Shown piece after piece: positions 1-48,235 of a stretch of DNA of 48,235 bases (position 1 is the stretch's first letter; each line of letters starts with the position of its first letter). The DNA comes from Giesbergeria sp. (GTDB lineage: Bacteria > Pseudomonadota > Gammaproteobacteria > Burkholderiales > Burkholderiaceae_C), in contig JAKLLE010000021.1 of assembly GCA_023150295.1 (NCBI GenBank), forward strand, positions 1 through 48,235, written 5' to 3'. The notes under the pieces are model-generated. The model was not told where the DNA came from and ran no database searches. It saw only the letters and a program-made list of their open reading frames with translations. A program made the translations under genes and the position numbers.

Positions 1-115
1 ACTGCATGCCTTTGTCCAGCCAGATTGTCAGCGACCCTCGGGCTTTGAGCGCGGCGTTGTACTCTGCCCAGTTGGTGGTCTTGTAGCGGGCCTTGGAGCC
101 CTTCGGTTCACTCAT
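1..115 (-). CDS. IS5-family transposase, N-terminal fragment
   Basis: The reading frame starts with ATG at 115 and runs leftward off the window, giving about 38 residues beginning MSEPKGSKARYKTTNWAEYN. This is a typical N-terminus of IS5-group DDE transposases. The catalytic DDE residues lie outside the window. The first 31 residues match those encoded from 48143 at the right edge. The assignment to IS5 rests on this N-terminus and the inverted-repeat sequence. Confidence 0.8.
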   Translation of the reverse strand, partial: MSEPKGSKARYKTTNWAEYNAALKARGSLTIWLDKGMQ

Positions 116-161
116 GTCTCGAGGCTACCAGCTCAGCGGATTGGCTTTGTGCAACAAAGCC
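1..161 (-). mobile_element. IS5-family insertion sequence, partial (left edge)
   Basis: The 5' end of an insertion sequence runs off the left edge. Its outer terminus is the near-palindromic 19-mer at 143-161, which reads GGCTTTGTTGCACAAAGCC on the minus strand and resembles the GGCTTTGTTG ends of the IS903 group of IS5. The same terminus and the same transposase start recur at 48097-48235 in opposite orientation, with two mismatches over the shared 139 nt. No target duplication can be read because only one end is present. Confidence 0.85.
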
Positions 162-267
162 GGCATGCACCCCCCATCGGGGCAAGGCCCAGAACCACCG
201 CCCGGCAAACCCCTTGCCAGTGCGCAGCGCGATCCCTCTTTGGCCCCGAGCGCCGCAGTGTATGCCC
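162..267. other. Spacer between IS end and sorB
   Basis: About 106 bases separate the IS terminus from the sorB stop codon. I see no gene, tRNA or clear terminator. The bases next to position 161 should hold one half of the IS target duplication. Confidence 0.4.
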
Positions 268-630
268 TCAGCGAGGGGCGGACGCCGAAGCCGCCGCGCC
301 GGTAGCGTGCGCCACAAACGCTGCCAGCGCACGCATGTCCTGCTCGCTGATCTGGCCGTCAAAGGACGGCATCACGCCCAAGCCGTTGCGCACGGCCTGG
401 AGCACGCGCTCGGCGCTGGGCTTGAGTTCGTCCAGATCCGGCCCTACCTGGCCCGTCGATCCGGCCGCCGTGAGGGTATGACACACGGCGCAAGCTGGCT
501 GAACCGTGGAAAACAGGGCCTTGCCCCGCGCAAGCAACTGCGGATCCGCGCCCTGGGCCGTTCCCGCCAGGCTCAGCAGCAAAACCAACCCGCTGCTGGA
601 AAGTGCCCCACGGGGCCTGCGGCATCTCAT
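268..630 (-). CDS. sorB: SorB, cytochrome c subunit of sulfite dehydrogenase
   Basis: This 120-residue monoheme cytochrome c should take electrons from SorA in the periplasm and pass them to the respiratory chain. A signal peptide covers about residues 1-27 (hydrophobic LVLLLSLAGTAQG). The heme-binding motif CAVCH is at residues 47-51, and Met87 in GVMPSF is the likely sixth ligand. The ATG at 630 overlaps the sorA stop as ATGA, so the two subunits are probably translationally coupled. The open frame continues upstream inside sorA, but the overlap, the signal peptide and the usual size favour this start. The family call is firm; the SorB name rests on pairing with sorA. Confidence 0.88.
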   Translation of the reverse strand: MRCRRPRGALSSSGLVLLLSLAGTAQGADPQLLARGKALFSTVQPACAVCHTLTAAGSTGQVGPDLDELKPSAERVLQAVRNGLGVMPSFDGQISEQDMRALAAFVAHATGAAASASAPR

Positions 631-1841
631 GCCACCGTGACCGTAACGGCGTGGTCCAGCCAACTGTTGTTGTTGTACCCGCTGCTGTTTTCCACCCGCT
701 CCCTGGGTTGCGCGTTGCCCGCTGCATCCGTGGCGCGGCTGGCAAGCACATGGGTGCCCGCTGCAAGCTGAACAGGCAGCACAAACTGGCGCCAGGCAAA
801 ACGCCCCAGATCCGGCCCCACAAATTGAGCCTGCTGCCAACTCTTGCCGCCGTCTGTGGACACCTCCACCCCACGCACCTCGCGGGTGCCTGCAAAGGCC
901 ACGCCATGGATTTGTGTCCAGCCCGCACGCAGAGTGCCTTCCTCGGACAGGGGGCCATTGATCCAGGACTTCACCACCATCTCCCAGACGGAGGGCAGCC
1001 CAGGGTTACCCTTGGCTCCAGGCGGAACCATGCGGTAGCGGCTGGCCATGATCCGGGCGGTGGACTGTTCACGCGTGAGCGCAATGCGCTTGACGTACTT
1101 GACGTTGTTGACGCCCTGGTATCCCGGAACGATAAGGCGCAAAGGCCCACCATGCGCGAGCGACAGGGGCTCCCCGTTCATCTCCCAGGCCAGCAGCGCG
1201 TCCTCCAGTGCCTTGAGAGGCACCGAGCGCTCCACCAGCACCGTCAACGGGTCCACCCCTTCGGGCAGTTTCTCGCCACCGGTGCCGGTGAGGTAGGCCA
1301 TACCATCTTGCGCGCCGCCCAGTACATGGATCACGGTACGCAGAGGCACCCCGCTCCACAGCACACAACCGGCGGCGCCCACCTGCCAGGGGGTGCCACT
1401 GGGCTTGCTGGGGAAAAAGCCCCGGCCATTGCCGGAGCATTGCAGTACGGTGGCCACGGTTTCCACCCCCAGGGTCTTGAGATCGGCCACGGTGAGGGAG
1501 CGGGGGTTCTTCACCCCTTCAAACGCCACAGACCAGGCGTCGCGCTGGTCCAGAATGGAGGCATCCGGCGCAGGCAGGTTGTTGCGCACAAACAGGCGGT
1601 TGGTGGGCGTGATGACGCTGGTGCCATAGGCCGCGCGACGGGTCTCCACCGTGTTGCTGCTGTGCACGATCATGGCCTTGGGGTCTTTCCACCCGGCCAG
1701 CGAAGGCAGGGGCTTGGCTGCTGGCGCCGCAGCGCCCTGGGCCTGGGCATCCTGGCTCCAGCCTCCCAGACCCAAGGCGCCCAGACCTGCGGCACTGGCT
1801 GCCAGCATCTGACGGCGCTGCAATGTATTGGCTGGTTTCAC
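627..1841 (-). CDS. sorA: SorA, molybdenum sulfite dehydrogenase catalytic subunit
   Basis: This 404-residue protein is a sulfite oxidase-family molybdopterin enzyme that oxidises sulfite to sulfate in the periplasm. A Tat-type signal is visible (Arg9-Arg10 followed by a hydrophobic stretch to about residue 35), as expected for a cofactor-loaded exported enzyme. Cys135 in VLQCSGNGR is the molybdenum ligand. The Mo-pterin domain is followed by a C-terminal dimerisation domain (about residues 290-400, with STDGGKSW). The start is GTG at 1841, with AGGGAG five bases upstream. It is divergent from the binding protein-rhodanese gene, which suggests a shared sulfur theme. Confusion with YedY/MsrP is unlikely given the SorB partner. 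Confidence 0.92.
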   Translation of the reverse strand: MKPANTLQRRQMLAASAAGLGALGLGGWSQDAQAQGAAAPAAKPLPSLAGWKDPKAMIVHSSNTVETRRAAYGTSVITPTNRLFVRNNLPAPDASILDQRDAWSVAFEGVKNPRSLTVADLKTLGVETVATVLQCSGNGRGFFPSKPSGTPWQVGAAGCVLWSGVPLRTVIHVLGGAQDGMAYLTGTGGEKLPEGVDPLTVLVERSVPLKALEDALLAWEMNGEPLSLAHGGPLRLIVPGYQGVNNVKYVKRIALTREQSTARIMASRYRMVPPGAKGNPGLPSVWEMVVKSWINGPLSEEGTLRAGWTQIHGVAFAGTREVRGVEVSTDGGKSWQQAQFVGPDLGRFAWRQFVLPVQLAAGTHVLASRATDAAGNAQPRERVENSSGYNNNSWLDHAVTVTVA

Positions 1842-1996
1842 GATGACTCCCTCTGAATGGTGTATGGCAATACCCAGTGCCCGCCAGGCTAGGCGCCTTG
1901 CAGCGATGGGCTCGGATCAAACCCGGCCATTCTCAGTGCATGGCGGCGTGTTGCGAAGTCTTCTGATTGTCAGCAAATGTAAAAAGCTCGCAAAAG

Positions 1997-2015
1997 TCCG
2001 AAACAATTGTTCGGA
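1997..2015. promoter_or_regulatory. Inverted repeat in the sorA/rhodanese control region
   Basis: The 247-base divergent spacer holds TCCGAA (1997-2002) and TTCGGA (2010-2015) around a 7-base centre containing CAATTG. The arms match perfectly over 6 bases. Its place between two divergent genes suggests a regulator site. No regulator gene is adjacent, and I could not fit a convincing sigma-70 promoter. Confidence 0.4.
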
Positions 2016-2088
2016 GGCTCGTCGAGATGGGGCATATTAGACCGCCTGTGAAAGGCCCCCTCGTCATCCCATGCCGCAAAGGATCCCC

Positions 2089-3261
2089 ATGACCACCCCA
2101 CCTTTTGTGAAGTTCCCGCAGTGGCGCAAGGCCCTGGTGGCCTGCGGTCTGGGCTGGGCATGCTCCTGGAGTGCGGCAGAAATCACAGCCATCGTGGCGG
2201 TGGAGCCCACCGCCAAGAAGGCCGCGCACACCATCTTGCGCAGCACCATGGAGACCAGCCTGGGCAAGGCCGCCGGTCAGACCACCTCGGTCACCGTCAG
2301 CGACGACCTGGCCGACGTGATGCGTGCCACCCGCAGCGGCGGGTACGACGTCTTCATCGGCCCGGCGCAGGTGGCCGCCTCCGCCCTGGATCGGGGCTAC
2401 GAACTGGTGGGCGCCAACCACAAGTCGCAAAAATACGTGCTGGTTGCCGCACCCACGGCCACCGCCGTGGAGGCGCTCAAAGGCGGGCGACTGTACCTAC
2501 CCCAGCAGGACTCCATCTACACCTACATGGCCCGCGGTATGCTCAACGAAGCGGGCCTGTCGTTCAAAGACCTCAAACAGGTGCAGTACGAAAAATACCC
2601 CCAGGCCGGGCTCACGGCGCTGGTGCTGGGTTCCACCGACGCCACCGTGGTGCGCGAAGACGATTGGGCAGAGTGGTCTGCCGCCCAACCCAAGGCGGCC
2701 AAGGTGCTGGCGTCCAGCCAGCCCGTGCCCGGTGGGTTCACCGTGGTGGTCAAGAAAGAACTCCCGGCCGAACTGCGCAGCCGTGTGGCGCAGTGGTTCA
2801 CCAGCGCCAGCGAGCCCGCAGGCCTGGCCCCCGCCACATTGAAGCCGGAGGCGGCGCAGTACAAGCGGGTGGCCGAACTGGGTCTGTTCACCCCGGTGGC
2901 CCTACCCGGCGTGCAACGCGTGAACGCCAAGGAGGCCCAACAACTCCAGGGCCAGGGCGCGTTGCTGGTGGACACGCGCACCGAGAAGGAATTCCGTGCC
3001 AAGCGCATGAAAGGCGCCGTGTGGGCGCCCTACATCGAAAAGAGCCTGAAGGACGTGGCCTTTGACCCCGCCGCCGACGACTTCAGCGCCCTCGGCAAAC
3101 TGCCTGCCAAGCCCATGGTGTTTGCCTGCAACGGGGCCGAATGCTGGAAGTCCTACAAAGCCGCCAAGCACGCGGCCGCCAAGGGCCACAAGAATGTGTA
3201 CTGGCTGCGTGGTGGCCTGCCCGAGTGGGCTGCCGAGGGGCTCCCTACCGAAAAGGACTGA
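2089..3261 (+). CDS. PhnD-like periplasmic binding protein fused to a rhodanese domain
   Basis: The product is about 390 residues: a short signal peptide (to about residue 29, ending CSWSAAE), a PhnD/phosphonate-type binding fold (about residues 30-275) and a C-terminal rhodanese domain (about 285-385). The rhodanese part has VDTRTEKEFRAKRMKGAVWAP and the loop CNGAECWKS with Cys347 and Cys352. The binding half would hold a small anion and the rhodanese half would move sulfane sulfur, but the substrate is unknown. I chose ATG 2089 because AAAGGA lies 6 bases upstream; the ATG at 2071 has no close ribosome site. It is divergent from sorAB, so a role with sulfite or another sulfur compound is likely but inferred. 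Confidence 0.8.
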   Translation: MTTPPFVKFPQWRKALVACGLGWACSWSAAEITAIVAVEPTAKKAAHTILRSTMETSLGKAAGQTTSVTVSDDLADVMRATRSGGYDVFIGPAQVAASALDRGYELVGANHKSQKYVLVAAPTATAVEALKGGRLYLPQQDSIYTYMARGMLNEAGLSFKDLKQVQYEKYPQAGLTALVLGSTDATVVREDDWAEWSAAQPKAAKVLASSQPVPGGFTVVVKKELPAELRSRVAQWFTSASEPAGLAPATLKPEAAQYKRVAELGLFTPVALPGVQRVNAKEAQQLQGQGALLVDTRTEKEFRAKRMKGAVWAPYIEKSLKDVAFDPAADDFSALGKLPAKPMVFACNGAECWKSYKAAKHAAAKGHKNVYWLRGGLPEWAAEGLPTEKD

Positions 3262-3289
3262 GAGGCTGAGAGTCTTTTGCCCACGCCCA

Positions 3290-4588
3290 TCACTCGGGCG
3301 TGGTGCAGAACACCGTCAGCACGCCGGTGTAGCCATAGAGCTGGTTGCGCGCAATCTCGCCCGCAGCGAAGAAGCCCACCAGCGGCACGTCGCCCAGGGC
3401 ATGGCGCACGATCTGCAGCTCGGCGCCCGGCGCGCCAAAATGCGGGCCGCCCCGGCCTGAGCAGCTCACGTAAATGGCGCCTGCCACCTCGCGCTGGCGG
3501 CCTGGTGCCAGTGCGGGCGCAGCGCCTTTCCCAATGCGCGAACGCTGCATGCTGGCGGCTGAAGGTTCGGTTTCTTCGGGGGCCAGCTCCTCGCGGATTT
3601 CGGTGCAGATGCGCACCAGGTCGGCCCGCGCCGCTGCCGCATGGCGCTGGCAAAAGGCCAGTTGCATGCCGGGCTCCACCGCCTCGGCCAGGGCCACCCC
3701 CTGGCGTGCGCCATCCAGCCCGAGGATGTGCCGCACCCGCGTGTCGGTGCCGAAGTGCCCGGTGCGTCCGGCAGCGCCAGATGTGCCGGCATTGGCGTTG
3801 GTCAGCCCCGCCAGCGTGGACCGGATGCGGCGCACCGCCTCCTGCGGATCGTCCTGCAGCGAAACGTCCAGCGTTTGCAGCAGCGCGCCCAGGGCAGGCT
3901 GGCCGTCCAGTTCCAGCACCACATTGCCATCGGCGGCGGTGATGCGCTGCGTGGGCCCCACAGGCTGGCACCCCTGGGTCACGCGCGACACCAGCTCCAC
4001 CCCGGCCCCGAAGGCTACCCCCGAAAGACCGCCGCTGAACACCCCGCCCGCCGCGCCATGTCCGGCCAGATTGCCATTGCCCGCCACGGCAAACTGCACG
4101 CCCGCGCCACGGCTGGCACACACGCCCCCGAACAGGTAGCCCGTGCGGGTGCGTTGCGCCATTTCGTCAATCAGGCCGGGAAGGTCGGGCGTGTGGCCGT
4201 CGGCATGGACCAAGGCCGTGTGCGCTGCAAACGGGCCGCTGGCGCTGCGCGGCAAGGGCGCAACGCCGGAGAACACACGGTATTGGTCCGGCGGCAGGTC
4301 CAGCAGCATGACGGCCAGGGCAGGCTCGTCCAGGTACTCGGCGCCCGAGGCGCACACCCCTGCGCCCACGGTGCCGCTCCAGTCGGTCACTTCGGGCAGC
4401 GCGGCCGACAGCACGTCCAGCAGCGCCGCCGCCTCGGCGGCGTAGTGGTCGGTGATGTAGATCAGGCCCAGCGTGGGTGCCTGGGCATGGCCGGGCAAGG
4501 CCATTTGTGCACGCAGCTGTGCCAGGACCAGGGCCACGGCCATGCGCCACTGGGGGTGCGTGGCATGCGCGGTGGGAAATCGCTTCAT
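3290..4588 (-). CDS. FIST domain signal-transduction protein
   Basis: The 432-residue product has the two-part FIST architecture: FIST_N (about residues 35-230, with GTVGAGVCASG and GYLFGGVCASRG) and FIST_C (about 240-420, ending VGFFAAGEIARNQLYGYTGVLTVF). FIST domains are proposed to sense small ligands such as amino acids, upstream of kinases or cyclic-di-GMP enzymes. I see no signal peptide, so it is probably cytoplasmic. It converges with the rhodanese-fusion gene, 28 bases away, and sits 39 bases downstream of phaM on the same strand. The ligand and partner cannot be told from the sequence. Confidence 0.82.
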   Translation of the reverse strand: MKRFPTAHATHPQWRMAVALVLAQLRAQMALPGHAQAPTLGLIYITDHYAAEAAALLDVLSAALPEVTDWSGTVGAGVCASGAEYLDEPALAVMLLDLPPDQYRVFSGVAPLPRSASGPFAAHTALVHADGHTPDLPGLIDEMAQRTRTGYLFGGVCASRGAGVQFAVAGNGNLAGHGAAGGVFSGGLSGVAFGAGVELVSRVTQGCQPVGPTQRITAADGNVVLELDGQPALGALLQTLDVSLQDDPQEAVRRIRSTLAGLTNANAGTSGAAGRTGHFGTDTRVRHILGLDGARQGVALAEAVEPGMQLAFCQRHAAAARADLVRICTEIREELAPEETEPSAASMQRSRIGKGAAPALAPGRQREVAGAIYVSCSGRGGPHFGAPGAELQIVRHALGDVPLVGFFAAGEIARNQLYGYTGVLTVFCTTPE

Positions 4589-4627
4589 GGAGGTGCCTGC
4601 AGCGCCCGTGCAATCAGCGCGGCGCGG

Positions 4628-5446
4628 TCAACCCGACTTGCGCCCTGCCTTCTTGGCCGGTGCGCGCTTGGCCGGGGCCTTGCGAGCGGCGGCCTTGCCT
4701 GCGGGGGCTTTGGCAACCGTGCGGGGCGTTCCCTCGGCGGTGGAGGTCTTCGTGCGGCGCCCGCTTGCCGCCACGGATTGCATGCCCCGGGCGGCCATGC
4801 CGGTGGCGGTTTTCAAGGCTTCCTTGGCCAGGCCGGTCGCCATGTTGCGCGTGGTGTCCAGCGCAGTTTGTTTGGCAGCGTCCTTCATGGCATTGGCCGC
4901 AATCTGCTGGAACTGCTGCGTCAGCGCGCCCCACCACTGCATGGGGTCAATCAGGCCGGCGGTGGCATCGGCCTTGGCATGTGCCTTGGTCTTGGCTGCT
5001 TTGGGGGCTGGGGCGGCAGGTTCTTCGGGGGTGGCCATGTCGGCGACCCGGCTGGCAGCCCCCGAGACGGCCTGCGCCGCATGCGCCAGCGTGTCGCTGG
5101 CCTTGTGCACGCCCTCCATCACGGTGTCTGCCGTCTTGAGCTTGAAGGCGTTGGCCACATCACCCACGCTGAAATTCATGCCCTTGAGGGTGGCCAGCGT
5201 CATCTTCTGCACCTCCAGTGCCTGGATGGTGGCGGCCAGCGCACGCGAGTTCTGCTCCAGCCAGAACTGCACTGCCTTGAGTTCTTCGATGCGCTTTTCC
5301 AGTTCTTCCACGCTGATGGTGGGAGCCACCCAATGGGACAGGTTGGGCAACTGCGGAATGCTGTTGGAAGCACCCTTGGCCAGGTTCTGGAGGAATTCGA
5401 AACCCGGCACGTATTTGCCGAAACCGAGGGGGGATGAGTCGCTCAT
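4628..5446 (-). CDS. phaM: PhaM, polyhydroxybutyrate granule-associated protein
   Basis: This 272-residue protein matches the PhaM family described in Ralstonia eutropha, which activates PHB synthase PhaC1 and tethers PHB granules to DNA. Residues 1-110 form the conserved PhaM domain (KYVPGFEFLQNLAKG, VSVEELEKRIEELKAVQFWLEQN). Residues about 210-272 form a lysine/alanine/proline-rich tail with AAKP-like repeats (KAPAKRAPAKKAG), the histone H1-like DNA-binding part. GGAG lies upstream of ATG 5446. No phaC, phaA or phaB gene is in the window, so the granule role comes from the family. Confidence 0.85.
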   Translation of the reverse strand: MSDSSPLGFGKYVPGFEFLQNLAKGASNSIPQLPNLSHWVAPTISVEELEKRIEELKAVQFWLEQNSRALAATIQALEVQKMTLATLKGMNFSVGDVANAFKLKTADTVMEGVHKASDTLAHAAQAVSGAASRVADMATPEEPAAPAPKAAKTKAHAKADATAGLIDPMQWWGALTQQFQQIAANAMKDAAKQTALDTTRNMATGLAKEALKTATGMAARGMQSVAASGRRTKTSTAEGTPRTVAKAPAGKAAARKAPAKRAPAKKAGRKSG

Positions 5447-5582
5447 AGCCGCTCCAATGGATGGAAAGTCGAGGATACGAACAGCTTACCCCAACGCGGC
5501 CCCTGTGCGCCATGGGCACCACCCTGCCCTGCGCACCCGCCCTGTGCCTGCACGACAGGCCAGGGCCGGTGGCGCGGGAGGA

Positions 5583-6074
5583 TTACTTGTGCATTCCGTG
5601 GCTGCCATGGCCGCCCTGCATGGCGGGCATCTGCGCCTGCACAGGCACCTGCAGCTCCAGCTTGCTCTCGGCGCCCTGGGCGTTCTTGAACGTCAGCGTC
5701 ACCGGCACGGTGCTGCCCTTGGCCAGGGGCGCCTTCAGGTCCATCAGCATGACGTGGTAGCCGCCGGGCTTGAGTTCCACGGCCTGGCCTGCGGGCAGGT
5801 CCAGGCCGGTGATGGCGCGCATTTTCATCACGTCGCCTTCCATCTTCATTTCGTGCACCTCGGTCACACCGGCGGCGGGCGATGCCGCGCCCACCAGGCG
5901 CGTGGCTTCGTTGGCAGTCAGGCGCATGAAGGCGCCCGTGGCCTTTTGGCCTTGCACGCTGGCGCGCGCCCAGGCGCCGTCCACGGTAACGGGAGCTGCC
6001 GTCTGGGCCTGTGCCAAGCCTGCGGCCAGGGCGGCGGCGACGAGCAGGGAAGAAGTGATGCGGGGGAAGTTCAT
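5583..6074 (-). CDS. PCu(A)C-type periplasmic copper chaperone
   Basis: This 163-residue exported protein binds Cu(I) in the periplasm and helps load cytochrome oxidase. The signal peptide ends near residue 23 (LAQAQ). The full H(M)X10MX21HXM copper motif is present: His74, Met76, Met85, His107 and Met109. The extra C-terminal tail is rich in Met and His (MPAMQGGHGSHGMHK) and may add metal sites. The start at ATG 6074 is backed by GGAGA upstream; an in-frame TTG four codons earlier lies in the ribosome-site region and is unlikely. The DUF2946 gene lies upstream on the same strand, a pairing often seen with copper proteins. Confidence 0.9.
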   Translation of the reverse strand: MNFPRITSSLLVAAALAAGLAQAQTAAPVTVDGAWARASVQGQKATGAFMRLTANEATRLVGAASPAAGVTEVHEMKMEGDVMKMRAITGLDLPAGQAVELKPGGYHVMLMDLKAPLAKGSTVPVTLTFKNAQGAESKLELQVPVQAQMPAMQGGHGSHGMHK

Positions 6075-6124
6075 GGTGTTCTCCAAATCAGGGCAATGCC
6101 GTTCAGGCGTTCAAAAAATACAAG

Positions 6125-6182
6125 TCAAAACAGGTTCTAGCGCCCTATTCATAAGCGCAAGCAGCTATATTTTTTATAGCAA
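6125..6182 (+). repeat. R2 dispersed repeat, copy 1
   Basis: This copy lies between the DUF2946 gene and the copper chaperone gene. It shares the core ATAAGCGCAAG-AGCTAT...ATAGCA with copies at 36773-36829 and 13531-13590. Its right end contributes the last codon or two and the TAA stop of the DUF2946 gene. Confidence 0.75.
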
Positions 6183-6545
6183 ATCAGGGGGGGGCGCACG
6201 CGCCTGGGCCTGGTGCACCGTGCAGGAGGGGGCTGCGCGCTGCGGGCGGCTGGGCACCGGGCTGGGCAGGGCCTGCGCCGCCAGCACCGGCAGCGCCACC
6301 ACAGGCACCAGCCAGGGCTGGGGCGGGCACAGTGGGCAGTCCTGGGCATGCCCAGGCACAGGGGCGTCCGGCGCGTTGGGCAGGGGCAGTACGCGCTGCT
6401 GGCCGGGCTGTTGGGCCGAGCAAATCCGCTGCAGATCCCAGCCCGCCCCACTGGGCGAGCGGGCCAGCGCACCGGGCATCTGCACCACGGCCCAGCACGC
6501 CAGCCACAGGCCGGCAAACCAATGGCGGGAGCGCGTGGTCAGCAT
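6174..6545 (-). CDS. DUF2946 family protein
   Basis: This 123-residue protein begins with a signal peptide or membrane anchor (WFAGLWLACWAVVQMPGALA). It holds the CPLC motif typical of DUF2946 (DCPLCPPQ near residue 70), followed by a second hydrophobic segment (PWLVPVVALPVLAAQ). DUF2946 proteins are small, of unknown function, and often sit beside copper genes, as here. The TAA stop falls inside repeat R2, so the C-terminus may differ from that of relatives. ATG 6545 has no strong ribosome site, so the start is provisional. Confidence 0.65.
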   Translation of the reverse strand: MLTTRSRHWFAGLWLACWAVVQMPGALARSPSGAGWDLQRICSAQQPGQQRVLPLPNAPDAPVPGHAQDCPLCPPQPWLVPVVALPVLAAQALPSPVPSRPQRAAPSCTVHQAQARAPPPDLL

Positions 6546-6669
6546 CGGGGCATTGTAGGAGGCACGGGTGGCGACCGAAGGCAGGCACCCGGTTTTCTTG
6601 ACCACCATCAACCCAATGCGCCGGTGCCGGGCGCAAGATGAAACCACCCACACCACACGGTACAAGCCC

Positions 6670-7026
6670 ATGAACACAGAACAAGCCGCCCCCTTCCAAC
6701 AGCAACTGATCACCCTGCGCCGCCAGGTGCTGGAGCAACTCGCCGCCCAGCGCGGAGGCACGCTGGGGCGCGCCGATGCCGCAGCAGAGCACTTCGGCCA
6801 CCCCGAGGATTCGCGCGCGCAGGTCTACACCGAGCGCGACATCGAATTTGCTCTGGGCGAACACGAAACCGCCCACCTTGCGGCCATTGATGCGGCGCTG
6901 GAGCGCATCCAGGCCGGCAGCTACGGCGAATGCACCGACTGCGGCGCCGACATTGGCACGGCACGCCTGCATGCCGCCCCCGAGGCAGCGCGCTGCCTGG
7001 GCTGCCAGGAAAAGGCAGAGGAGTGA
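6670..7026 (+). CDS. DksA/TraR-family zinc-finger protein
   Basis: This 118-residue protein has a helical N-terminal part (about residues 8-30 and 55-80) and a C-terminal C4 zinc finger of the DksA/TraR type with Cys88, Cys91, Cys109 and Cys112 (GECTDCGADIG...CLGCQ). Relatives bind the RNA polymerase secondary channel. This protein is shorter than DksA (about 150) and resembles the short TraR/YbiI-like forms, so its effect on transcription is uncertain. I chose ATG 6670 because homology begins there. It is alone on its strand, convergent with recD. Confidence 0.8.
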   Translation: MNTEQAAPFQQQLITLRRQVLEQLAAQRGGTLGRADAAAEHFGHPEDSRAQVYTERDIEFALGEHETAHLAAIDAALERIQAGSYGECTDCGADIGTARLHAAPEAARCLGCQEKAEE

Positions 7027-7030
7027 AACT

Positions 7031-7116
7031 CCCCCCTGAGGCGCCTTCGGCGCCTTCCCCCCTCCCGGCGCGGCGGGGCGGCCCTTGCGCGGGAGCCCTG
7101 GCATGGGGCGCGCCAG
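7031..7116 (-). repeat. R1 dispersed 3'-end repeat, copy C
   Basis: The 55-base module at 7062-7116, read on the minus strand, matches copies at 39961-40015 and 41173-41227 (4 mismatches to the first). Next to it is a C-run-flanked hairpin, AGGCGCC-TTC-GGCGCCT (7039-7055), just after the dksA-like stop codon. The same hairpin frame follows oxyR, but with a different stem sequence that still pairs. Confidence 0.8.
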
Positions 7117-7163
7117 TTACATACGTTAGGGGTGCGGCGTTTGCGGAATGGATCAATGAGAGG

Positions 7164-9152
7164 TCAAACCGCTAGCCGCGTCGGCAGGCCGCTGCTGCGC
7201 TGTGTGCGCTGGCGCAGGGCCTGCTCCAGTACGCTGGGCTGCGCGGCCACCAGGGTGAAGGCCTCGCGCGCGCGGGTGATGCCTGTGTACACCAGCTCCC
7301 GGCTGAGCAAGGCCCCGGCGGCCTGCGGCGGCAGCACGAGGACGGTGTGCCCGAACTCCGAGCCCTGGCTTTTGTGCACCGTCATGGCAAAGGCGGTTTC
7401 CACATGCGCCAGCCGGGCCACGCCCACCGAGCGCAGGTGCGGGCCGTCAGCAAAATAGGCGCGCAGGCCGCCGCCCGGCGCGGGCAGCGCGATGCCGATG
7501 TCGCCGTTGAAGACCCCCAGCCCCGCGTCGTTGCGCGTGACCATGATGGGGCGGCCTGCATACCACTCGCCGCGCCCCGGCAGCAGCCCGGCGCTGCGCA
7601 GGGCCGATTCGACCGCGCGGTTGAGCCCGGCAGCACCCCAGGGGCCTTCGCGCACAGCGCACAGCAGCCGGAATCCATCAAAAGCCTGCAGCACGCTGTG
7701 CACCCAGGCGGCATGGGGGGCCTCGTCAGCAGGCGCCTGCACTGACAGCGCGCGCAGATAGTCACGGTAGCAGGCCGGGGCCCCCACGCGGCCGCGCAGG
7801 GCCAGTTGCACTGCGGCGGCGGGGTCGGGGCTGGCCAGCAGGTGCACGCCGCCCTGAGGGTCGGCCTCCAGAATGTGGCGGGCCTGGGGGGCATGGCCCT
7901 GGTTCACCGCCTGCGCCAGTGCGCCGATGGCCCCCCCAAAGCGGCGGCTCTCGCGCAGCATGACCATGTGCTGCGCCAGCGCGGGCGCCTGGGCGCCGGG
8001 TTCGAGCAAGGCGTCCGGCAGGGTCTGGCCGGTGGTGGCCTGGAGGTAGCGGCGGGTCTCTGGGCTATAGCGGCCAGCAGATGCGTCGCGGCACAGGTCG
8101 CCCAGCACAGCGCCAGCCTCGACCGAGGCGAGCTGGTCCTTGTCGCCCAGCAGCACCAGGCGCGCGTTGGCGGGCAGTGCGTCGAGCAGCGCGGCCATCA
8201 TCTCCAGGTGCATCATGGAGGCTTCGTCCACCAGCAGCACATCCACATCGAGCGGGTGGCCCGCGTGGTGCCGCATCTGGCGCGTGAGGGGCCGCGCGCC
8301 CAGCAGTGCGTGCAGGGTGCGCGCCGGGCCCAGGCGCTGGGCCAGGGCCTGCAGGTCCAGGGCGCCCTGCAGGCGCGCTTGCAGGTCTTGCAGCGCGCCA
8401 TCGATGGATTGGCGCAGGCGCGCTGCCGCCTTGCCGGTGGGGGCGGCCAGGGCCACACGCCAGGGCCGGTCTGGCGGCTCCATGGCGGCCAGCAGGGCCA
8501 GCAGGCGGGCGGCGGTGTAGGTTTTGCCGGTGCCCGGCCCGCCGGTGAGCACGGCCACGCGCGAGCGCAGCGCCACGGCGCAGGCCAGTTGCTGCCAATC
8601 GATCCCGGTGCGTGCTTCGGCGTCTGCCGCCTGGCCTTGCGGCGCGGGCGCAAACAGGCGCGCCAGCCACTGGCTTGCCAGGGCTTCATCGACCGGCAGC
8701 GGCGCATGGGCACGCTCGCGCAGCGCTTGCGCCACACGGGTTTCGTAGCCCCAGTAGCGGCGCAGGTACAGCAGCGGCGCGCTGGCGCTGCCCCCCAGCA
8801 CCAGGGGCTGGCCAGCATCTTGCGCAGCGCCCTCCTCGCGCACCACCGGGCTGCTGCGCAGGGCATGGAGCCAATCGTCCAGGCGCTGCGGCAGCGCGTG
8901 CCAGGCCTGGGCAAGGGCCTGGGGCGCGGGGGCGGGCCAGGCCAGCAGGGCAGCGGGATCGCGCACCAGTGCGTCCAGCGGCAGGCAGGTGTGGCCGCGC
9001 CCTTCCAGGTGCGCGAGCACGGCGGTGGCCATCAGCAGCTCGGGGTGGGCCTGGGGGTCGAGCTCGGCCACCCAGCGGGCCAGTGCGCGGTCCAGGTGGC
9101 GCAGCCAACCGGCGTCCACCCATTGCTGCAGGAGTTCGAGGGGGGCGTTCAT
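7164..9152 (-). CDS. recD: RecD, exonuclease V alpha subunit
   Basis: This 662-residue protein is the 5'-3' SF1B helicase motor of RecBCD, which processes double-strand breaks. Walker A is GGPGTGKT at residues 204-211, followed by VDEASMMHLEMM (motif II), LLGDKDQLASVEAGAVLGDL (motif III) and a C-terminal UvrD-like motif (TVHKSQGSEF, ELVYTGITRARE). The length is close to the E. coli protein (608) with an extended N-terminal region. Its ATG overlaps the recB stop as ATGA, so recC, recB and recD are coupled in that order. Its 3' end converges with the dksA-like gene and R1. Confidence 0.96.
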   Translation of the reverse strand: MNAPLELLQQWVDAGWLRHLDRALARWVAELDPQAHPELLMATAVLAHLEGRGHTCLPLDALVRDPAALLAWPAPAPQALAQAWHALPQRLDDWLHALRSSPVVREEGAAQDAGQPLVLGGSASAPLLYLRRYWGYETRVAQALRERAHAPLPVDEALASQWLARLFAPAPQGQAADAEARTGIDWQQLACAVALRSRVAVLTGGPGTGKTYTAARLLALLAAMEPPDRPWRVALAAPTGKAAARLRQSIDGALQDLQARLQGALDLQALAQRLGPARTLHALLGARPLTRQMRHHAGHPLDVDVLLVDEASMMHLEMMAALLDALPANARLVLLGDKDQLASVEAGAVLGDLCRDASAGRYSPETRRYLQATTGQTLPDALLEPGAQAPALAQHMVMLRESRRFGGAIGALAQAVNQGHAPQARHILEADPQGGVHLLASPDPAAAVQLALRGRVGAPACYRDYLRALSVQAPADEAPHAAWVHSVLQAFDGFRLLCAVREGPWGAAGLNRAVESALRSAGLLPGRGEWYAGRPIMVTRNDAGLGVFNGDIGIALPAPGGGLRAYFADGPHLRSVGVARLAHVETAFAMTVHKSQGSEFGHTVLVLPPQAAGALLSRELVYTGITRAREAFTLVAAQPSVLEQALRQRTQRSSGLPTRLAV

Positions 9153-12100
9153 GCGGCGGTCTCAGCAGGGTCGAGCATGGCGTCGAGCGCATCGAGCAGG
9201 GCGGGTGACGGCGCCAGGTGGCACAGGCCCACCTGGGGCCCGTCGATCCCGCGCAGGAACCAGAACAGCGCACCGCCCAGGTGCTGCTGCGGTGCATAGG
9301 CAGCGCCCAGGCGCGCGCGCAGCAGGCGGTGCAGGGCCAGCAGGTAGAGCGCGGCTTGCACGTCATAGCGGTGCGCGGCCAGGGCGGCATCGAGTGCCTC
9401 TGCGGTGTAGGCCGCGCCGCTGTCGCCCAGGTGGTTGGATTTGTAGTCCAGCACCCAGTAGCGCCCGCCGTGCTCGAACACCAGGTCGGCAAAGCCCATG
9501 AGCATGCCGCGCAGCTCGCGCTCGGGCAGCGCCGGGCGTTCGCGCCCGGGCAGCAGGTGGGTGCGACACAGCGCATCGACCTCGGCGGCGCGCAGGCGGT
9601 GCACGGGCAGCCAAAATTCCATTTCGGGCAGCAGGCGCTGCAGGCCGCGCAGCGGTGCGCCCAGCGGCGGCATGGGGGTGTGCACCACGGCGCGGAGCCA
9701 TTGCAGGACGTCGGCGGCGCGCTCGCCATGGCCCGCGCGCTCGCAGCGCCTGCGCAGGCGCTCGGCCAGGGGGCCTTCGGGCTCCAGCGCAAAGCCTTCG
9801 GTTGTCAGCCATTCGAGCTGCTGGTGCAGGAAGTTGCCTGCCGCGCTGCCGCGCACGAACTGGTGCCAGGGCGCTGTCTGCGTTGCCGGGGAAAGCGACA
9901 TGCCCTGGGCTGTGGGCGGTGTCTCGTCAAACAGGTCCAGCGTGCGGCCTCGGGGCGTATCGGCCCAGGGGTCAGGCGCTGCGGCCCAGGCGGCGGGCGC
10001 GGCCAGCGGCACCAGGGGCGCAAGCTCGTCGTCGGCCGGGCGCTGGAGCGCCAGCGCAGCCAGGGGCACCGAACTTGGGGCACTGGCGCGCACCAGCTGC
10101 GAAAAACTGCCGATGCCCCAGCGCCGGTCGAACTGCGCGGCATAGGGCACGCTGGGGGCCAGCACCGGTGCATTGGCCACCAGGGCCAGGGCCTGCAGTG
10201 GCACGGGCAAGGGGGTGGCCGGCTGCACGCGCAGCAGCGCGGGCTGGGCATCGGCCAGGGCCTGCAATTGCGTGTGCCAGTCTTGTGGCTCCAGCGCGGC
10301 CTGGGGCCCGGCCAGCAGGCAGCCCAGGGCGCTGTCGTGCGTGCGGCACTGCTTGCCGTTGCCCACGCGCACGGCGGCAAAGCCCAGCCACACGCTGTGA
10401 CGCGCGCGGGTGAGGGCCACGTACAGCAGACGCAGGTCTTCGCGCAGGCGCTCGTGGGCGGTCTGTGCCTTGAGTGCGTCGGTCCAGTGCAGGTGCTGGT
10501 GGCGTTGGCCCTGGGCGTCTGGGAGCGCGGGGTAGTCACCCGCGTGCGTGCGTCCGCCGGGCACGCTCCAGGCAAAAGGCAGGCAGACCACGGGGTATTC
10601 CAGCCCCTTGCTCTTGTGCACGGTGACGACCTGCACCAGGTCGGCATCGCTCTCCAGGCGCAGGACTTGTTCGTCCCCGGCCATGCGGTCTTCGTGCACC
10701 TGGGTGTGCAGCCAGCGCAGCAGCGCGTGCTCGCCCTCCAGATGGCTGCTGGCCTCTTGCAGCAGTTCGGCCAGGTGCAGCACGTTGGTCAGGCGCCGCT
10801 CGCCGCCGTGGTCGCGCAGCCAACGGGCGGGCAGATCGAACTGGTGCAGGGTCTGGCGCAGCATGGTGAGCACGCCCTGGCTGCGCCAAACGGCGTGCAG
10901 CGCACGCAACTGGGCGCTGCGCTGCTCGAAGGCCTGGTCGTCGTCGGAGAGCGCGGCCAGCTCGCCCAAGCCCAGGCCGATGAGGCGGGTGGCCATGCCG
11001 GTGCGCAGCAAACTGGCGTCCTGCGGGTCGGCCACGGCCTGCAGCCACCACATCAGGTCGTGTGCCTCGTCGCTGTCGAACACCGAGTCGCGGTCGGACA
11101 GGTACACCGAGGCCACGCCCCGCTGCTGCAGCTGGCGCCGCACGGCGGCGGCCTCGGTGCGCGAGCGCACCAGCACGGCGATGTCTGCCGGGCGCAGGCG
11201 GCGCAAGGGGGCATCGGCCTGCGCAAAGCCGGTTTGCGCATCGGCCAGCCACTGCACGATCTGGGCGGCACAGCGCGCGGCAAAGCGTTCGCGGTGCTCG
11301 GGGATTCCCGCCAGCTCCAGGTCGTGGTGGATGTCCAGCGCGGGCACGGGGCCGTCAGCGGTCTGGAACTGCTCAGGCCGCCCGCGCGCCTGCACGGGCA
11401 CGAAGGGCAAGGGGTTCTCATCGCCCTGGGCGCTGCGGAACAGGAAGGCGCCTTCACCACCGCGCGCTTCGGCACGCTCAAACAGGTGGTTGACGGCGCC
11501 GACCAGCGCTTGCGTGGAGCGGTGGTTGGTGTCCAGCAGGTAGTGGCGCCCCTGGGTGGCGCGGCGCGCCTGCAGGTAGCTATGGATGTCGGCCCCGCGA
11601 AAGCCGTAGATGGACTGCTTGGGGTCGCCAATCAGCAGCAGCGCGGTGTCGGGCCGGGGCACGCTGGGCGCGTACAGCAGGTCGAACAAACGGTACTGCA
11701 GGGGAGAGGTGTCCTGGAATTCGTCGATCAGCGCCACCGGGTACTGGGCCGTGATGCGCGCGCGCAGGCGTGCGCCCTGCGGTGCCTGCAAGGCCTGCAC
11801 CAGGCGCTGCAGCAGGTCGCGAAAGCCGAGCACGCGGCCCTGGCGCTTGAGCAGGGCCACGCGCTGCTGCACCTGGGTGGCGGCGTGCAGGCGCAGCCGT
11901 GCGGCCAGCGGTGTGGTCGCTTGCAACGCCTGCTGCAGGTGCTCCAGCGCGGCAGAGGCTTCGGGCAGATCGAGCGGCGGTGCGCTGGCAAGGCGCGCCT
12001 CCCTCAGCCCCTGGGGGGTGAGGCGGCGCCAGGCGGCTTCGGGCCACTCCAGCGGCTGCCACAGGTCCCCTTCCAACCACTGTTGCAGGGCGTCGAGCCA

Positions 12101-12940
12101 GGTGGTGCAGCGACCGATCTGGATCTTGCGCCCGTCCCAGTGGGCCTTGTGCTGTTGCAGGTGCACCTCCAGCCAGTCGCGCAGCGATTGCACATGCTGC
12201 GGCCAACCTGCACGCAGGGTTTGCTCCTGCTCTGCATGCGCTTGCAGGCACTGCACCAGCGTGGCGGGCTGCGCCAGCGCGGGCAGGTCGGCGTCCAGCA
12301 GCTTGCTCAGGTCGGCATGCAGCGCATCGACATGGGGCCAGACGCGGGACGCGGCTTCGAACTGCGCAGGGGTCAGCCCATAGCACTGCTGGCGCCAGTA
12401 GTCCTGCACGGCCTGGGCCTGCAGGCTGTGCTCGTCGGTGCTCAGTTCTTCTTCGGCCAGTTGGCCGCTGTCCACGGCGTGCTCGCGCAGCATGCGCTGG
12501 CACCAGGCGTCGATGGTGAACACGGCCGCTTCGTCCATGGCCTCGGCGGCCAGCGCCAGCCGCCAGGCCGCGTGCTCGCGCTGCGGGCCGGGGGGGTATT
12601 GCTGCAGCAGCGCGGCCAGAAAAGGGTCGCCCTCGGGCACCGGGGCCTGGCCGCGAAAGCACTGCGCCGCCTGCGCCAGCCGCGCACGGATGCGGCTGGA
12701 CAGCTCACGCGTGGCGGCGCGGGTGAAGGTCATCACCAGGATCTGCGCGGGCATCAGCGGCTGCGGGTGGCCTTGCACCCCCCCATGGCCCAGTACCAGG
12801 CGCAGCACAAGCGCGGCGATGGTCCAGGTCTTGCCGGTGCCTGCGCTGGCCTCGATGAGGCGGCTGCCGTGCAGCGGAAAGTCCAGCGGGTTGAGCACCT
12901 GGGGCGCGTCGCTGTGCGGGTGCAGCTGGGGCGTGCTCAC
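9149..12940 (-). CDS. recB: RecB, exonuclease V beta subunit
   Basis: This 1263-residue protein is the 3'-5' helicase and the nuclease of RecBCD. Walker A is SAGTGKT at residues 32-38. Other helicase motifs include ALIDEFQDTSPLQYRLF, LIGDPKQSIYGFRGADI and VVTVHKSKGLEYPVV. The C-terminal nuclease has Asp1152 (GFADLVFE), Asp1165 and Lys1167 (VLDYKSN), spaced exactly as E. coli D1067, D1080 and K1082, so it should be active. The start is GTG 12940, overlapping the recC stop as GTGA; an ATG at 13039 in the same frame lies inside recC. A Chi site for this organism is unknown. Confidence 0.95.
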   Translation of the reverse strand: MSTPQLHPHSDAPQVLNPLDFPLHGSRLIEASAGTGKTWTIAALVLRLVLGHGGVQGHPQPLMPAQILVMTFTRAATRELSSRIRARLAQAAQCFRGQAPVPEGDPFLAALLQQYPPGPQREHAAWRLALAAEAMDEAAVFTIDAWCQRMLREHAVDSGQLAEEELSTDEHSLQAQAVQDYWRQQCYGLTPAQFEAASRVWPHVDALHADLSKLLDADLPALAQPATLVQCLQAHAEQEQTLRAGWPQHVQSLRDWLEVHLQQHKAHWDGRKIQIGRCTTWLDALQQWLEGDLWQPLEWPEAAWRRLTPQGLREARLASAPPLDLPEASAALEHLQQALQATTPLAARLRLHAATQVQQRVALLKRQGRVLGFRDLLQRLVQALQAPQGARLRARITAQYPVALIDEFQDTSPLQYRLFDLLYAPSVPRPDTALLLIGDPKQSIYGFRGADIHSYLQARRATQGRHYLLDTNHRSTQALVGAVNHLFERAEARGGEGAFLFRSAQGDENPLPFVPVQARGRPEQFQTADGPVPALDIHHDLELAGIPEHRERFAARCAAQIVQWLADAQTGFAQADAPLRRLRPADIAVLVRSRTEAAAVRRQLQQRGVASVYLSDRDSVFDSDEAHDLMWWLQAVADPQDASLLRTGMATRLIGLGLGELAALSDDDQAFEQRSAQLRALHAVWRSQGVLTMLRQTLHQFDLPARWLRDHGGERRLTNVLHLAELLQEASSHLEGEHALLRWLHTQVHEDRMAGDEQVLRLESDADLVQVVTVHKSKGLEYPVVCLPFAWSVPGGRTHAGDYPALPDAQGQRHQHLHWTDALKAQTAHERLREDLRLLYVALTRARHSVWLGFAAVRVGNGKQCRTHDSALGCLLAGPQAALEPQDWHTQLQALADAQPALLRVQPATPLPVPLQALALVANAPVLAPSVPYAAQFDRRWGIGSFSQLVRASAPSSVPLAALALQRPADDELAPLVPLAAPAAWAAAPDPWADTPRGRTLDLFDETPPTAQGMSLSPATQTAPWHQFVRGSAAGNFLHQQLEWLTTEGFALEPEGPLAERLRRRCERAGHGERAADVLQWLRAVVHTPMPPLGAPLRGLQRLLPEMEFWLPVHRLRAAEVDALCRTHLLPGRERPALPERELRGMLMGFADLVFEHGGRYWVLDYKSNHLGDSGAAYTAEALDAALAAHRYDVQAALYLLALHRLLRARLGAAYAPQQHLGGALFWFLRGIDGPQVGLCHLAPSPALLDALDAMLDPAETAA

Positions 12941-15900
12941 GGGGAAGCCTCCGTGCTGCCCGCTGCAGTGGTGGCGGTGGCAGCGCCATGGTCGTGCACG
13001 CGGACGGCCGTGTGGGCCCACTGTTCCAGCGGCGCCCACAGGGCCTGGGCGGCCTGCGTCAGGCGGCCGTCTGCGGCCAGTGCGTCGTAGTCTGGGTAAA
13101 AGCGTGCCCAGGCCGGGTCTTGCGCCTCACCGTCCTGCTGGCTGGTGCCTTCGTAGGCGGCGCGTGCGGCGGATTCATCTTCCAGCAACGCCAAGGCCGT
13201 GCGGCGTGGCAGGGGCAGCGGGGCGCTCTGGCCCTGGCTGCAAGCGTGCAGCCAGAGGTCGAGCTGGGTGCGGGCGGCTTCGGGTGCGAGCGGCTCCCAG
13301 GCCAGCCACACGTCACGCGCCACCAGCAGCCCTTGCAGCGCGGTACCGCTGGCCGCTGCGGCCAGGTTGCACAGCCAGGGGTGGATGAGCAGGTCGGTGC
13401 GCAGGCTGCGTTTTTTCGCATCGCGCAGCAGGCGCGAAGGGCTCAGCGCCATCCACACCGCCTGCCCCGCTGCGTTGCAGCGCAGGCCGTCGAGCCAGTC
13501 CTGCAGGCTGAGCGCCGATTTGAATTCATGGTCATTTTGTGCCTTTGCGCCCGTCTGATAAGCGCAAGTAGCTATCAAATTGATAGCATCTGGAGTCTGG
13601 AGCGTTCGGCAGACCTGCACCCGTGCGGCGGGCTGGGCATGGGCACGCTGCAGGGCTTGCCAGGTTTGCAGCACCGGCAGCCACTCTGCGTCCCACTGGG
13701 CGACGAGCTGCTCGCCCGGCGTCCCCAGCGGCAGCAGGCCCGCACGGCGCAGTCGCTGCAGGGCCTGGCCCAGGTGCTGGCGGGGCGCGCTGTCGGGCAA
13801 GTCTGCCCAGTCGGTGGGCAGATGGTCGAGCAACTGGCGCGCGACGGTGTGGCTCTCCAGCCCCGCCAGGTGGAAGGGCTCGGCGTCTTCCGGCGCATCG
13901 TCGCCGCGGTCGAACACCACGCCCAGGCGCGTGCGCAGAAAGTACCGTGCCGGGTGGCGCATCCAATCGGCCAGGTCGCGCAGGGCCAGGGGTGCAGCGG
14001 CTTCCCGTGGCGGCAGCGCTTGCACAGCCTCTGGGGTGCCTGCGGGCGCGCAGGCATGGGCTTCGCGCCATTCGCGGGCATGGGTGAACAAGCCCGCTTC
14101 GCCCTGGAAGTAGCGCGCGCTGAAGGGCTGCAGCGGGTGTTCGGTGGTGCGCTCGGCCAGCACCTGCGGCCCCCAGGCGGCCTGGAGGTAGTCGCGCAGC
14201 TGTGCCACCAGCACAGAGGGCGGTTGCTCGGTGTTGTCGCGCACGTTGCGCCCGGTCCAGCTCACGTAGAGCACACGGCGCGCTGCCAGCAGCGCGTCGA
14301 GCATGAGCTGGCGGTCGTCGGTCTGGCGCGAACGGTCACCGGGGCGCGCCTGGCCGGGCTGGGCCATGAGGTCGAAGTCGTTGCGCGGCGTGCGGCGCGG
14401 GTATTCGCCGTCGTTCATGCCCAGCAGGCAGACGACCTCGAAGGGGATCGCACGCATGGGCATGAGCGTGCAGAAGGTGACCCCCCCGGCACGGAAGCGT
14501 TGTTGGGTGGCGGGCAGTTCCAGGCATTGCGCCACGGCGTCCTGCGCGGTTTCCAGCGGCAGGGCCTGGGCAAAGCCTGCGACGTCGCAGGCCTGGAGCC
14601 AGGCCTCCAGCGCGGCATTCAAGGCTTCGAGCACCTGGCGATCGCCCTCGTCGGTGGCTGCAAAGCATGCCGCCCAGAGGGAGCGCAAGCGCTGTGCCCA
14701 TTGCCCGGGCGTGGCGGGCTCGCTGGCCTCGCGGCGCCAGGCTTCCAGGCGCTCGAGCAGGGCGGCCAGGGCGCCGACCAGGGCAGCGTCCAGCCCGCCG
14801 ACCTCGGTGCAGGGTTCGATGTCGGCAAAGCTGGCCGCACCACCGGCATAGCCCAGGAGCATGCGCTGTAGGCCAAAGTGCGCGCTGTTGGTGGCACCGC
14901 AAAGCGGCAGATCCAGGGCATTGCGGTGGTCTTGCGTGAGGCCCCAGCGGATCCCGGCCTGGGCCATCCAGTGCACCAGGGTATCGCAGTCCTGCGGCTG
15001 CACGCCCAGGCGGGCCGCCAGGGCGGGTACGTCCAGCAGCGCATGCAGCTCGCTCAGGGTGCAGCGGCGCGCGGGCAGGCCCCAGAGCCATTCCACGGCG
15101 GCCATCAGCGGCTGGCTGGCGCGCGGGCTCTGGTCGGCAATGTCGAAGGGGATGTGGCGCGCATCGTCCGGCGGGTACTGCGCAAAGACCGCGCGGATGG
15201 CGGGCGCCATGGCGTCGATGTCCGGCACCATGACCACGATGTCACGCGGGTGCAGCGCCCTGCCCTGCGGCGGGTGCGCCAGCAGTTCCAGCAACTGGTC
15301 GTGCAGCACCTCGACCTCGCGCAGCGCGCTGTGCGCCGCGTGGAACTGGATCGAGCGGTCGTCAGGCGCCACAAGGGACTGCGGATGCTCGGCCAAAGGC
15401 ACCAGGTCGCGGATGCGGTGTTGCACCTGCAGCAGCAGGGGTGCATCCTGCACCTCGCCCTCGTCGAACAGATCCAGGCGCGGCATGCCCCACAGCGAAG
15501 GCTCCGCAGAAGCCTCCTCGTAGGCGTCGAGCTGGCGCACAAAATCGCGGCTTTGGCGCCCCCAGGCAGCCAGCAGCGGATGGGCATGCAGGTGCATCTG
15601 CTCCAGCGGCACGAGGGCCAGATCCCGCCCCGCCCGCGCCGGAAGGCGCCGCTGGCGCATACGCAGCCACTCGCGGCCATCCATGATGTCGGCCCAGTGA
15701 AAACGGCAGGGGTTGGGGATGGCCAGCAGAATCTGGCTGCCACGCGCCATGGCGCAAAGCCAGTCCAGCACCGGCTGCGGCACATGCGCCATGCCGAACA
15801 GGACGACACGGCGCGGCCATGGGGCACTCTGCGCCGGAAGCTGCCCCTTCCGCAAGGCATCGAGCGCGCGCCGGTGCACCTGCGGACGCACGGCCTGGCG

Positions 15901-16506
15901 CTCGGCCTCGGTCAGCCCCTGCAGCACCGCACGCCACAGCCCAGGCTGCCAGCGCTCACTTTCGGGCAGAGGCGAAAGCTCGCCCCCCGGGCCGCGCAGA
16001 CCATCGCGCCCGTGGGCCCAGTCGTCGAGCCAGTCGGGTCGATAGACCTGGTACTGATCCCACAGATCGGCCAGACGCCGGGCCAGCAGGTAGTGGTCGT
16101 GGGGTCCGGCCCTGCGCACTGTGTGGGCCAGTGGCGCGTATTCGGGCTGCTCGGTCAGCGACGGAAGGAGCGCGAGCAGCCGCCAGGTCAGCGCGGCCTT
16201 GTCCGTGGGCGCATCGGCGCCCACCTGCGCACCGAGCACCTGCCGGTAACTGCGCCACAGAAAGCGCGAGGGCAGCTCCACCCGAAGCGCCGCACCGATG
16301 CCGCTGCGCACCGCCATGGTCATCTTGAACCACTCGGCCATGGCATTGCTTTGCACCAGCACCACTTCGGGCTCCAGCGGCTCCAACGGATGGCGGTGCA
16401 ACCACTCTGCCACAGTCTGGGCCAGGTCTTCCATGCGGTTGCCATGCAGCGCCAACCATCCTGGTTGCAGGGAACTGGCCAGGGTCTGCGCTTGCTCTTC
16501 CATCAT
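12937..16506 (-). CDS. recC: RecC, exonuclease V gamma subunit, with in-frame repeat insertion
   Basis: This 1189-residue protein is the scaffold and Chi-recognition subunit of RecBCD, with inactive helicase-like and nuclease-like domains. Recognisable parts are the N-terminus (GWLALHGNRMEDLAQTV), VVLVQSNAMAEWFKM, VVLFGMAHVPQPVLDWL and CLLGMNDGEYPRRTPRNDFDLM. Residues about 973-992 (DAINLIATCAYQTGAKAQND) are encoded by repeat R2, which occurs elsewhere in this window between genes. The frame stays open. This segment probably forms a surface loop in the C-terminal region and should be missing from relatives. The start is ATG 16506, immediately followed by a second ATG; no strong ribosome site is seen. 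It is first in the recCBD operon. Confidence 0.94.
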   Translation of the reverse strand: MMEEQAQTLASSLQPGWLALHGNRMEDLAQTVAEWLHRHPLEPLEPEVVLVQSNAMAEWFKMTMAVRSGIGAALRVELPSRFLWRSYRQVLGAQVGADAPTDKAALTWRLLALLPSLTEQPEYAPLAHTVRRAGPHDHYLLARRLADLWDQYQVYRPDWLDDWAHGRDGLRGPGGELSPLPESERWQPGLWRAVLQGLTEAERQAVRPQVHRRALDALRKGQLPAQSAPWPRRVVLFGMAHVPQPVLDWLCAMARGSQILLAIPNPCRFHWADIMDGREWLRMRQRRLPARAGRDLALVPLEQMHLHAHPLLAAWGRQSRDFVRQLDAYEEASAEPSLWGMPRLDLFDEGEVQDAPLLLQVQHRIRDLVPLAEHPQSLVAPDDRSIQFHAAHSALREVEVLHDQLLELLAHPPQGRALHPRDIVVMVPDIDAMAPAIRAVFAQYPPDDARHIPFDIADQSPRASQPLMAAVEWLWGLPARRCTLSELHALLDVPALAARLGVQPQDCDTLVHWMAQAGIRWGLTQDHRNALDLPLCGATNSAHFGLQRMLLGYAGGAASFADIEPCTEVGGLDAALVGALAALLERLEAWRREASEPATPGQWAQRLRSLWAACFAATDEGDRQVLEALNAALEAWLQACDVAGFAQALPLETAQDAVAQCLELPATQQRFRAGGVTFCTLMPMRAIPFEVVCLLGMNDGEYPRRTPRNDFDLMAQPGQARPGDRSRQTDDRQLMLDALLAARRVLYVSWTGRNVRDNTEQPPSVLVAQLRDYLQAAWGPQVLAERTTEHPLQPFSARYFQGEAGLFTHAREWREAHACAPAGTPEAVQALPPREAAAPLALRDLADWMRHPARYFLRTRLGVVFDRGDDAPEDAEPFHLAGLESHTVARQLLDHLPTDWADLPDSAPRQHLGQALQRLRRAGLLPLGTPGEQLVAQWDAEWLPVLQTWQALQRAHAQPAARVQVCRTLQTPDAINLIATCAYQTGAKAQNDHEFKSALSLQDWLDGLRCNAAGQAVWMALSPSRLLRDAKKRSLRTDLLIHPWLCNLAAAASGTALQGLLVARDVWLAWEPLAPEAARTQLDLWLHACSQGQSAPLPLPRRTALALLEDESAARAAYEGTSQQDGEAQDPAWARFYPDYDALAADGRLTQAAQALWAPLEQWAHTAVRVHDHGAATATTAAGSTEASP
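13531..13590 (+). repeat. R2 dispersed repeat, copy 3, inside recC
   Basis: The segment ends in ATAAGCGCAAGTAGCTATCAAATTGATAGCA, which matches copies 1 and 2 closely, and includes the palindrome GCTATCAA-A-TTGATAGC. It lies within recC, opposite the coding strand, and is translated there in an open frame. Its base composition is clearly more A+T-rich than the surrounding recC sequence. Confidence 0.85.
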
Positions 16507-16572
16507 GCTTGTCAGTGTCTAAGAAAGCAGTATGGCATGGGCTTGGCCCGGTGATGCTGGATGCTCCACAAA

Positions 16573-16604
16573 CAAAAACGCCCACTGATGAGTGGGCGTT
16601 TTTT
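16573..16604. terminator. Bidirectional Rho-independent terminator after the tRNA
   Basis: The stem ACGCCCACT-GATG-AGTGGGCGT is flanked by an A-run on one side and T6 on the other, so it can work in both directions. On the minus strand it follows the initiator tRNA and should end the ribosomal/tRNA transcript before recC. Confidence 0.88.
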
Positions 16605-16624
16605 ACGGCAGGGCCGCATCTGAT

Positions 16625-16701
<77 letters not shown>

Positions 16702-16712
16702 GCAAGAGATAG

Positions 16713-16718
16713 ATTATA
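16713..16718 (-). promoter_or_regulatory. Candidate -10 box of tRNA-fMet
   Basis: A perfect TATAAT on the minus strand sits between rplQ and the tRNA. Initiation about 7 bases downstream would fall 4-5 bases before the mature 5' end. No good -35 box is seen at 16-18 bp spacing (it would lie inside the rplQ 3' end), so the tRNA may use a weak own promoter as well as readthrough from rplQ. Confidence 0.5.
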
Positions 16719-16726
16719 GCGTACTT

Positions 16727-17125
16727 TTAGGCTGCCGTTGCAGAATCTGCAGCAGGAGCCGCAACTTCTGCGCGCTCGACCAATTCCACCAGCGCCATGG
16801 GAGCGTTGTCGCCCACGCGGAAGCCCATTTTCAGAATGCGGGTGTAACCACCAGGACGGGTCTTGAAGCGGGGGCCCAGGTCGTTGAACAGCTTAGTGAC
16901 GCTGTCGCGGTCACGCAGGCGGTCAAAAGCGAGGCGGCGGTTGGCGACGGTGTCGACCTTGGCCAGGGTGATCATAGGCTCGACAACGCGGCGCAGTTCC
17001 TTGGACTTGGGCAGCGTGGTCTTGATGGCTTCGTGCTCAATGAGCGAATTCATCATGTTGCGCAGCATCGCCTGGCGATGGGCGCTGGTGCGGTTGAGTT
17101 TGCGAAGGCCGTTTCCGTGGCGCAT
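16727..17125 (-). CDS. rplQ: Ribosomal protein L17
   Basis: This 132-residue 50S protein begins [24 protein letters not shown], the standard bL17 N-terminus, and continues through the conserved [13 protein letters not shown] segment. The Ala-rich C-terminal tail ([13 protein letters not shown]) is variable in the family. AAGGAAA lies upstream of ATG 17125. It is last in the alpha-operon order (rpsM-rpsK-rpsD-rpoA-rplQ) and is followed by the initiator tRNA. Confidence 0.98.
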
Positions 17126-17214
17126 GGTGCTTTCCTTGTATGTTGTTCAATTGGGCAGCCGGATCAGGTACCGCCCAAGGCACTGTCCCGCGAAGGGAAC
17201 CGAAGATTATAGCT

Positions 17215-18207
17215 TCAACGCTTGTCGAGGCCAGCCGGGGGCCAGTTCTCAAGCTTCATACCCAGCGTGAGACCGCGCGAAGCCAAGACTTCCTTGATCT
17301 CGTTGAGCGACTTGCGACCCAGGTTGGGGGTCTTGAGCAACTCGTTCTCGGTGCGCTGGATGAGGTCACCGATGTAGTAAATGTTTTCTGCCTTGAGGCA
17401 GTTGGCAGAACGAACCGTGAGTTCAAGCTCGTCCACGGGGCGAAGCAGGATCGGGTCGAAACTGGCACCGGAGGTGCGCGCACCGGAGACAGGCGCTTCG
17501 AAGATGTCACCACCATCGAGTTGCGCGAACACAGCCAGTTGTTCGACCAGAATCTTGGCCGATGCACGGACGGCCTCTTCCGCAACGATGGCGCCGTTGG
17601 TTTCGATTTCCAAAACCAGCTTGTCCAAATCGGTACGCTGTTCCACCCGGGCGCTTTCCACGGTGTAGCTCACGCGGCGCACGGGCGAGAACGAGGCGTC
17701 CAGCACGATGCGACCAATGGTCTTGTTGGCGTCGTCGGCATAACGGCGCTGGTTGCCAGGAATGTAGCCACGGCCTTTTTCGACCTTGATCTGCATGTCG
17801 AGCTTGGCGCCGTGCGACAGGTGCGCAATCACATGGTCCGGGTTGATGATTTCCACATCGTGCGGAGTCTGGATGTCCCGCGCCGTGACCACGCCTTCGC
17901 CTTCTTTTCGCAGGCTCAGGGTCACTTCGTCGCGGTTGTGCAACTTGAAAACCACGCCCTTGAGGTTCAACAGGATGTTGACCACATCTTCCTGCACGCC
18001 ATCAATGGAGGAGTACTCGTGCAGAACCCCTGCGATGGTGACTTCGGTTGCTGCATAACCCACCATGGACGAGAGCAGCACACGCCGAATGGCGTTGCCC
18101 AGCGTGTGGCCGTAGCCGCGCTCGAACGGTTCGAGTTCGACCTTGGCCTTGTTTGGGCCGAGCTGCTCGACATTGATCGTCTTGGGTTTCAGCAGATTTG
18201 TTTGCAT
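17215..18207 (-). CDS. rpoA: RNA polymerase alpha subunit
   Basis: This 330-residue protein has the alpha N-terminal domain for dimerisation and core assembly ([17 protein letters not shown] near residue 33) and the C-terminal domain that binds UP elements and activators (about residues 255-320, [34 protein letters not shown]). The length matches E. coli (329). A 12-bp hairpin precedes it in the rpsD-rpoA gap. It is essential and part of the alpha operon. Confidence 0.99.
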
Positions 18208-18261
18208 TCAGACTTCCTCTCAATACCCCCAGCTCGTTACACCGGTAAGGCTGGTGAAGCG

Positions 18262-18289
18262 CCTGCACCGCGATGCCTCGCGGTGCAGG
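18262..18289 (-). other. Intercistronic hairpin between rpsD and rpoA
   Basis: A perfect 12-bp stem (CCTGCACCGCGA / TCGCGGTGCAGG) with a 4-base loop lies in the 112-base rpsD-rpoA gap. There is no T-run, so it is not a plain terminator. It may stabilise or process the mRNA, or tune rpoA expression. Confidence 0.65.
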
Positions 18290-18319
18290 AACGATTTACG
18301 TGCTATGACTGCTCGCCGA

Positions 18320-18943
18320 TCAGCGAGAGTACAGTTCGACGATCAGCGATTCGTTGATGTCAGCACCGAATTCATCACGATCGGGCACCTTCTTGAAAAC
18401 GCCCTCGGCCTTGTCGGCATTGACATCCACCCACGCGGGCATACCGACCTGCTGCGCCAATTGCAGCGCTTCGACCACACGGCCTTGCTTCTTGGACTTC
18501 TCACGCACAGCCACCACATCGCCCACCTTCACCAGGTACGAGGGGATATTGACGGCAACGCCGTTGACCGTGATGGCCTTGTGCGAAACGAGCTGGCGCG
18601 CCTCGGCACGGGTCGAACCGAAGCCCATGCGATAGACCACGTTGTCCAGGCGGCATTCCAGCAGCGACAGCAGGTTGGCACCGGTGTTGCCCTTGCGGCG
18701 ATCCGCCTCTTCGAAGTAGCGGCGGAACTGCTTTTCCATGATGCCGTACATGCGCTTGACCTTTTGCTTTTCACGCAGTTGCAGGCCATAGTCGGAGGTG
18801 CGGGCACCAGAGGTGCGGCCATGTTGGCCAGGCTTGGAGTCGAACTTGCACTTGTCCGCGATCGAGCGGCGAGCGCTCTTGAGGAACAGATCCGTGCCTT
18901 CGCGGCGGGAGAGTTTGGCCTTGGGGCCGAGGTAACGTGCCAC
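18320..18943 (-). CDS. rpsD: Ribosomal protein S4
   Basis: This 207-residue 30S assembly protein begins [21 protein letters not shown] and has the C-terminal S4 RNA-binding domain (about residues 95-160, [38 protein letters not shown]). The start is GTG at 18943, backed by AAAGGA upstream. In enterobacteria S4 represses the alpha operon by binding near rpsM; whether this happens here cannot be seen. Confidence 0.98.
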
Positions 18944-18985
18944 TTGAGTGTCCTTTGAATCAACTACCGCAAACCATTGCGGGAG

Positions 18986-19016
18986 CCGCCTGGGGCGCGC
19001 AAGCGCTCGCAGGCGG
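18986..19016 (-). other. Hairpin between rpsK and rpsD
   Basis: Arms CCGCCTG and CAGGCGG (perfect 7 bp) enclose a GC-rich loop in the 91-base rpsK-rpsD gap. There is no T-run. It is a possible RNA processing or attenuation element. Confidence 0.4.
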
Positions 19017-19034
19017 CGGTGGGCTTATAAAAGA

Positions 19035-19439
19035 TCAGATACGGCGACGCTTCTGAGGGCGGCAACCGTTGTGGGGAACCGGCGTCACATCGGAAATCGA
19101 GGTGATGCGGATACCCAGCGCGCCCAAGGCGCGCACCGAGGATTCGCGACCAGGACCGGGGCCCTTGATCTCGACATCCAGGTTCTTGATGCCCTGCTCA
19201 ATGGCGGCACGGCCAGCCATTTCAGAGGCCACCTGGGCTGCAAAAGGCGTGGACTTGCGCGAGCCCTTGAAACCCTGGCCACCCGAGGATGCCCAAGACA
19301 GTGCATTGCCCTGGCGATCCGTGATGGTGATGATGGTGTTGTTGAACGACGCATGCACGTGGGCGATACCGTCCGACACGTTCTTGCGAACCTTCTTGCG
19401 CACGCGCTGTGCGGCGTTATTGGCAGGAGACTTAGCCAT
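19035..19439 (-). CDS. rpsK: Ribosomal protein S11
   Basis: This 134-residue 30S platform protein has the usual [31 protein letters not shown] stretch and the conserved C-terminus [18 protein letters not shown]. The start ATG at 19439 lies 16 bases after the rpsM stop. The N-terminal lysine/arginine-rich segment ([13 protein letters not shown]) is normal. Confidence 0.98.
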
Positions 19440-19455
19440 AGCGTTCTTTCAGACT

Positions 19456-19821
19456 TTATTTCTTCAGTGCAGCAGCACCCTTGCGCGGGCCCTTGCGGGT
19501 ACGTGCGTTGGTGCGTGTGCGCTGCCCACGCACCGGCAGGCCGCGACGGTGACGGAAACCACGGTAGCACCCAATGTCCATCAGTCGCTTGATGTTCATC
19601 GTGGTTTCGCGGCGCAGGTCACCTTCGATGGTGAACTGAGCGATCTGGTCGCGGATTTTCTCGAGATCGCCGTCCGTCAGATCCTTGACCTTTTTCGAAT
19701 ATGCGATGTCGCAAGCTTCACAGATCTTGCGTGCGCGGGTGCGTCCAATGCCATAGATGGCGGTCAGACCGATCTCAGCGTGCTGATGCGGCGGAATATT
19801 GATACCAGCGATACGTGCCAT
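19456..19821 (-). CDS. rpsM: Ribosomal protein S13
   Basis: This 121-residue 30S head protein begins [30 protein letters not shown] and ends with the basic tail [21 protein letters not shown] that reaches the P-site tRNA. It is the first gene of the classic alpha operon, 24 bases after rpmJ. Confidence 0.98.
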
Positions 19822-19845
19822 TTGCGTCCTCTAATGCTTTCCTGA

Positions 19846-19959
19846 TCAACCTTGACGCTGCTTGTGACGCAGGTCCGTGCAGATCACGCGCACCACACCT
19901 TTGCGGCGGATGATCTTGCAGTTGCGGCAGATTTTTTTGACCGAAGCCGAAACTCTCAT
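19846..19959 (-). CDS. rpmJ: Ribosomal protein L36
   Basis: This 37-residue protein ([20 protein letters not shown], ending [13 protein letters not shown]) is the zinc-binding form of L36, with Cys11, Cys14, Cys27 and His32 as the likely ligands. AGGAG lies 7 bases before ATG 19959. It sits directly between secY and rpsM; infA, which separates secY and rpmJ in many betaproteobacteria, is absent. Confidence 0.97.
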
Positions 19960-20013
19960 TTCATTCTCCTAAAACCAGATCTAGCGCTCCGGCAAGCTCT
20001 GCCTGAAACACTG

Positions 20014-20092
20014 GGACCCCGATTGTCTGGGTCCAAACCAACTTGCACCGGTGTTTGCCGAGTGCGCCCTATTGCTATGCCCGACGACGGGC
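20014..20092 (-). other. Hairpins in the secY-rpmJ gap
   Basis: The 137-base gap after secY contains two short hairpins: GCCCG-TCGT-CGGGC (20079-20092) right after the secY stop, and GGACCC/GGGTCC with a 9-base loop (20014-20034). Neither has a following T-run. No infA gene or other reading frame is found here. Confidence 0.45.
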
Positions 20093-20096
20093 GTCT

Positions 20097-21410
20097 TCAA
20101 GCACCACCAGGTTTGAAATTTGCCTTTTTCAGCAAGGATTCATACTGTTGGGACATCAGGTAGTTTTGTACCTGAGCCATGAAGTCCATGGTCACGACCA
20201 CGATGATCAACAACGAAGTACCACCGAAATAGAACGGCACGTTGTACTTGATGATCAAGAACTCCGGCAGAAGACAGACCAGCGTGATATAGATTGCGCC
20301 GATCAAAGTCAGTCGGAGCAGGATTTTATCAATGTACTTAGCCGTCTGATCACCCGGCCGGATGCCAGGAATGAACGCACCGCTCTTCTTCAGGTTGTCT
20401 GCTGTTTCTCGGCTGTTGAAAACCAAGGCCGTGTAGAAAAAACAGAAGAAGATGATGGCAGCGGCATAGAACATGACATACACCGGCTGACCAGGCGTCA
20501 GCGCTCCGGAGATGTCCTTGAGCCAGCGCATCGAATCCCCGGAACTGAACCAGTTCACCACCGTTGCGGGCAGCAAAATGATGGAAGACGCAAAGATTGG
20601 AGGAATCACGCCCGCCATATTCAGCTTCAAGGGCAAGTGCGAGGACTGACCCCCATAGACCTTGTTGCCGACTTGGCGCCTGGCGTAGTTCACCAGAATC
20701 TTGCGCTGCCCCCGCTCCACGAAGACCACGAAGTACGTCACCAGGCACACGAGCAAGACGATGAAGATGGCTGCAATGATGCTCATCGCACCGGTGCGCA
20801 CCAGTTCCAACAAGCCACCAATCGAACTGGGCAAACCGGCTGCAATACCTGCAAAGATCAGGATCGAAATACCATTGCCCAAGCCGCGCTCGGTGATTTG
20901 CTCACCAAGCCACATCAGGAACATGGTGCCAGCCGTCAAACTGACCACGGTCGTCAGGCGGAATCCAAAGCCTGGAGCCAACACCAGCCCGGCGGTGCTT
21001 TCCAACGCCACGGCAATGCCAAGCGACTGGAAAATCGCCAAGCCCAGGGTGGCGTATCGCGTGTACTGGGTGATCTTGCGACGACCCGCTTCGCCCTCTT
21101 TCTTCAATTGCTCGAAGGTCGGGACTGCATAGGTCATCAATTGCAAGATGATCGATGCCGAGATGTACGGCATGATGCCCAGCGCAAAGACGGTGAACCG
21201 CGAGAGCGCACCACCAGAGAACATGTTGAACAGGTTCAAGATGCCCTGCTGACCGCTGAACAGCTGCTTGAGCTGCTCGGGATCGATGCCGGGCACCGGA
21301 ATGTGCGCCCCGATGCGATAGACGACCAGTGCCAGCAGCAAAAAGACCAGTCGACGACGCAGGTCGCCGTACTTGCCGGTTTTTGCGATGGAGGCTGCGC
21401 TCGTTGCCAC
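20097..21410 (-). CDS. secY: SecY, preprotein translocase channel
   Basis: This 437-residue inner-membrane protein forms the SecYEG channel. About ten membrane segments are visible, starting with [25 protein letters not shown]. The plug/loop region ([15 protein letters not shown]) and TM regions such as [17 protein letters not shown] and [14 protein letters not shown]-like TM8 follow the family pattern. The start is GTG 21410. It lies 16 bases after rplO, the standard spc order. Confidence 0.98.
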
Positions 21411-21426
21411 GGATTGCTACCTTGCT

Positions 21427-21861
21427 TCAGGCAAGCGAGCCGCCAGCAGCTTCAATGGCTGCCTTGGCACCTGCCGTGGCACCGATACCACTGAGCTTGA
21501 CCGGCGTAGTGATCTCGCCCGTCTTGATGACCTTCACGGTCTTGGCGAGCTGACCCACCAGACCCGCCTGCTTGAGTGCCAGCAGATCCACTTCGGGCAG
21601 ACCCAGCTTGGCCAGATCGGCGAGCGTCACTTCTGCATTGAAACGCAGCGATTGGGACTTGAAGCCGCGCTTGGGCAGACGGCGCTGCAAAGGCATTTGA
21701 CCGCCTTCAAAGCCCACCTTGTGGTAGCCGCCCGCACGGGACTTCTGACCCTTGTGACCGCGACCGGCGGTCTTACCCAGACCCGAACCGATACCACGAC
21801 CGACGCGGCGCTTGGCGTGCTTGGCACCTTCTGCAGGCTTGATGCTATTGAGTTCCATCAT
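21427..21861 (-). CDS. rplO: Ribosomal protein L15
   Basis: This 144-residue 50S protein begins [41 protein letters not shown], the glycine/arginine-rich L15 N-terminal extension, and ends with the globular part ([19 protein letters not shown]). It lies 7 bases after rpmD. Confidence 0.98.
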
Positions 21862-21868
21862 GAACCTT

Positions 21869-22051
21869 TCAGATGACCTTGACCAGGTAGCTGATCTTGT
21901 TGATCATTCCGCGCACTGCAGGGGTGTCCTGCAGCTCGCTGATGCTGTTGAGCTTGCGCAAGCCCAGGCCGCGCACGGTGGCGCGGTGGGACTCTTTGGT
22001 GCCAATGGGGCTGCGCACCAGTTGGACCTTGATGGTTTGTTGCGTAGACAT
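21869..22051 (-). CDS. rpmD: Ribosomal protein L30
   Basis: This 60-residue protein ([30 protein letters not shown]) is a standard uL30. ATG 22051 is preceded by AGGAG; the same frame stays open slightly upstream from a TTG, which lies before the ribosome site and is not used. It sits between rpsE and rplO as usual. Confidence 0.97.
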
Positions 22052-22064
22052 CTCGGTTCTCCTG

Positions 22065-22583
22065 TCAGGCAAAAAGGTCTTCGACCGACTTGCCGCGCTT
22101 GGCTGCCACTTCCGCTGCCGTGGTGGACTTGGTCAACGCGTCAAAGGTGGCGCGAACCATGTTGTAGGGATTCGACGAACCATGGCTCTTTGCCACGATG
22201 TCGGTCATGCCCATCACTTCGAAAACAGCGCGCATGGGGCCACCAGCAATGATGCCGGTACCCTTGGGGGCCGGAGCCATCATCACGGAAGCGGCGCCAT
22301 GGTGACCCGTCACCTGGTGGTGGATCGTGCCGCTCTTCAGCGACACCTTCACCATGTTGCGGCGCGCTTCTTCCATTGCCTTTTGCACAGCTGCAGGCAC
22401 TTCCTTGGACTTGCCCTTGCCCATGCCAACGCGACCATCGCCATCGCCAACGACCGTCAGTGCTGCGAAGCCGAGGATGCGACCGCCCTTGACGACCTTG
22501 GTGACGCGGTTGACCGCAATCATCTTTTCGCGCAAGCCGTCGTCGCGACCTTCGTCTTGCACTCGGGGTTGAAATTTAGCCAT
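22065..22583 (-). CDS. rpsE: Ribosomal protein S5
   Basis: This 172-residue 30S protein has the S5 double-stranded RNA-binding domain (about residues 15-80, [53 protein letters not shown]) and the C-terminal domain ([26 protein letters not shown]). It has the usual length and standard spc position. Confidence 0.98.
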
Positions 22584-22600
22584 TTTGTATTCCGATCCGC

Positions 22601-22966
22601 TTAGAACTGCAGGCCTGCTTCACGTGCAGCGTCGGCCAGAGCCTTGACGCGGCCGTGGTAGGCGAAACCCGCACGGTCAAATGCCACCTTCTCCACGCCT
22701 GCGGCCTTGGCCTTTTCAGCAATGCGCTTGCCAATGACCTGGGCCGCAGCCGTGTTGCCACCCTTGCCCGAACCACCCAGGGAAGAGCGGATTTCGGCTT
22801 CTGCGGTGGAAGCACTGGCCAGCACTTTGCTGCCGTCGCCAGAGATGACGGAAGCGTAAATGTGGAGATTCGTGCGGTTGACCGTCAAACGCGCCACGCC
22901 CTGCTGCGCAATGCGAATGCGTGTCTGGCGTGCACGGCGAAGACGCTGCTCTTTTTTGTTCAGCAT
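22601..22966 (-). CDS. rplR: Ribosomal protein L18
   Basis: This 121-residue 5S rRNA-binding protein begins [27 protein letters not shown] and ends [26 protein letters not shown], both strongly conserved in uL18. It lies 11 bases after rplF and 17 bases before rpsE. Confidence 0.98.
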
Positions 22967-22977
22967 GATGCAGCTCC

Positions 22978-23511
22978 TTACTTCTTCTTGGTCTCTTTGA
23001 TCGTGATCTTCTCATCCGCATAGCGAATGCCCTTGCCCTTGTAGGGCTCGGGGGGGCGGATCGCACGAATTTCGGCGGCCACCTGGCCCACGCGCTGGCG
23101 GTCTGCACCCTTGATCACAATTTCAGTCGGCGTCGGGGTTGCGACGGCGATTCCGGCGGGCATTTCAATGTTCACTGGATGGGAATAGCCCACTGCCAGA
23201 TTGAGTTTGGTACCTGCAGCAGCGGCCTTGTAGCCCACGCCGACCAGGTTGAGCTTCTTCTCGAAGCCCTTGCTCACACCCAGCACCATGTTGTTGACCA
23301 ACTGGCGGAACGTACCGCTCATGGCGTCGGCCTCACGCGATTCATTGATCGGCGCAAAGGTCAGCTTGCCATCGTTCTGGATGACCTTGACCAGCACGTT
23401 CTGCGCCAGCGACAAGGCACCACCAGATCCCTTCACAGAAATCTGGTCTTCTTTGATGGACACCTCCACGCCAGCGGGGATGACCACAGGTTGTTTTCCT
23501 ACTCGGGACAT
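22978..23511 (-). CDS. rplF: Ribosomal protein L6
   Basis: This 177-residue 50S protein has two related domains. It begins [19 protein letters not shown] and contains the hallmark C-terminal segment [20 protein letters not shown] near the end. Standard spc position. Confidence 0.98.
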
Positions 23512-23535
23512 TTCAGTTTTCCTCCATGCCTCGTG

Positions 23536-23931
23536 TTAGGCCACGTAGCAAAGCACTTCGCCACCGACACCGGTTGCGCGCGCCTTGCGATCAGTCATCA
23601 CACCCTTGGGGGTGGTCACAATGGCCACACCCAGGCCGTTCATGACTTGCGGAATCGCGTCATGGCCTTTGTACACACGCAGGCCGGGGCGGCTCACGCG
23701 TTCGATACGCTCAATGACCGGACGGCCAGCGTAGTACTTCAGGGCAATTTCAATTTCAGACTTGCCACCTTCGGTCTTCACTTGGAAACCGTCGATGTAG
23801 CCCTCGTCTTTCAGCACCTGGGCGATGGCCACCTTCACTTTGGAAGAGGGCACCGACACCGTGGCCTTGGACACCATCTGCGCATTGCGGATGCGGGTCA
23901 GCAGGTCAGCAATGGGATCACTCATGCTCAT
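23536..23931 (-). CDS. rpsH: Ribosomal protein S8
   Basis: This 131-residue 16S rRNA-binding protein begins [18 protein letters not shown] and ends [16 protein letters not shown] lies 7 bases before ATG 23931; an in-frame TTG two codons earlier is not needed. In E. coli S8 represses the spc operon by binding near rplE. I did not establish an equivalent site here. Confidence 0.98.
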
Positions 23932-23951
23932 GTTCAATCTCTCCTGACTGC

Positions 23952-24257
23952 TTACCAGCTGGCCTTGGTGACACCGGGGATGTCACCTGCAAACGCCAGT
24001 TCACGGATCTTGGCGCGACCCAGGCCGAATTGGCGGAACGTGCCACGCGGACGACCGGTGATTTCGCAACGGTTGCGTTGACGCGTCGGATTGGAGTTGC
24101 GCGGGAGCTTTTGCAAACCCAGGCGGGCTGCTTCACGCTCTTCGTCGCTGCGCTTCACATCGGATGCGGTGGCCTTGAGTTCAGCGTATTTCGCTGCATA
24201 CTTTGCCGCCAGTTTTGCGCGCTTGAGTTCGCGCTGGATCAGAGCTGCTTTTGCCAT
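23952..24257 (-). CDS. rpsN: Ribosomal protein S14
   Basis: This 101-residue protein is the long, zinc-free form of S14 ([48 protein letters not shown]). Only one cysteine is in the core motif, so the CxxC...CxxC zinc ribbon is absent. ATG 24257 gives the family length; the open frame upstream of it lies in rplE. Eight bases separate it from rplE. Confidence 0.98.
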
Positions 24258-24265
24258 ACGCCGCC

Positions 24266-24805
24266 TCAGTTCTTGAACGGGAAACGGAAGCCGGCGAGCA
24301 GTGCCTTGCACTCGTCGTCGGTCTGGGCCGTCGTGGTGATGCTGATGTTGAGACCACGCAGTGCATCCACCTTGTCGTACTCGATCTCAGGGAAAATGAT
24401 CTGTTCCTTGACACCGATGTTGTAGTTGCCGCGGCCGTCGAATGCGCGACCAGACACACCACGGAAGTCACGCACACGGGGCAGAGCCACGGTGACGAAA
24501 CGATCCAGGAATTCATACATGCGCACACCGCGCAGGGTCACCATGCAACCGATGGCCTGGCCTTCGCGGATCTTGAAACCAGCGATAGCCTTCTTGGCCT
24601 TGGTCACCACAGGCTTCTGACCGGCGATCTTGGTCAGGTCCGCCACTGCATTGTCCATGACCTTCTTGTCAGCGACGGCCTCGCTCACACCCATGTTGAG
24701 CGTGATCTTGGTCAGACGGGGCACCTGCATGGGCGAGGTGTAGCCGAACTGCTTCATCAGCTCGGGTGCGACTTTTTCGCGGTAATGTTGTTGGAGTCGT
24801 GCCAT
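24266..24805 (-). CDS. rplE: Ribosomal protein L5
   Basis: This 179-residue 5S rRNA-binding protein begins [31 protein letters not shown] and has the conserved [27 protein letters not shown] and [15 protein letters not shown] segments. Standard spc position, 10 bases after rplX. Confidence 0.98.
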
Positions 24806-24815
24806 TTCTTACCCC

Positions 24816-25136
24816 TTAGGCCGTCTTGATTTCAGCACCGCTGGACTTGAACACGCGTACGCGCGAACCATCCGCCTGCAGCTTGATACCCACGCGGTCC
24901 GCCTTGCCCGTTGCAGCGTTGTAAATCGCCACATTCGACTGATGGATAGGCATGGACTTTTCCACGATGCCGCCGGTCGTACCCTTCATGGGGTTGGGCT
25001 TGACGTGCTTCTTGACGAGGTTGATACCTTCCACCACCAGATGGGAATCATCCTTGCGCAGCGCAACCGTGCCACGCTTGCCTTTGTCGTGCCCGGTCAG
25101 CACGATCACTTCATCGCCCTTGCGAATCTTGTTCAT
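24816..25136 (-). CDS. rplX: Ribosomal protein L24
   Basis: This 106-residue assembly-initiator protein of the 50S subunit has the KOW motif at its N-terminus ([21 protein letters not shown]) and the conserved [12 protein letters not shown] segment. It lies 10 bases after rplN. Confidence 0.98.
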
Positions 25137-25146
25137 GGCGCGTCCT

Positions 25147-25515
25147 TTAGAGAACTTCAGGAGCCAGGGACACGATCTTCATGAAGCGCTCGCTGCGCAG
25201 TTCGCGCGTCACGGGGCCGAAGATGCGGGTGCCGATGGGCTCCAGCTTGTTGTTAAGCAGCACAGCGGCATTGCCGTCAAACCTGACGAGCGAACCATCG
25301 CTGCGGCGAATGCCCTTGGCAGTGCGAACCACCACGGCGCTGTAAATCTCGCCTTTTTTGACGCGACCACGAGGAGCAGCCTCTTTGACGCTGACCTTGA
25401 TGATGTCGCCCACGCTCGCATAGCGACGCTTGGAACCGCCCAGCACCTTGATGCACAGGACGGACTTCGCGCCGGTATTGTCGGCAACGTCTAACCGAGT
25501 TTCTGTCTGGATCAT
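25147..25515 (-). CDS. rplN: Ribosomal protein L14
   Basis: This 122-residue protein begins [28 protein letters not shown] and ends [19 protein letters not shown], a textbook uL14. It is the first gene of the spc operon here. The gene upstream is glpD, not rpsQ, so the S10 operon (rpsJ to rpsQ) is elsewhere. A near-consensus promoter at 25663-25691 gives it a leader of about 140 bases. Confidence 0.98.
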
Positions 25516-25662
25516 TTCAATATTCCCAACTTGCACCAGCCAAACCGCGCACCACAAAGAGGCGCCGTTGGTCAGTCAGTCTTGGGCCCGTCGTCCACCC
25601 TGCAAACCATTTGCAAGGCTTTCCTGGGCAGAAATTTCGCCTTTTTCTCAGCGAAGCCTGGC

Positions 25663-25691
25663 ATTGTCGCAAAGAATCCAGGCAGTGTCAA
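25663..25691 (-). promoter_or_regulatory. Promoter of the spc ribosomal operon
   Basis: On the minus strand a perfect TTGACA (25686-25691) is followed after exactly 17 bp by GACAAT (25663-25668). Initiation is expected near 25656, about 140 bases before rplN. The -35 box begins only five bases after the glpD stop codon. No other promoter candidate this strong was found before rplN. Confidence 0.75.
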
Positions 25692-25696
25692 CACCC

Positions 25697-27304
25697 TTAT
25701 GCACCCGGCTCTGCGCAAGGAAGGGTGACATAGCGCTGCGCAAGCCGTTGGAACGCCTCCAGGCCCGGATCGCCGCCCGTTTCCTCTTGAAGGACCCGCG
25801 CGACCTCGGGCGCCACGGCGGCAGCTTGCCGGGCATCGAGGAAGAGCATGCGCCTGCGCCGGGCGAGCACATCCTCCACGGTGCGAGCGTACTCAAATCG
25901 TGCGGCAAAACGCACCATCGCCTCGGAAACCTGGCCTCCGAACATGGTGCCCGCGCCTGGAAGGCCTCGGACGAAGGCTTCCTCGCTTCCGTAGGAATGC
26001 CACCCCTGGGCGTCGCACATGCGGTGCTGCACCGGTCCATCGGGCGCTCCCACCAAGGGCAAGCGCAAGGTGCCACCCGCGGGACGCCCTGGCAGCAACC
26101 CCTTTTCGAAGCACTTGTCCAGCACATCTTCAGCCATCGCACGGTAGGTGGTCCATTTTCCACCGGTCACCGTGACGAGCCCACTGCGACTGACCAGCAC
26201 CGTGTGCTCTCTGCTCAGGCTCTTGGTGTTGTTGCCATCGTCGTCCTGCGGCTTGACCAAGGGCCGCAGGCCCACCCAGATGCTGCGTATGTCCTGGGCC
26301 TCTGGCGCACGGCGCAGGTAGCGCGCCGACTCCCCCAGGATGAAGCGCAACTCCTGGGCAAAGGGCGCTGGCTCCCTATCCAGGTCGTTGCGAGGGCTGT
26401 CAGTCGTGCCAAGGATCACCTTGCCCAACCACGGCACAGCGAACAGCACCCGCCCATCGGCCGTCTTGGGGACCATGAGCGCATGGTCACTGGGAAGGAA
26501 TTCCTGATCCACTACGACATGGACGCCCTGGCTGGGCGCCACGATGGGACGCACCGGGCGATGGATCGCCTCACTATCCTGCTGGCGCAAGGCGTCAACC
26601 CACACGCCAGTGGCATTGACCACGCAGCGCGCCCTGATATGGAAGGTCTGGCCAGTCTCGGTATCTTCGCACTGCAGGCCGCTGACTTTGTCCTGCTCGT
26701 GCACCAGCGTGCGCGCAGCGCAATAGTTGACCAGCAGCGCTCCATGGAGAGCCGCCGTGCGCGCCAGTGCCAGTGCCAGGCGCGCATCGTCAAACTGACC
26801 ATCCCAGTATTTGACCCCCCCCTTGAGCCCCTCCGGGCGCACGGTAGGCAGGCACTGCAGCGTGCGCTGCGTGCCCAAAAATTCCGTCGCCCCCAAACCG
26901 GCGCTGCCAGCCAGGGCGTCGTACATCTTGAGTCCAACCCCGTAAAAAGGGGACTCCCAACACCGGTACGAAGGCATCACAAACGCCAGCGGCTGCGCCA
27001 GATGCGGCGCATTGCGCAGCAAGGTGGTGCGTTCGTGCAGGGCTTCCCGCACCAGGGCGATGTTCCCTTGCGCAAGGTAGCGCACACCCCCGTGCACCAG
27101 CTTGGTGGCACGCGAGGAAGTGCCCTTGGCAAAGTCGTGCGACTCCACCAACACCACACTGAAACCGCGCACCGCTGCATCCAGCGCCACGCCCAGGCCT
27201 GTGGCGCCACCGCCAATGACGGCCAGATCGTAGGTACGCTCTTCTTGCAGCCGCGCCATGAGTGCGGCGCGCGAAGTGGGCAGTGGGGTGTGGTCTTGCG
27301 TCAT
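25697..27304 (-). CDS. glpD: Glycerol-3-phosphate dehydrogenase (respiratory)
   Basis: This 535-residue FAD flavoprotein oxidises glycerol-3-phosphate to dihydroxyacetone phosphate at the inner membrane and passes electrons to quinone. The dinucleotide-binding motif is AVIGGGATGLGVALDAA at residues about 29-45, followed by GTSSRATKLVHGGVRYL; TVTGGKWTTYRAMAEDV is the second family signature. It is the last gene of the leftward glycerol operon, 102 bases after glpV, with a strong hairpin in the gap. Its product joins GlpK to central metabolism. Confidence 0.97.
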   Translation of the reverse strand: MTQDHTPLPTSRAALMARLQEERTYDLAVIGGGATGLGVALDAAVRGFSVVLVESHDFAKGTSSRATKLVHGGVRYLAQGNIALVREALHERTTLLRNAPHLAQPLAFVMPSYRCWESPFYGVGLKMYDALAGSAGLGATEFLGTQRTLQCLPTVRPEGLKGGVKYWDGQFDDARLALALARTAALHGALLVNYCAARTLVHEQDKVSGLQCEDTETGQTFHIRARCVVNATGVWVDALRQQDSEAIHRPVRPIVAPSQGVHVVVDQEFLPSDHALMVPKTADGRVLFAVPWLGKVILGTTDSPRNDLDREPAPFAQELRFILGESARYLRRAPEAQDIRSIWVGLRPLVKPQDDDGNNTKSLSREHTVLVSRSGLVTVTGGKWTTYRAMAEDVLDKCFEKGLLPGRPAGGTLRLPLVGAPDGPVQHRMCDAQGWHSYGSEEAFVRGLPGAGTMFGGQVSEAMVRFAARFEYARTVEDVLARRRRMLFLDARQAAAVAPEVARVLQEETGGDPGLEAFQRLAQRYVTLPCAEPGA

Positions 27305-27360
27305 GGAGAGAACCGTATTGCGCCTGGATGCCGGGATGGAATGCGTGCGGAGAATCCTGT

Positions 27361-27398
27361 CGGCGGCAGGGGCCGGGCCGGAGCCACCCCTGCCGCCG
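27361..27398 (-). other. Strong intercistronic hairpin, glpV-glpD
   Basis: A perfect 12-bp GC-rich stem (CGGCGGCAGGGG / CCCCTGCCGCCG) encloses a 14-base loop, 8 bases after the glpV stop codon. It has no T-run. Such a structure after a binding-protein gene may protect upstream mRNA from 3' decay and favour GlpV over GlpD. Confidence 0.75.
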
Positions 27399-27406
27399 CA
27401 CCCAGG

Positions 27407-29140
27407 TCAGCGCACCTTGCCGTCCTTCCAGGCCTGGAGCAGCTTGTTGTAGTTGATGGTTTCACCCTTGGGCTTCTCGTTCGCGAGAGCCGCCCACGGA
27501 GCCTGCTTGTCGCTCAGCCACTTCTTGGGGTCTTCCTTCTTGTTGAGCTTGGGCGCGCAGCGCTCCATGCCCGCGCGCTCCAGGCGTGCCAGCACCTGGT
27601 CCATCTCGTCGGCCAGCGTATCCATGGCGCCCTGGGGGGTCTTTTCGCCGGTGACCGCCTGCGCGACGTTCTTCCACCAGAGCTGGGCCAGCTTGGGGTA
27701 ATCGGGCACGTTGGTGCCGGTGGGCGACCAGGCCACGCGTGCCGGGCTGCGGTAGAACTCCACCAGGCCACCCAGCTTGGGCGCCATGTCGGTCATGGCC
27801 TTGCTCCGAATATCCGATTCGCGGATCGGCGTCAGCCCCACCACGGTCTTCTTGAGCGACGTGGTCTTGGCCGTCACGAACTGAGCGTAGAGCCAGGCTG
27901 CTGCCGTACGGTTGGCATCGTGGTCCTTGAAGAAAGTCCACGAACCCACGTCCTGGTAGCCGTTCTGCATGCCCTGCTTCCAGTACGGGCCGTTGGGGCC
28001 AGGGGCCATGCGCCACTTGGGCGTGCCGTCGGCATTGACCACCGGCAGGCCCGCCTTGGTCATGTCGGCAGTGAAGGCGGTGTACCAGAAGATCTGCTGC
28101 GCAATCTGGCCCTGGGCCGGCACGGGACCGGCTTCACCAAAGGTCATGCCCGTGGCTTCCTTGGGCGCGTACTTCTTCATCCAGTCCACGTACTTGGTGA
28201 GTGCGTAGACGGCTGCAGGCGAGTTGGTTGCACCACCGCGGGCCACCGAGGCCCCCACGGGCGTGCACTTGTCGTCCGCCACGCGGATGCCCCATTCGTC
28301 GATGGGCAGACCATTGGGCGTGCCAATGTCGGCCGTGCCGGCCATGGACAGCCAGGCATCGGTGAAGCGCCAACCCAGGGACGGGTCTTTCTTGCCGTAG
28401 TCCATGTGGCCATAGATGGGCTTGCCGTCGATGTTCTTCACGTCGTTGGTGAAAAATTCGGCGATGTCCTCGTAGGCGCTCCAGTTCAGCGGCACGCCCA
28501 GGTCATAGCCGTATTTGGCCTTGAACTTGTCCTTCAGATCCTTGCGCTCGAACAGGTCGGCACGGAACCAGTACAGGTTGGCGAACTGCTGGTCGGGCAG
28601 TTGGTACAGCTTGCCATCGGGGCCGGTGGTGAACTTGGTGCCAATGAAATCCTTGAGATCGATGCCGGGGTTGGTGAATTCCTTGCCGGTGCCCGACATG
28701 TAGTCGGTCAGGTTCATGATCTTGCCGTAGCGGTAGTGCGTGCCGATCAGGTCGGAGTCGGAAATCCAGCCGTCGTAAATCGACTTGCCCGACTGCATGG
28801 AGGTCTGCAGCTTTTCGACGACGTCGCCCTCCTGGATCAGGTCGTGCTTGACCTTGATGCCCGTGATTTCCTCGAAGGCCTTGGCCAGCGTCTTGGACTC
28901 GTACTCATGGGTGGTGATGGTTTCGGACACCACCGAGATTTCCTTCACGCCCTTGGCCTGCAGCTTTTTGGCGGCGTCGATGAACCACTTCATCTCGGCC
29001 ATCTGCTGGTCCTTGCTCAGCGTCGAGGGCTGGAACTCGCTGTCGATCCACTTCTTCGCCTCGGCCTCCCCAGCCCAGGCCGCCTGGCCCAGAACCAGCG
29101 CCGTTGCGGCAAACGCCACGGCCTTCAATTGCACTTTCAT
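27407..29140 (-). CDS. glpV: Glycerol ABC transporter, periplasmic binding protein
   Basis: This 577-residue solute-binding protein starts with a clear signal peptide (MKVQLKAVAFAATALVLGQAAWA, cut before GEAEAKK). It is larger than the usual 400-450-residue sugar-binding proteins, as is GlpV of the rhizobial glycerol transporter. AGGAGA precedes ATG 29140. The gene order glpS-T-P-Q-U-V with glpD, glpR and glpK matches the system described in Rhizobium leguminosarum, so glycerol is the likely substrate. A related polyol cannot be excluded from sequence alone. Confidence 0.9.
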   Translation of the reverse strand: MKVQLKAVAFAATALVLGQAAWAGEAEAKKWIDSEFQPSTLSKDQQMAEMKWFIDAAKKLQAKGVKEISVVSETITTHEYESKTLAKAFEEITGIKVKHDLIQEGDVVEKLQTSMQSGKSIYDGWISDSDLIGTHYRYGKIMNLTDYMSGTGKEFTNPGIDLKDFIGTKFTTGPDGKLYQLPDQQFANLYWFRADLFERKDLKDKFKAKYGYDLGVPLNWSAYEDIAEFFTNDVKNIDGKPIYGHMDYGKKDPSLGWRFTDAWLSMAGTADIGTPNGLPIDEWGIRVADDKCTPVGASVARGGATNSPAAVYALTKYVDWMKKYAPKEATGMTFGEAGPVPAQGQIAQQIFWYTAFTADMTKAGLPVVNADGTPKWRMAPGPNGPYWKQGMQNGYQDVGSWTFFKDHDANRTAAAWLYAQFVTAKTTSLKKTVVGLTPIRESDIRSKAMTDMAPKLGGLVEFYRSPARVAWSPTGTNVPDYPKLAQLWWKNVAQAVTGEKTPQGAMDTLADEMDQVLARLERAGMERCAPKLNKKEDPKKWLSDKQAPWAALANEKPKGETINYNKLLQAWKDGKVR

Positions 29141-29221
29141 CACTTGTCTCCTGATTGGGACTCCCCGTTGACAACCATGAACCCCGGCCACGGGGAGGTT
29201 CGGGCCGGTGTCCCGCAAAAA

Positions 29222-29530
29222 CTAGCCTTTGCGCAAGATGAACCCCAGTACCAGCATGGACAACACAAAGCTGATCCACACGGTGGGCTCCGCCTCCAGC
29301 GAGAACCACTGCACCATCTTTTCACCCAGGCCTACCCAGGCCAGGTTGATGTAGGCCGCCGTCAGCAGGCCGATGAAAAGCCGGTCCCCGCGCGTCGTGG
29401 CAATGGGCAGAAAGCCCTTGCGCTCGGTCGTGGGGCACTTGATTTCCCACACCGTCATGCCTATGAGCATGCACACGATGCAGGTGAAGAAAACGGCCAC
29501 CGGGGTGGTCCAGGCCATCCACTCGAACAT
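29222..29530 (-). CDS. glpU: GlpU, small membrane protein of the glycerol transporter (DUF2160)
   Basis: This 102-residue protein has three likely membrane segments (about residues 8-26, TPVAVFFTCIVCMLIGMTVW; 50-65, FIGLLTAAYINLAWVGL; 80-98, VWISFVLSMLVLGFIL). DUF2160 proteins occur almost only beside glycerol ABC transporters. Their role is unknown. The start is ATG 29530 (MFEWMAW); the frame is open upstream into glpQ but homology begins here. It lies 13 bases after glpQ. Confidence 0.85.
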   Translation of the reverse strand: MFEWMAWTTPVAVFFTCIVCMLIGMTVWEIKCPTTERKGFLPIATTRGDRLFIGLLTAAYINLAWVGLGEKMVQWFSLEAEPTVWISFVLSMLVLGFILRKG

Positions 29531-29543
29531 GGCGACTCCTTGA

Positions 29544-30348
29544 TCAAACCCGGCCCATCGCAAAACCCTTTGCGATGTAATGCCGCACAAACCAGATGAC
29601 GATGGCACCCGGCACGATGGTCAACACCCCTGCGGCGGCCAGCGTGGCCCAGTCCATGCCCGAGGCCGACACCGTGCGCGTCATCGTCGCGACAATGGGC
29701 TTGGCGTTCACGCTGGTGAGCGTGCGCGCCAGCAGCAGCTCCACCCAGCTGAACATGAAGCAGAAGAACGCTGCCACACCCACCCCCGCCTTGATGAGCG
29801 GCAGAAAAATGGTCAGAAAGAAGCGCGGAAAGCTGTAGCCGTCGATGTAAGCCGTCTCGTCGATCTCGCGCGGGATGCCGCTCATGAAGCCTTCCAGAAT
29901 CCACACCGCCAGCGGCACGTTGAACAGCAGGTGCGCCAGCGCCACGGCGATGTGCGTATCCATCAGCCCCACGGTGGTGTAGAGCTGGAAGAACGGCAGC
30001 AGGAACACGGCCGGGGGCGTCATGCGGTTGGTCAGCAGCCAGAAGAACACATGCTTGTCGCCCAGAAACTGGTAGCGGCTGAAGGCATAGGCCGCAGGCA
30101 ACGCCACCGTGAGCGAGATGACCATGTTGATGGCCACGTAGATCAGGCTGTTGATGTAGCCCGAGTACCAGGACGGATCGGTGAAGATGGTCTTGTAGTT
30201 GTCCCAGGTGAAGTCCTGGGGCCAGAACGAGAAGCTCGACAGGATCTCCTCGTTGGTCTTGAAGCTCATGTTGACCATCCAGTAGATGGGCAGGATGGCA
30301 AAGACCAGGTAGGCGATCAGGAACAGCGTGCGCTTTTGGAAGCGGGGT

Positions 30349-30356
<8 letters not shown>
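29544..30356 (-). CDS. glpQ: Glycerol ABC transporter permease
   Basis: This 270-residue inner-membrane protein has six predicted membrane helices and the EAA loop (EIDETAYIDGYSFPRFFLTIFLPLIKAG, about residues 170-197) that docks on the ATPases. It is the second permease of the heteromeric channel; the first is glpP, whose stop it overlaps by 8 bases. It belongs to the MalG-like (CUT1) permease class. Confidence 0.93.
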
Positions 30357-32318
<1,962 letters not shown>

Positions 32319-32320
32319 GC

Positions 32321-33400
<1,080 letters not shown>

Positions 33401-33460
33401 GTGCTTACCCTTTGCAGCAACCCACCGCGCCCCCTTTGCCGGAGGCTGAAGTCGGCGCGT

Positions 33461-33492
33461 TGATTTTCGTATTGTTTCATTTTTGTTCTTTT
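33461..33492. promoter_or_regulatory. Phased TTTC direct repeats, probable GlpR operator
   Basis: TTTTCGT, GTTTCAT and TGTTCTT place TTC exactly 10 bases apart (C at 33468, 33478 and 33488), so the repeats fall on one face of the helix. DeoR-family repressors commonly bind such phased TTTC repeats. The block lies about 60-90 bases before glpS and about 90-120 before glpR. Confidence 0.55.
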
Positions 33493-33507
33493 TTACGCGG
33501 ATAGACC

Positions 33508-33522
33508 TAAGGTTTACCCTTA
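33508..33522. promoter_or_regulatory. Inverted repeat TAAGG-N5-CCTTA in the glp control region
   Basis: A perfect 5-bp inverted repeat lies between the phased TTTC block and glpR, in a locally A+T-rich stretch. It could be a second operator or part of a promoter. I could not assign -35 and -10 boxes with confidence in either direction. Confidence 0.35.
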
Positions 33523-33579
33523 AATTTTTCCTTTTTTTTCGCTTTACAGTATGGCAACCGCCACACCGAGGCCCCGAGC

Positions 33580-34347
33580 GTGAACACGAACCCCCGCCAA
33601 ATCCTGCTGCTGGAAGAGCTGCGTACACGCAAGTCGGCCACTGTCGAGCAGCTGGCCGAAACGCTGGGCGTGACCTTGCAAACCGTGCGCCGCGACGTGC
33701 AGCGCCTGGCCGAACAGGGCCTGCTCAGCCGCTTCCATGGAGGCGTGCGCCTGCCCAGCTCCACGGTGGAGAACATTGCGCACAACCAGCGCGAAAGCCT
33801 CAACTCCGCAGGTAAAACCCGCATCGCGCGTGCCGTGGCGCAGGCCGTGCCCAACCACTGTTCGCTGATCCTGAACATCGGCACCACCACCGAGGCCATT
33901 GCCAAGGCACTGCTGCGCCACCAGGGGCTGCGCGTCATCACCAACAACCTCAACGTGGCCGCCATCCTGTGCGCCAACCCGGACTGCGAGGTCATCGTGG
34001 CCGGGGGCGTGGTGCGCACACGGGACCGCGGCATCGTGGGCGAGGCGGCGGTGGACTTCATCCGCCAGTTCCGCGTGGACATCGCCATCATCGGCATCTC
34101 GGGCATCGAAGACGACGGCACGCTGCGCGACTTCGACTACCGCGAGGTCAAGGTGGCGCAGACCATCGTGGAACACGCCCGCGAGGTGTGGCTGGCCGCC
34201 GACCACAGCAAATTCAACCGCCCGGCCATGGTGCAGCTGGCCTCGCTGGACCAGATCGACCGGCTGTTCACCGACGAACACCCACCCGAGCCCTTCCCCA
34301 CGCTGCTGGCCAACGCCGACGTGCAGCTGGTGGTGGCGACCGACTGA
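33580..34347 (+). CDS. glpR: GlpR, DeoR-family glycerol regulator
   Basis: This 255-residue repressor has an N-terminal DeoR helix-turn-helix (about residues 20-42, [24 protein letters not shown]) and a C-terminal sugar-phosphate sensing domain (about 75-240, with [13 protein letters not shown] and [14 protein letters not shown]). The expected inducer is glycerol-3-phosphate. The start is GTG 33580. It is divergent from glpS and followed 19 bases later by glpK, so it can regulate both arms. Confidence 0.92.
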
Positions 34348-34366
34348 TCTCTCTCCCAACTCTCCC

Positions 34367-35860
34367 ATGACCTACCTGCTTGCACTCGACCAGGGCACCT
34401 CCAGCTCGCGCAGCATCGTGTTCGACGAACTGGGCCACATCGTGGCCCAGGCGCAGCTCGAACTGCCCCAGATCTACCCCCGCCCCGGCTGGGTGGAGCA
34501 CGACCCCCTGGAGATCTGGCGCACCCAGCTCGCCACTGCGCGCGAGGCGCTGGCCCAGGCCGGCATTGCGGCCAGCGAGGTGCGCGCCGTGGGCATCACC
34601 AACCAGCGCGAAACCACGGTGCTCTGGAACCGCCAAACCGGCCAGCCCGTGCACCACGCCATCGTCTGGCAGGACCGGCGCGCCGAGCCCGCCTGCGCGC
34701 AATTGCGCGCGCAAGGCCATGCCGACAGCATCCAGGCCAAGACCGGGCTGCTGGTCGATGCCTATTTTTCAGGCACCAAGCTGCAGTGGATGCTGGACCA
34801 CCTACCCGGCGCGCGCGAGGCGGCCGAGCGCGGCGAACTGGCCTTCGGCACGGTGGACAGCTGGCTGATGTGGAAACTCACCCACGGCGCGGTGCATGTG
34901 ACCGACGTGAGCAACGCCGCACGCACCATGCTCTTCAACGTGCGCACCAACCAGTGGGACGAAGAACTGCTCGAACTGCTGCGCATCCCCAAGGCGCTGC
35001 TGCCCGAGGTGCTGCCGTCGAGCAGCCATTTCGGTGATACCGCCGCCGACCTGCTGGGCCACCCCATCCGCATCGGCGGTGTGGCGGGCGACCAGCAGAG
35101 CGCGCTGTTCGGCCAGGCGTGCTTTTCCGCCGGCATGGCCAAGAACACCTACGGCACGGGCTGCTTCATGCTCATGCACACGGGCCAGAACTTCCAGACC
35201 TCGCGCAACGGCCTGCTCACGACGAGCGCAGCACAAGCTGGGAAACAACCCGAATTCGCGCTGGAAGGCAGCGTATTCGTGGGCGGCGCCGTGGTGCAGT
35301 GGCTGCGCGACGGGCTGCGCGCCATTTCCACCAGCAGCGAGGTCGAATCGCTCGCACTCACTGTGCCCGATTCGGGCGGCGTGATGATGGTGCCCGCCTT
35401 CACCGGCCTGGGCGCGCCCTACTGGAAGCCCGACGCGCGCGGCACCATCACCGGCCTCACGCGCGGCACCACGCTGGCGCACATCGCGCGCGCCTCGCTC
35501 GAATCCATCGCCTACCAAAGCGCCGCCCTGCTGCTGGCCATGAGCCGCGACGCCGTGGCCGCGGGCGGCCAGCCGGTGAGCGAGCTGCGCGTGGACGGCG
35601 GCGCCTGCATCAACGACCTGCTGATGCAGTTCCAGGCAGACCTGCTGGGCATTCCGGTGGTGCGCCCCGCCGTGATCGAAACCACAGCGCTGGGCGCCGC
35701 CTACCTGGCCGGGCTGTCCAGCGGCGTGTACGGCAGCACCGACGAGCTCTCGCGCCTGTGGCGCGCCGAGCGCCGCTTCGTGCCCACCCTGCCCGCCGCC
35801 CGGGCCCAGGAGCTGATGGCGCGCTGGGATCACGCCGTGCGCCAAGCCACTTTGGAGTAG
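34367..35860 (+). CDS. glpK: Glycerol kinase
   Basis: This 497-residue FGGY-family kinase makes glycerol-3-phosphate from glycerol and ATP. It begins [21 protein letters not shown] (phosphate-1 motif) and contains [23 protein letters not shown] and [13 protein letters not shown], all typical of GlpK. Length is standard (E. coli 502). It lies 19 bases after glpR and feeds GlpD. Confidence 0.97.
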
Positions 35861-35928
35861 CCGCCACCGGCCAGCGGCCCGTTGGCGCTACCATCGTGGC
35901 CCCTGAAATTGCCACTTCGCACCGCACC

Positions 35929-36768
35929 ATGAGCCCTACCCCCGCCTCCTCCCCACAGCTCCCCGTGATCGCCTTCATTGGCGGCGGCAACATGGCCAGC
36001 GCCATCATTGGCGGGCTGATCCGCCAGGGCCATCCGGCCAGCCAGATCGAGGTGGTGGAGCCCTGGGACGAGGCCCGCGCCGCCCTGCACAAGAACTTTG
36101 GCATCGAGGCCCTGCCCGCCCCCGGCCCTGCGCTGGCGCGCGCGGGCATCGTGGTCTGGGCCGTCAAGCCGCAAACCTTCAAGAACGCCGCAGCGCAAAC
36201 CCGCGAGCACACCCAGCACGCGCTGCACCTGAGCGTCGCTGCCGGTATCCGATCCGACAGCATTGCCCAGTGGCTGGGCAGTGATTGCATCGTGCGCACC
36301 ATGCCCAACACCCCCGCGCTGGTGGGCAAGGGCATGAGCGCGCTGTATGCCCGCGCAGGGGTGAGCGACGCACAGCGCCAGAGCGTGGAAGCCATCATGG
36401 CCACCACGGGCGAATTTTTGTGGGTAGAGAACGAAAAGCAGCTCGACGCCGTGACCGCCCTTTCCGGCTCGGGCCCGGCCTACGTGTTCTATTTTTTGGA
36501 GGCCATGACCCGCGCAGGCACGGCCATGGGCCTGAGCCCCGCGCAGGCGCACCAGCTCGCCGTGGGCACGTTTGTGGGCGCCTCTGAACTGGCGCGCCGC
36601 TCCGACGAACCGCCCGAGGTGCTGCGCCAGCGCGTCACCTCCAAGGGCGGCACCACCTACGCGGCCATCCAGTCGCTCGAAAAGGACGGCGTGGGCGCCA
36701 GCTTTGAGGCTGCCATGCGTGCTGCGGAACAGCGTGCCCATGAATTGGGCAACGAGTTCGGCGCTTGA
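35929..36768 (+). CDS. proC: Pyrroline-5-carboxylate reductase
   Basis: This 279-residue enzyme catalyses the last step of proline synthesis using NAD(P)H. The nucleotide-binding motif IAFIGGGNMASAIIGGLI is at residues about 14-31. The family signature appears as ALSGSGPAYVFYFLEAMTRAG and VTSKGGTTYAAIQSLE. The start is ATG 35929; the frame is open upstream into glpK. Repeat R2 lies just after the stop codon, between proC and ubiA. Confidence 0.95.
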   Translation: MSPTPASSPQLPVIAFIGGGNMASAIIGGLIRQGHPASQIEVVEPWDEARAALHKNFGIEALPAPGPALARAGIVVWAVKPQTFKNAAAQTREHTQHALHLSVAAGIRSDSIAQWLGSDCIVRTMPNTPALVGKGMSALYARAGVSDAQRQSVEAIMATTGEFLWVENEKQLDAVTALSGSGPAYVFYFLEAMTRAGTAMGLSPAQAHQLAVGTFVGASELARRSDEPPEVLRQRVTSKGGTTYAAIQSLEKDGVGASFEAAMRAAEQRAHELGNEFGA

Positions 36769-36772
36769 AGTG

Positions 36773-36828
36773 TTTTTGGCCTCCAGCGCTTATTCCATAA
36801 GCGCCAATAGCTACTATTTTGATAGCAC
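36773..36828 (+). repeat. R2 dispersed repeat, copy 2
   Basis: Between the convergent proC and ubiA genes lies the cleanest R2 copy: a perfect hairpin GCGCTTAT-TCC-ATAAGCGC followed by a weaker second one (GCTA/TAGC). It may end transcription from both genes. Confidence 0.8.
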
Positions 36829-37698
36829 TCAGCGTAGAGCGTAGCTACCCACGATCCCCAGAAACACGGTGAACCCAATCCAGTGGTTCTCGCGGAACGC
36901 GCGGAAGCACCCCTCGCGGGTGCGTCCCTTGATCAGGTGCCAGTGCCAGGCCACCTGCACCAGCACGGCGCCAAGCGCAACATAAAAAATAGCGCCCAGC
37001 GCAAGCGGGGCAAGCGCTACAGCCCACATCAGCACAAAACCCAGGTAGAACGCAAGGATGGCCGGCACATCGAAGCGGCCCAGCGTGATGGCCGAGGTCT
37101 TCATGCCGATCTGGAGATCGTCGTCGCGGTCCACCATGGCGTATTCGGTGTCGTAGGCCAGCACCCACAGCAGGTTGCCCAGCACCAGCCACAGCGCCAG
37201 CCACGGCACCTCGCCGCGCACGGCGGTAAAGGCCATGGGAATGCCCATGCTGAACGCCACGCCCAGCACGGCCTGCGGCATGGCAAAAAAGCGTTTGGTG
37301 AAGGGGTAGAGGATGGTCACCCCCAGCGCGGGCAGCGACCAGGCCACCGTGGGCGCGTTGGTGGTCAGCACCAGGGCAAAGGCCACCAGCGCCAGCGCCG
37401 CGCCCACCCCCAGCGCCTCGCGCACCGACACCGCGCCGCTGGTGATGGGGCGCTGCGCCGTGCGCTTGACGTGGCGATCGAAGTCACGGTCGGCCACGTC
37501 GTTGACGCAGCAGCCCGCGCTGCGCATGAGGATGGTGCCCAGCGTGAACACCACCAGCAGGTGCCAGCCAGGAAACCCGCCCGCCGCCACCCACAGCGCG
37601 CTGAGCGTGGGCCACAGCAGCAGCAGCCAACCGGCGGGGCGGTTCCAGCGGATCAGGTCAAGGTACAGGGCGAAGCGGCTGGGGGGCGAGGTGGTCAT
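36829..37698 (-). CDS. ubiA: 4-hydroxybenzoate polyprenyltransferase
   Basis: This 289-residue inner-membrane enzyme attaches the octaprenyl-type tail to 4-hydroxybenzoate in ubiquinone synthesis. Both aspartate-rich motifs are present: [19 protein letters not shown] (about residues 66-85) and [18 protein letters not shown] (about 185-202). Eight to nine membrane segments are visible. I chose ATG 37698; an in-frame TTG two codons upstream is less likely. Confidence 0.95.
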
Positions 37699-37761
37699 GG
37701 GCAAGAAATCGGGAAGACAGCGCCGCTGGGCGCGCGCCCCGGTTTATACCGCCGAATGGCC

Positions 37762-39285
37762 TCAGTCCACCGTCTCTTCTGGCAGTACGGTCTGCTCCCA
37801 GGCGGCGGCCATGCCGCGCAGGAATGCCACCACGTCCACCGGCGCCTGCAGCCGCGCGGCCAGCACGGCGGCCATTTGCATGTCGCGCAGGTGGCCCACC
37901 TGCTCCTGGGCCTGCAGGGCCTGGGCGTGCCAGCGCTGGGCACCGTCTGGCAGCAGGGGCTGCAAGGCTTCGATGGTGTAGCGCAGCCGCTTGGCCAGCA
38001 GGCGGGAGCGGTGCAGGCTGGCGGGGTCACTGGCCTGGCGGTAGGCCTTTTTCCAGCGCTGGTGCAGGCGCTCGGTGCGCTGGCGCGCCCAGCGCCGGGC
38101 GGGCTGGGGCGTGGCGGGTGCGGCCTGCGGCAGTGCCGCAATCCACTGCACCAGGCCCAGCAGGGCCTGGCCGGTCATGGGCTCCTGCAGCGCCAGGCGC
38201 ACGGCCTTGCGCTGCACGGCAGCGGCCTGCTGAAAGGCTTGCGCCGTGCGCTCCCAGTCGGCGGCGCGGGTGGGTGAGCCGTCCACGTAGGGCGCCTGCG
38301 CGGCGGGCAGGGTCTGGGTGCAGGCCACGTCCAGGTCGCGCAGCTCGCCCAGCAGGCCCAGCAGGGGCTCCAGGCCGGGCCAGGTAGGCGGCGGCAGGGC
38401 CAGGTCGGGCAGACACAGCCGCAGCGCAGAGCGCCAGCGGCGCCAGCCCACGCGCGCCTGGTGCACCAGCTCGGGGTGGTCGGCGTGCAGCAGCCCGTGC
38501 AGGTTGGTGCAGAACTGGTCGAAGGTTTCGCCCAGCAGCGAAGCCGCCAAATCTTGCAGCGCGGGCCGGTGCCCCAGCGCCGCAGGGCGGGCGCGGCGCG
38601 GCGCGTCGAGCAGGCCCTGCGCCAGGGCAAAGCCGCGCTGCGCCTTGCTGGCCGACAACGGCAGCACGGGCACGCGCCGGGCCATTTGCTCAGCCAGGCG
38701 GAACAGGGCTTCGGGCGGGCCGGCCAGGAGCTCCAGCTCCAGTTCAGCGATGGGCGCACTGCACCCGCCCGCGTGGATGTGGCCCTGGTCCAGCGCCACT
38801 TCGATGACCACGCCGCCGCGCTGGCGCAGCGTCCAGCAGGTGCGCTCGAAGTCGGTGGCAAAGCAGGGCTGCAGGGCGGCCAGCAGGGTGCCGTCGGGGT
38901 CGATCCGCCGCCACGGGGGCGCAGCGCGCAGGGCTTTGGGCTGCAGGGCGGGGCCGGGCACGGGCGTTTCCCATTCGCCGCGCTGGCTCAGGGCCGAGAG
39001 TTCGGCATCGGCGGTCTTGAGGGTTTGCAGCCACTGCTCCCCCTGGCCCGCCCCCTGCACACGGCGCAGGCGCAGGGCCGCGCGGCGCGCGCGCAGGTCC
39101 TGGGCCGGGGTGTCGAAATACTGGTTGTGCAGTTGCTGGCGCACCGGCGCCACGCGCGCCAGGGCAGGCACAGCGGCCAGCTTGCGCAGCAAGGCGGCGC
39201 CGCCGCCCGCAGGCAGGGCGAGCTTGAGCTCGATCTCGGCGCCCGCTGCGGGCGCCGCTGCCACCGGGGTGCGGCGGGGGCTCAT
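37762..39285 (-). CDS. CYTH-CHAD domain protein (inorganic triphosphatase-like)
   Basis: This 507-residue protein has an N-terminal CYTH domain (about residues 15-210) with the EIELK motif at 17-21, and a C-terminal CHAD domain (about 250-500) rich in His, Arg and Lys (for example HQARVGWRRWRSALRL, RSRLLAKRLRYTIEAL). CYTH domains hydrolyse triphosphates. CHAD domains bind polyphosphate and are often found on polyphosphate or PHB granules. It is followed 16 bases downstream on the same strand... upstream by the dps gene, so the two may be cotranscribed (dps first). The exact substrate is inferred from the family. Confidence 0.85.
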   Translation of the reverse strand: MSPRRTPVAAAPAAGAEIELKLALPAGGGAALLRKLAAVPALARVAPVRQQLHNQYFDTPAQDLRARRAALRLRRVQGAGQGEQWLQTLKTADAELSALSQRGEWETPVPGPALQPKALRAAPPWRRIDPDGTLLAALQPCFATDFERTCWTLRQRGGVVIEVALDQGHIHAGGCSAPIAELELELLAGPPEALFRLAEQMARRVPVLPLSASKAQRGFALAQGLLDAPRRARPAALGHRPALQDLAASLLGETFDQFCTNLHGLLHADHPELVHQARVGWRRWRSALRLCLPDLALPPPTWPGLEPLLGLLGELRDLDVACTQTLPAAQAPYVDGSPTRAADWERTAQAFQQAAAVQRKAVRLALQEPMTGQALLGLVQWIAALPQAAPATPQPARRWARQRTERLHQRWKKAYRQASDPASLHRSRLLAKRLRYTIEALQPLLPDGAQRWHAQALQAQEQVGHLRDMQMAAVLAARLQAPVDVVAFLRGMAAAWEQTVLPEETVD

Positions 39286-39301
39286 GCAGGGCCTGTGGAG
39301 G

Positions 39302-39801
39302 TCAGTCTTCGAGCAGCGAGCGCAGCATCCAGGCCGTCTGCTCGTGCACCGTGAGGCGCTGGGTCAGCAGGTCGGCCGTGGGCTCGTCGCTGGCCTTGTC
39401 CACCACCGCGAACAAGGTGCGCGCGGTGCGCGCCACGGCCTCGTGGCCTTCGACCAGGATGCGCACCATGTCCAGCGCCTTGGGCGGCTTGGTGGGCGCG
39501 TCGGGCACGCTGGCGAGCTTGCCGAATTCGGCGTACGACCCCGGCGCCACATGGCCCAGCGAGCGGATGCGCTCGGCGATCGGGTCCACGGCGTTCCACA
39601 GTTCGGTGTACTGCGCCATGAACATGGCGTGCAGCGAGTTGAACATGGGCCCGGTCACGTTCCAGTGGAAGTTGTGCGTGGTGAGGTACAGCGTGTAGGT
39701 GTCGGCCAGCAGGCGCGACAGGCCCTGGGCGATGGCAGCGCGGTCCTTGTCGCTGATGCCGATGTGGATGCTGGGCGCAGTGGTCTGGGGGCTTTGGCCA
39801 T
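39302..39801 (-). pseudogene. dps: Dps/ferritin-like protein with a one-base frameshift near the start
   Basis: The long frame encodes a complete Dps-like protein ([47 protein letters not shown]..., about 160 residues) with the HNFHW...D/E ferroxidase residues. Its natural start, ATG 39801 with AGGAGA upstream, reads MAKAPRP and then leaves that frame. Adding one C to the run of five C residues (five G at 39787-39791 on the plus strand) would give [19 protein letters not shown], the expected N-terminus. This is either a sequencing error in a homopolymer, a true mutation, or a switchable tract. The gene lies near oxyR, a usual Dps regulator. Confidence 0.8.
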
Positions 39802-39960
39802 GGTTTCTCCTGTGAGGTGGTGGTGCAGAAAAGGCTTGCCACGCAGGCATGGGAACACTGTAGCGCAGGCACCCCGCACCGCGCGGCAAAAACCCTGCGC
39901 CGGGAGCTGACCCTTCAGTTGACCATTTCGCAAACGCAGCCCCCCCCACAACCCACGAAA

Positions 39961-40086
39961 CCGGCGCGCCCCAGACCAGGGCTCCCGCGCAAGGGCCGCC
40001 CCGCCGCGCTGGGAGCGTTCCCCCTCCCGAATCGCGCAGCGATTCGAGAGAGGGGGGAAGCCGCGCAGCGGCTCAGGGGGGTATCG
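39961..40086 (+). repeat. R1 dispersed 3'-end repeat, copy A
   Basis: The 55-base module at 39961-40015 is followed by the hairpin CGAATCGC-GCA-GCGATTCG (40028-40046) and then by a G-run-flanked hairpin (AGCCGC-GCA-GCGGCT) that ends next to the oxyR stop codon. The module differs from copy B by 2 of 55 bases and from copy C by 4. The rest of the 288-base dps-oxyR spacer shows no gene. Confidence 0.8.
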
Positions 40087-40089
40087 CTA

Positions 40090-41058
40090 TCAAGACAGAC
40101 GCGAGACGCCAGGCAGTTCGCAGGCGTAGATGGCGTTGCGCAGGGCGGCAATGGCCTCGTAGCGCGTGAAGCTGCGACGCCAGGCCAGTACCACGCGGCG
40201 CATGGGCGGGGCGCTGCCGTCGGATTCGCGGATGGGCAGGTAGCAGATGTGCGGCTCGTCGCTCTTGCGGCGCCGCGCGGCGGTGGACTGCAGCGCGTCG
40301 CGCGGCACGGCCAGGCGCGGCACCAGGGTCACGCCCATGCCCGCGGCCACCATGTGCTTGATGGTCTCCAGCGACGAGCCTTCAAAGGTCTTGCGGATGC
40401 CTTCGGCGTTGCTGGCAAAGCGCGCAAACTCGGGGCAGACCTCCAGCACGTGGTCGCGAAAGCAATGCCCCGCGCCCAGCAGCAGCATGTTTTCGGCCTT
40501 GAGTTCGTGGGCCGACACGCTCTTGTGCTGCGCCAGCGGGTGGGTGCTGGGCACGGCGGCCATGAAGGGCTCGTCGTACAGCGGCGCAATGGCCAGCCCG
40601 GTGTCGGGGAAGGGCTCGGCCAGGATGGCGCAGTCGATCTCGCCGGTGCGCAGCATCTCCAGCAGCTTGACAGTGAAGTTCTCCTGCAGCATGAGCGGCA
40701 TTTGCGGCGTGCGCTTGATGGCGTGGCGCACCAGGTCGGGCAGCAGGTAGGGGCCGATGGTGTAGATCACACCCAGCGTGAGCACGCCTGCCAGCGGGTC
40801 CTTGCCGCGCTTGGCGATTTCCTTGATGGCGGCGGCCTGCTCCAGCACGCTTTGCGCCTGGCGCACGATTTCCTCGCCCAGCGAGGTGACGCTGACTTCA
40901 CTGGCGCTGCGCTCGAAGAGCTTGACGTCGAGCTCCTCTTCCAGCTTCTTGACGGCCACCGACAAGGTGGACTGCGATACATAGCATGCCTCGGCCGCGC
41001 GACCAAAGTGCTTTTCGCGCGCCACGGCAACGATGTATTTGAGTTCGGTGAGGGTCAT
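40090..41058 (-). CDS. oxyR: OxyR, hydrogen peroxide-sensing LysR regulator
   Basis: This 322-residue LysR-family activator has a winged helix at the N-terminus (about residues 1-60, MTLTELKYIVAVAREKHFGRAAEACYVSQSTLS) and a redox domain. Cys199 and Cys208 (GHCFRDHVLEVC) match the E. coli peroxide-sensing pair in both sequence and number. The start is ATG 41058; homology begins there. The adjacent dps gene is a likely target. No katG or ahpC is in the window. Confidence 0.95.
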   Translation of the reverse strand: MTLTELKYIVAVAREKHFGRAAEACYVSQSTLSVAVKKLEEELDVKLFERSASEVSVTSLGEEIVRQAQSVLEQAAAIKEIAKRGKDPLAGVLTLGVIYTIGPYLLPDLVRHAIKRTPQMPLMLQENFTVKLLEMLRTGEIDCAILAEPFPDTGLAIAPLYDEPFMAAVPSTHPLAQHKSVSAHELKAENMLLLGAGHCFRDHVLEVCPEFARFASNAEGIRKTFEGSSLETIKHMVAAGMGVTLVPRLAVPRDALQSTAARRRKSDEPHICYLPIRESDGSAPPMRRVVLAWRRSFTRYEAIAALRNAIYACELPGVSRLS

Positions 41059-41172
41059 GGGTTTCACAGTGTAAGCAAGCTGCACTTGCAGTGCCATCGC
41101 TGATCATGCCGCAGCGCAACAAATTGGCGCATGAATTCAGTGACGTGAACGCTGCGCCCACGACGCCTGCAA

Positions 41173-41312
41173 CCGGCGCGCCCCAGGCCAGGGCTCCCGC
41201 GCAAGGGCCACCCCGCCGCGCTGGGAGCGTCCCCTCTCCCCCTGCCCCTCTCCCACCAGGGGAGAGGGGGTAACACCTCCCCTCCCCCCTCGCGGGGTAG
41301 GGGTCGGGGGAG
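41173..41312 (+). repeat. R1 dispersed 3'-end repeat, copy B, with CT/GA-rich hairpins
   Basis: The 55-base R1 module (41173-41227) lies between oxyR and the recG stop codon. It is followed by CCCCTCTCCC-ACCAG-GGGAGAGGGG (41245-41269, perfect 10-bp stem) and a second pyrimidine/purine block to about 41318. The 291-base spacer holds no gene. Confidence 0.75.
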
Positions 41313-41349
41313 AGGGGGTGCCAAAGGCGCCACAAGGGGATGCGTCATC

Positions 41350-43530
41350 TCAGGCTTTGAGGTAGTCCTGCCGCCCCCCCAGCCAGCGCGCCACATGCTG
41401 GCGGGCGAGGTCGGGGTGGTGGTCCAGCATGGCGGGCGCCAGGGCGCGGGCCCATTCGAGCAAGGCGGTGTCGATGGCCAGGTCGGCAAAGCGCAGCAGC
41501 GCATCGCCCGACTGGCGCGCGCCCAGGAATTCGCCGGGGCCGCGGATTTCCAGGTCGCGCCGGGCGATCTCGAAGCCGTCGTTGGTTTCCTGCATGGCGC
41601 GCAGGCGTTCCTTGGCGGTTTCGCCCACGCGGCCGCTGTCATTGGTGGCGTAGAGCAGCACGCAAGCCGATGCCGCCGCGCCGCGCCCCACGCGCCCGCG
41701 CAGCTGGTGCAACTGCGACAGACCGAAGCGCTCGGCGTGCTCGATGACCATGAGCGAGGCATTGGGTACGTCCACCCCCACCTCGATCACAGTGGTGCTC
41801 ACCAGCACGCCCATCTGCCCGGCGCTGAACTGCGCCATCACGGCCTTCTTCTCGGCGGCAGGCATGCGCGAATGCAGCAGGCCCACGGTCACACCGGGCA
41901 GGGCCTCGCTCAGTGCAGCATGGGTGGCGGTAGCGTTGCTCAGGTCCATGGCCTCGCTCTCCTCGATGAGCGGGCACACCCAGTACACCTGCCGCCCGGC
42001 CGCCACCTGGGCACCGATGCGCGCGATCACCTCGTCCTTGCGGCTGTCGGCAATGAGCTTGGTGACCACGGGCGTGCGCCCAGGCGGCAGCTCGTCGATG
42101 ACCGACACGTCCAGGTCGGCGTAGTAGCTCATGGCCAGCGTGCGCGGGATGGGTGTGGCGCTCATCATCAGCATGTGGGGCTCCATAGGCATCAAGAGCC
42201 CCCACGCTCCGCCGCTGCGCGGGTCGCTGCCCCCCGAGGGGGCTGCATCGCCTTGGGGCGGCCCGGCGTCGATGCCCTCCGCGAGCTTGCGGCGCAGGGC
42301 CAGGCGCTGCAGCACGCCAAAGCGGTGCTGCTCGTCCACGATGGCCAGGGCCAAGTTCTTGAACCGTACCTGCTCCTGGATGACGGCGTGCGTGCCCACC
42401 ACCAGGGCGGCTTCGCCGCTGGCCACCTGGGCCAGCATGGCGGCGCGCTCCTTCTTCTTTTGCCCGCCCGCAAGCCAAGCCACACGCTGCCCGCGTGCCG
42501 CCAGCAGGGGTTCCAGCCAGCCCACGAGCTTGGCAAAGTGCTGCCCGGCCAGGATTTCGGTGGGCGCCATCAGCGCGCATTGCCAGCCGGCCTGCATGGC
42601 GTGGCAAGCCGCCAGCGCGGCCACCACGGTCTTGCCGGCGCCCACGTCGCCCTGCAGCAGGCGGTGCATGGGCACGGGGAGGGCCAGGTCGGCGGCAATT
42701 TCTTCGCCCACACGCTGCTGCGCGGCCGTGAGCGCAAACGGCAGTTGGGCCAGCAGTTGGGTGTGCAGCGGCGGATCGGCAGCACCTTCGTCTGCCGCAC
42801 GCAACACCGGCGCACGCAGGCGGTCGCGCTCGCGCCGGGCCTGCCATTGGGTGAGCTGCTGGGCCAGCAGCTCCTCGGCCTTGAGGCGCTGCCAGGCCGG
42901 GTGGCTATGGTCTTCGAGCGTTGCCAGTGCCACATCGGGCGCCGGGTGGTGCAAAAAGAATAGCGCCTCGCGCAGGCTGTACGGGCGCTGCAGGCCGTTT
43001 TGACCCATAAACCGCGCCACCGGCGCCTGGGCGCCAGGGGGCAGCGTTTCCGACAGGTCGGCGCGCTGCAGGGCCGTGGCAATGGCGCGGCGCAGGTAGG
43101 GCTGGGGCAGGCCTGCGGTGCTGGGGTACACGGGCGTCAGCGCCGTGGGCAGCTCGCCCCCGGCCACGCGGAACGCCGGGTGCAGCATCTGCCGCCCCCA
43201 GAAGCCGCCGCGCACCTCGCCCCGGATGCGCAGGCGCGCGCCCACGGCCAGTGTCTTGAGGTGCGAGGGGTAGAAGCTGAAGAAGGTCAGCTCGCAGGTG
43301 CCGGTGCCGTCGTCCACCACCACCTTGAGCATGCGGCGCGGGCGCAACTGCACCTCGCTGTGGGTCACCGTGGCCTCGATCTGCACTGTGTCTCCGTCGC
43401 GCGCGTTGCGCAGCGGGGTGATGCGGGTCTCGTCCTCATAGCGCAGCGGCAGGTGCAGAGCCAGATCGATGTCGCGTAACAGCCCCAGCTTGCGCAGGGC
43501 TTGCTGGGCGGGACTGGGGGTGGCAGGCAT
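41350..43530 (-). CDS. recG: RecG, ATP-dependent DNA helicase, with in-frame repeat insertion
   Basis: This 726-residue helicase regresses stalled forks and branch-migrates Holliday junctions. An N-terminal wedge/OB domain (about residues 35-120) precedes the motor: Walker A GDVGAGKT (294-301), DEQH (399-402) and SATPIPRTL (457-465). Residues about 421-445 (DAGPPQGDAAPSGGSDPRSG, then GAWGL) interrupt the usual link between ALRRKLAEG and PHMLMMSATP, and are encoded by a repeat-like GC-rich block at 42197-42270. The frame stays open. The start is uncertain: ATG 43530 gives the usual N-terminus but has no strong ribosome site; ATG 43548 is an alternative. Confidence 0.94.
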   Translation of the reverse strand: MPATPSPAQQALRKLGLLRDIDLALHLPLRYEDETRITPLRNARDGDTVQIEATVTHSEVQLRPRRMLKVVVDDGTGTCELTFFSFYPSHLKTLAVGARLRIRGEVRGGFWGRQMLHPAFRVAGGELPTALTPVYPSTAGLPQPYLRRAIATALQRADLSETLPPGAQAPVARFMGQNGLQRPYSLREALFFLHHPAPDVALATLEDHSHPAWQRLKAEELLAQQLTQWQARRERDRLRAPVLRAADEGAADPPLHTQLLAQLPFALTAAQQRVGEEIAADLALPVPMHRLLQGDVGAGKTVVAALAACHAMQAGWQCALMAPTEILAGQHFAKLVGWLEPLLAARGQRVAWLAGGQKKKERAAMLAQVASGEAALVVGTHAVIQEQVRFKNLALAIVDEQHRFGVLQRLALRRKLAEGIDAGPPQGDAAPSGGSDPRSGGAWGLLMPMEPHMLMMSATPIPRTLAMSYYADLDVSVIDELPPGRTPVVTKLIADSRKDEVIARIGAQVAAGRQVYWVCPLIEESEAMDLSNATATHAALSEALPGVTVGLLHSRMPAAEKKAVMAQFSAGQMGVLVSTTVIEVGVDVPNASLMVIEHAERFGLSQLHQLRGRVGRGAAASACVLLYATNDSGRVGETAKERLRAMQETNDGFEIARRDLEIRGPGEFLGARQSGDALLRFADLAIDTALLEWARALAPAMLDHHPDLARQHVARWLGGRQDYLKA
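42197..42270 (+). repeat. R3 repeat-like block inside recG
   Basis: The block contains the palindromes CCCCCCGAGGGGGC and CCGCTGCGCGG with flanking GCATCGCC and GGGGCGGCCCGGC. I recognise this sequence type as a common intergenic repeat of Comamonadaceae genomes. No second copy is in this window, so the assignment rests on memory and on its gap-like place in RecG. Confidence 0.6.
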
Positions 43531-43628
43531 CGGATTACGGCAGTGCATCAACACAGTAGGGGGGAAAAAGGCTACCATGGACACAGACCTGTGTCTTTCT
43601 GTTACCTCTTCGCCCCTTTGTCCGAACC

Positions 43629-44909
43629 ATGCTCAAGCGCATCCGAGTCGAAGACCTGACCCTGGGCATGTACCTGCAGGAGTTCTGCGGCTCCTGGATG
43701 GATCACCCTTTTTGGCGCACCAAGTTCGTGCTGACCGATCCCAAGTACCTGGAGCGCATTCGCGCCACAGCGGTGGAGGAAGTCTGGATCGACATCTCGC
43801 GCGGCAAGGACGTCGCCCAAGGCAAGCCCTCGGTGACTCAGGAAGAAGACGAGATCCGCCGTGCGACGGACTTTGGCGAACTGGTGGCCATGCCCCCCCT
43901 CAAGGTGGTGGAGCCCGAGAAGCCCCCACCACCCATGCGCGACCTGCGCCCCACCACCACGCAGGCCGAACTGCACCGCGCCGCCCAGATCTGCAACCAG
44001 GCCAAGGAGGCCGTGGTTTCCATGTTCCAGGAAGCCCGCATGGGCAAGGCCGTGGACGCAGAATTCGCCTCCATCCTGGTGCAGGAGATTTCGGACTCGG
44101 TCACGCGCAACCCCGGCGCCCTCATCAGCCTCGCACGCCTGAAGACGGCCGACGAGTACACCTACATGCACTCGGTGGCCGTGTGCGCGTTGATGGTGGC
44201 GCTGGCACGCCAGATTGGCCTGAACGACGCCCAAACCCGCACCGCTGGCATGGCCGGACTGGTGCACGACCTGGGCAAGGCCGCCATTCCGCTGGCCGTG
44301 CTCAACAAGCCGGGCAAGCTCACCGACGAAGAGTTCGACTTGGTCAAGAGCCACCCCTTGGAGGGCTGGAAGATGCTCAAGGAGGGTTCCGGCGTCGAGG
44401 CCGCTGTGCTCGACGCCTGCCTGCACCACCACGAAAAATTGGACGGCACGGGTTACCCCGACCGCCTGGGCCACGACAAGCTCAGCACCATTGCCCGCAT
44501 GGCCGCCATCTGCGACGTGTACGACGCCGTCACGTCCGACCGGCCCTACAAGCGCGGCTGGGATCCGGCCGAATCCATCCGGCGCATGGCAGAGTGGACC
44601 AAGGGCCACTTGGACCCGCGCCTGTTCCAGGCCTTCGTCAAGAGCATTGGTATCTACCCCGTGGGCTCACTCGTGCGGCTCGAATCGGGCCGCATTGCCG
44701 TGGTGATGGAGCAGAACGTGGCGTCGCTCGTCACCCCCAAGGTCAAGGTGTTTTTCTCCACCAAATCCGACCTGCGCATTCCGCCCGAAGTCATCGACCT
44801 GTCTGTCGCGGGCACCGCCGACAAGATCGTGGCGCGGGAAGACCCCGACAAGTGGCGCTTCCCCGACCTCCACACTTTGTGGAGCGGCATCCGGGGCCAG
44901 CCCTGGTAG
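43629..44909 (+). CDS. HD-GYP domain protein, probable c-di-GMP phosphodiesterase
   Basis: This 426-residue protein has an N-terminal DUF3391 domain (about residues 1-110) and a C-terminal HD-GYP domain (about 165-370). The metal site HD is at residues 213-214 (LVHDLGK) and the GYP motif at 275-277 (LDGTGYPDRL), so it should hydrolyse c-di-GMP. No signal peptide is seen. It is convergent with the hemerythrin-GGDEF gene, 23 bases away. What DUF3391 senses is unknown. Confidence 0.92.
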   Translation: MLKRIRVEDLTLGMYLQEFCGSWMDHPFWRTKFVLTDPKYLERIRATAVEEVWIDISRGKDVAQGKPSVTQEEDEIRRATDFGELVAMPPLKVVEPEKPPPPMRDLRPTTTQAELHRAAQICNQAKEAVVSMFQEARMGKAVDAEFASILVQEISDSVTRNPGALISLARLKTADEYTYMHSVAVCALMVALARQIGLNDAQTRTAGMAGLVHDLGKAAIPLAVLNKPGKLTDEEFDLVKSHPLEGWKMLKEGSGVEAAVLDACLHHHEKLDGTGYPDRLGHDKLSTIARMAAICDVYDAVTSDRPYKRGWDPAESIRRMAEWTKGHLDPRLFQAFVKSIGIYPVGSLVRLESGRIAVVMEQNVASLVTPKVKVFFSTKSDLRIPPEVIDLSVAGTADKIVAREDPDKWRFPDLHTLWSGIRGQPW

Positions 44910-44932
44910 CGCCGCCACCTGCGCCTTTCACG

Positions 44933-46090
44933 TCAACCCGCAGCCATCTGCCAGCAATTGCGCCCTGCCGCCTTGGCGTGGTAGAGGGCGGCATCGGCGT
45001 CGGCCAGCATCTGGGCAGCACCGTCCTTGTGCGCGGGCATGCGCGCCACCGCGCCCACACTGACGGTGACATGCGCAGCCACGTCCGATGTCTTGTGCGC
45101 CAGCGCCAGCGCCGCCATCTGGGCCACCACGCGCGCTGCCACCACGGCGGTGCCCGAGGCATCGGTGTCGGGCAGGATCACGGCCAGCTCTTCGCCGCCG
45201 TAGCGTGCCACCAGGTCGGTGCTGCGCGGCAGTGCCTGTGCCACGGCACGCGCCACGGCCTGCAGGCAGGCATCGCCCGCCGGGTGACCGTAGCTGTCGT
45301 TGTAGCGCTTGAAGTGGTCCACATCGATGAGCAGCAAGCCCAGCGGCTGCTGGCGCCGCAGCGCGCTGGCGCAGGTGGCCTGCAAGCGGTCGTCAAAATA
45401 CCCCCGGTTGGCAATCTGCAGCAGGCCGTCGGTGCGTGCAAAGGCCTCCAGGCGGATGTTGGCCTGCTCCAGCTCGTGCGTGCGCTGCGCCACACGCTCT
45501 TCCAGCAAGGCATTGGCGCGCGCCAGCTCGGCGTTCTGCACCGACAGGACGTGGTAGAGGCGCCCCACCATGCGGATCAGCGCCTGCGTGCCTTGGTCAT
45601 GCACCTGCATCTCCTGCGCAAAGGCCTGCTCGGCAGACAGGCCCTGGGCCAGGCTGTCAAGCTGCCGCGCCATGGACTGATCAATGCCCAGAATGTGCAG
45701 CCCCAACCACGAGGCCAAAAAACCCACGAAAGATTGCGCCGGGTCTTGCAGCGCAGCGCGCGCGCGCCACATGGTGCCCACCTGGTCGATGAACTGCTGG
45801 TGCTGCTGGATGTGGCGCCGGACATGCCGCTCGTCCAGCCCGCTGCTGCGCATCAGCAGCTCCTCCTCGGCAAAGTGGTACTGGGCGTAGGTGAGCATGC
45901 GCTCGAAGGCCTGCTCCAACCCGGCGTCTTCGCCCGTGGCGTTGCAGTGCTGCAGCACCTCGCTGAGGTCGTTGAAGGTCTCGATCAGCATCTGGTGCTG
46001 GCTGTCCACGGCCTCCAGACCGGTGGTGAAGTTCTGATCCCAAACGAAGGTATCCACGGGCAACGCCTCCTGCAGCCTCTGTGCGGCCAT
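44933..46090 (-). CDS. Bacteriohemerythrin-GGDEF diguanylate cyclase
   Basis: This 385-residue protein joins an N-terminal hemerythrin domain (about residues 12-140) to a C-terminal GGDEF domain (about 215-380). All seven di-iron ligands are in place: His32, His72, Glu76, His93, His97, His132 and Asp137. The cyclase motif GGEEL is at 298-302, and an inhibitory RxxD site (RSTD, 289-292) lies five residues before it. It should make c-di-GMP in response to oxygen or redox state. ATG 46090 is the first start after which homology begins; the open frame upstream runs into queA. Confidence 0.9.
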   Translation of the reverse strand: MAAQRLQEALPVDTFVWDQNFTTGLEAVDSQHQMLIETFNDLSEVLQHCNATGEDAGLEQAFERMLTYAQYHFAEEELLMRSSGLDERHVRRHIQQHQQFIDQVGTMWRARAALQDPAQSFVGFLASWLGLHILGIDQSMARQLDSLAQGLSAEQAFAQEMQVHDQGTQALIRMVGRLYHVLSVQNAELARANALLEERVAQRTHELEQANIRLEAFARTDGLLQIANRGYFDDRLQATCASALRRQQPLGLLLIDVDHFKRYNDSYGHPAGDACLQAVARAVAQALPRSTDLVARYGGEELAVILPDTDASGTAVVAARVVAQMAALALAHKTSDVAAHVTVSVGAVARMPAHKDGAAQMLADADAALYHAKAAGRNCWQMAAG

Positions 46091-46190
46091 TCCAGCATAG
46101 TCCGCTTTGCCGCACAAGCAAGCCGGATTTGCCACAATCGCGCCCCACACGTTTTTTTCTTGGAACGGGCCTGTCCGGCCCTCAAGCCCC

Positions 46191-47306
46191 ATGACCGACC
46201 TGCCCACCAGCGCGCCGCGCACCTTCACCCTCAGCGATTTCGACTTCGCGCTGCCCCCCGAACGCATAGCCCAGCACCCTGCCTCCGAGCGCAGCGCCTC
46301 GCGCCTGCTCGATGGGCGCAGCCAGCCCCCGGTGGACCGCATCTTCAAGGACCTGCCCAGCCTGTTGCAGCCGGGCGACCTGTTGGTCTTCAACGACACC
46401 CGCGTCGTCAAGGCACGCCTCTTTGGTGAAAAGGCCAGCGGCGGCAAGTTGGAACTGCTGATCGAGCGCGTGCTCCCCAGCGGCCAGGGCAACGAGGTCG
46501 TGGCCCACATGAAGGTGAGCAAAAAGCCGCAAAGCGGCAGCACCATCCACATGGCCGGCGGGCGCAAGCGAGGCGGGTTTGACGCCACGCTGCTCTCGCG
46601 CTGGCCCGACGACAACGGCCCGCTGTTCCGCTTTGCGCTGCACGGCCCGGCGGGCGAGAGCCCCTGGGAACTGATGGAACGCCACGGCCACCTGCCGCTG
46701 CCGCCCTACATCGAACGCCAGCAGCACACCGGCGCCGACCCCAACGCCGACCTGGACAGCCAGCGTTACCAGACCGTCTTCGCCCGCGCGCCAGGCGCCG
46801 TGGCCGCGCCCACGGCGGCGCTGCATTTCGACGACGCCGTGCTGGCCGAGCTGGCGGCGCGCGGCATCGAGCGCGCCAGCGTCACGCTGCACGTGGGCGC
46901 GGGCACCTTCCAGCCCGTGAAGACGGAAAACCTGGCCGAGCACCAGATGCACAGCGAGTGGTACGAAGTGCCCCTGGCCACACTGGCGGCGCTGGAGCGC
47001 TGCCGCCAGCGCGGCGGGCGCGTGGTGGCGGTGGGCACGACCACGGTGCGCACGCTCGAATCCTGGGCGCGCTCGGGCCAGGCCAGCGGCGACACCAATA
47101 TCTTCATCACGCCGGGCTTCCGCTTCCAGGTGGTGGATGTGCTGCTGACCAACTTCCACCTGCCCAAGAGCACGCTGATGATGCTGGTGAGCGCTTTCGC
47201 GGGGTACGAGCCGGTGATGGCGCTGTACCGGCACTCCATCGCGCAGCAGTACCGCTTTTTCAGCTATGGCGATGCCATGCTACTGGAACGCCAGCAGTAT
47301 TCCTGA
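46191..47306 (+). CDS. queA: QueA, tRNA preQ1(34) S-adenosylmethionine ribosyltransferase-isomerase
   Basis: This 371-residue enzyme adds the cyclopentene ring precursor to preQ1 in tRNA during queuosine synthesis. Conserved segments include [54 protein letters not shown] and [13 protein letters not shown]. The length is close to E. coli (356). No tgt gene follows; the next gene is the PIN toxin on the other strand. Upstream spacing contains no strong ribosome site. Confidence 0.96.
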
Positions 47307-47345
47307 AACGATAGCATTTAGCGCTTATTGGATAAGGGCTGGATG
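47306..47345 (-). repeat. R2 dispersed repeat, copy 4 (truncated)
   Basis: Read on the minus strand, the segment resembles copy 2 (GGCATCCAGC...ATAAGCGCTAAA) but lacks the second palindrome. It lies between the convergent queA and PIN-toxin genes, right at the queA stop codon. Confidence 0.55.
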
Positions 47346-47354
47346 CCGATTTGC

Positions 47355-47774
47355 CTAAATTTTTCTCCAGGCCAACAGAAATTCATCTGGCGGGAGCACC
47401 GGCACGATGGCACCAGAAAAGTCCCGCACGTTGCGCGTGACGATGACCTGCACATCTGCATGCCGTGCCGCCTCGTGCAACACCGCGTCCTCGTAGTCGG
47501 CAAAGCCTATGGCGAGCGCATCCGTCAGCACCAGCCGGGTAACCGGCGCCACGTCAAACAGGCGCAGCAGCGCATCGATGTGCCCCCGTGCGCGGCGGGC
47601 GTCCAGGGCGCGACTGGCCAGATAGAACAAGGTGGTCACCGTCGTGGCGCACAGAACACCACGCATCTCGCCCCGCTCCACCAGCGCCATCGCCTGGGCG
47701 GACGCATGCGCGTGGGGGGCGCGGTCGAGCAGCACGTCGAGCACCACGTTGGTGTCGAACAGCACGGCCTTCAT
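47355..47774 (-). CDS. PIN-domain toxin (VapC-like)
   Basis: This 139-residue protein is a PIN-domain ribonuclease. It begins MKAVLFDTNVVLDVLLDR with the first acidic residue Asp7; further acids are in DALAIGFADYEDAVLHEAA and near TRNVRDFS, the usual metal-binding pattern. VapC-type toxins cut tRNA or rRNA. ATG 47774 overlaps the stop of the antitoxin gene as ATGA, so toxin translation is coupled. The RNA target is unknown. Confidence 0.88.
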   Translation of the reverse strand: MKAVLFDTNVVLDVLLDRAPHAHASAQAMALVERGEMRGVLCATTVTTLFYLASRALDARRARGHIDALLRLFDVAPVTRLVLTDALAIGFADYEDAVLHEAARHADVQVIVTRNVRDFSGAIVPVLPPDEFLLAWRKI

Positions 47775-48028
47775 TGGTGCTTAGCCCGCAGGTGCTCGTA
47801 CCAGGCGCTTTCGTCCAGCGCCTCGGCGCCCTTGAGCGCACCGCGCAGCGACGCCACGACCGGCGGCAGGGGCGGCTCCTGCAACGGGTGCTGCGCGGCT
47901 ACGGGCTCATCGAGCTGAACAAAGTAGTCCGCCACCATCTGCGACAGCGACTTGCCATGGCTTAGCGCCCGCGCCTTGGCCTGCACGATCAGGCGCTCCT
48001 CCAGCCGTAGAGTCAGTTTGGTTTGCAT
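47771..48028 (-). CDS. Antitoxin of the PIN toxin (DUF6364-like)
   Basis: This 85-residue protein begins MQTKLTLRLEERLIVQAKARALSHGKSLSQMVADYF, a ribbon-helix-helix-like start seen in DUF6364 antitoxins, and ends in a likely toxin-binding tail (ALDESAWYEHLRAKHQ). It precedes and overlaps the toxin. A 7-bp inverted repeat upstream is a good candidate for autoregulation. Confidence 0.85.
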   Translation of the reverse strand: MQTKLTLRLEERLIVQAKARALSHGKSLSQMVADYFVQLDEPVAAQHPLQEPPLPPVVASLRGALKGAEALDESAWYEHLRAKHQ

Positions 48029-48045
48029 GGCGTGGGCTCCACGTA

Positions 48046-48076
48046 TGACGTATAAGTTAGGTAGAATTGTACGTCA
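48046..48076. promoter_or_regulatory. Probable operator of the toxin-antitoxin operon
   Basis: TGACGTA (48046-48052) and TACGTCA (48070-48076) form a perfect 7-bp inverted repeat with a 17-base A+T-rich spacer, just upstream of the antitoxin start. The arms are two turns or more apart, which fits two antitoxin dimers. The IS terminus begins only 20 bases farther upstream. Confidence 0.6.
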
Positions 48077-48096
48077 CCGCCCTCACGGTGTACATC

Positions 48097-48235
48097 GGCT
48101 TTGTTGCACAAAGCCAGTCCGCTGAGCTGGTAGCCTCGAGACATGAGTGAACCGAAGGGGTCCAAGGCCCGCTACAAGACCACCAACTGGGCAGAGTACA
48201 ACGCCGCGCTCAAAGCCCGAGGGTCGCTGACAATC
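48097..48235 (+). mobile_element. IS5-family insertion sequence, partial (right edge)
   Basis: The terminus GGCTTTGTTGCACAAAGCC at 48097-48115 and the following sequence match the left-edge copy except for two bases. The element faces away from the window. It sits upstream of the toxin-antitoxin operator. Confidence 0.85.
48143..48235 (+). CDS. IS5-family transposase, N-terminal fragment
   Basis: ATG 48143 opens a frame that runs off the right edge. The 31 residues seen (MSEPKGSKARYKTTNWAEYN, then AALKARGSLTI) match the left-edge fragment. The two-base differences between copies are silent or lie outside the frame. Confidence 0.8.
   Translation, partial: MSEPKGSKARYKTTNWAEYNAALKARGSLTI

Follow-up and report, generated by a model that had tools for sequence, protein, structure and literature searches.

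A dispersed 66-bp repeat translated within recC of Giesbergeria sp., and codon evidence that the repeat DNA, rather than the peptide, may be what is held

The stretch of Giesbergeria sp. DNA analysed here (48,235 nucleotides, the window) carries on its minus strand the genes recC (12937-16506; NCBIfam TIGR01450, 901 bits), recB (9149-13039; NCBIfam TIGR00609, 920 bits) and recD (7164-9152; NCBIfam TIGR01447, 533 bits), in this order. The RecC protein has 1189 residues, with the RecC_C domain (PF17946) at residues 838-1110. Within recC lies a copy of the dispersed repeat R2 (13525-13590, minus strand), which is 66 bp long, in frame with the gene and open in that frame across the whole element, and which is translated as residues 973-994 (DAINLIATCAYQTGAKAQNDHE). 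A first-pass annotation had proposed that R2 is translated inside recC, and this is confirmed, the extent being slightly longer than first given. The copy scores 43.1 bits and is identical to the family consensus at 47/66 bases in the best ungapped register, while shuffled recC sequences reach at most 32 (200 mononucleotide shuffles) or 33 (200 codon shuffles). These shuffles and reversed-sequence controls rule out a chance resemblance of the recC segment to R2.

The other R2 copies that had been reported in the window are likewise real, two of them strong and one weaker. The first (6119-6182, minus strand; nhmmer 50.5 bits) lies between the convergent ORFs 4473-6140 (plus strand) and 6184-7104 (minus strand) and overlaps the end of the former. 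The second (36774-36827, minus strand; nhmmer 39.9 bits) lies downstream of ORF 35119-36768 (plus strand), and the third (47310-47358, plus strand; nhmmer 21.8 bits), which is degenerate or truncated, directly follows ORF 46107-47306 (plus strand). The flanking ORFs are predictions from a mechanical list, and two further matches of 12-14 bits (36785-36806 and 42980-43010) were left uncounted. Two other repeats are present in the window. A 149-nt inverted repeat is found at both contig ends (23-171 and 48087-48235, 96% complementary) and probably belongs to a multicopy element at which the assembly broke off. A second repeat of ∼80 bp (39945-40028, 41157-41240 and, inverted, 7062-7141; 84-89% alike) bears no likeness to R2 by eye.

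A 20-bp core of the recC copy (13558-13577, minus strand), used as a census query, matches this genome at 94 places when up to 3 mismatches are allowed, the recC copy included, versus 1 for the reversed pattern, which bears out the earlier supposition that R2 is multicopy. Allowing up to 2 mismatches, the core is present in 51 of 200 genomes of the bacterial family, with up to 121 matches per genome, and the reversed core has one match across the same 200 genomes. With a sequence model of 55 R2 copies, eight genomes belonging to four genera each give at least 150 matches, and a ninth gives a single weak one (E 0.006). The density of 20-bit matches in samples from six genomes of the genus is 6.7-11.7 per 100 kb (4 in 48 kb for the window, and 2 in 20, 6 in 60, 4 in 60, 19 in 200 and 7 in 60 kb for five others; 0 in reversed sequence), which extrapolates to ∼250-430 sites per genome of 3.7 Mb. 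The R2 consensus is 66 bp long with 36% G+C (24/66), contains two short predicted hairpins, both internal, and by inspection begins with TTGCTAT and ends with AAAAT.

Copies were fetched for 90 of the 94 cores in this genome and for 70 of the 72 in genome G003. At least 38 of the 90 core loci of this genome have R2 at the same place in G003, as judged against the 70 fetched G003 loci, and of 30 loci fetched from genome G012, at least 6 correspond to one of the R2 loci fetched here. Many R2 sites turn over between genomes.

R2 is a genome-wide coding-repeat phenomenon comparable to the REP and RPE elements. The GTAG/CGTC REPs are described, in the part of PMC3733652 available, as short dispersed palindromes, mostly intergenic, some of which are translated in genes including recBCD and truB; two Xanthomonas species have them at nearly the same position in recB, and several species have them in truB. 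The first-pass annotation knew of no such case in RecBCD, but REPs in recBCD genes are already published there. R2 is REP-like in its high copy number (94 cores) and in the presence of some copies inside genes (10/90 fetched), but whereas the GTAG/CGTC REP has its tag at one end, the R2 consensus ends by inspection without GTAG or CGTC. Synonymous-site conservation is not taken up in section 15 of the same paper. The RPEs are 105-146 bp long, with long stem-loops and terminal inverted repeats (PMC2229807, available portion). Like them, R2 is translated in frame within conserved proteins (recC, argF, truB, purL and earP), but it is shorter, at 66 bp, and its predicted hairpins are internal; its hosts, to judge from the record names, would be free-living.

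Parts of R2 are also visible among motifs in print. In Acidovorax ebreus, the spaced motif GCTTAT(N)5AAGCG is given in the accessible text of PMC5217627 with 114 copies, of which 5 lie in genes and 107 are intergenic (44 convergent, 4 divergent and 59 co-oriented). The central part of the R2 consensus contains an exact match to this motif, in a comparison made at the level of the motif rather than the A. ebreus genome. The Polaromonas naphthalenivorans motif ATAGCT(N)22CAAAAG from the same source starts with the R2 core ATAGCT, and its second half is partly similar by eye. As far as that text extends, both motif pairs are given as unexplained, and neither translation nor codons are considered. 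The BRE of Bordetella and other betaproteobacteria is dispersed, sometimes lies in coding sequences and occurs in Comamonadaceae; at ∼90 bp and 69% G+C, versus 66 bp and 36% G+C for R2, it is set apart by its description (PMC3110155, available part). R2 differs from MITEs in having no terminal inverted repeats, its consensus ends being non-complementary by inspection. A literature search that included R2 sequence strings, which led to no paper, found, within the texts it returned, no description of R2 translation in recC and none of the codon result reported below; PMC2755013, in its accessible portion, speaks only of CRISPR. Already known are thus coding REPs and RPEs, and the middle of R2 as a motif. 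Unexpected here is that third codon bases are held to the R2 family base.

The RecC alignment comprises 102 rows, 11 loci having been omitted (5 duplicates, including that of G008, and 6 partial); 40 of the 48 listed places without a locus were fetched. An insert at the same site is found in 14 of the 102 rows, from 13 of the 23 genus genomes with a RecC match and from one Simplicispira record. Between the flanking anchors, the segment measures 41-51 residues in these 14 rows, compared with a median of 21 (range 21-39) in the 88 rows without the insert, in agreement with the earlier proposal that it is an insertion. The R2 score at the site is 17-50 bits in the 14 rows and <10 bits in all other 88. 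The same proposal would have confined the insert to close relatives, which is not what is found: RecCs at 55-61% identity carry R2 at the identical site and in the identical frame.

Phylogenetic trees were calculated for 36 of the 102 RecC rows, with the insert columns removed from the more careful one. In the careful protein tree, one change places all 14 inserts (branch support 75/72; 76% of bootstrap trees), while the quick tree requires two changes and does not reject a single clade (p 0.67). From these sequence comparisons, a single old insertion is the most likely origin of all 14 inserts, though it is not proven. If several lineages had each received R2 at this recC site independently and recently, the fresh state of the DNA would be explained. 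Such insertions would fit the two changes of the quick tree, the variation in left-flank length by a few codons between clades, and the fact that recC has been struck at another loop in other genera. In G029, G169 and G170 (L053, L098 and L140), R2 lies in this different loop (30.6, 44.9 and 22.5 bits), at about residues 820-840 of the present RecC, with two copies in another frame and one on the opposite strand. However, orientation and reading frame are identical in all 14 rows (L046 included), the careful tree needs one change, and a shared position is seen in four other genes too, and we regard repeated insertion as very improbable.

An AlphaFold model of RecC (52 sequences, mean pLDDT 82) matches E. 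coli RecC (1w36_C) with a TM score of 0.78 by query length. Residues 971-995, between the strands 963-968 and 1000-1005, have pLDDT <50, as do residues 822-829 at the R2 site of the other genera, and this low confidence suggests that both recC sites are probably flexible loops. A short helix drawn at residues 974-982 has little meaning at such confidence. No support is found for a role of the segment in Chi recognition: it falls within the C-terminal RecC_C domain, in a loop modelled with low confidence.

R2 is not confined to recC: nine other recognised genes of this genome contain it. A spanning open frame is present at 55 of the 90 fetched copies, of which only 14 are coding-like on both sides by third-position composition, and 10 of the 90 lie in genes recognised by HMMs. 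These are recC, argF, purL, truB, comEC, earP, and the genes for pyruvate dehydrogenase E2, a PdxR-like regulator, a short-chain dehydrogenase and a sensor kinase, in which the copy sits between domains. Among genus orthologues, the segment scores as R2 (≥10 bits) in 19/23 for argF, 19/22 for truB, 18/21 for purL and 18/22 for earP, and in these four genes too the position of R2 is shared. The rows that do not score are those of three R2-free genomes in each gene, together with the argF of G015 (L217) and the earP of G010 (L287). Relative to the best solved homologue, the segment adds ∼3 residues in argF, ∼4 in truB, ∼7 in purL and ∼2 in earP, so that a clean insertion is seen in recC alone and R2 in the other four genes mostly occupies a loop whose length is close to the native one. 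The truB site (L192), which holds R2 here and for which unrelated repeats are in print for several other bacteria, is a recurrent landing site. Two different TruB genes (L236 and L249) are present in the single bin of G022, which suggests that this bin is mixed.

Coding palindromic repeats are usually taken to be selfish DNA that the protein happens to tolerate. An ordinary selfish insertion of this kind, in which recC took up a MITE or REP and selection has since acted on the protein only, would agree with the low-confidence loop, the many copies, and the toleration of several frames and both orientations. The third codon bases speak against it. At family-conserved R2 columns with a synonymous choice in five genes (with this genome and its two closest relatives, G003 and G023, left out), 565 of 652 third bases (0.87) agree with the R2 family base, compared with 0.42 expected from the codon usage of the same genes and 0.38 for equal synonyms. 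The fit per gene is 0.83-0.89 (recC 86/97, argF 145/168, truB 118/134, purL 109/124 and earP 107/129).

Retention of A/T-ending codons gives a similar picture. It was counted where the residue is equal, over pairs of orthologues with up to 88% amino-acid identity; the pairs are ordered and non-independent and include R2-free rows, with G003 present twice for purL and two G022 loci for truB. The family-base count given above draws on these rows too, apart from this genome, G003 and G023. In recC, such codons are retained in 834/1047 cases (0.80) inside R2 versus 4248/17372 (0.24) outside, and the corresponding values are 0.69 versus 0.31 in argF, 0.69 versus 0.40 in truB, 0.68 versus 0.29 in purL and 0.68 versus 0.34 in earP. 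The column-bootstrap intervals for inside and outside are separate in all five genes, while A/T-rich control windows from the same genes give 0.23-0.45, which for argF and truB runs into the inside interval.

Without correction, identity at third positions is higher within R2 than outside it for recC alone (0.62 versus 0.57), the values being 0.58 versus 0.65 in argF, 0.52 versus 0.57 in truB, 0.59 versus 0.64 in purL and 0.52 versus 0.53 in earP. This failure to rise in four of five genes is a point in favour of selfish insertion, and because of it the third-base signal is visible only with correction for codon bias. For the same reason, the lower third-position ratio inside R2 (in recC 0.94 inside, 1.30 in the 30-codon flanks and 1.78 outside, with the same direction in the other genes) owes much to faster first and second positions. 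Residue identity among the recC pairs is 37% in the R2 peptide, 39% in the 30-codon flanks and 64% in the remainder; since flanks and peptide are so close, the recC element lies in a stretch that evolves fast anyway. Protein-only selection on a selfish insertion does not predict the codon result, so either the R2 DNA is selected or its copies are constantly rewritten. With third bases following the family base far above the codon-usage expectation, except in a clade without R2, we consider selfish insertion alone improbable.

This clade serves as a natural control. In G002 and G005, zero R2 matches of 20 bits are found in 400 kb sampled from each. Together with G008, which was grouped with them by clade, they form one clade (100/100) nested among R2-bearing genomes in a midpoint-rooted four-gene tree. 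G022, with its mixed-looking bin, was dropped from this tree and from the per-genome codon retention. G002 is nested in the outgroup-rooted RecC tree as well. The RecC of G005 (L054) is placed elsewhere, outside the four-gene clade of its genome, which suggests that recC was transferred or replaced. Over argF, truB, purL and earP, third bases in the R2-free clade fit the R2 family in 34/89 cases (0.38), versus 0.38 expected from codon usage. With this genome as the reference, A/T-ending codons are retained in 6/22, 7/21 and 6/23 cases (0.26-0.33) in the R2-free genomes, compared with 0.42-0.45 in the remainder of the same genes. The other 18 genomes, of which 8 had R2 measured directly and the remainder were called R2-bearing from the gene segments, retain 0.64-0.87. 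These values for the clade represent a single event, two of its three genomes being near-identical.

Residue identity of the R2-free clade to the reference is 0.54 over 71/82 aligned positions, and 0.50-0.84 in the other genomes. R2 thus seems to have disappeared from the clade, with some of the peptide sequence that it encoded left behind, and the clade would show what follows once the demand on the DNA is lifted. Less probably, its ancestors never had R2 at these places, a view that carries most weight for recC and earP, in neither of which a remnant is seen. A diverged R2-like family hidden in these genomes was considered and rejected, R2 sub-words being near background in the 400 kb sampled from each. 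The most over-represented 12-mers of the G002 and G005 samples are what we take to be CRISPR-like repeats, and the R2-free samples (L428-L467) have 57% G+C versus 63-64% in the R2-bearing samples.

Two accounts of the codon result are left, of which we favour selection of R2 as a site read by a factor over rewriting of its copies. In the latter, homogenisation by gene conversion, or by annealing of single-stranded R2 at replication forks, would overwrite copies without selection. Deep recC copies resemble each other about as much as they resemble random copies (0.61 versus 0.59), as homogenisation would have it, and the loss of all donors would account for the relaxed codons of the R2-free clade. 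However, orthologous copies exceed random likeness in the other four genes (argF 0.73 versus 0.58, truB 0.65 versus 0.55, purL 0.73 versus 0.62 and earP 0.63 versus 0.57), and the recC spacer is identical in this genome and its closest relative, unlike that of other clades. The R2 family profiles differ little among G000, G003 and G012 (between G000 and G012 at just 4/66 columns, p<0.001), which also counts against homogenisation; most of the profiled copies were picked by their core, whose columns are alike by choice, so only the non-core columns are informative here. Homogenisation appears to us rather unlikely.

The explanation we find best, and to which we give moderate credence, is that R2 is a REP-like element whose recC peptide is tolerated rather than selected, and whose DNA is selected as a putative factor-read site. 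In this view, some members of the genus descend from an ancestor in which one R2 copy entered a recC loop in frame and was then retained, while further copies would have come to occupy loops of argF, purL, truB, earP and other genes. The RecC peptide would be a tolerated passenger. The R2 DNA would be under selection as a site for a putative trans-acting factor, either a DNA-binding protein or a REP-type transposase system, which the R2-free clade may have lost. It appears to be the DNA of the repeat that is kept, and not the peptide.

A broader proposal, which we put forward tentatively and at slightly short of even chances, is that R2 might be a genome-wide DNA signal for this putative factor, with enzyme genes held to spelling it; on loss of the factor, the sites would fade and the peptides would stay as fossils. 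If the DNA is indeed what is kept, the function of REP-like elements would become directly testable, with a simple screen for the putative reading factor.

Several other properties of R2 were surveyed. RNA structure received no support as the cause: in a covariation analysis, 0 of the 25 top Watson-Crick-excess pairs fall on the two predicted R2 stems, whose columns hardly vary and give low power, and a search of 211 bases against Rfam gave no match up to E 5. Among 39 core copies on a 3.92-Mb contig of G012, the plus/minus counts are 7/13 in the first half and 6/13 in the second (hand count), and with such similar counts no Chi- or KOPS-like strand switch is seen. At six intergenic loci common to this genome and G012, R2 is no better conserved than the better-conserved flank; its motif blocks are kept and its spacers vary. 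At one locus (L176), the R2 core is in frame with a phage terminase gene, past its domain (Pfam GpA_nuclease), and R2 may also occur in prophage DNA. At L188 and L333, the interval separating two genes consists of R2, both in this genome and in G012, and by eye the upstream stop and the downstream start lie in it or next to it.
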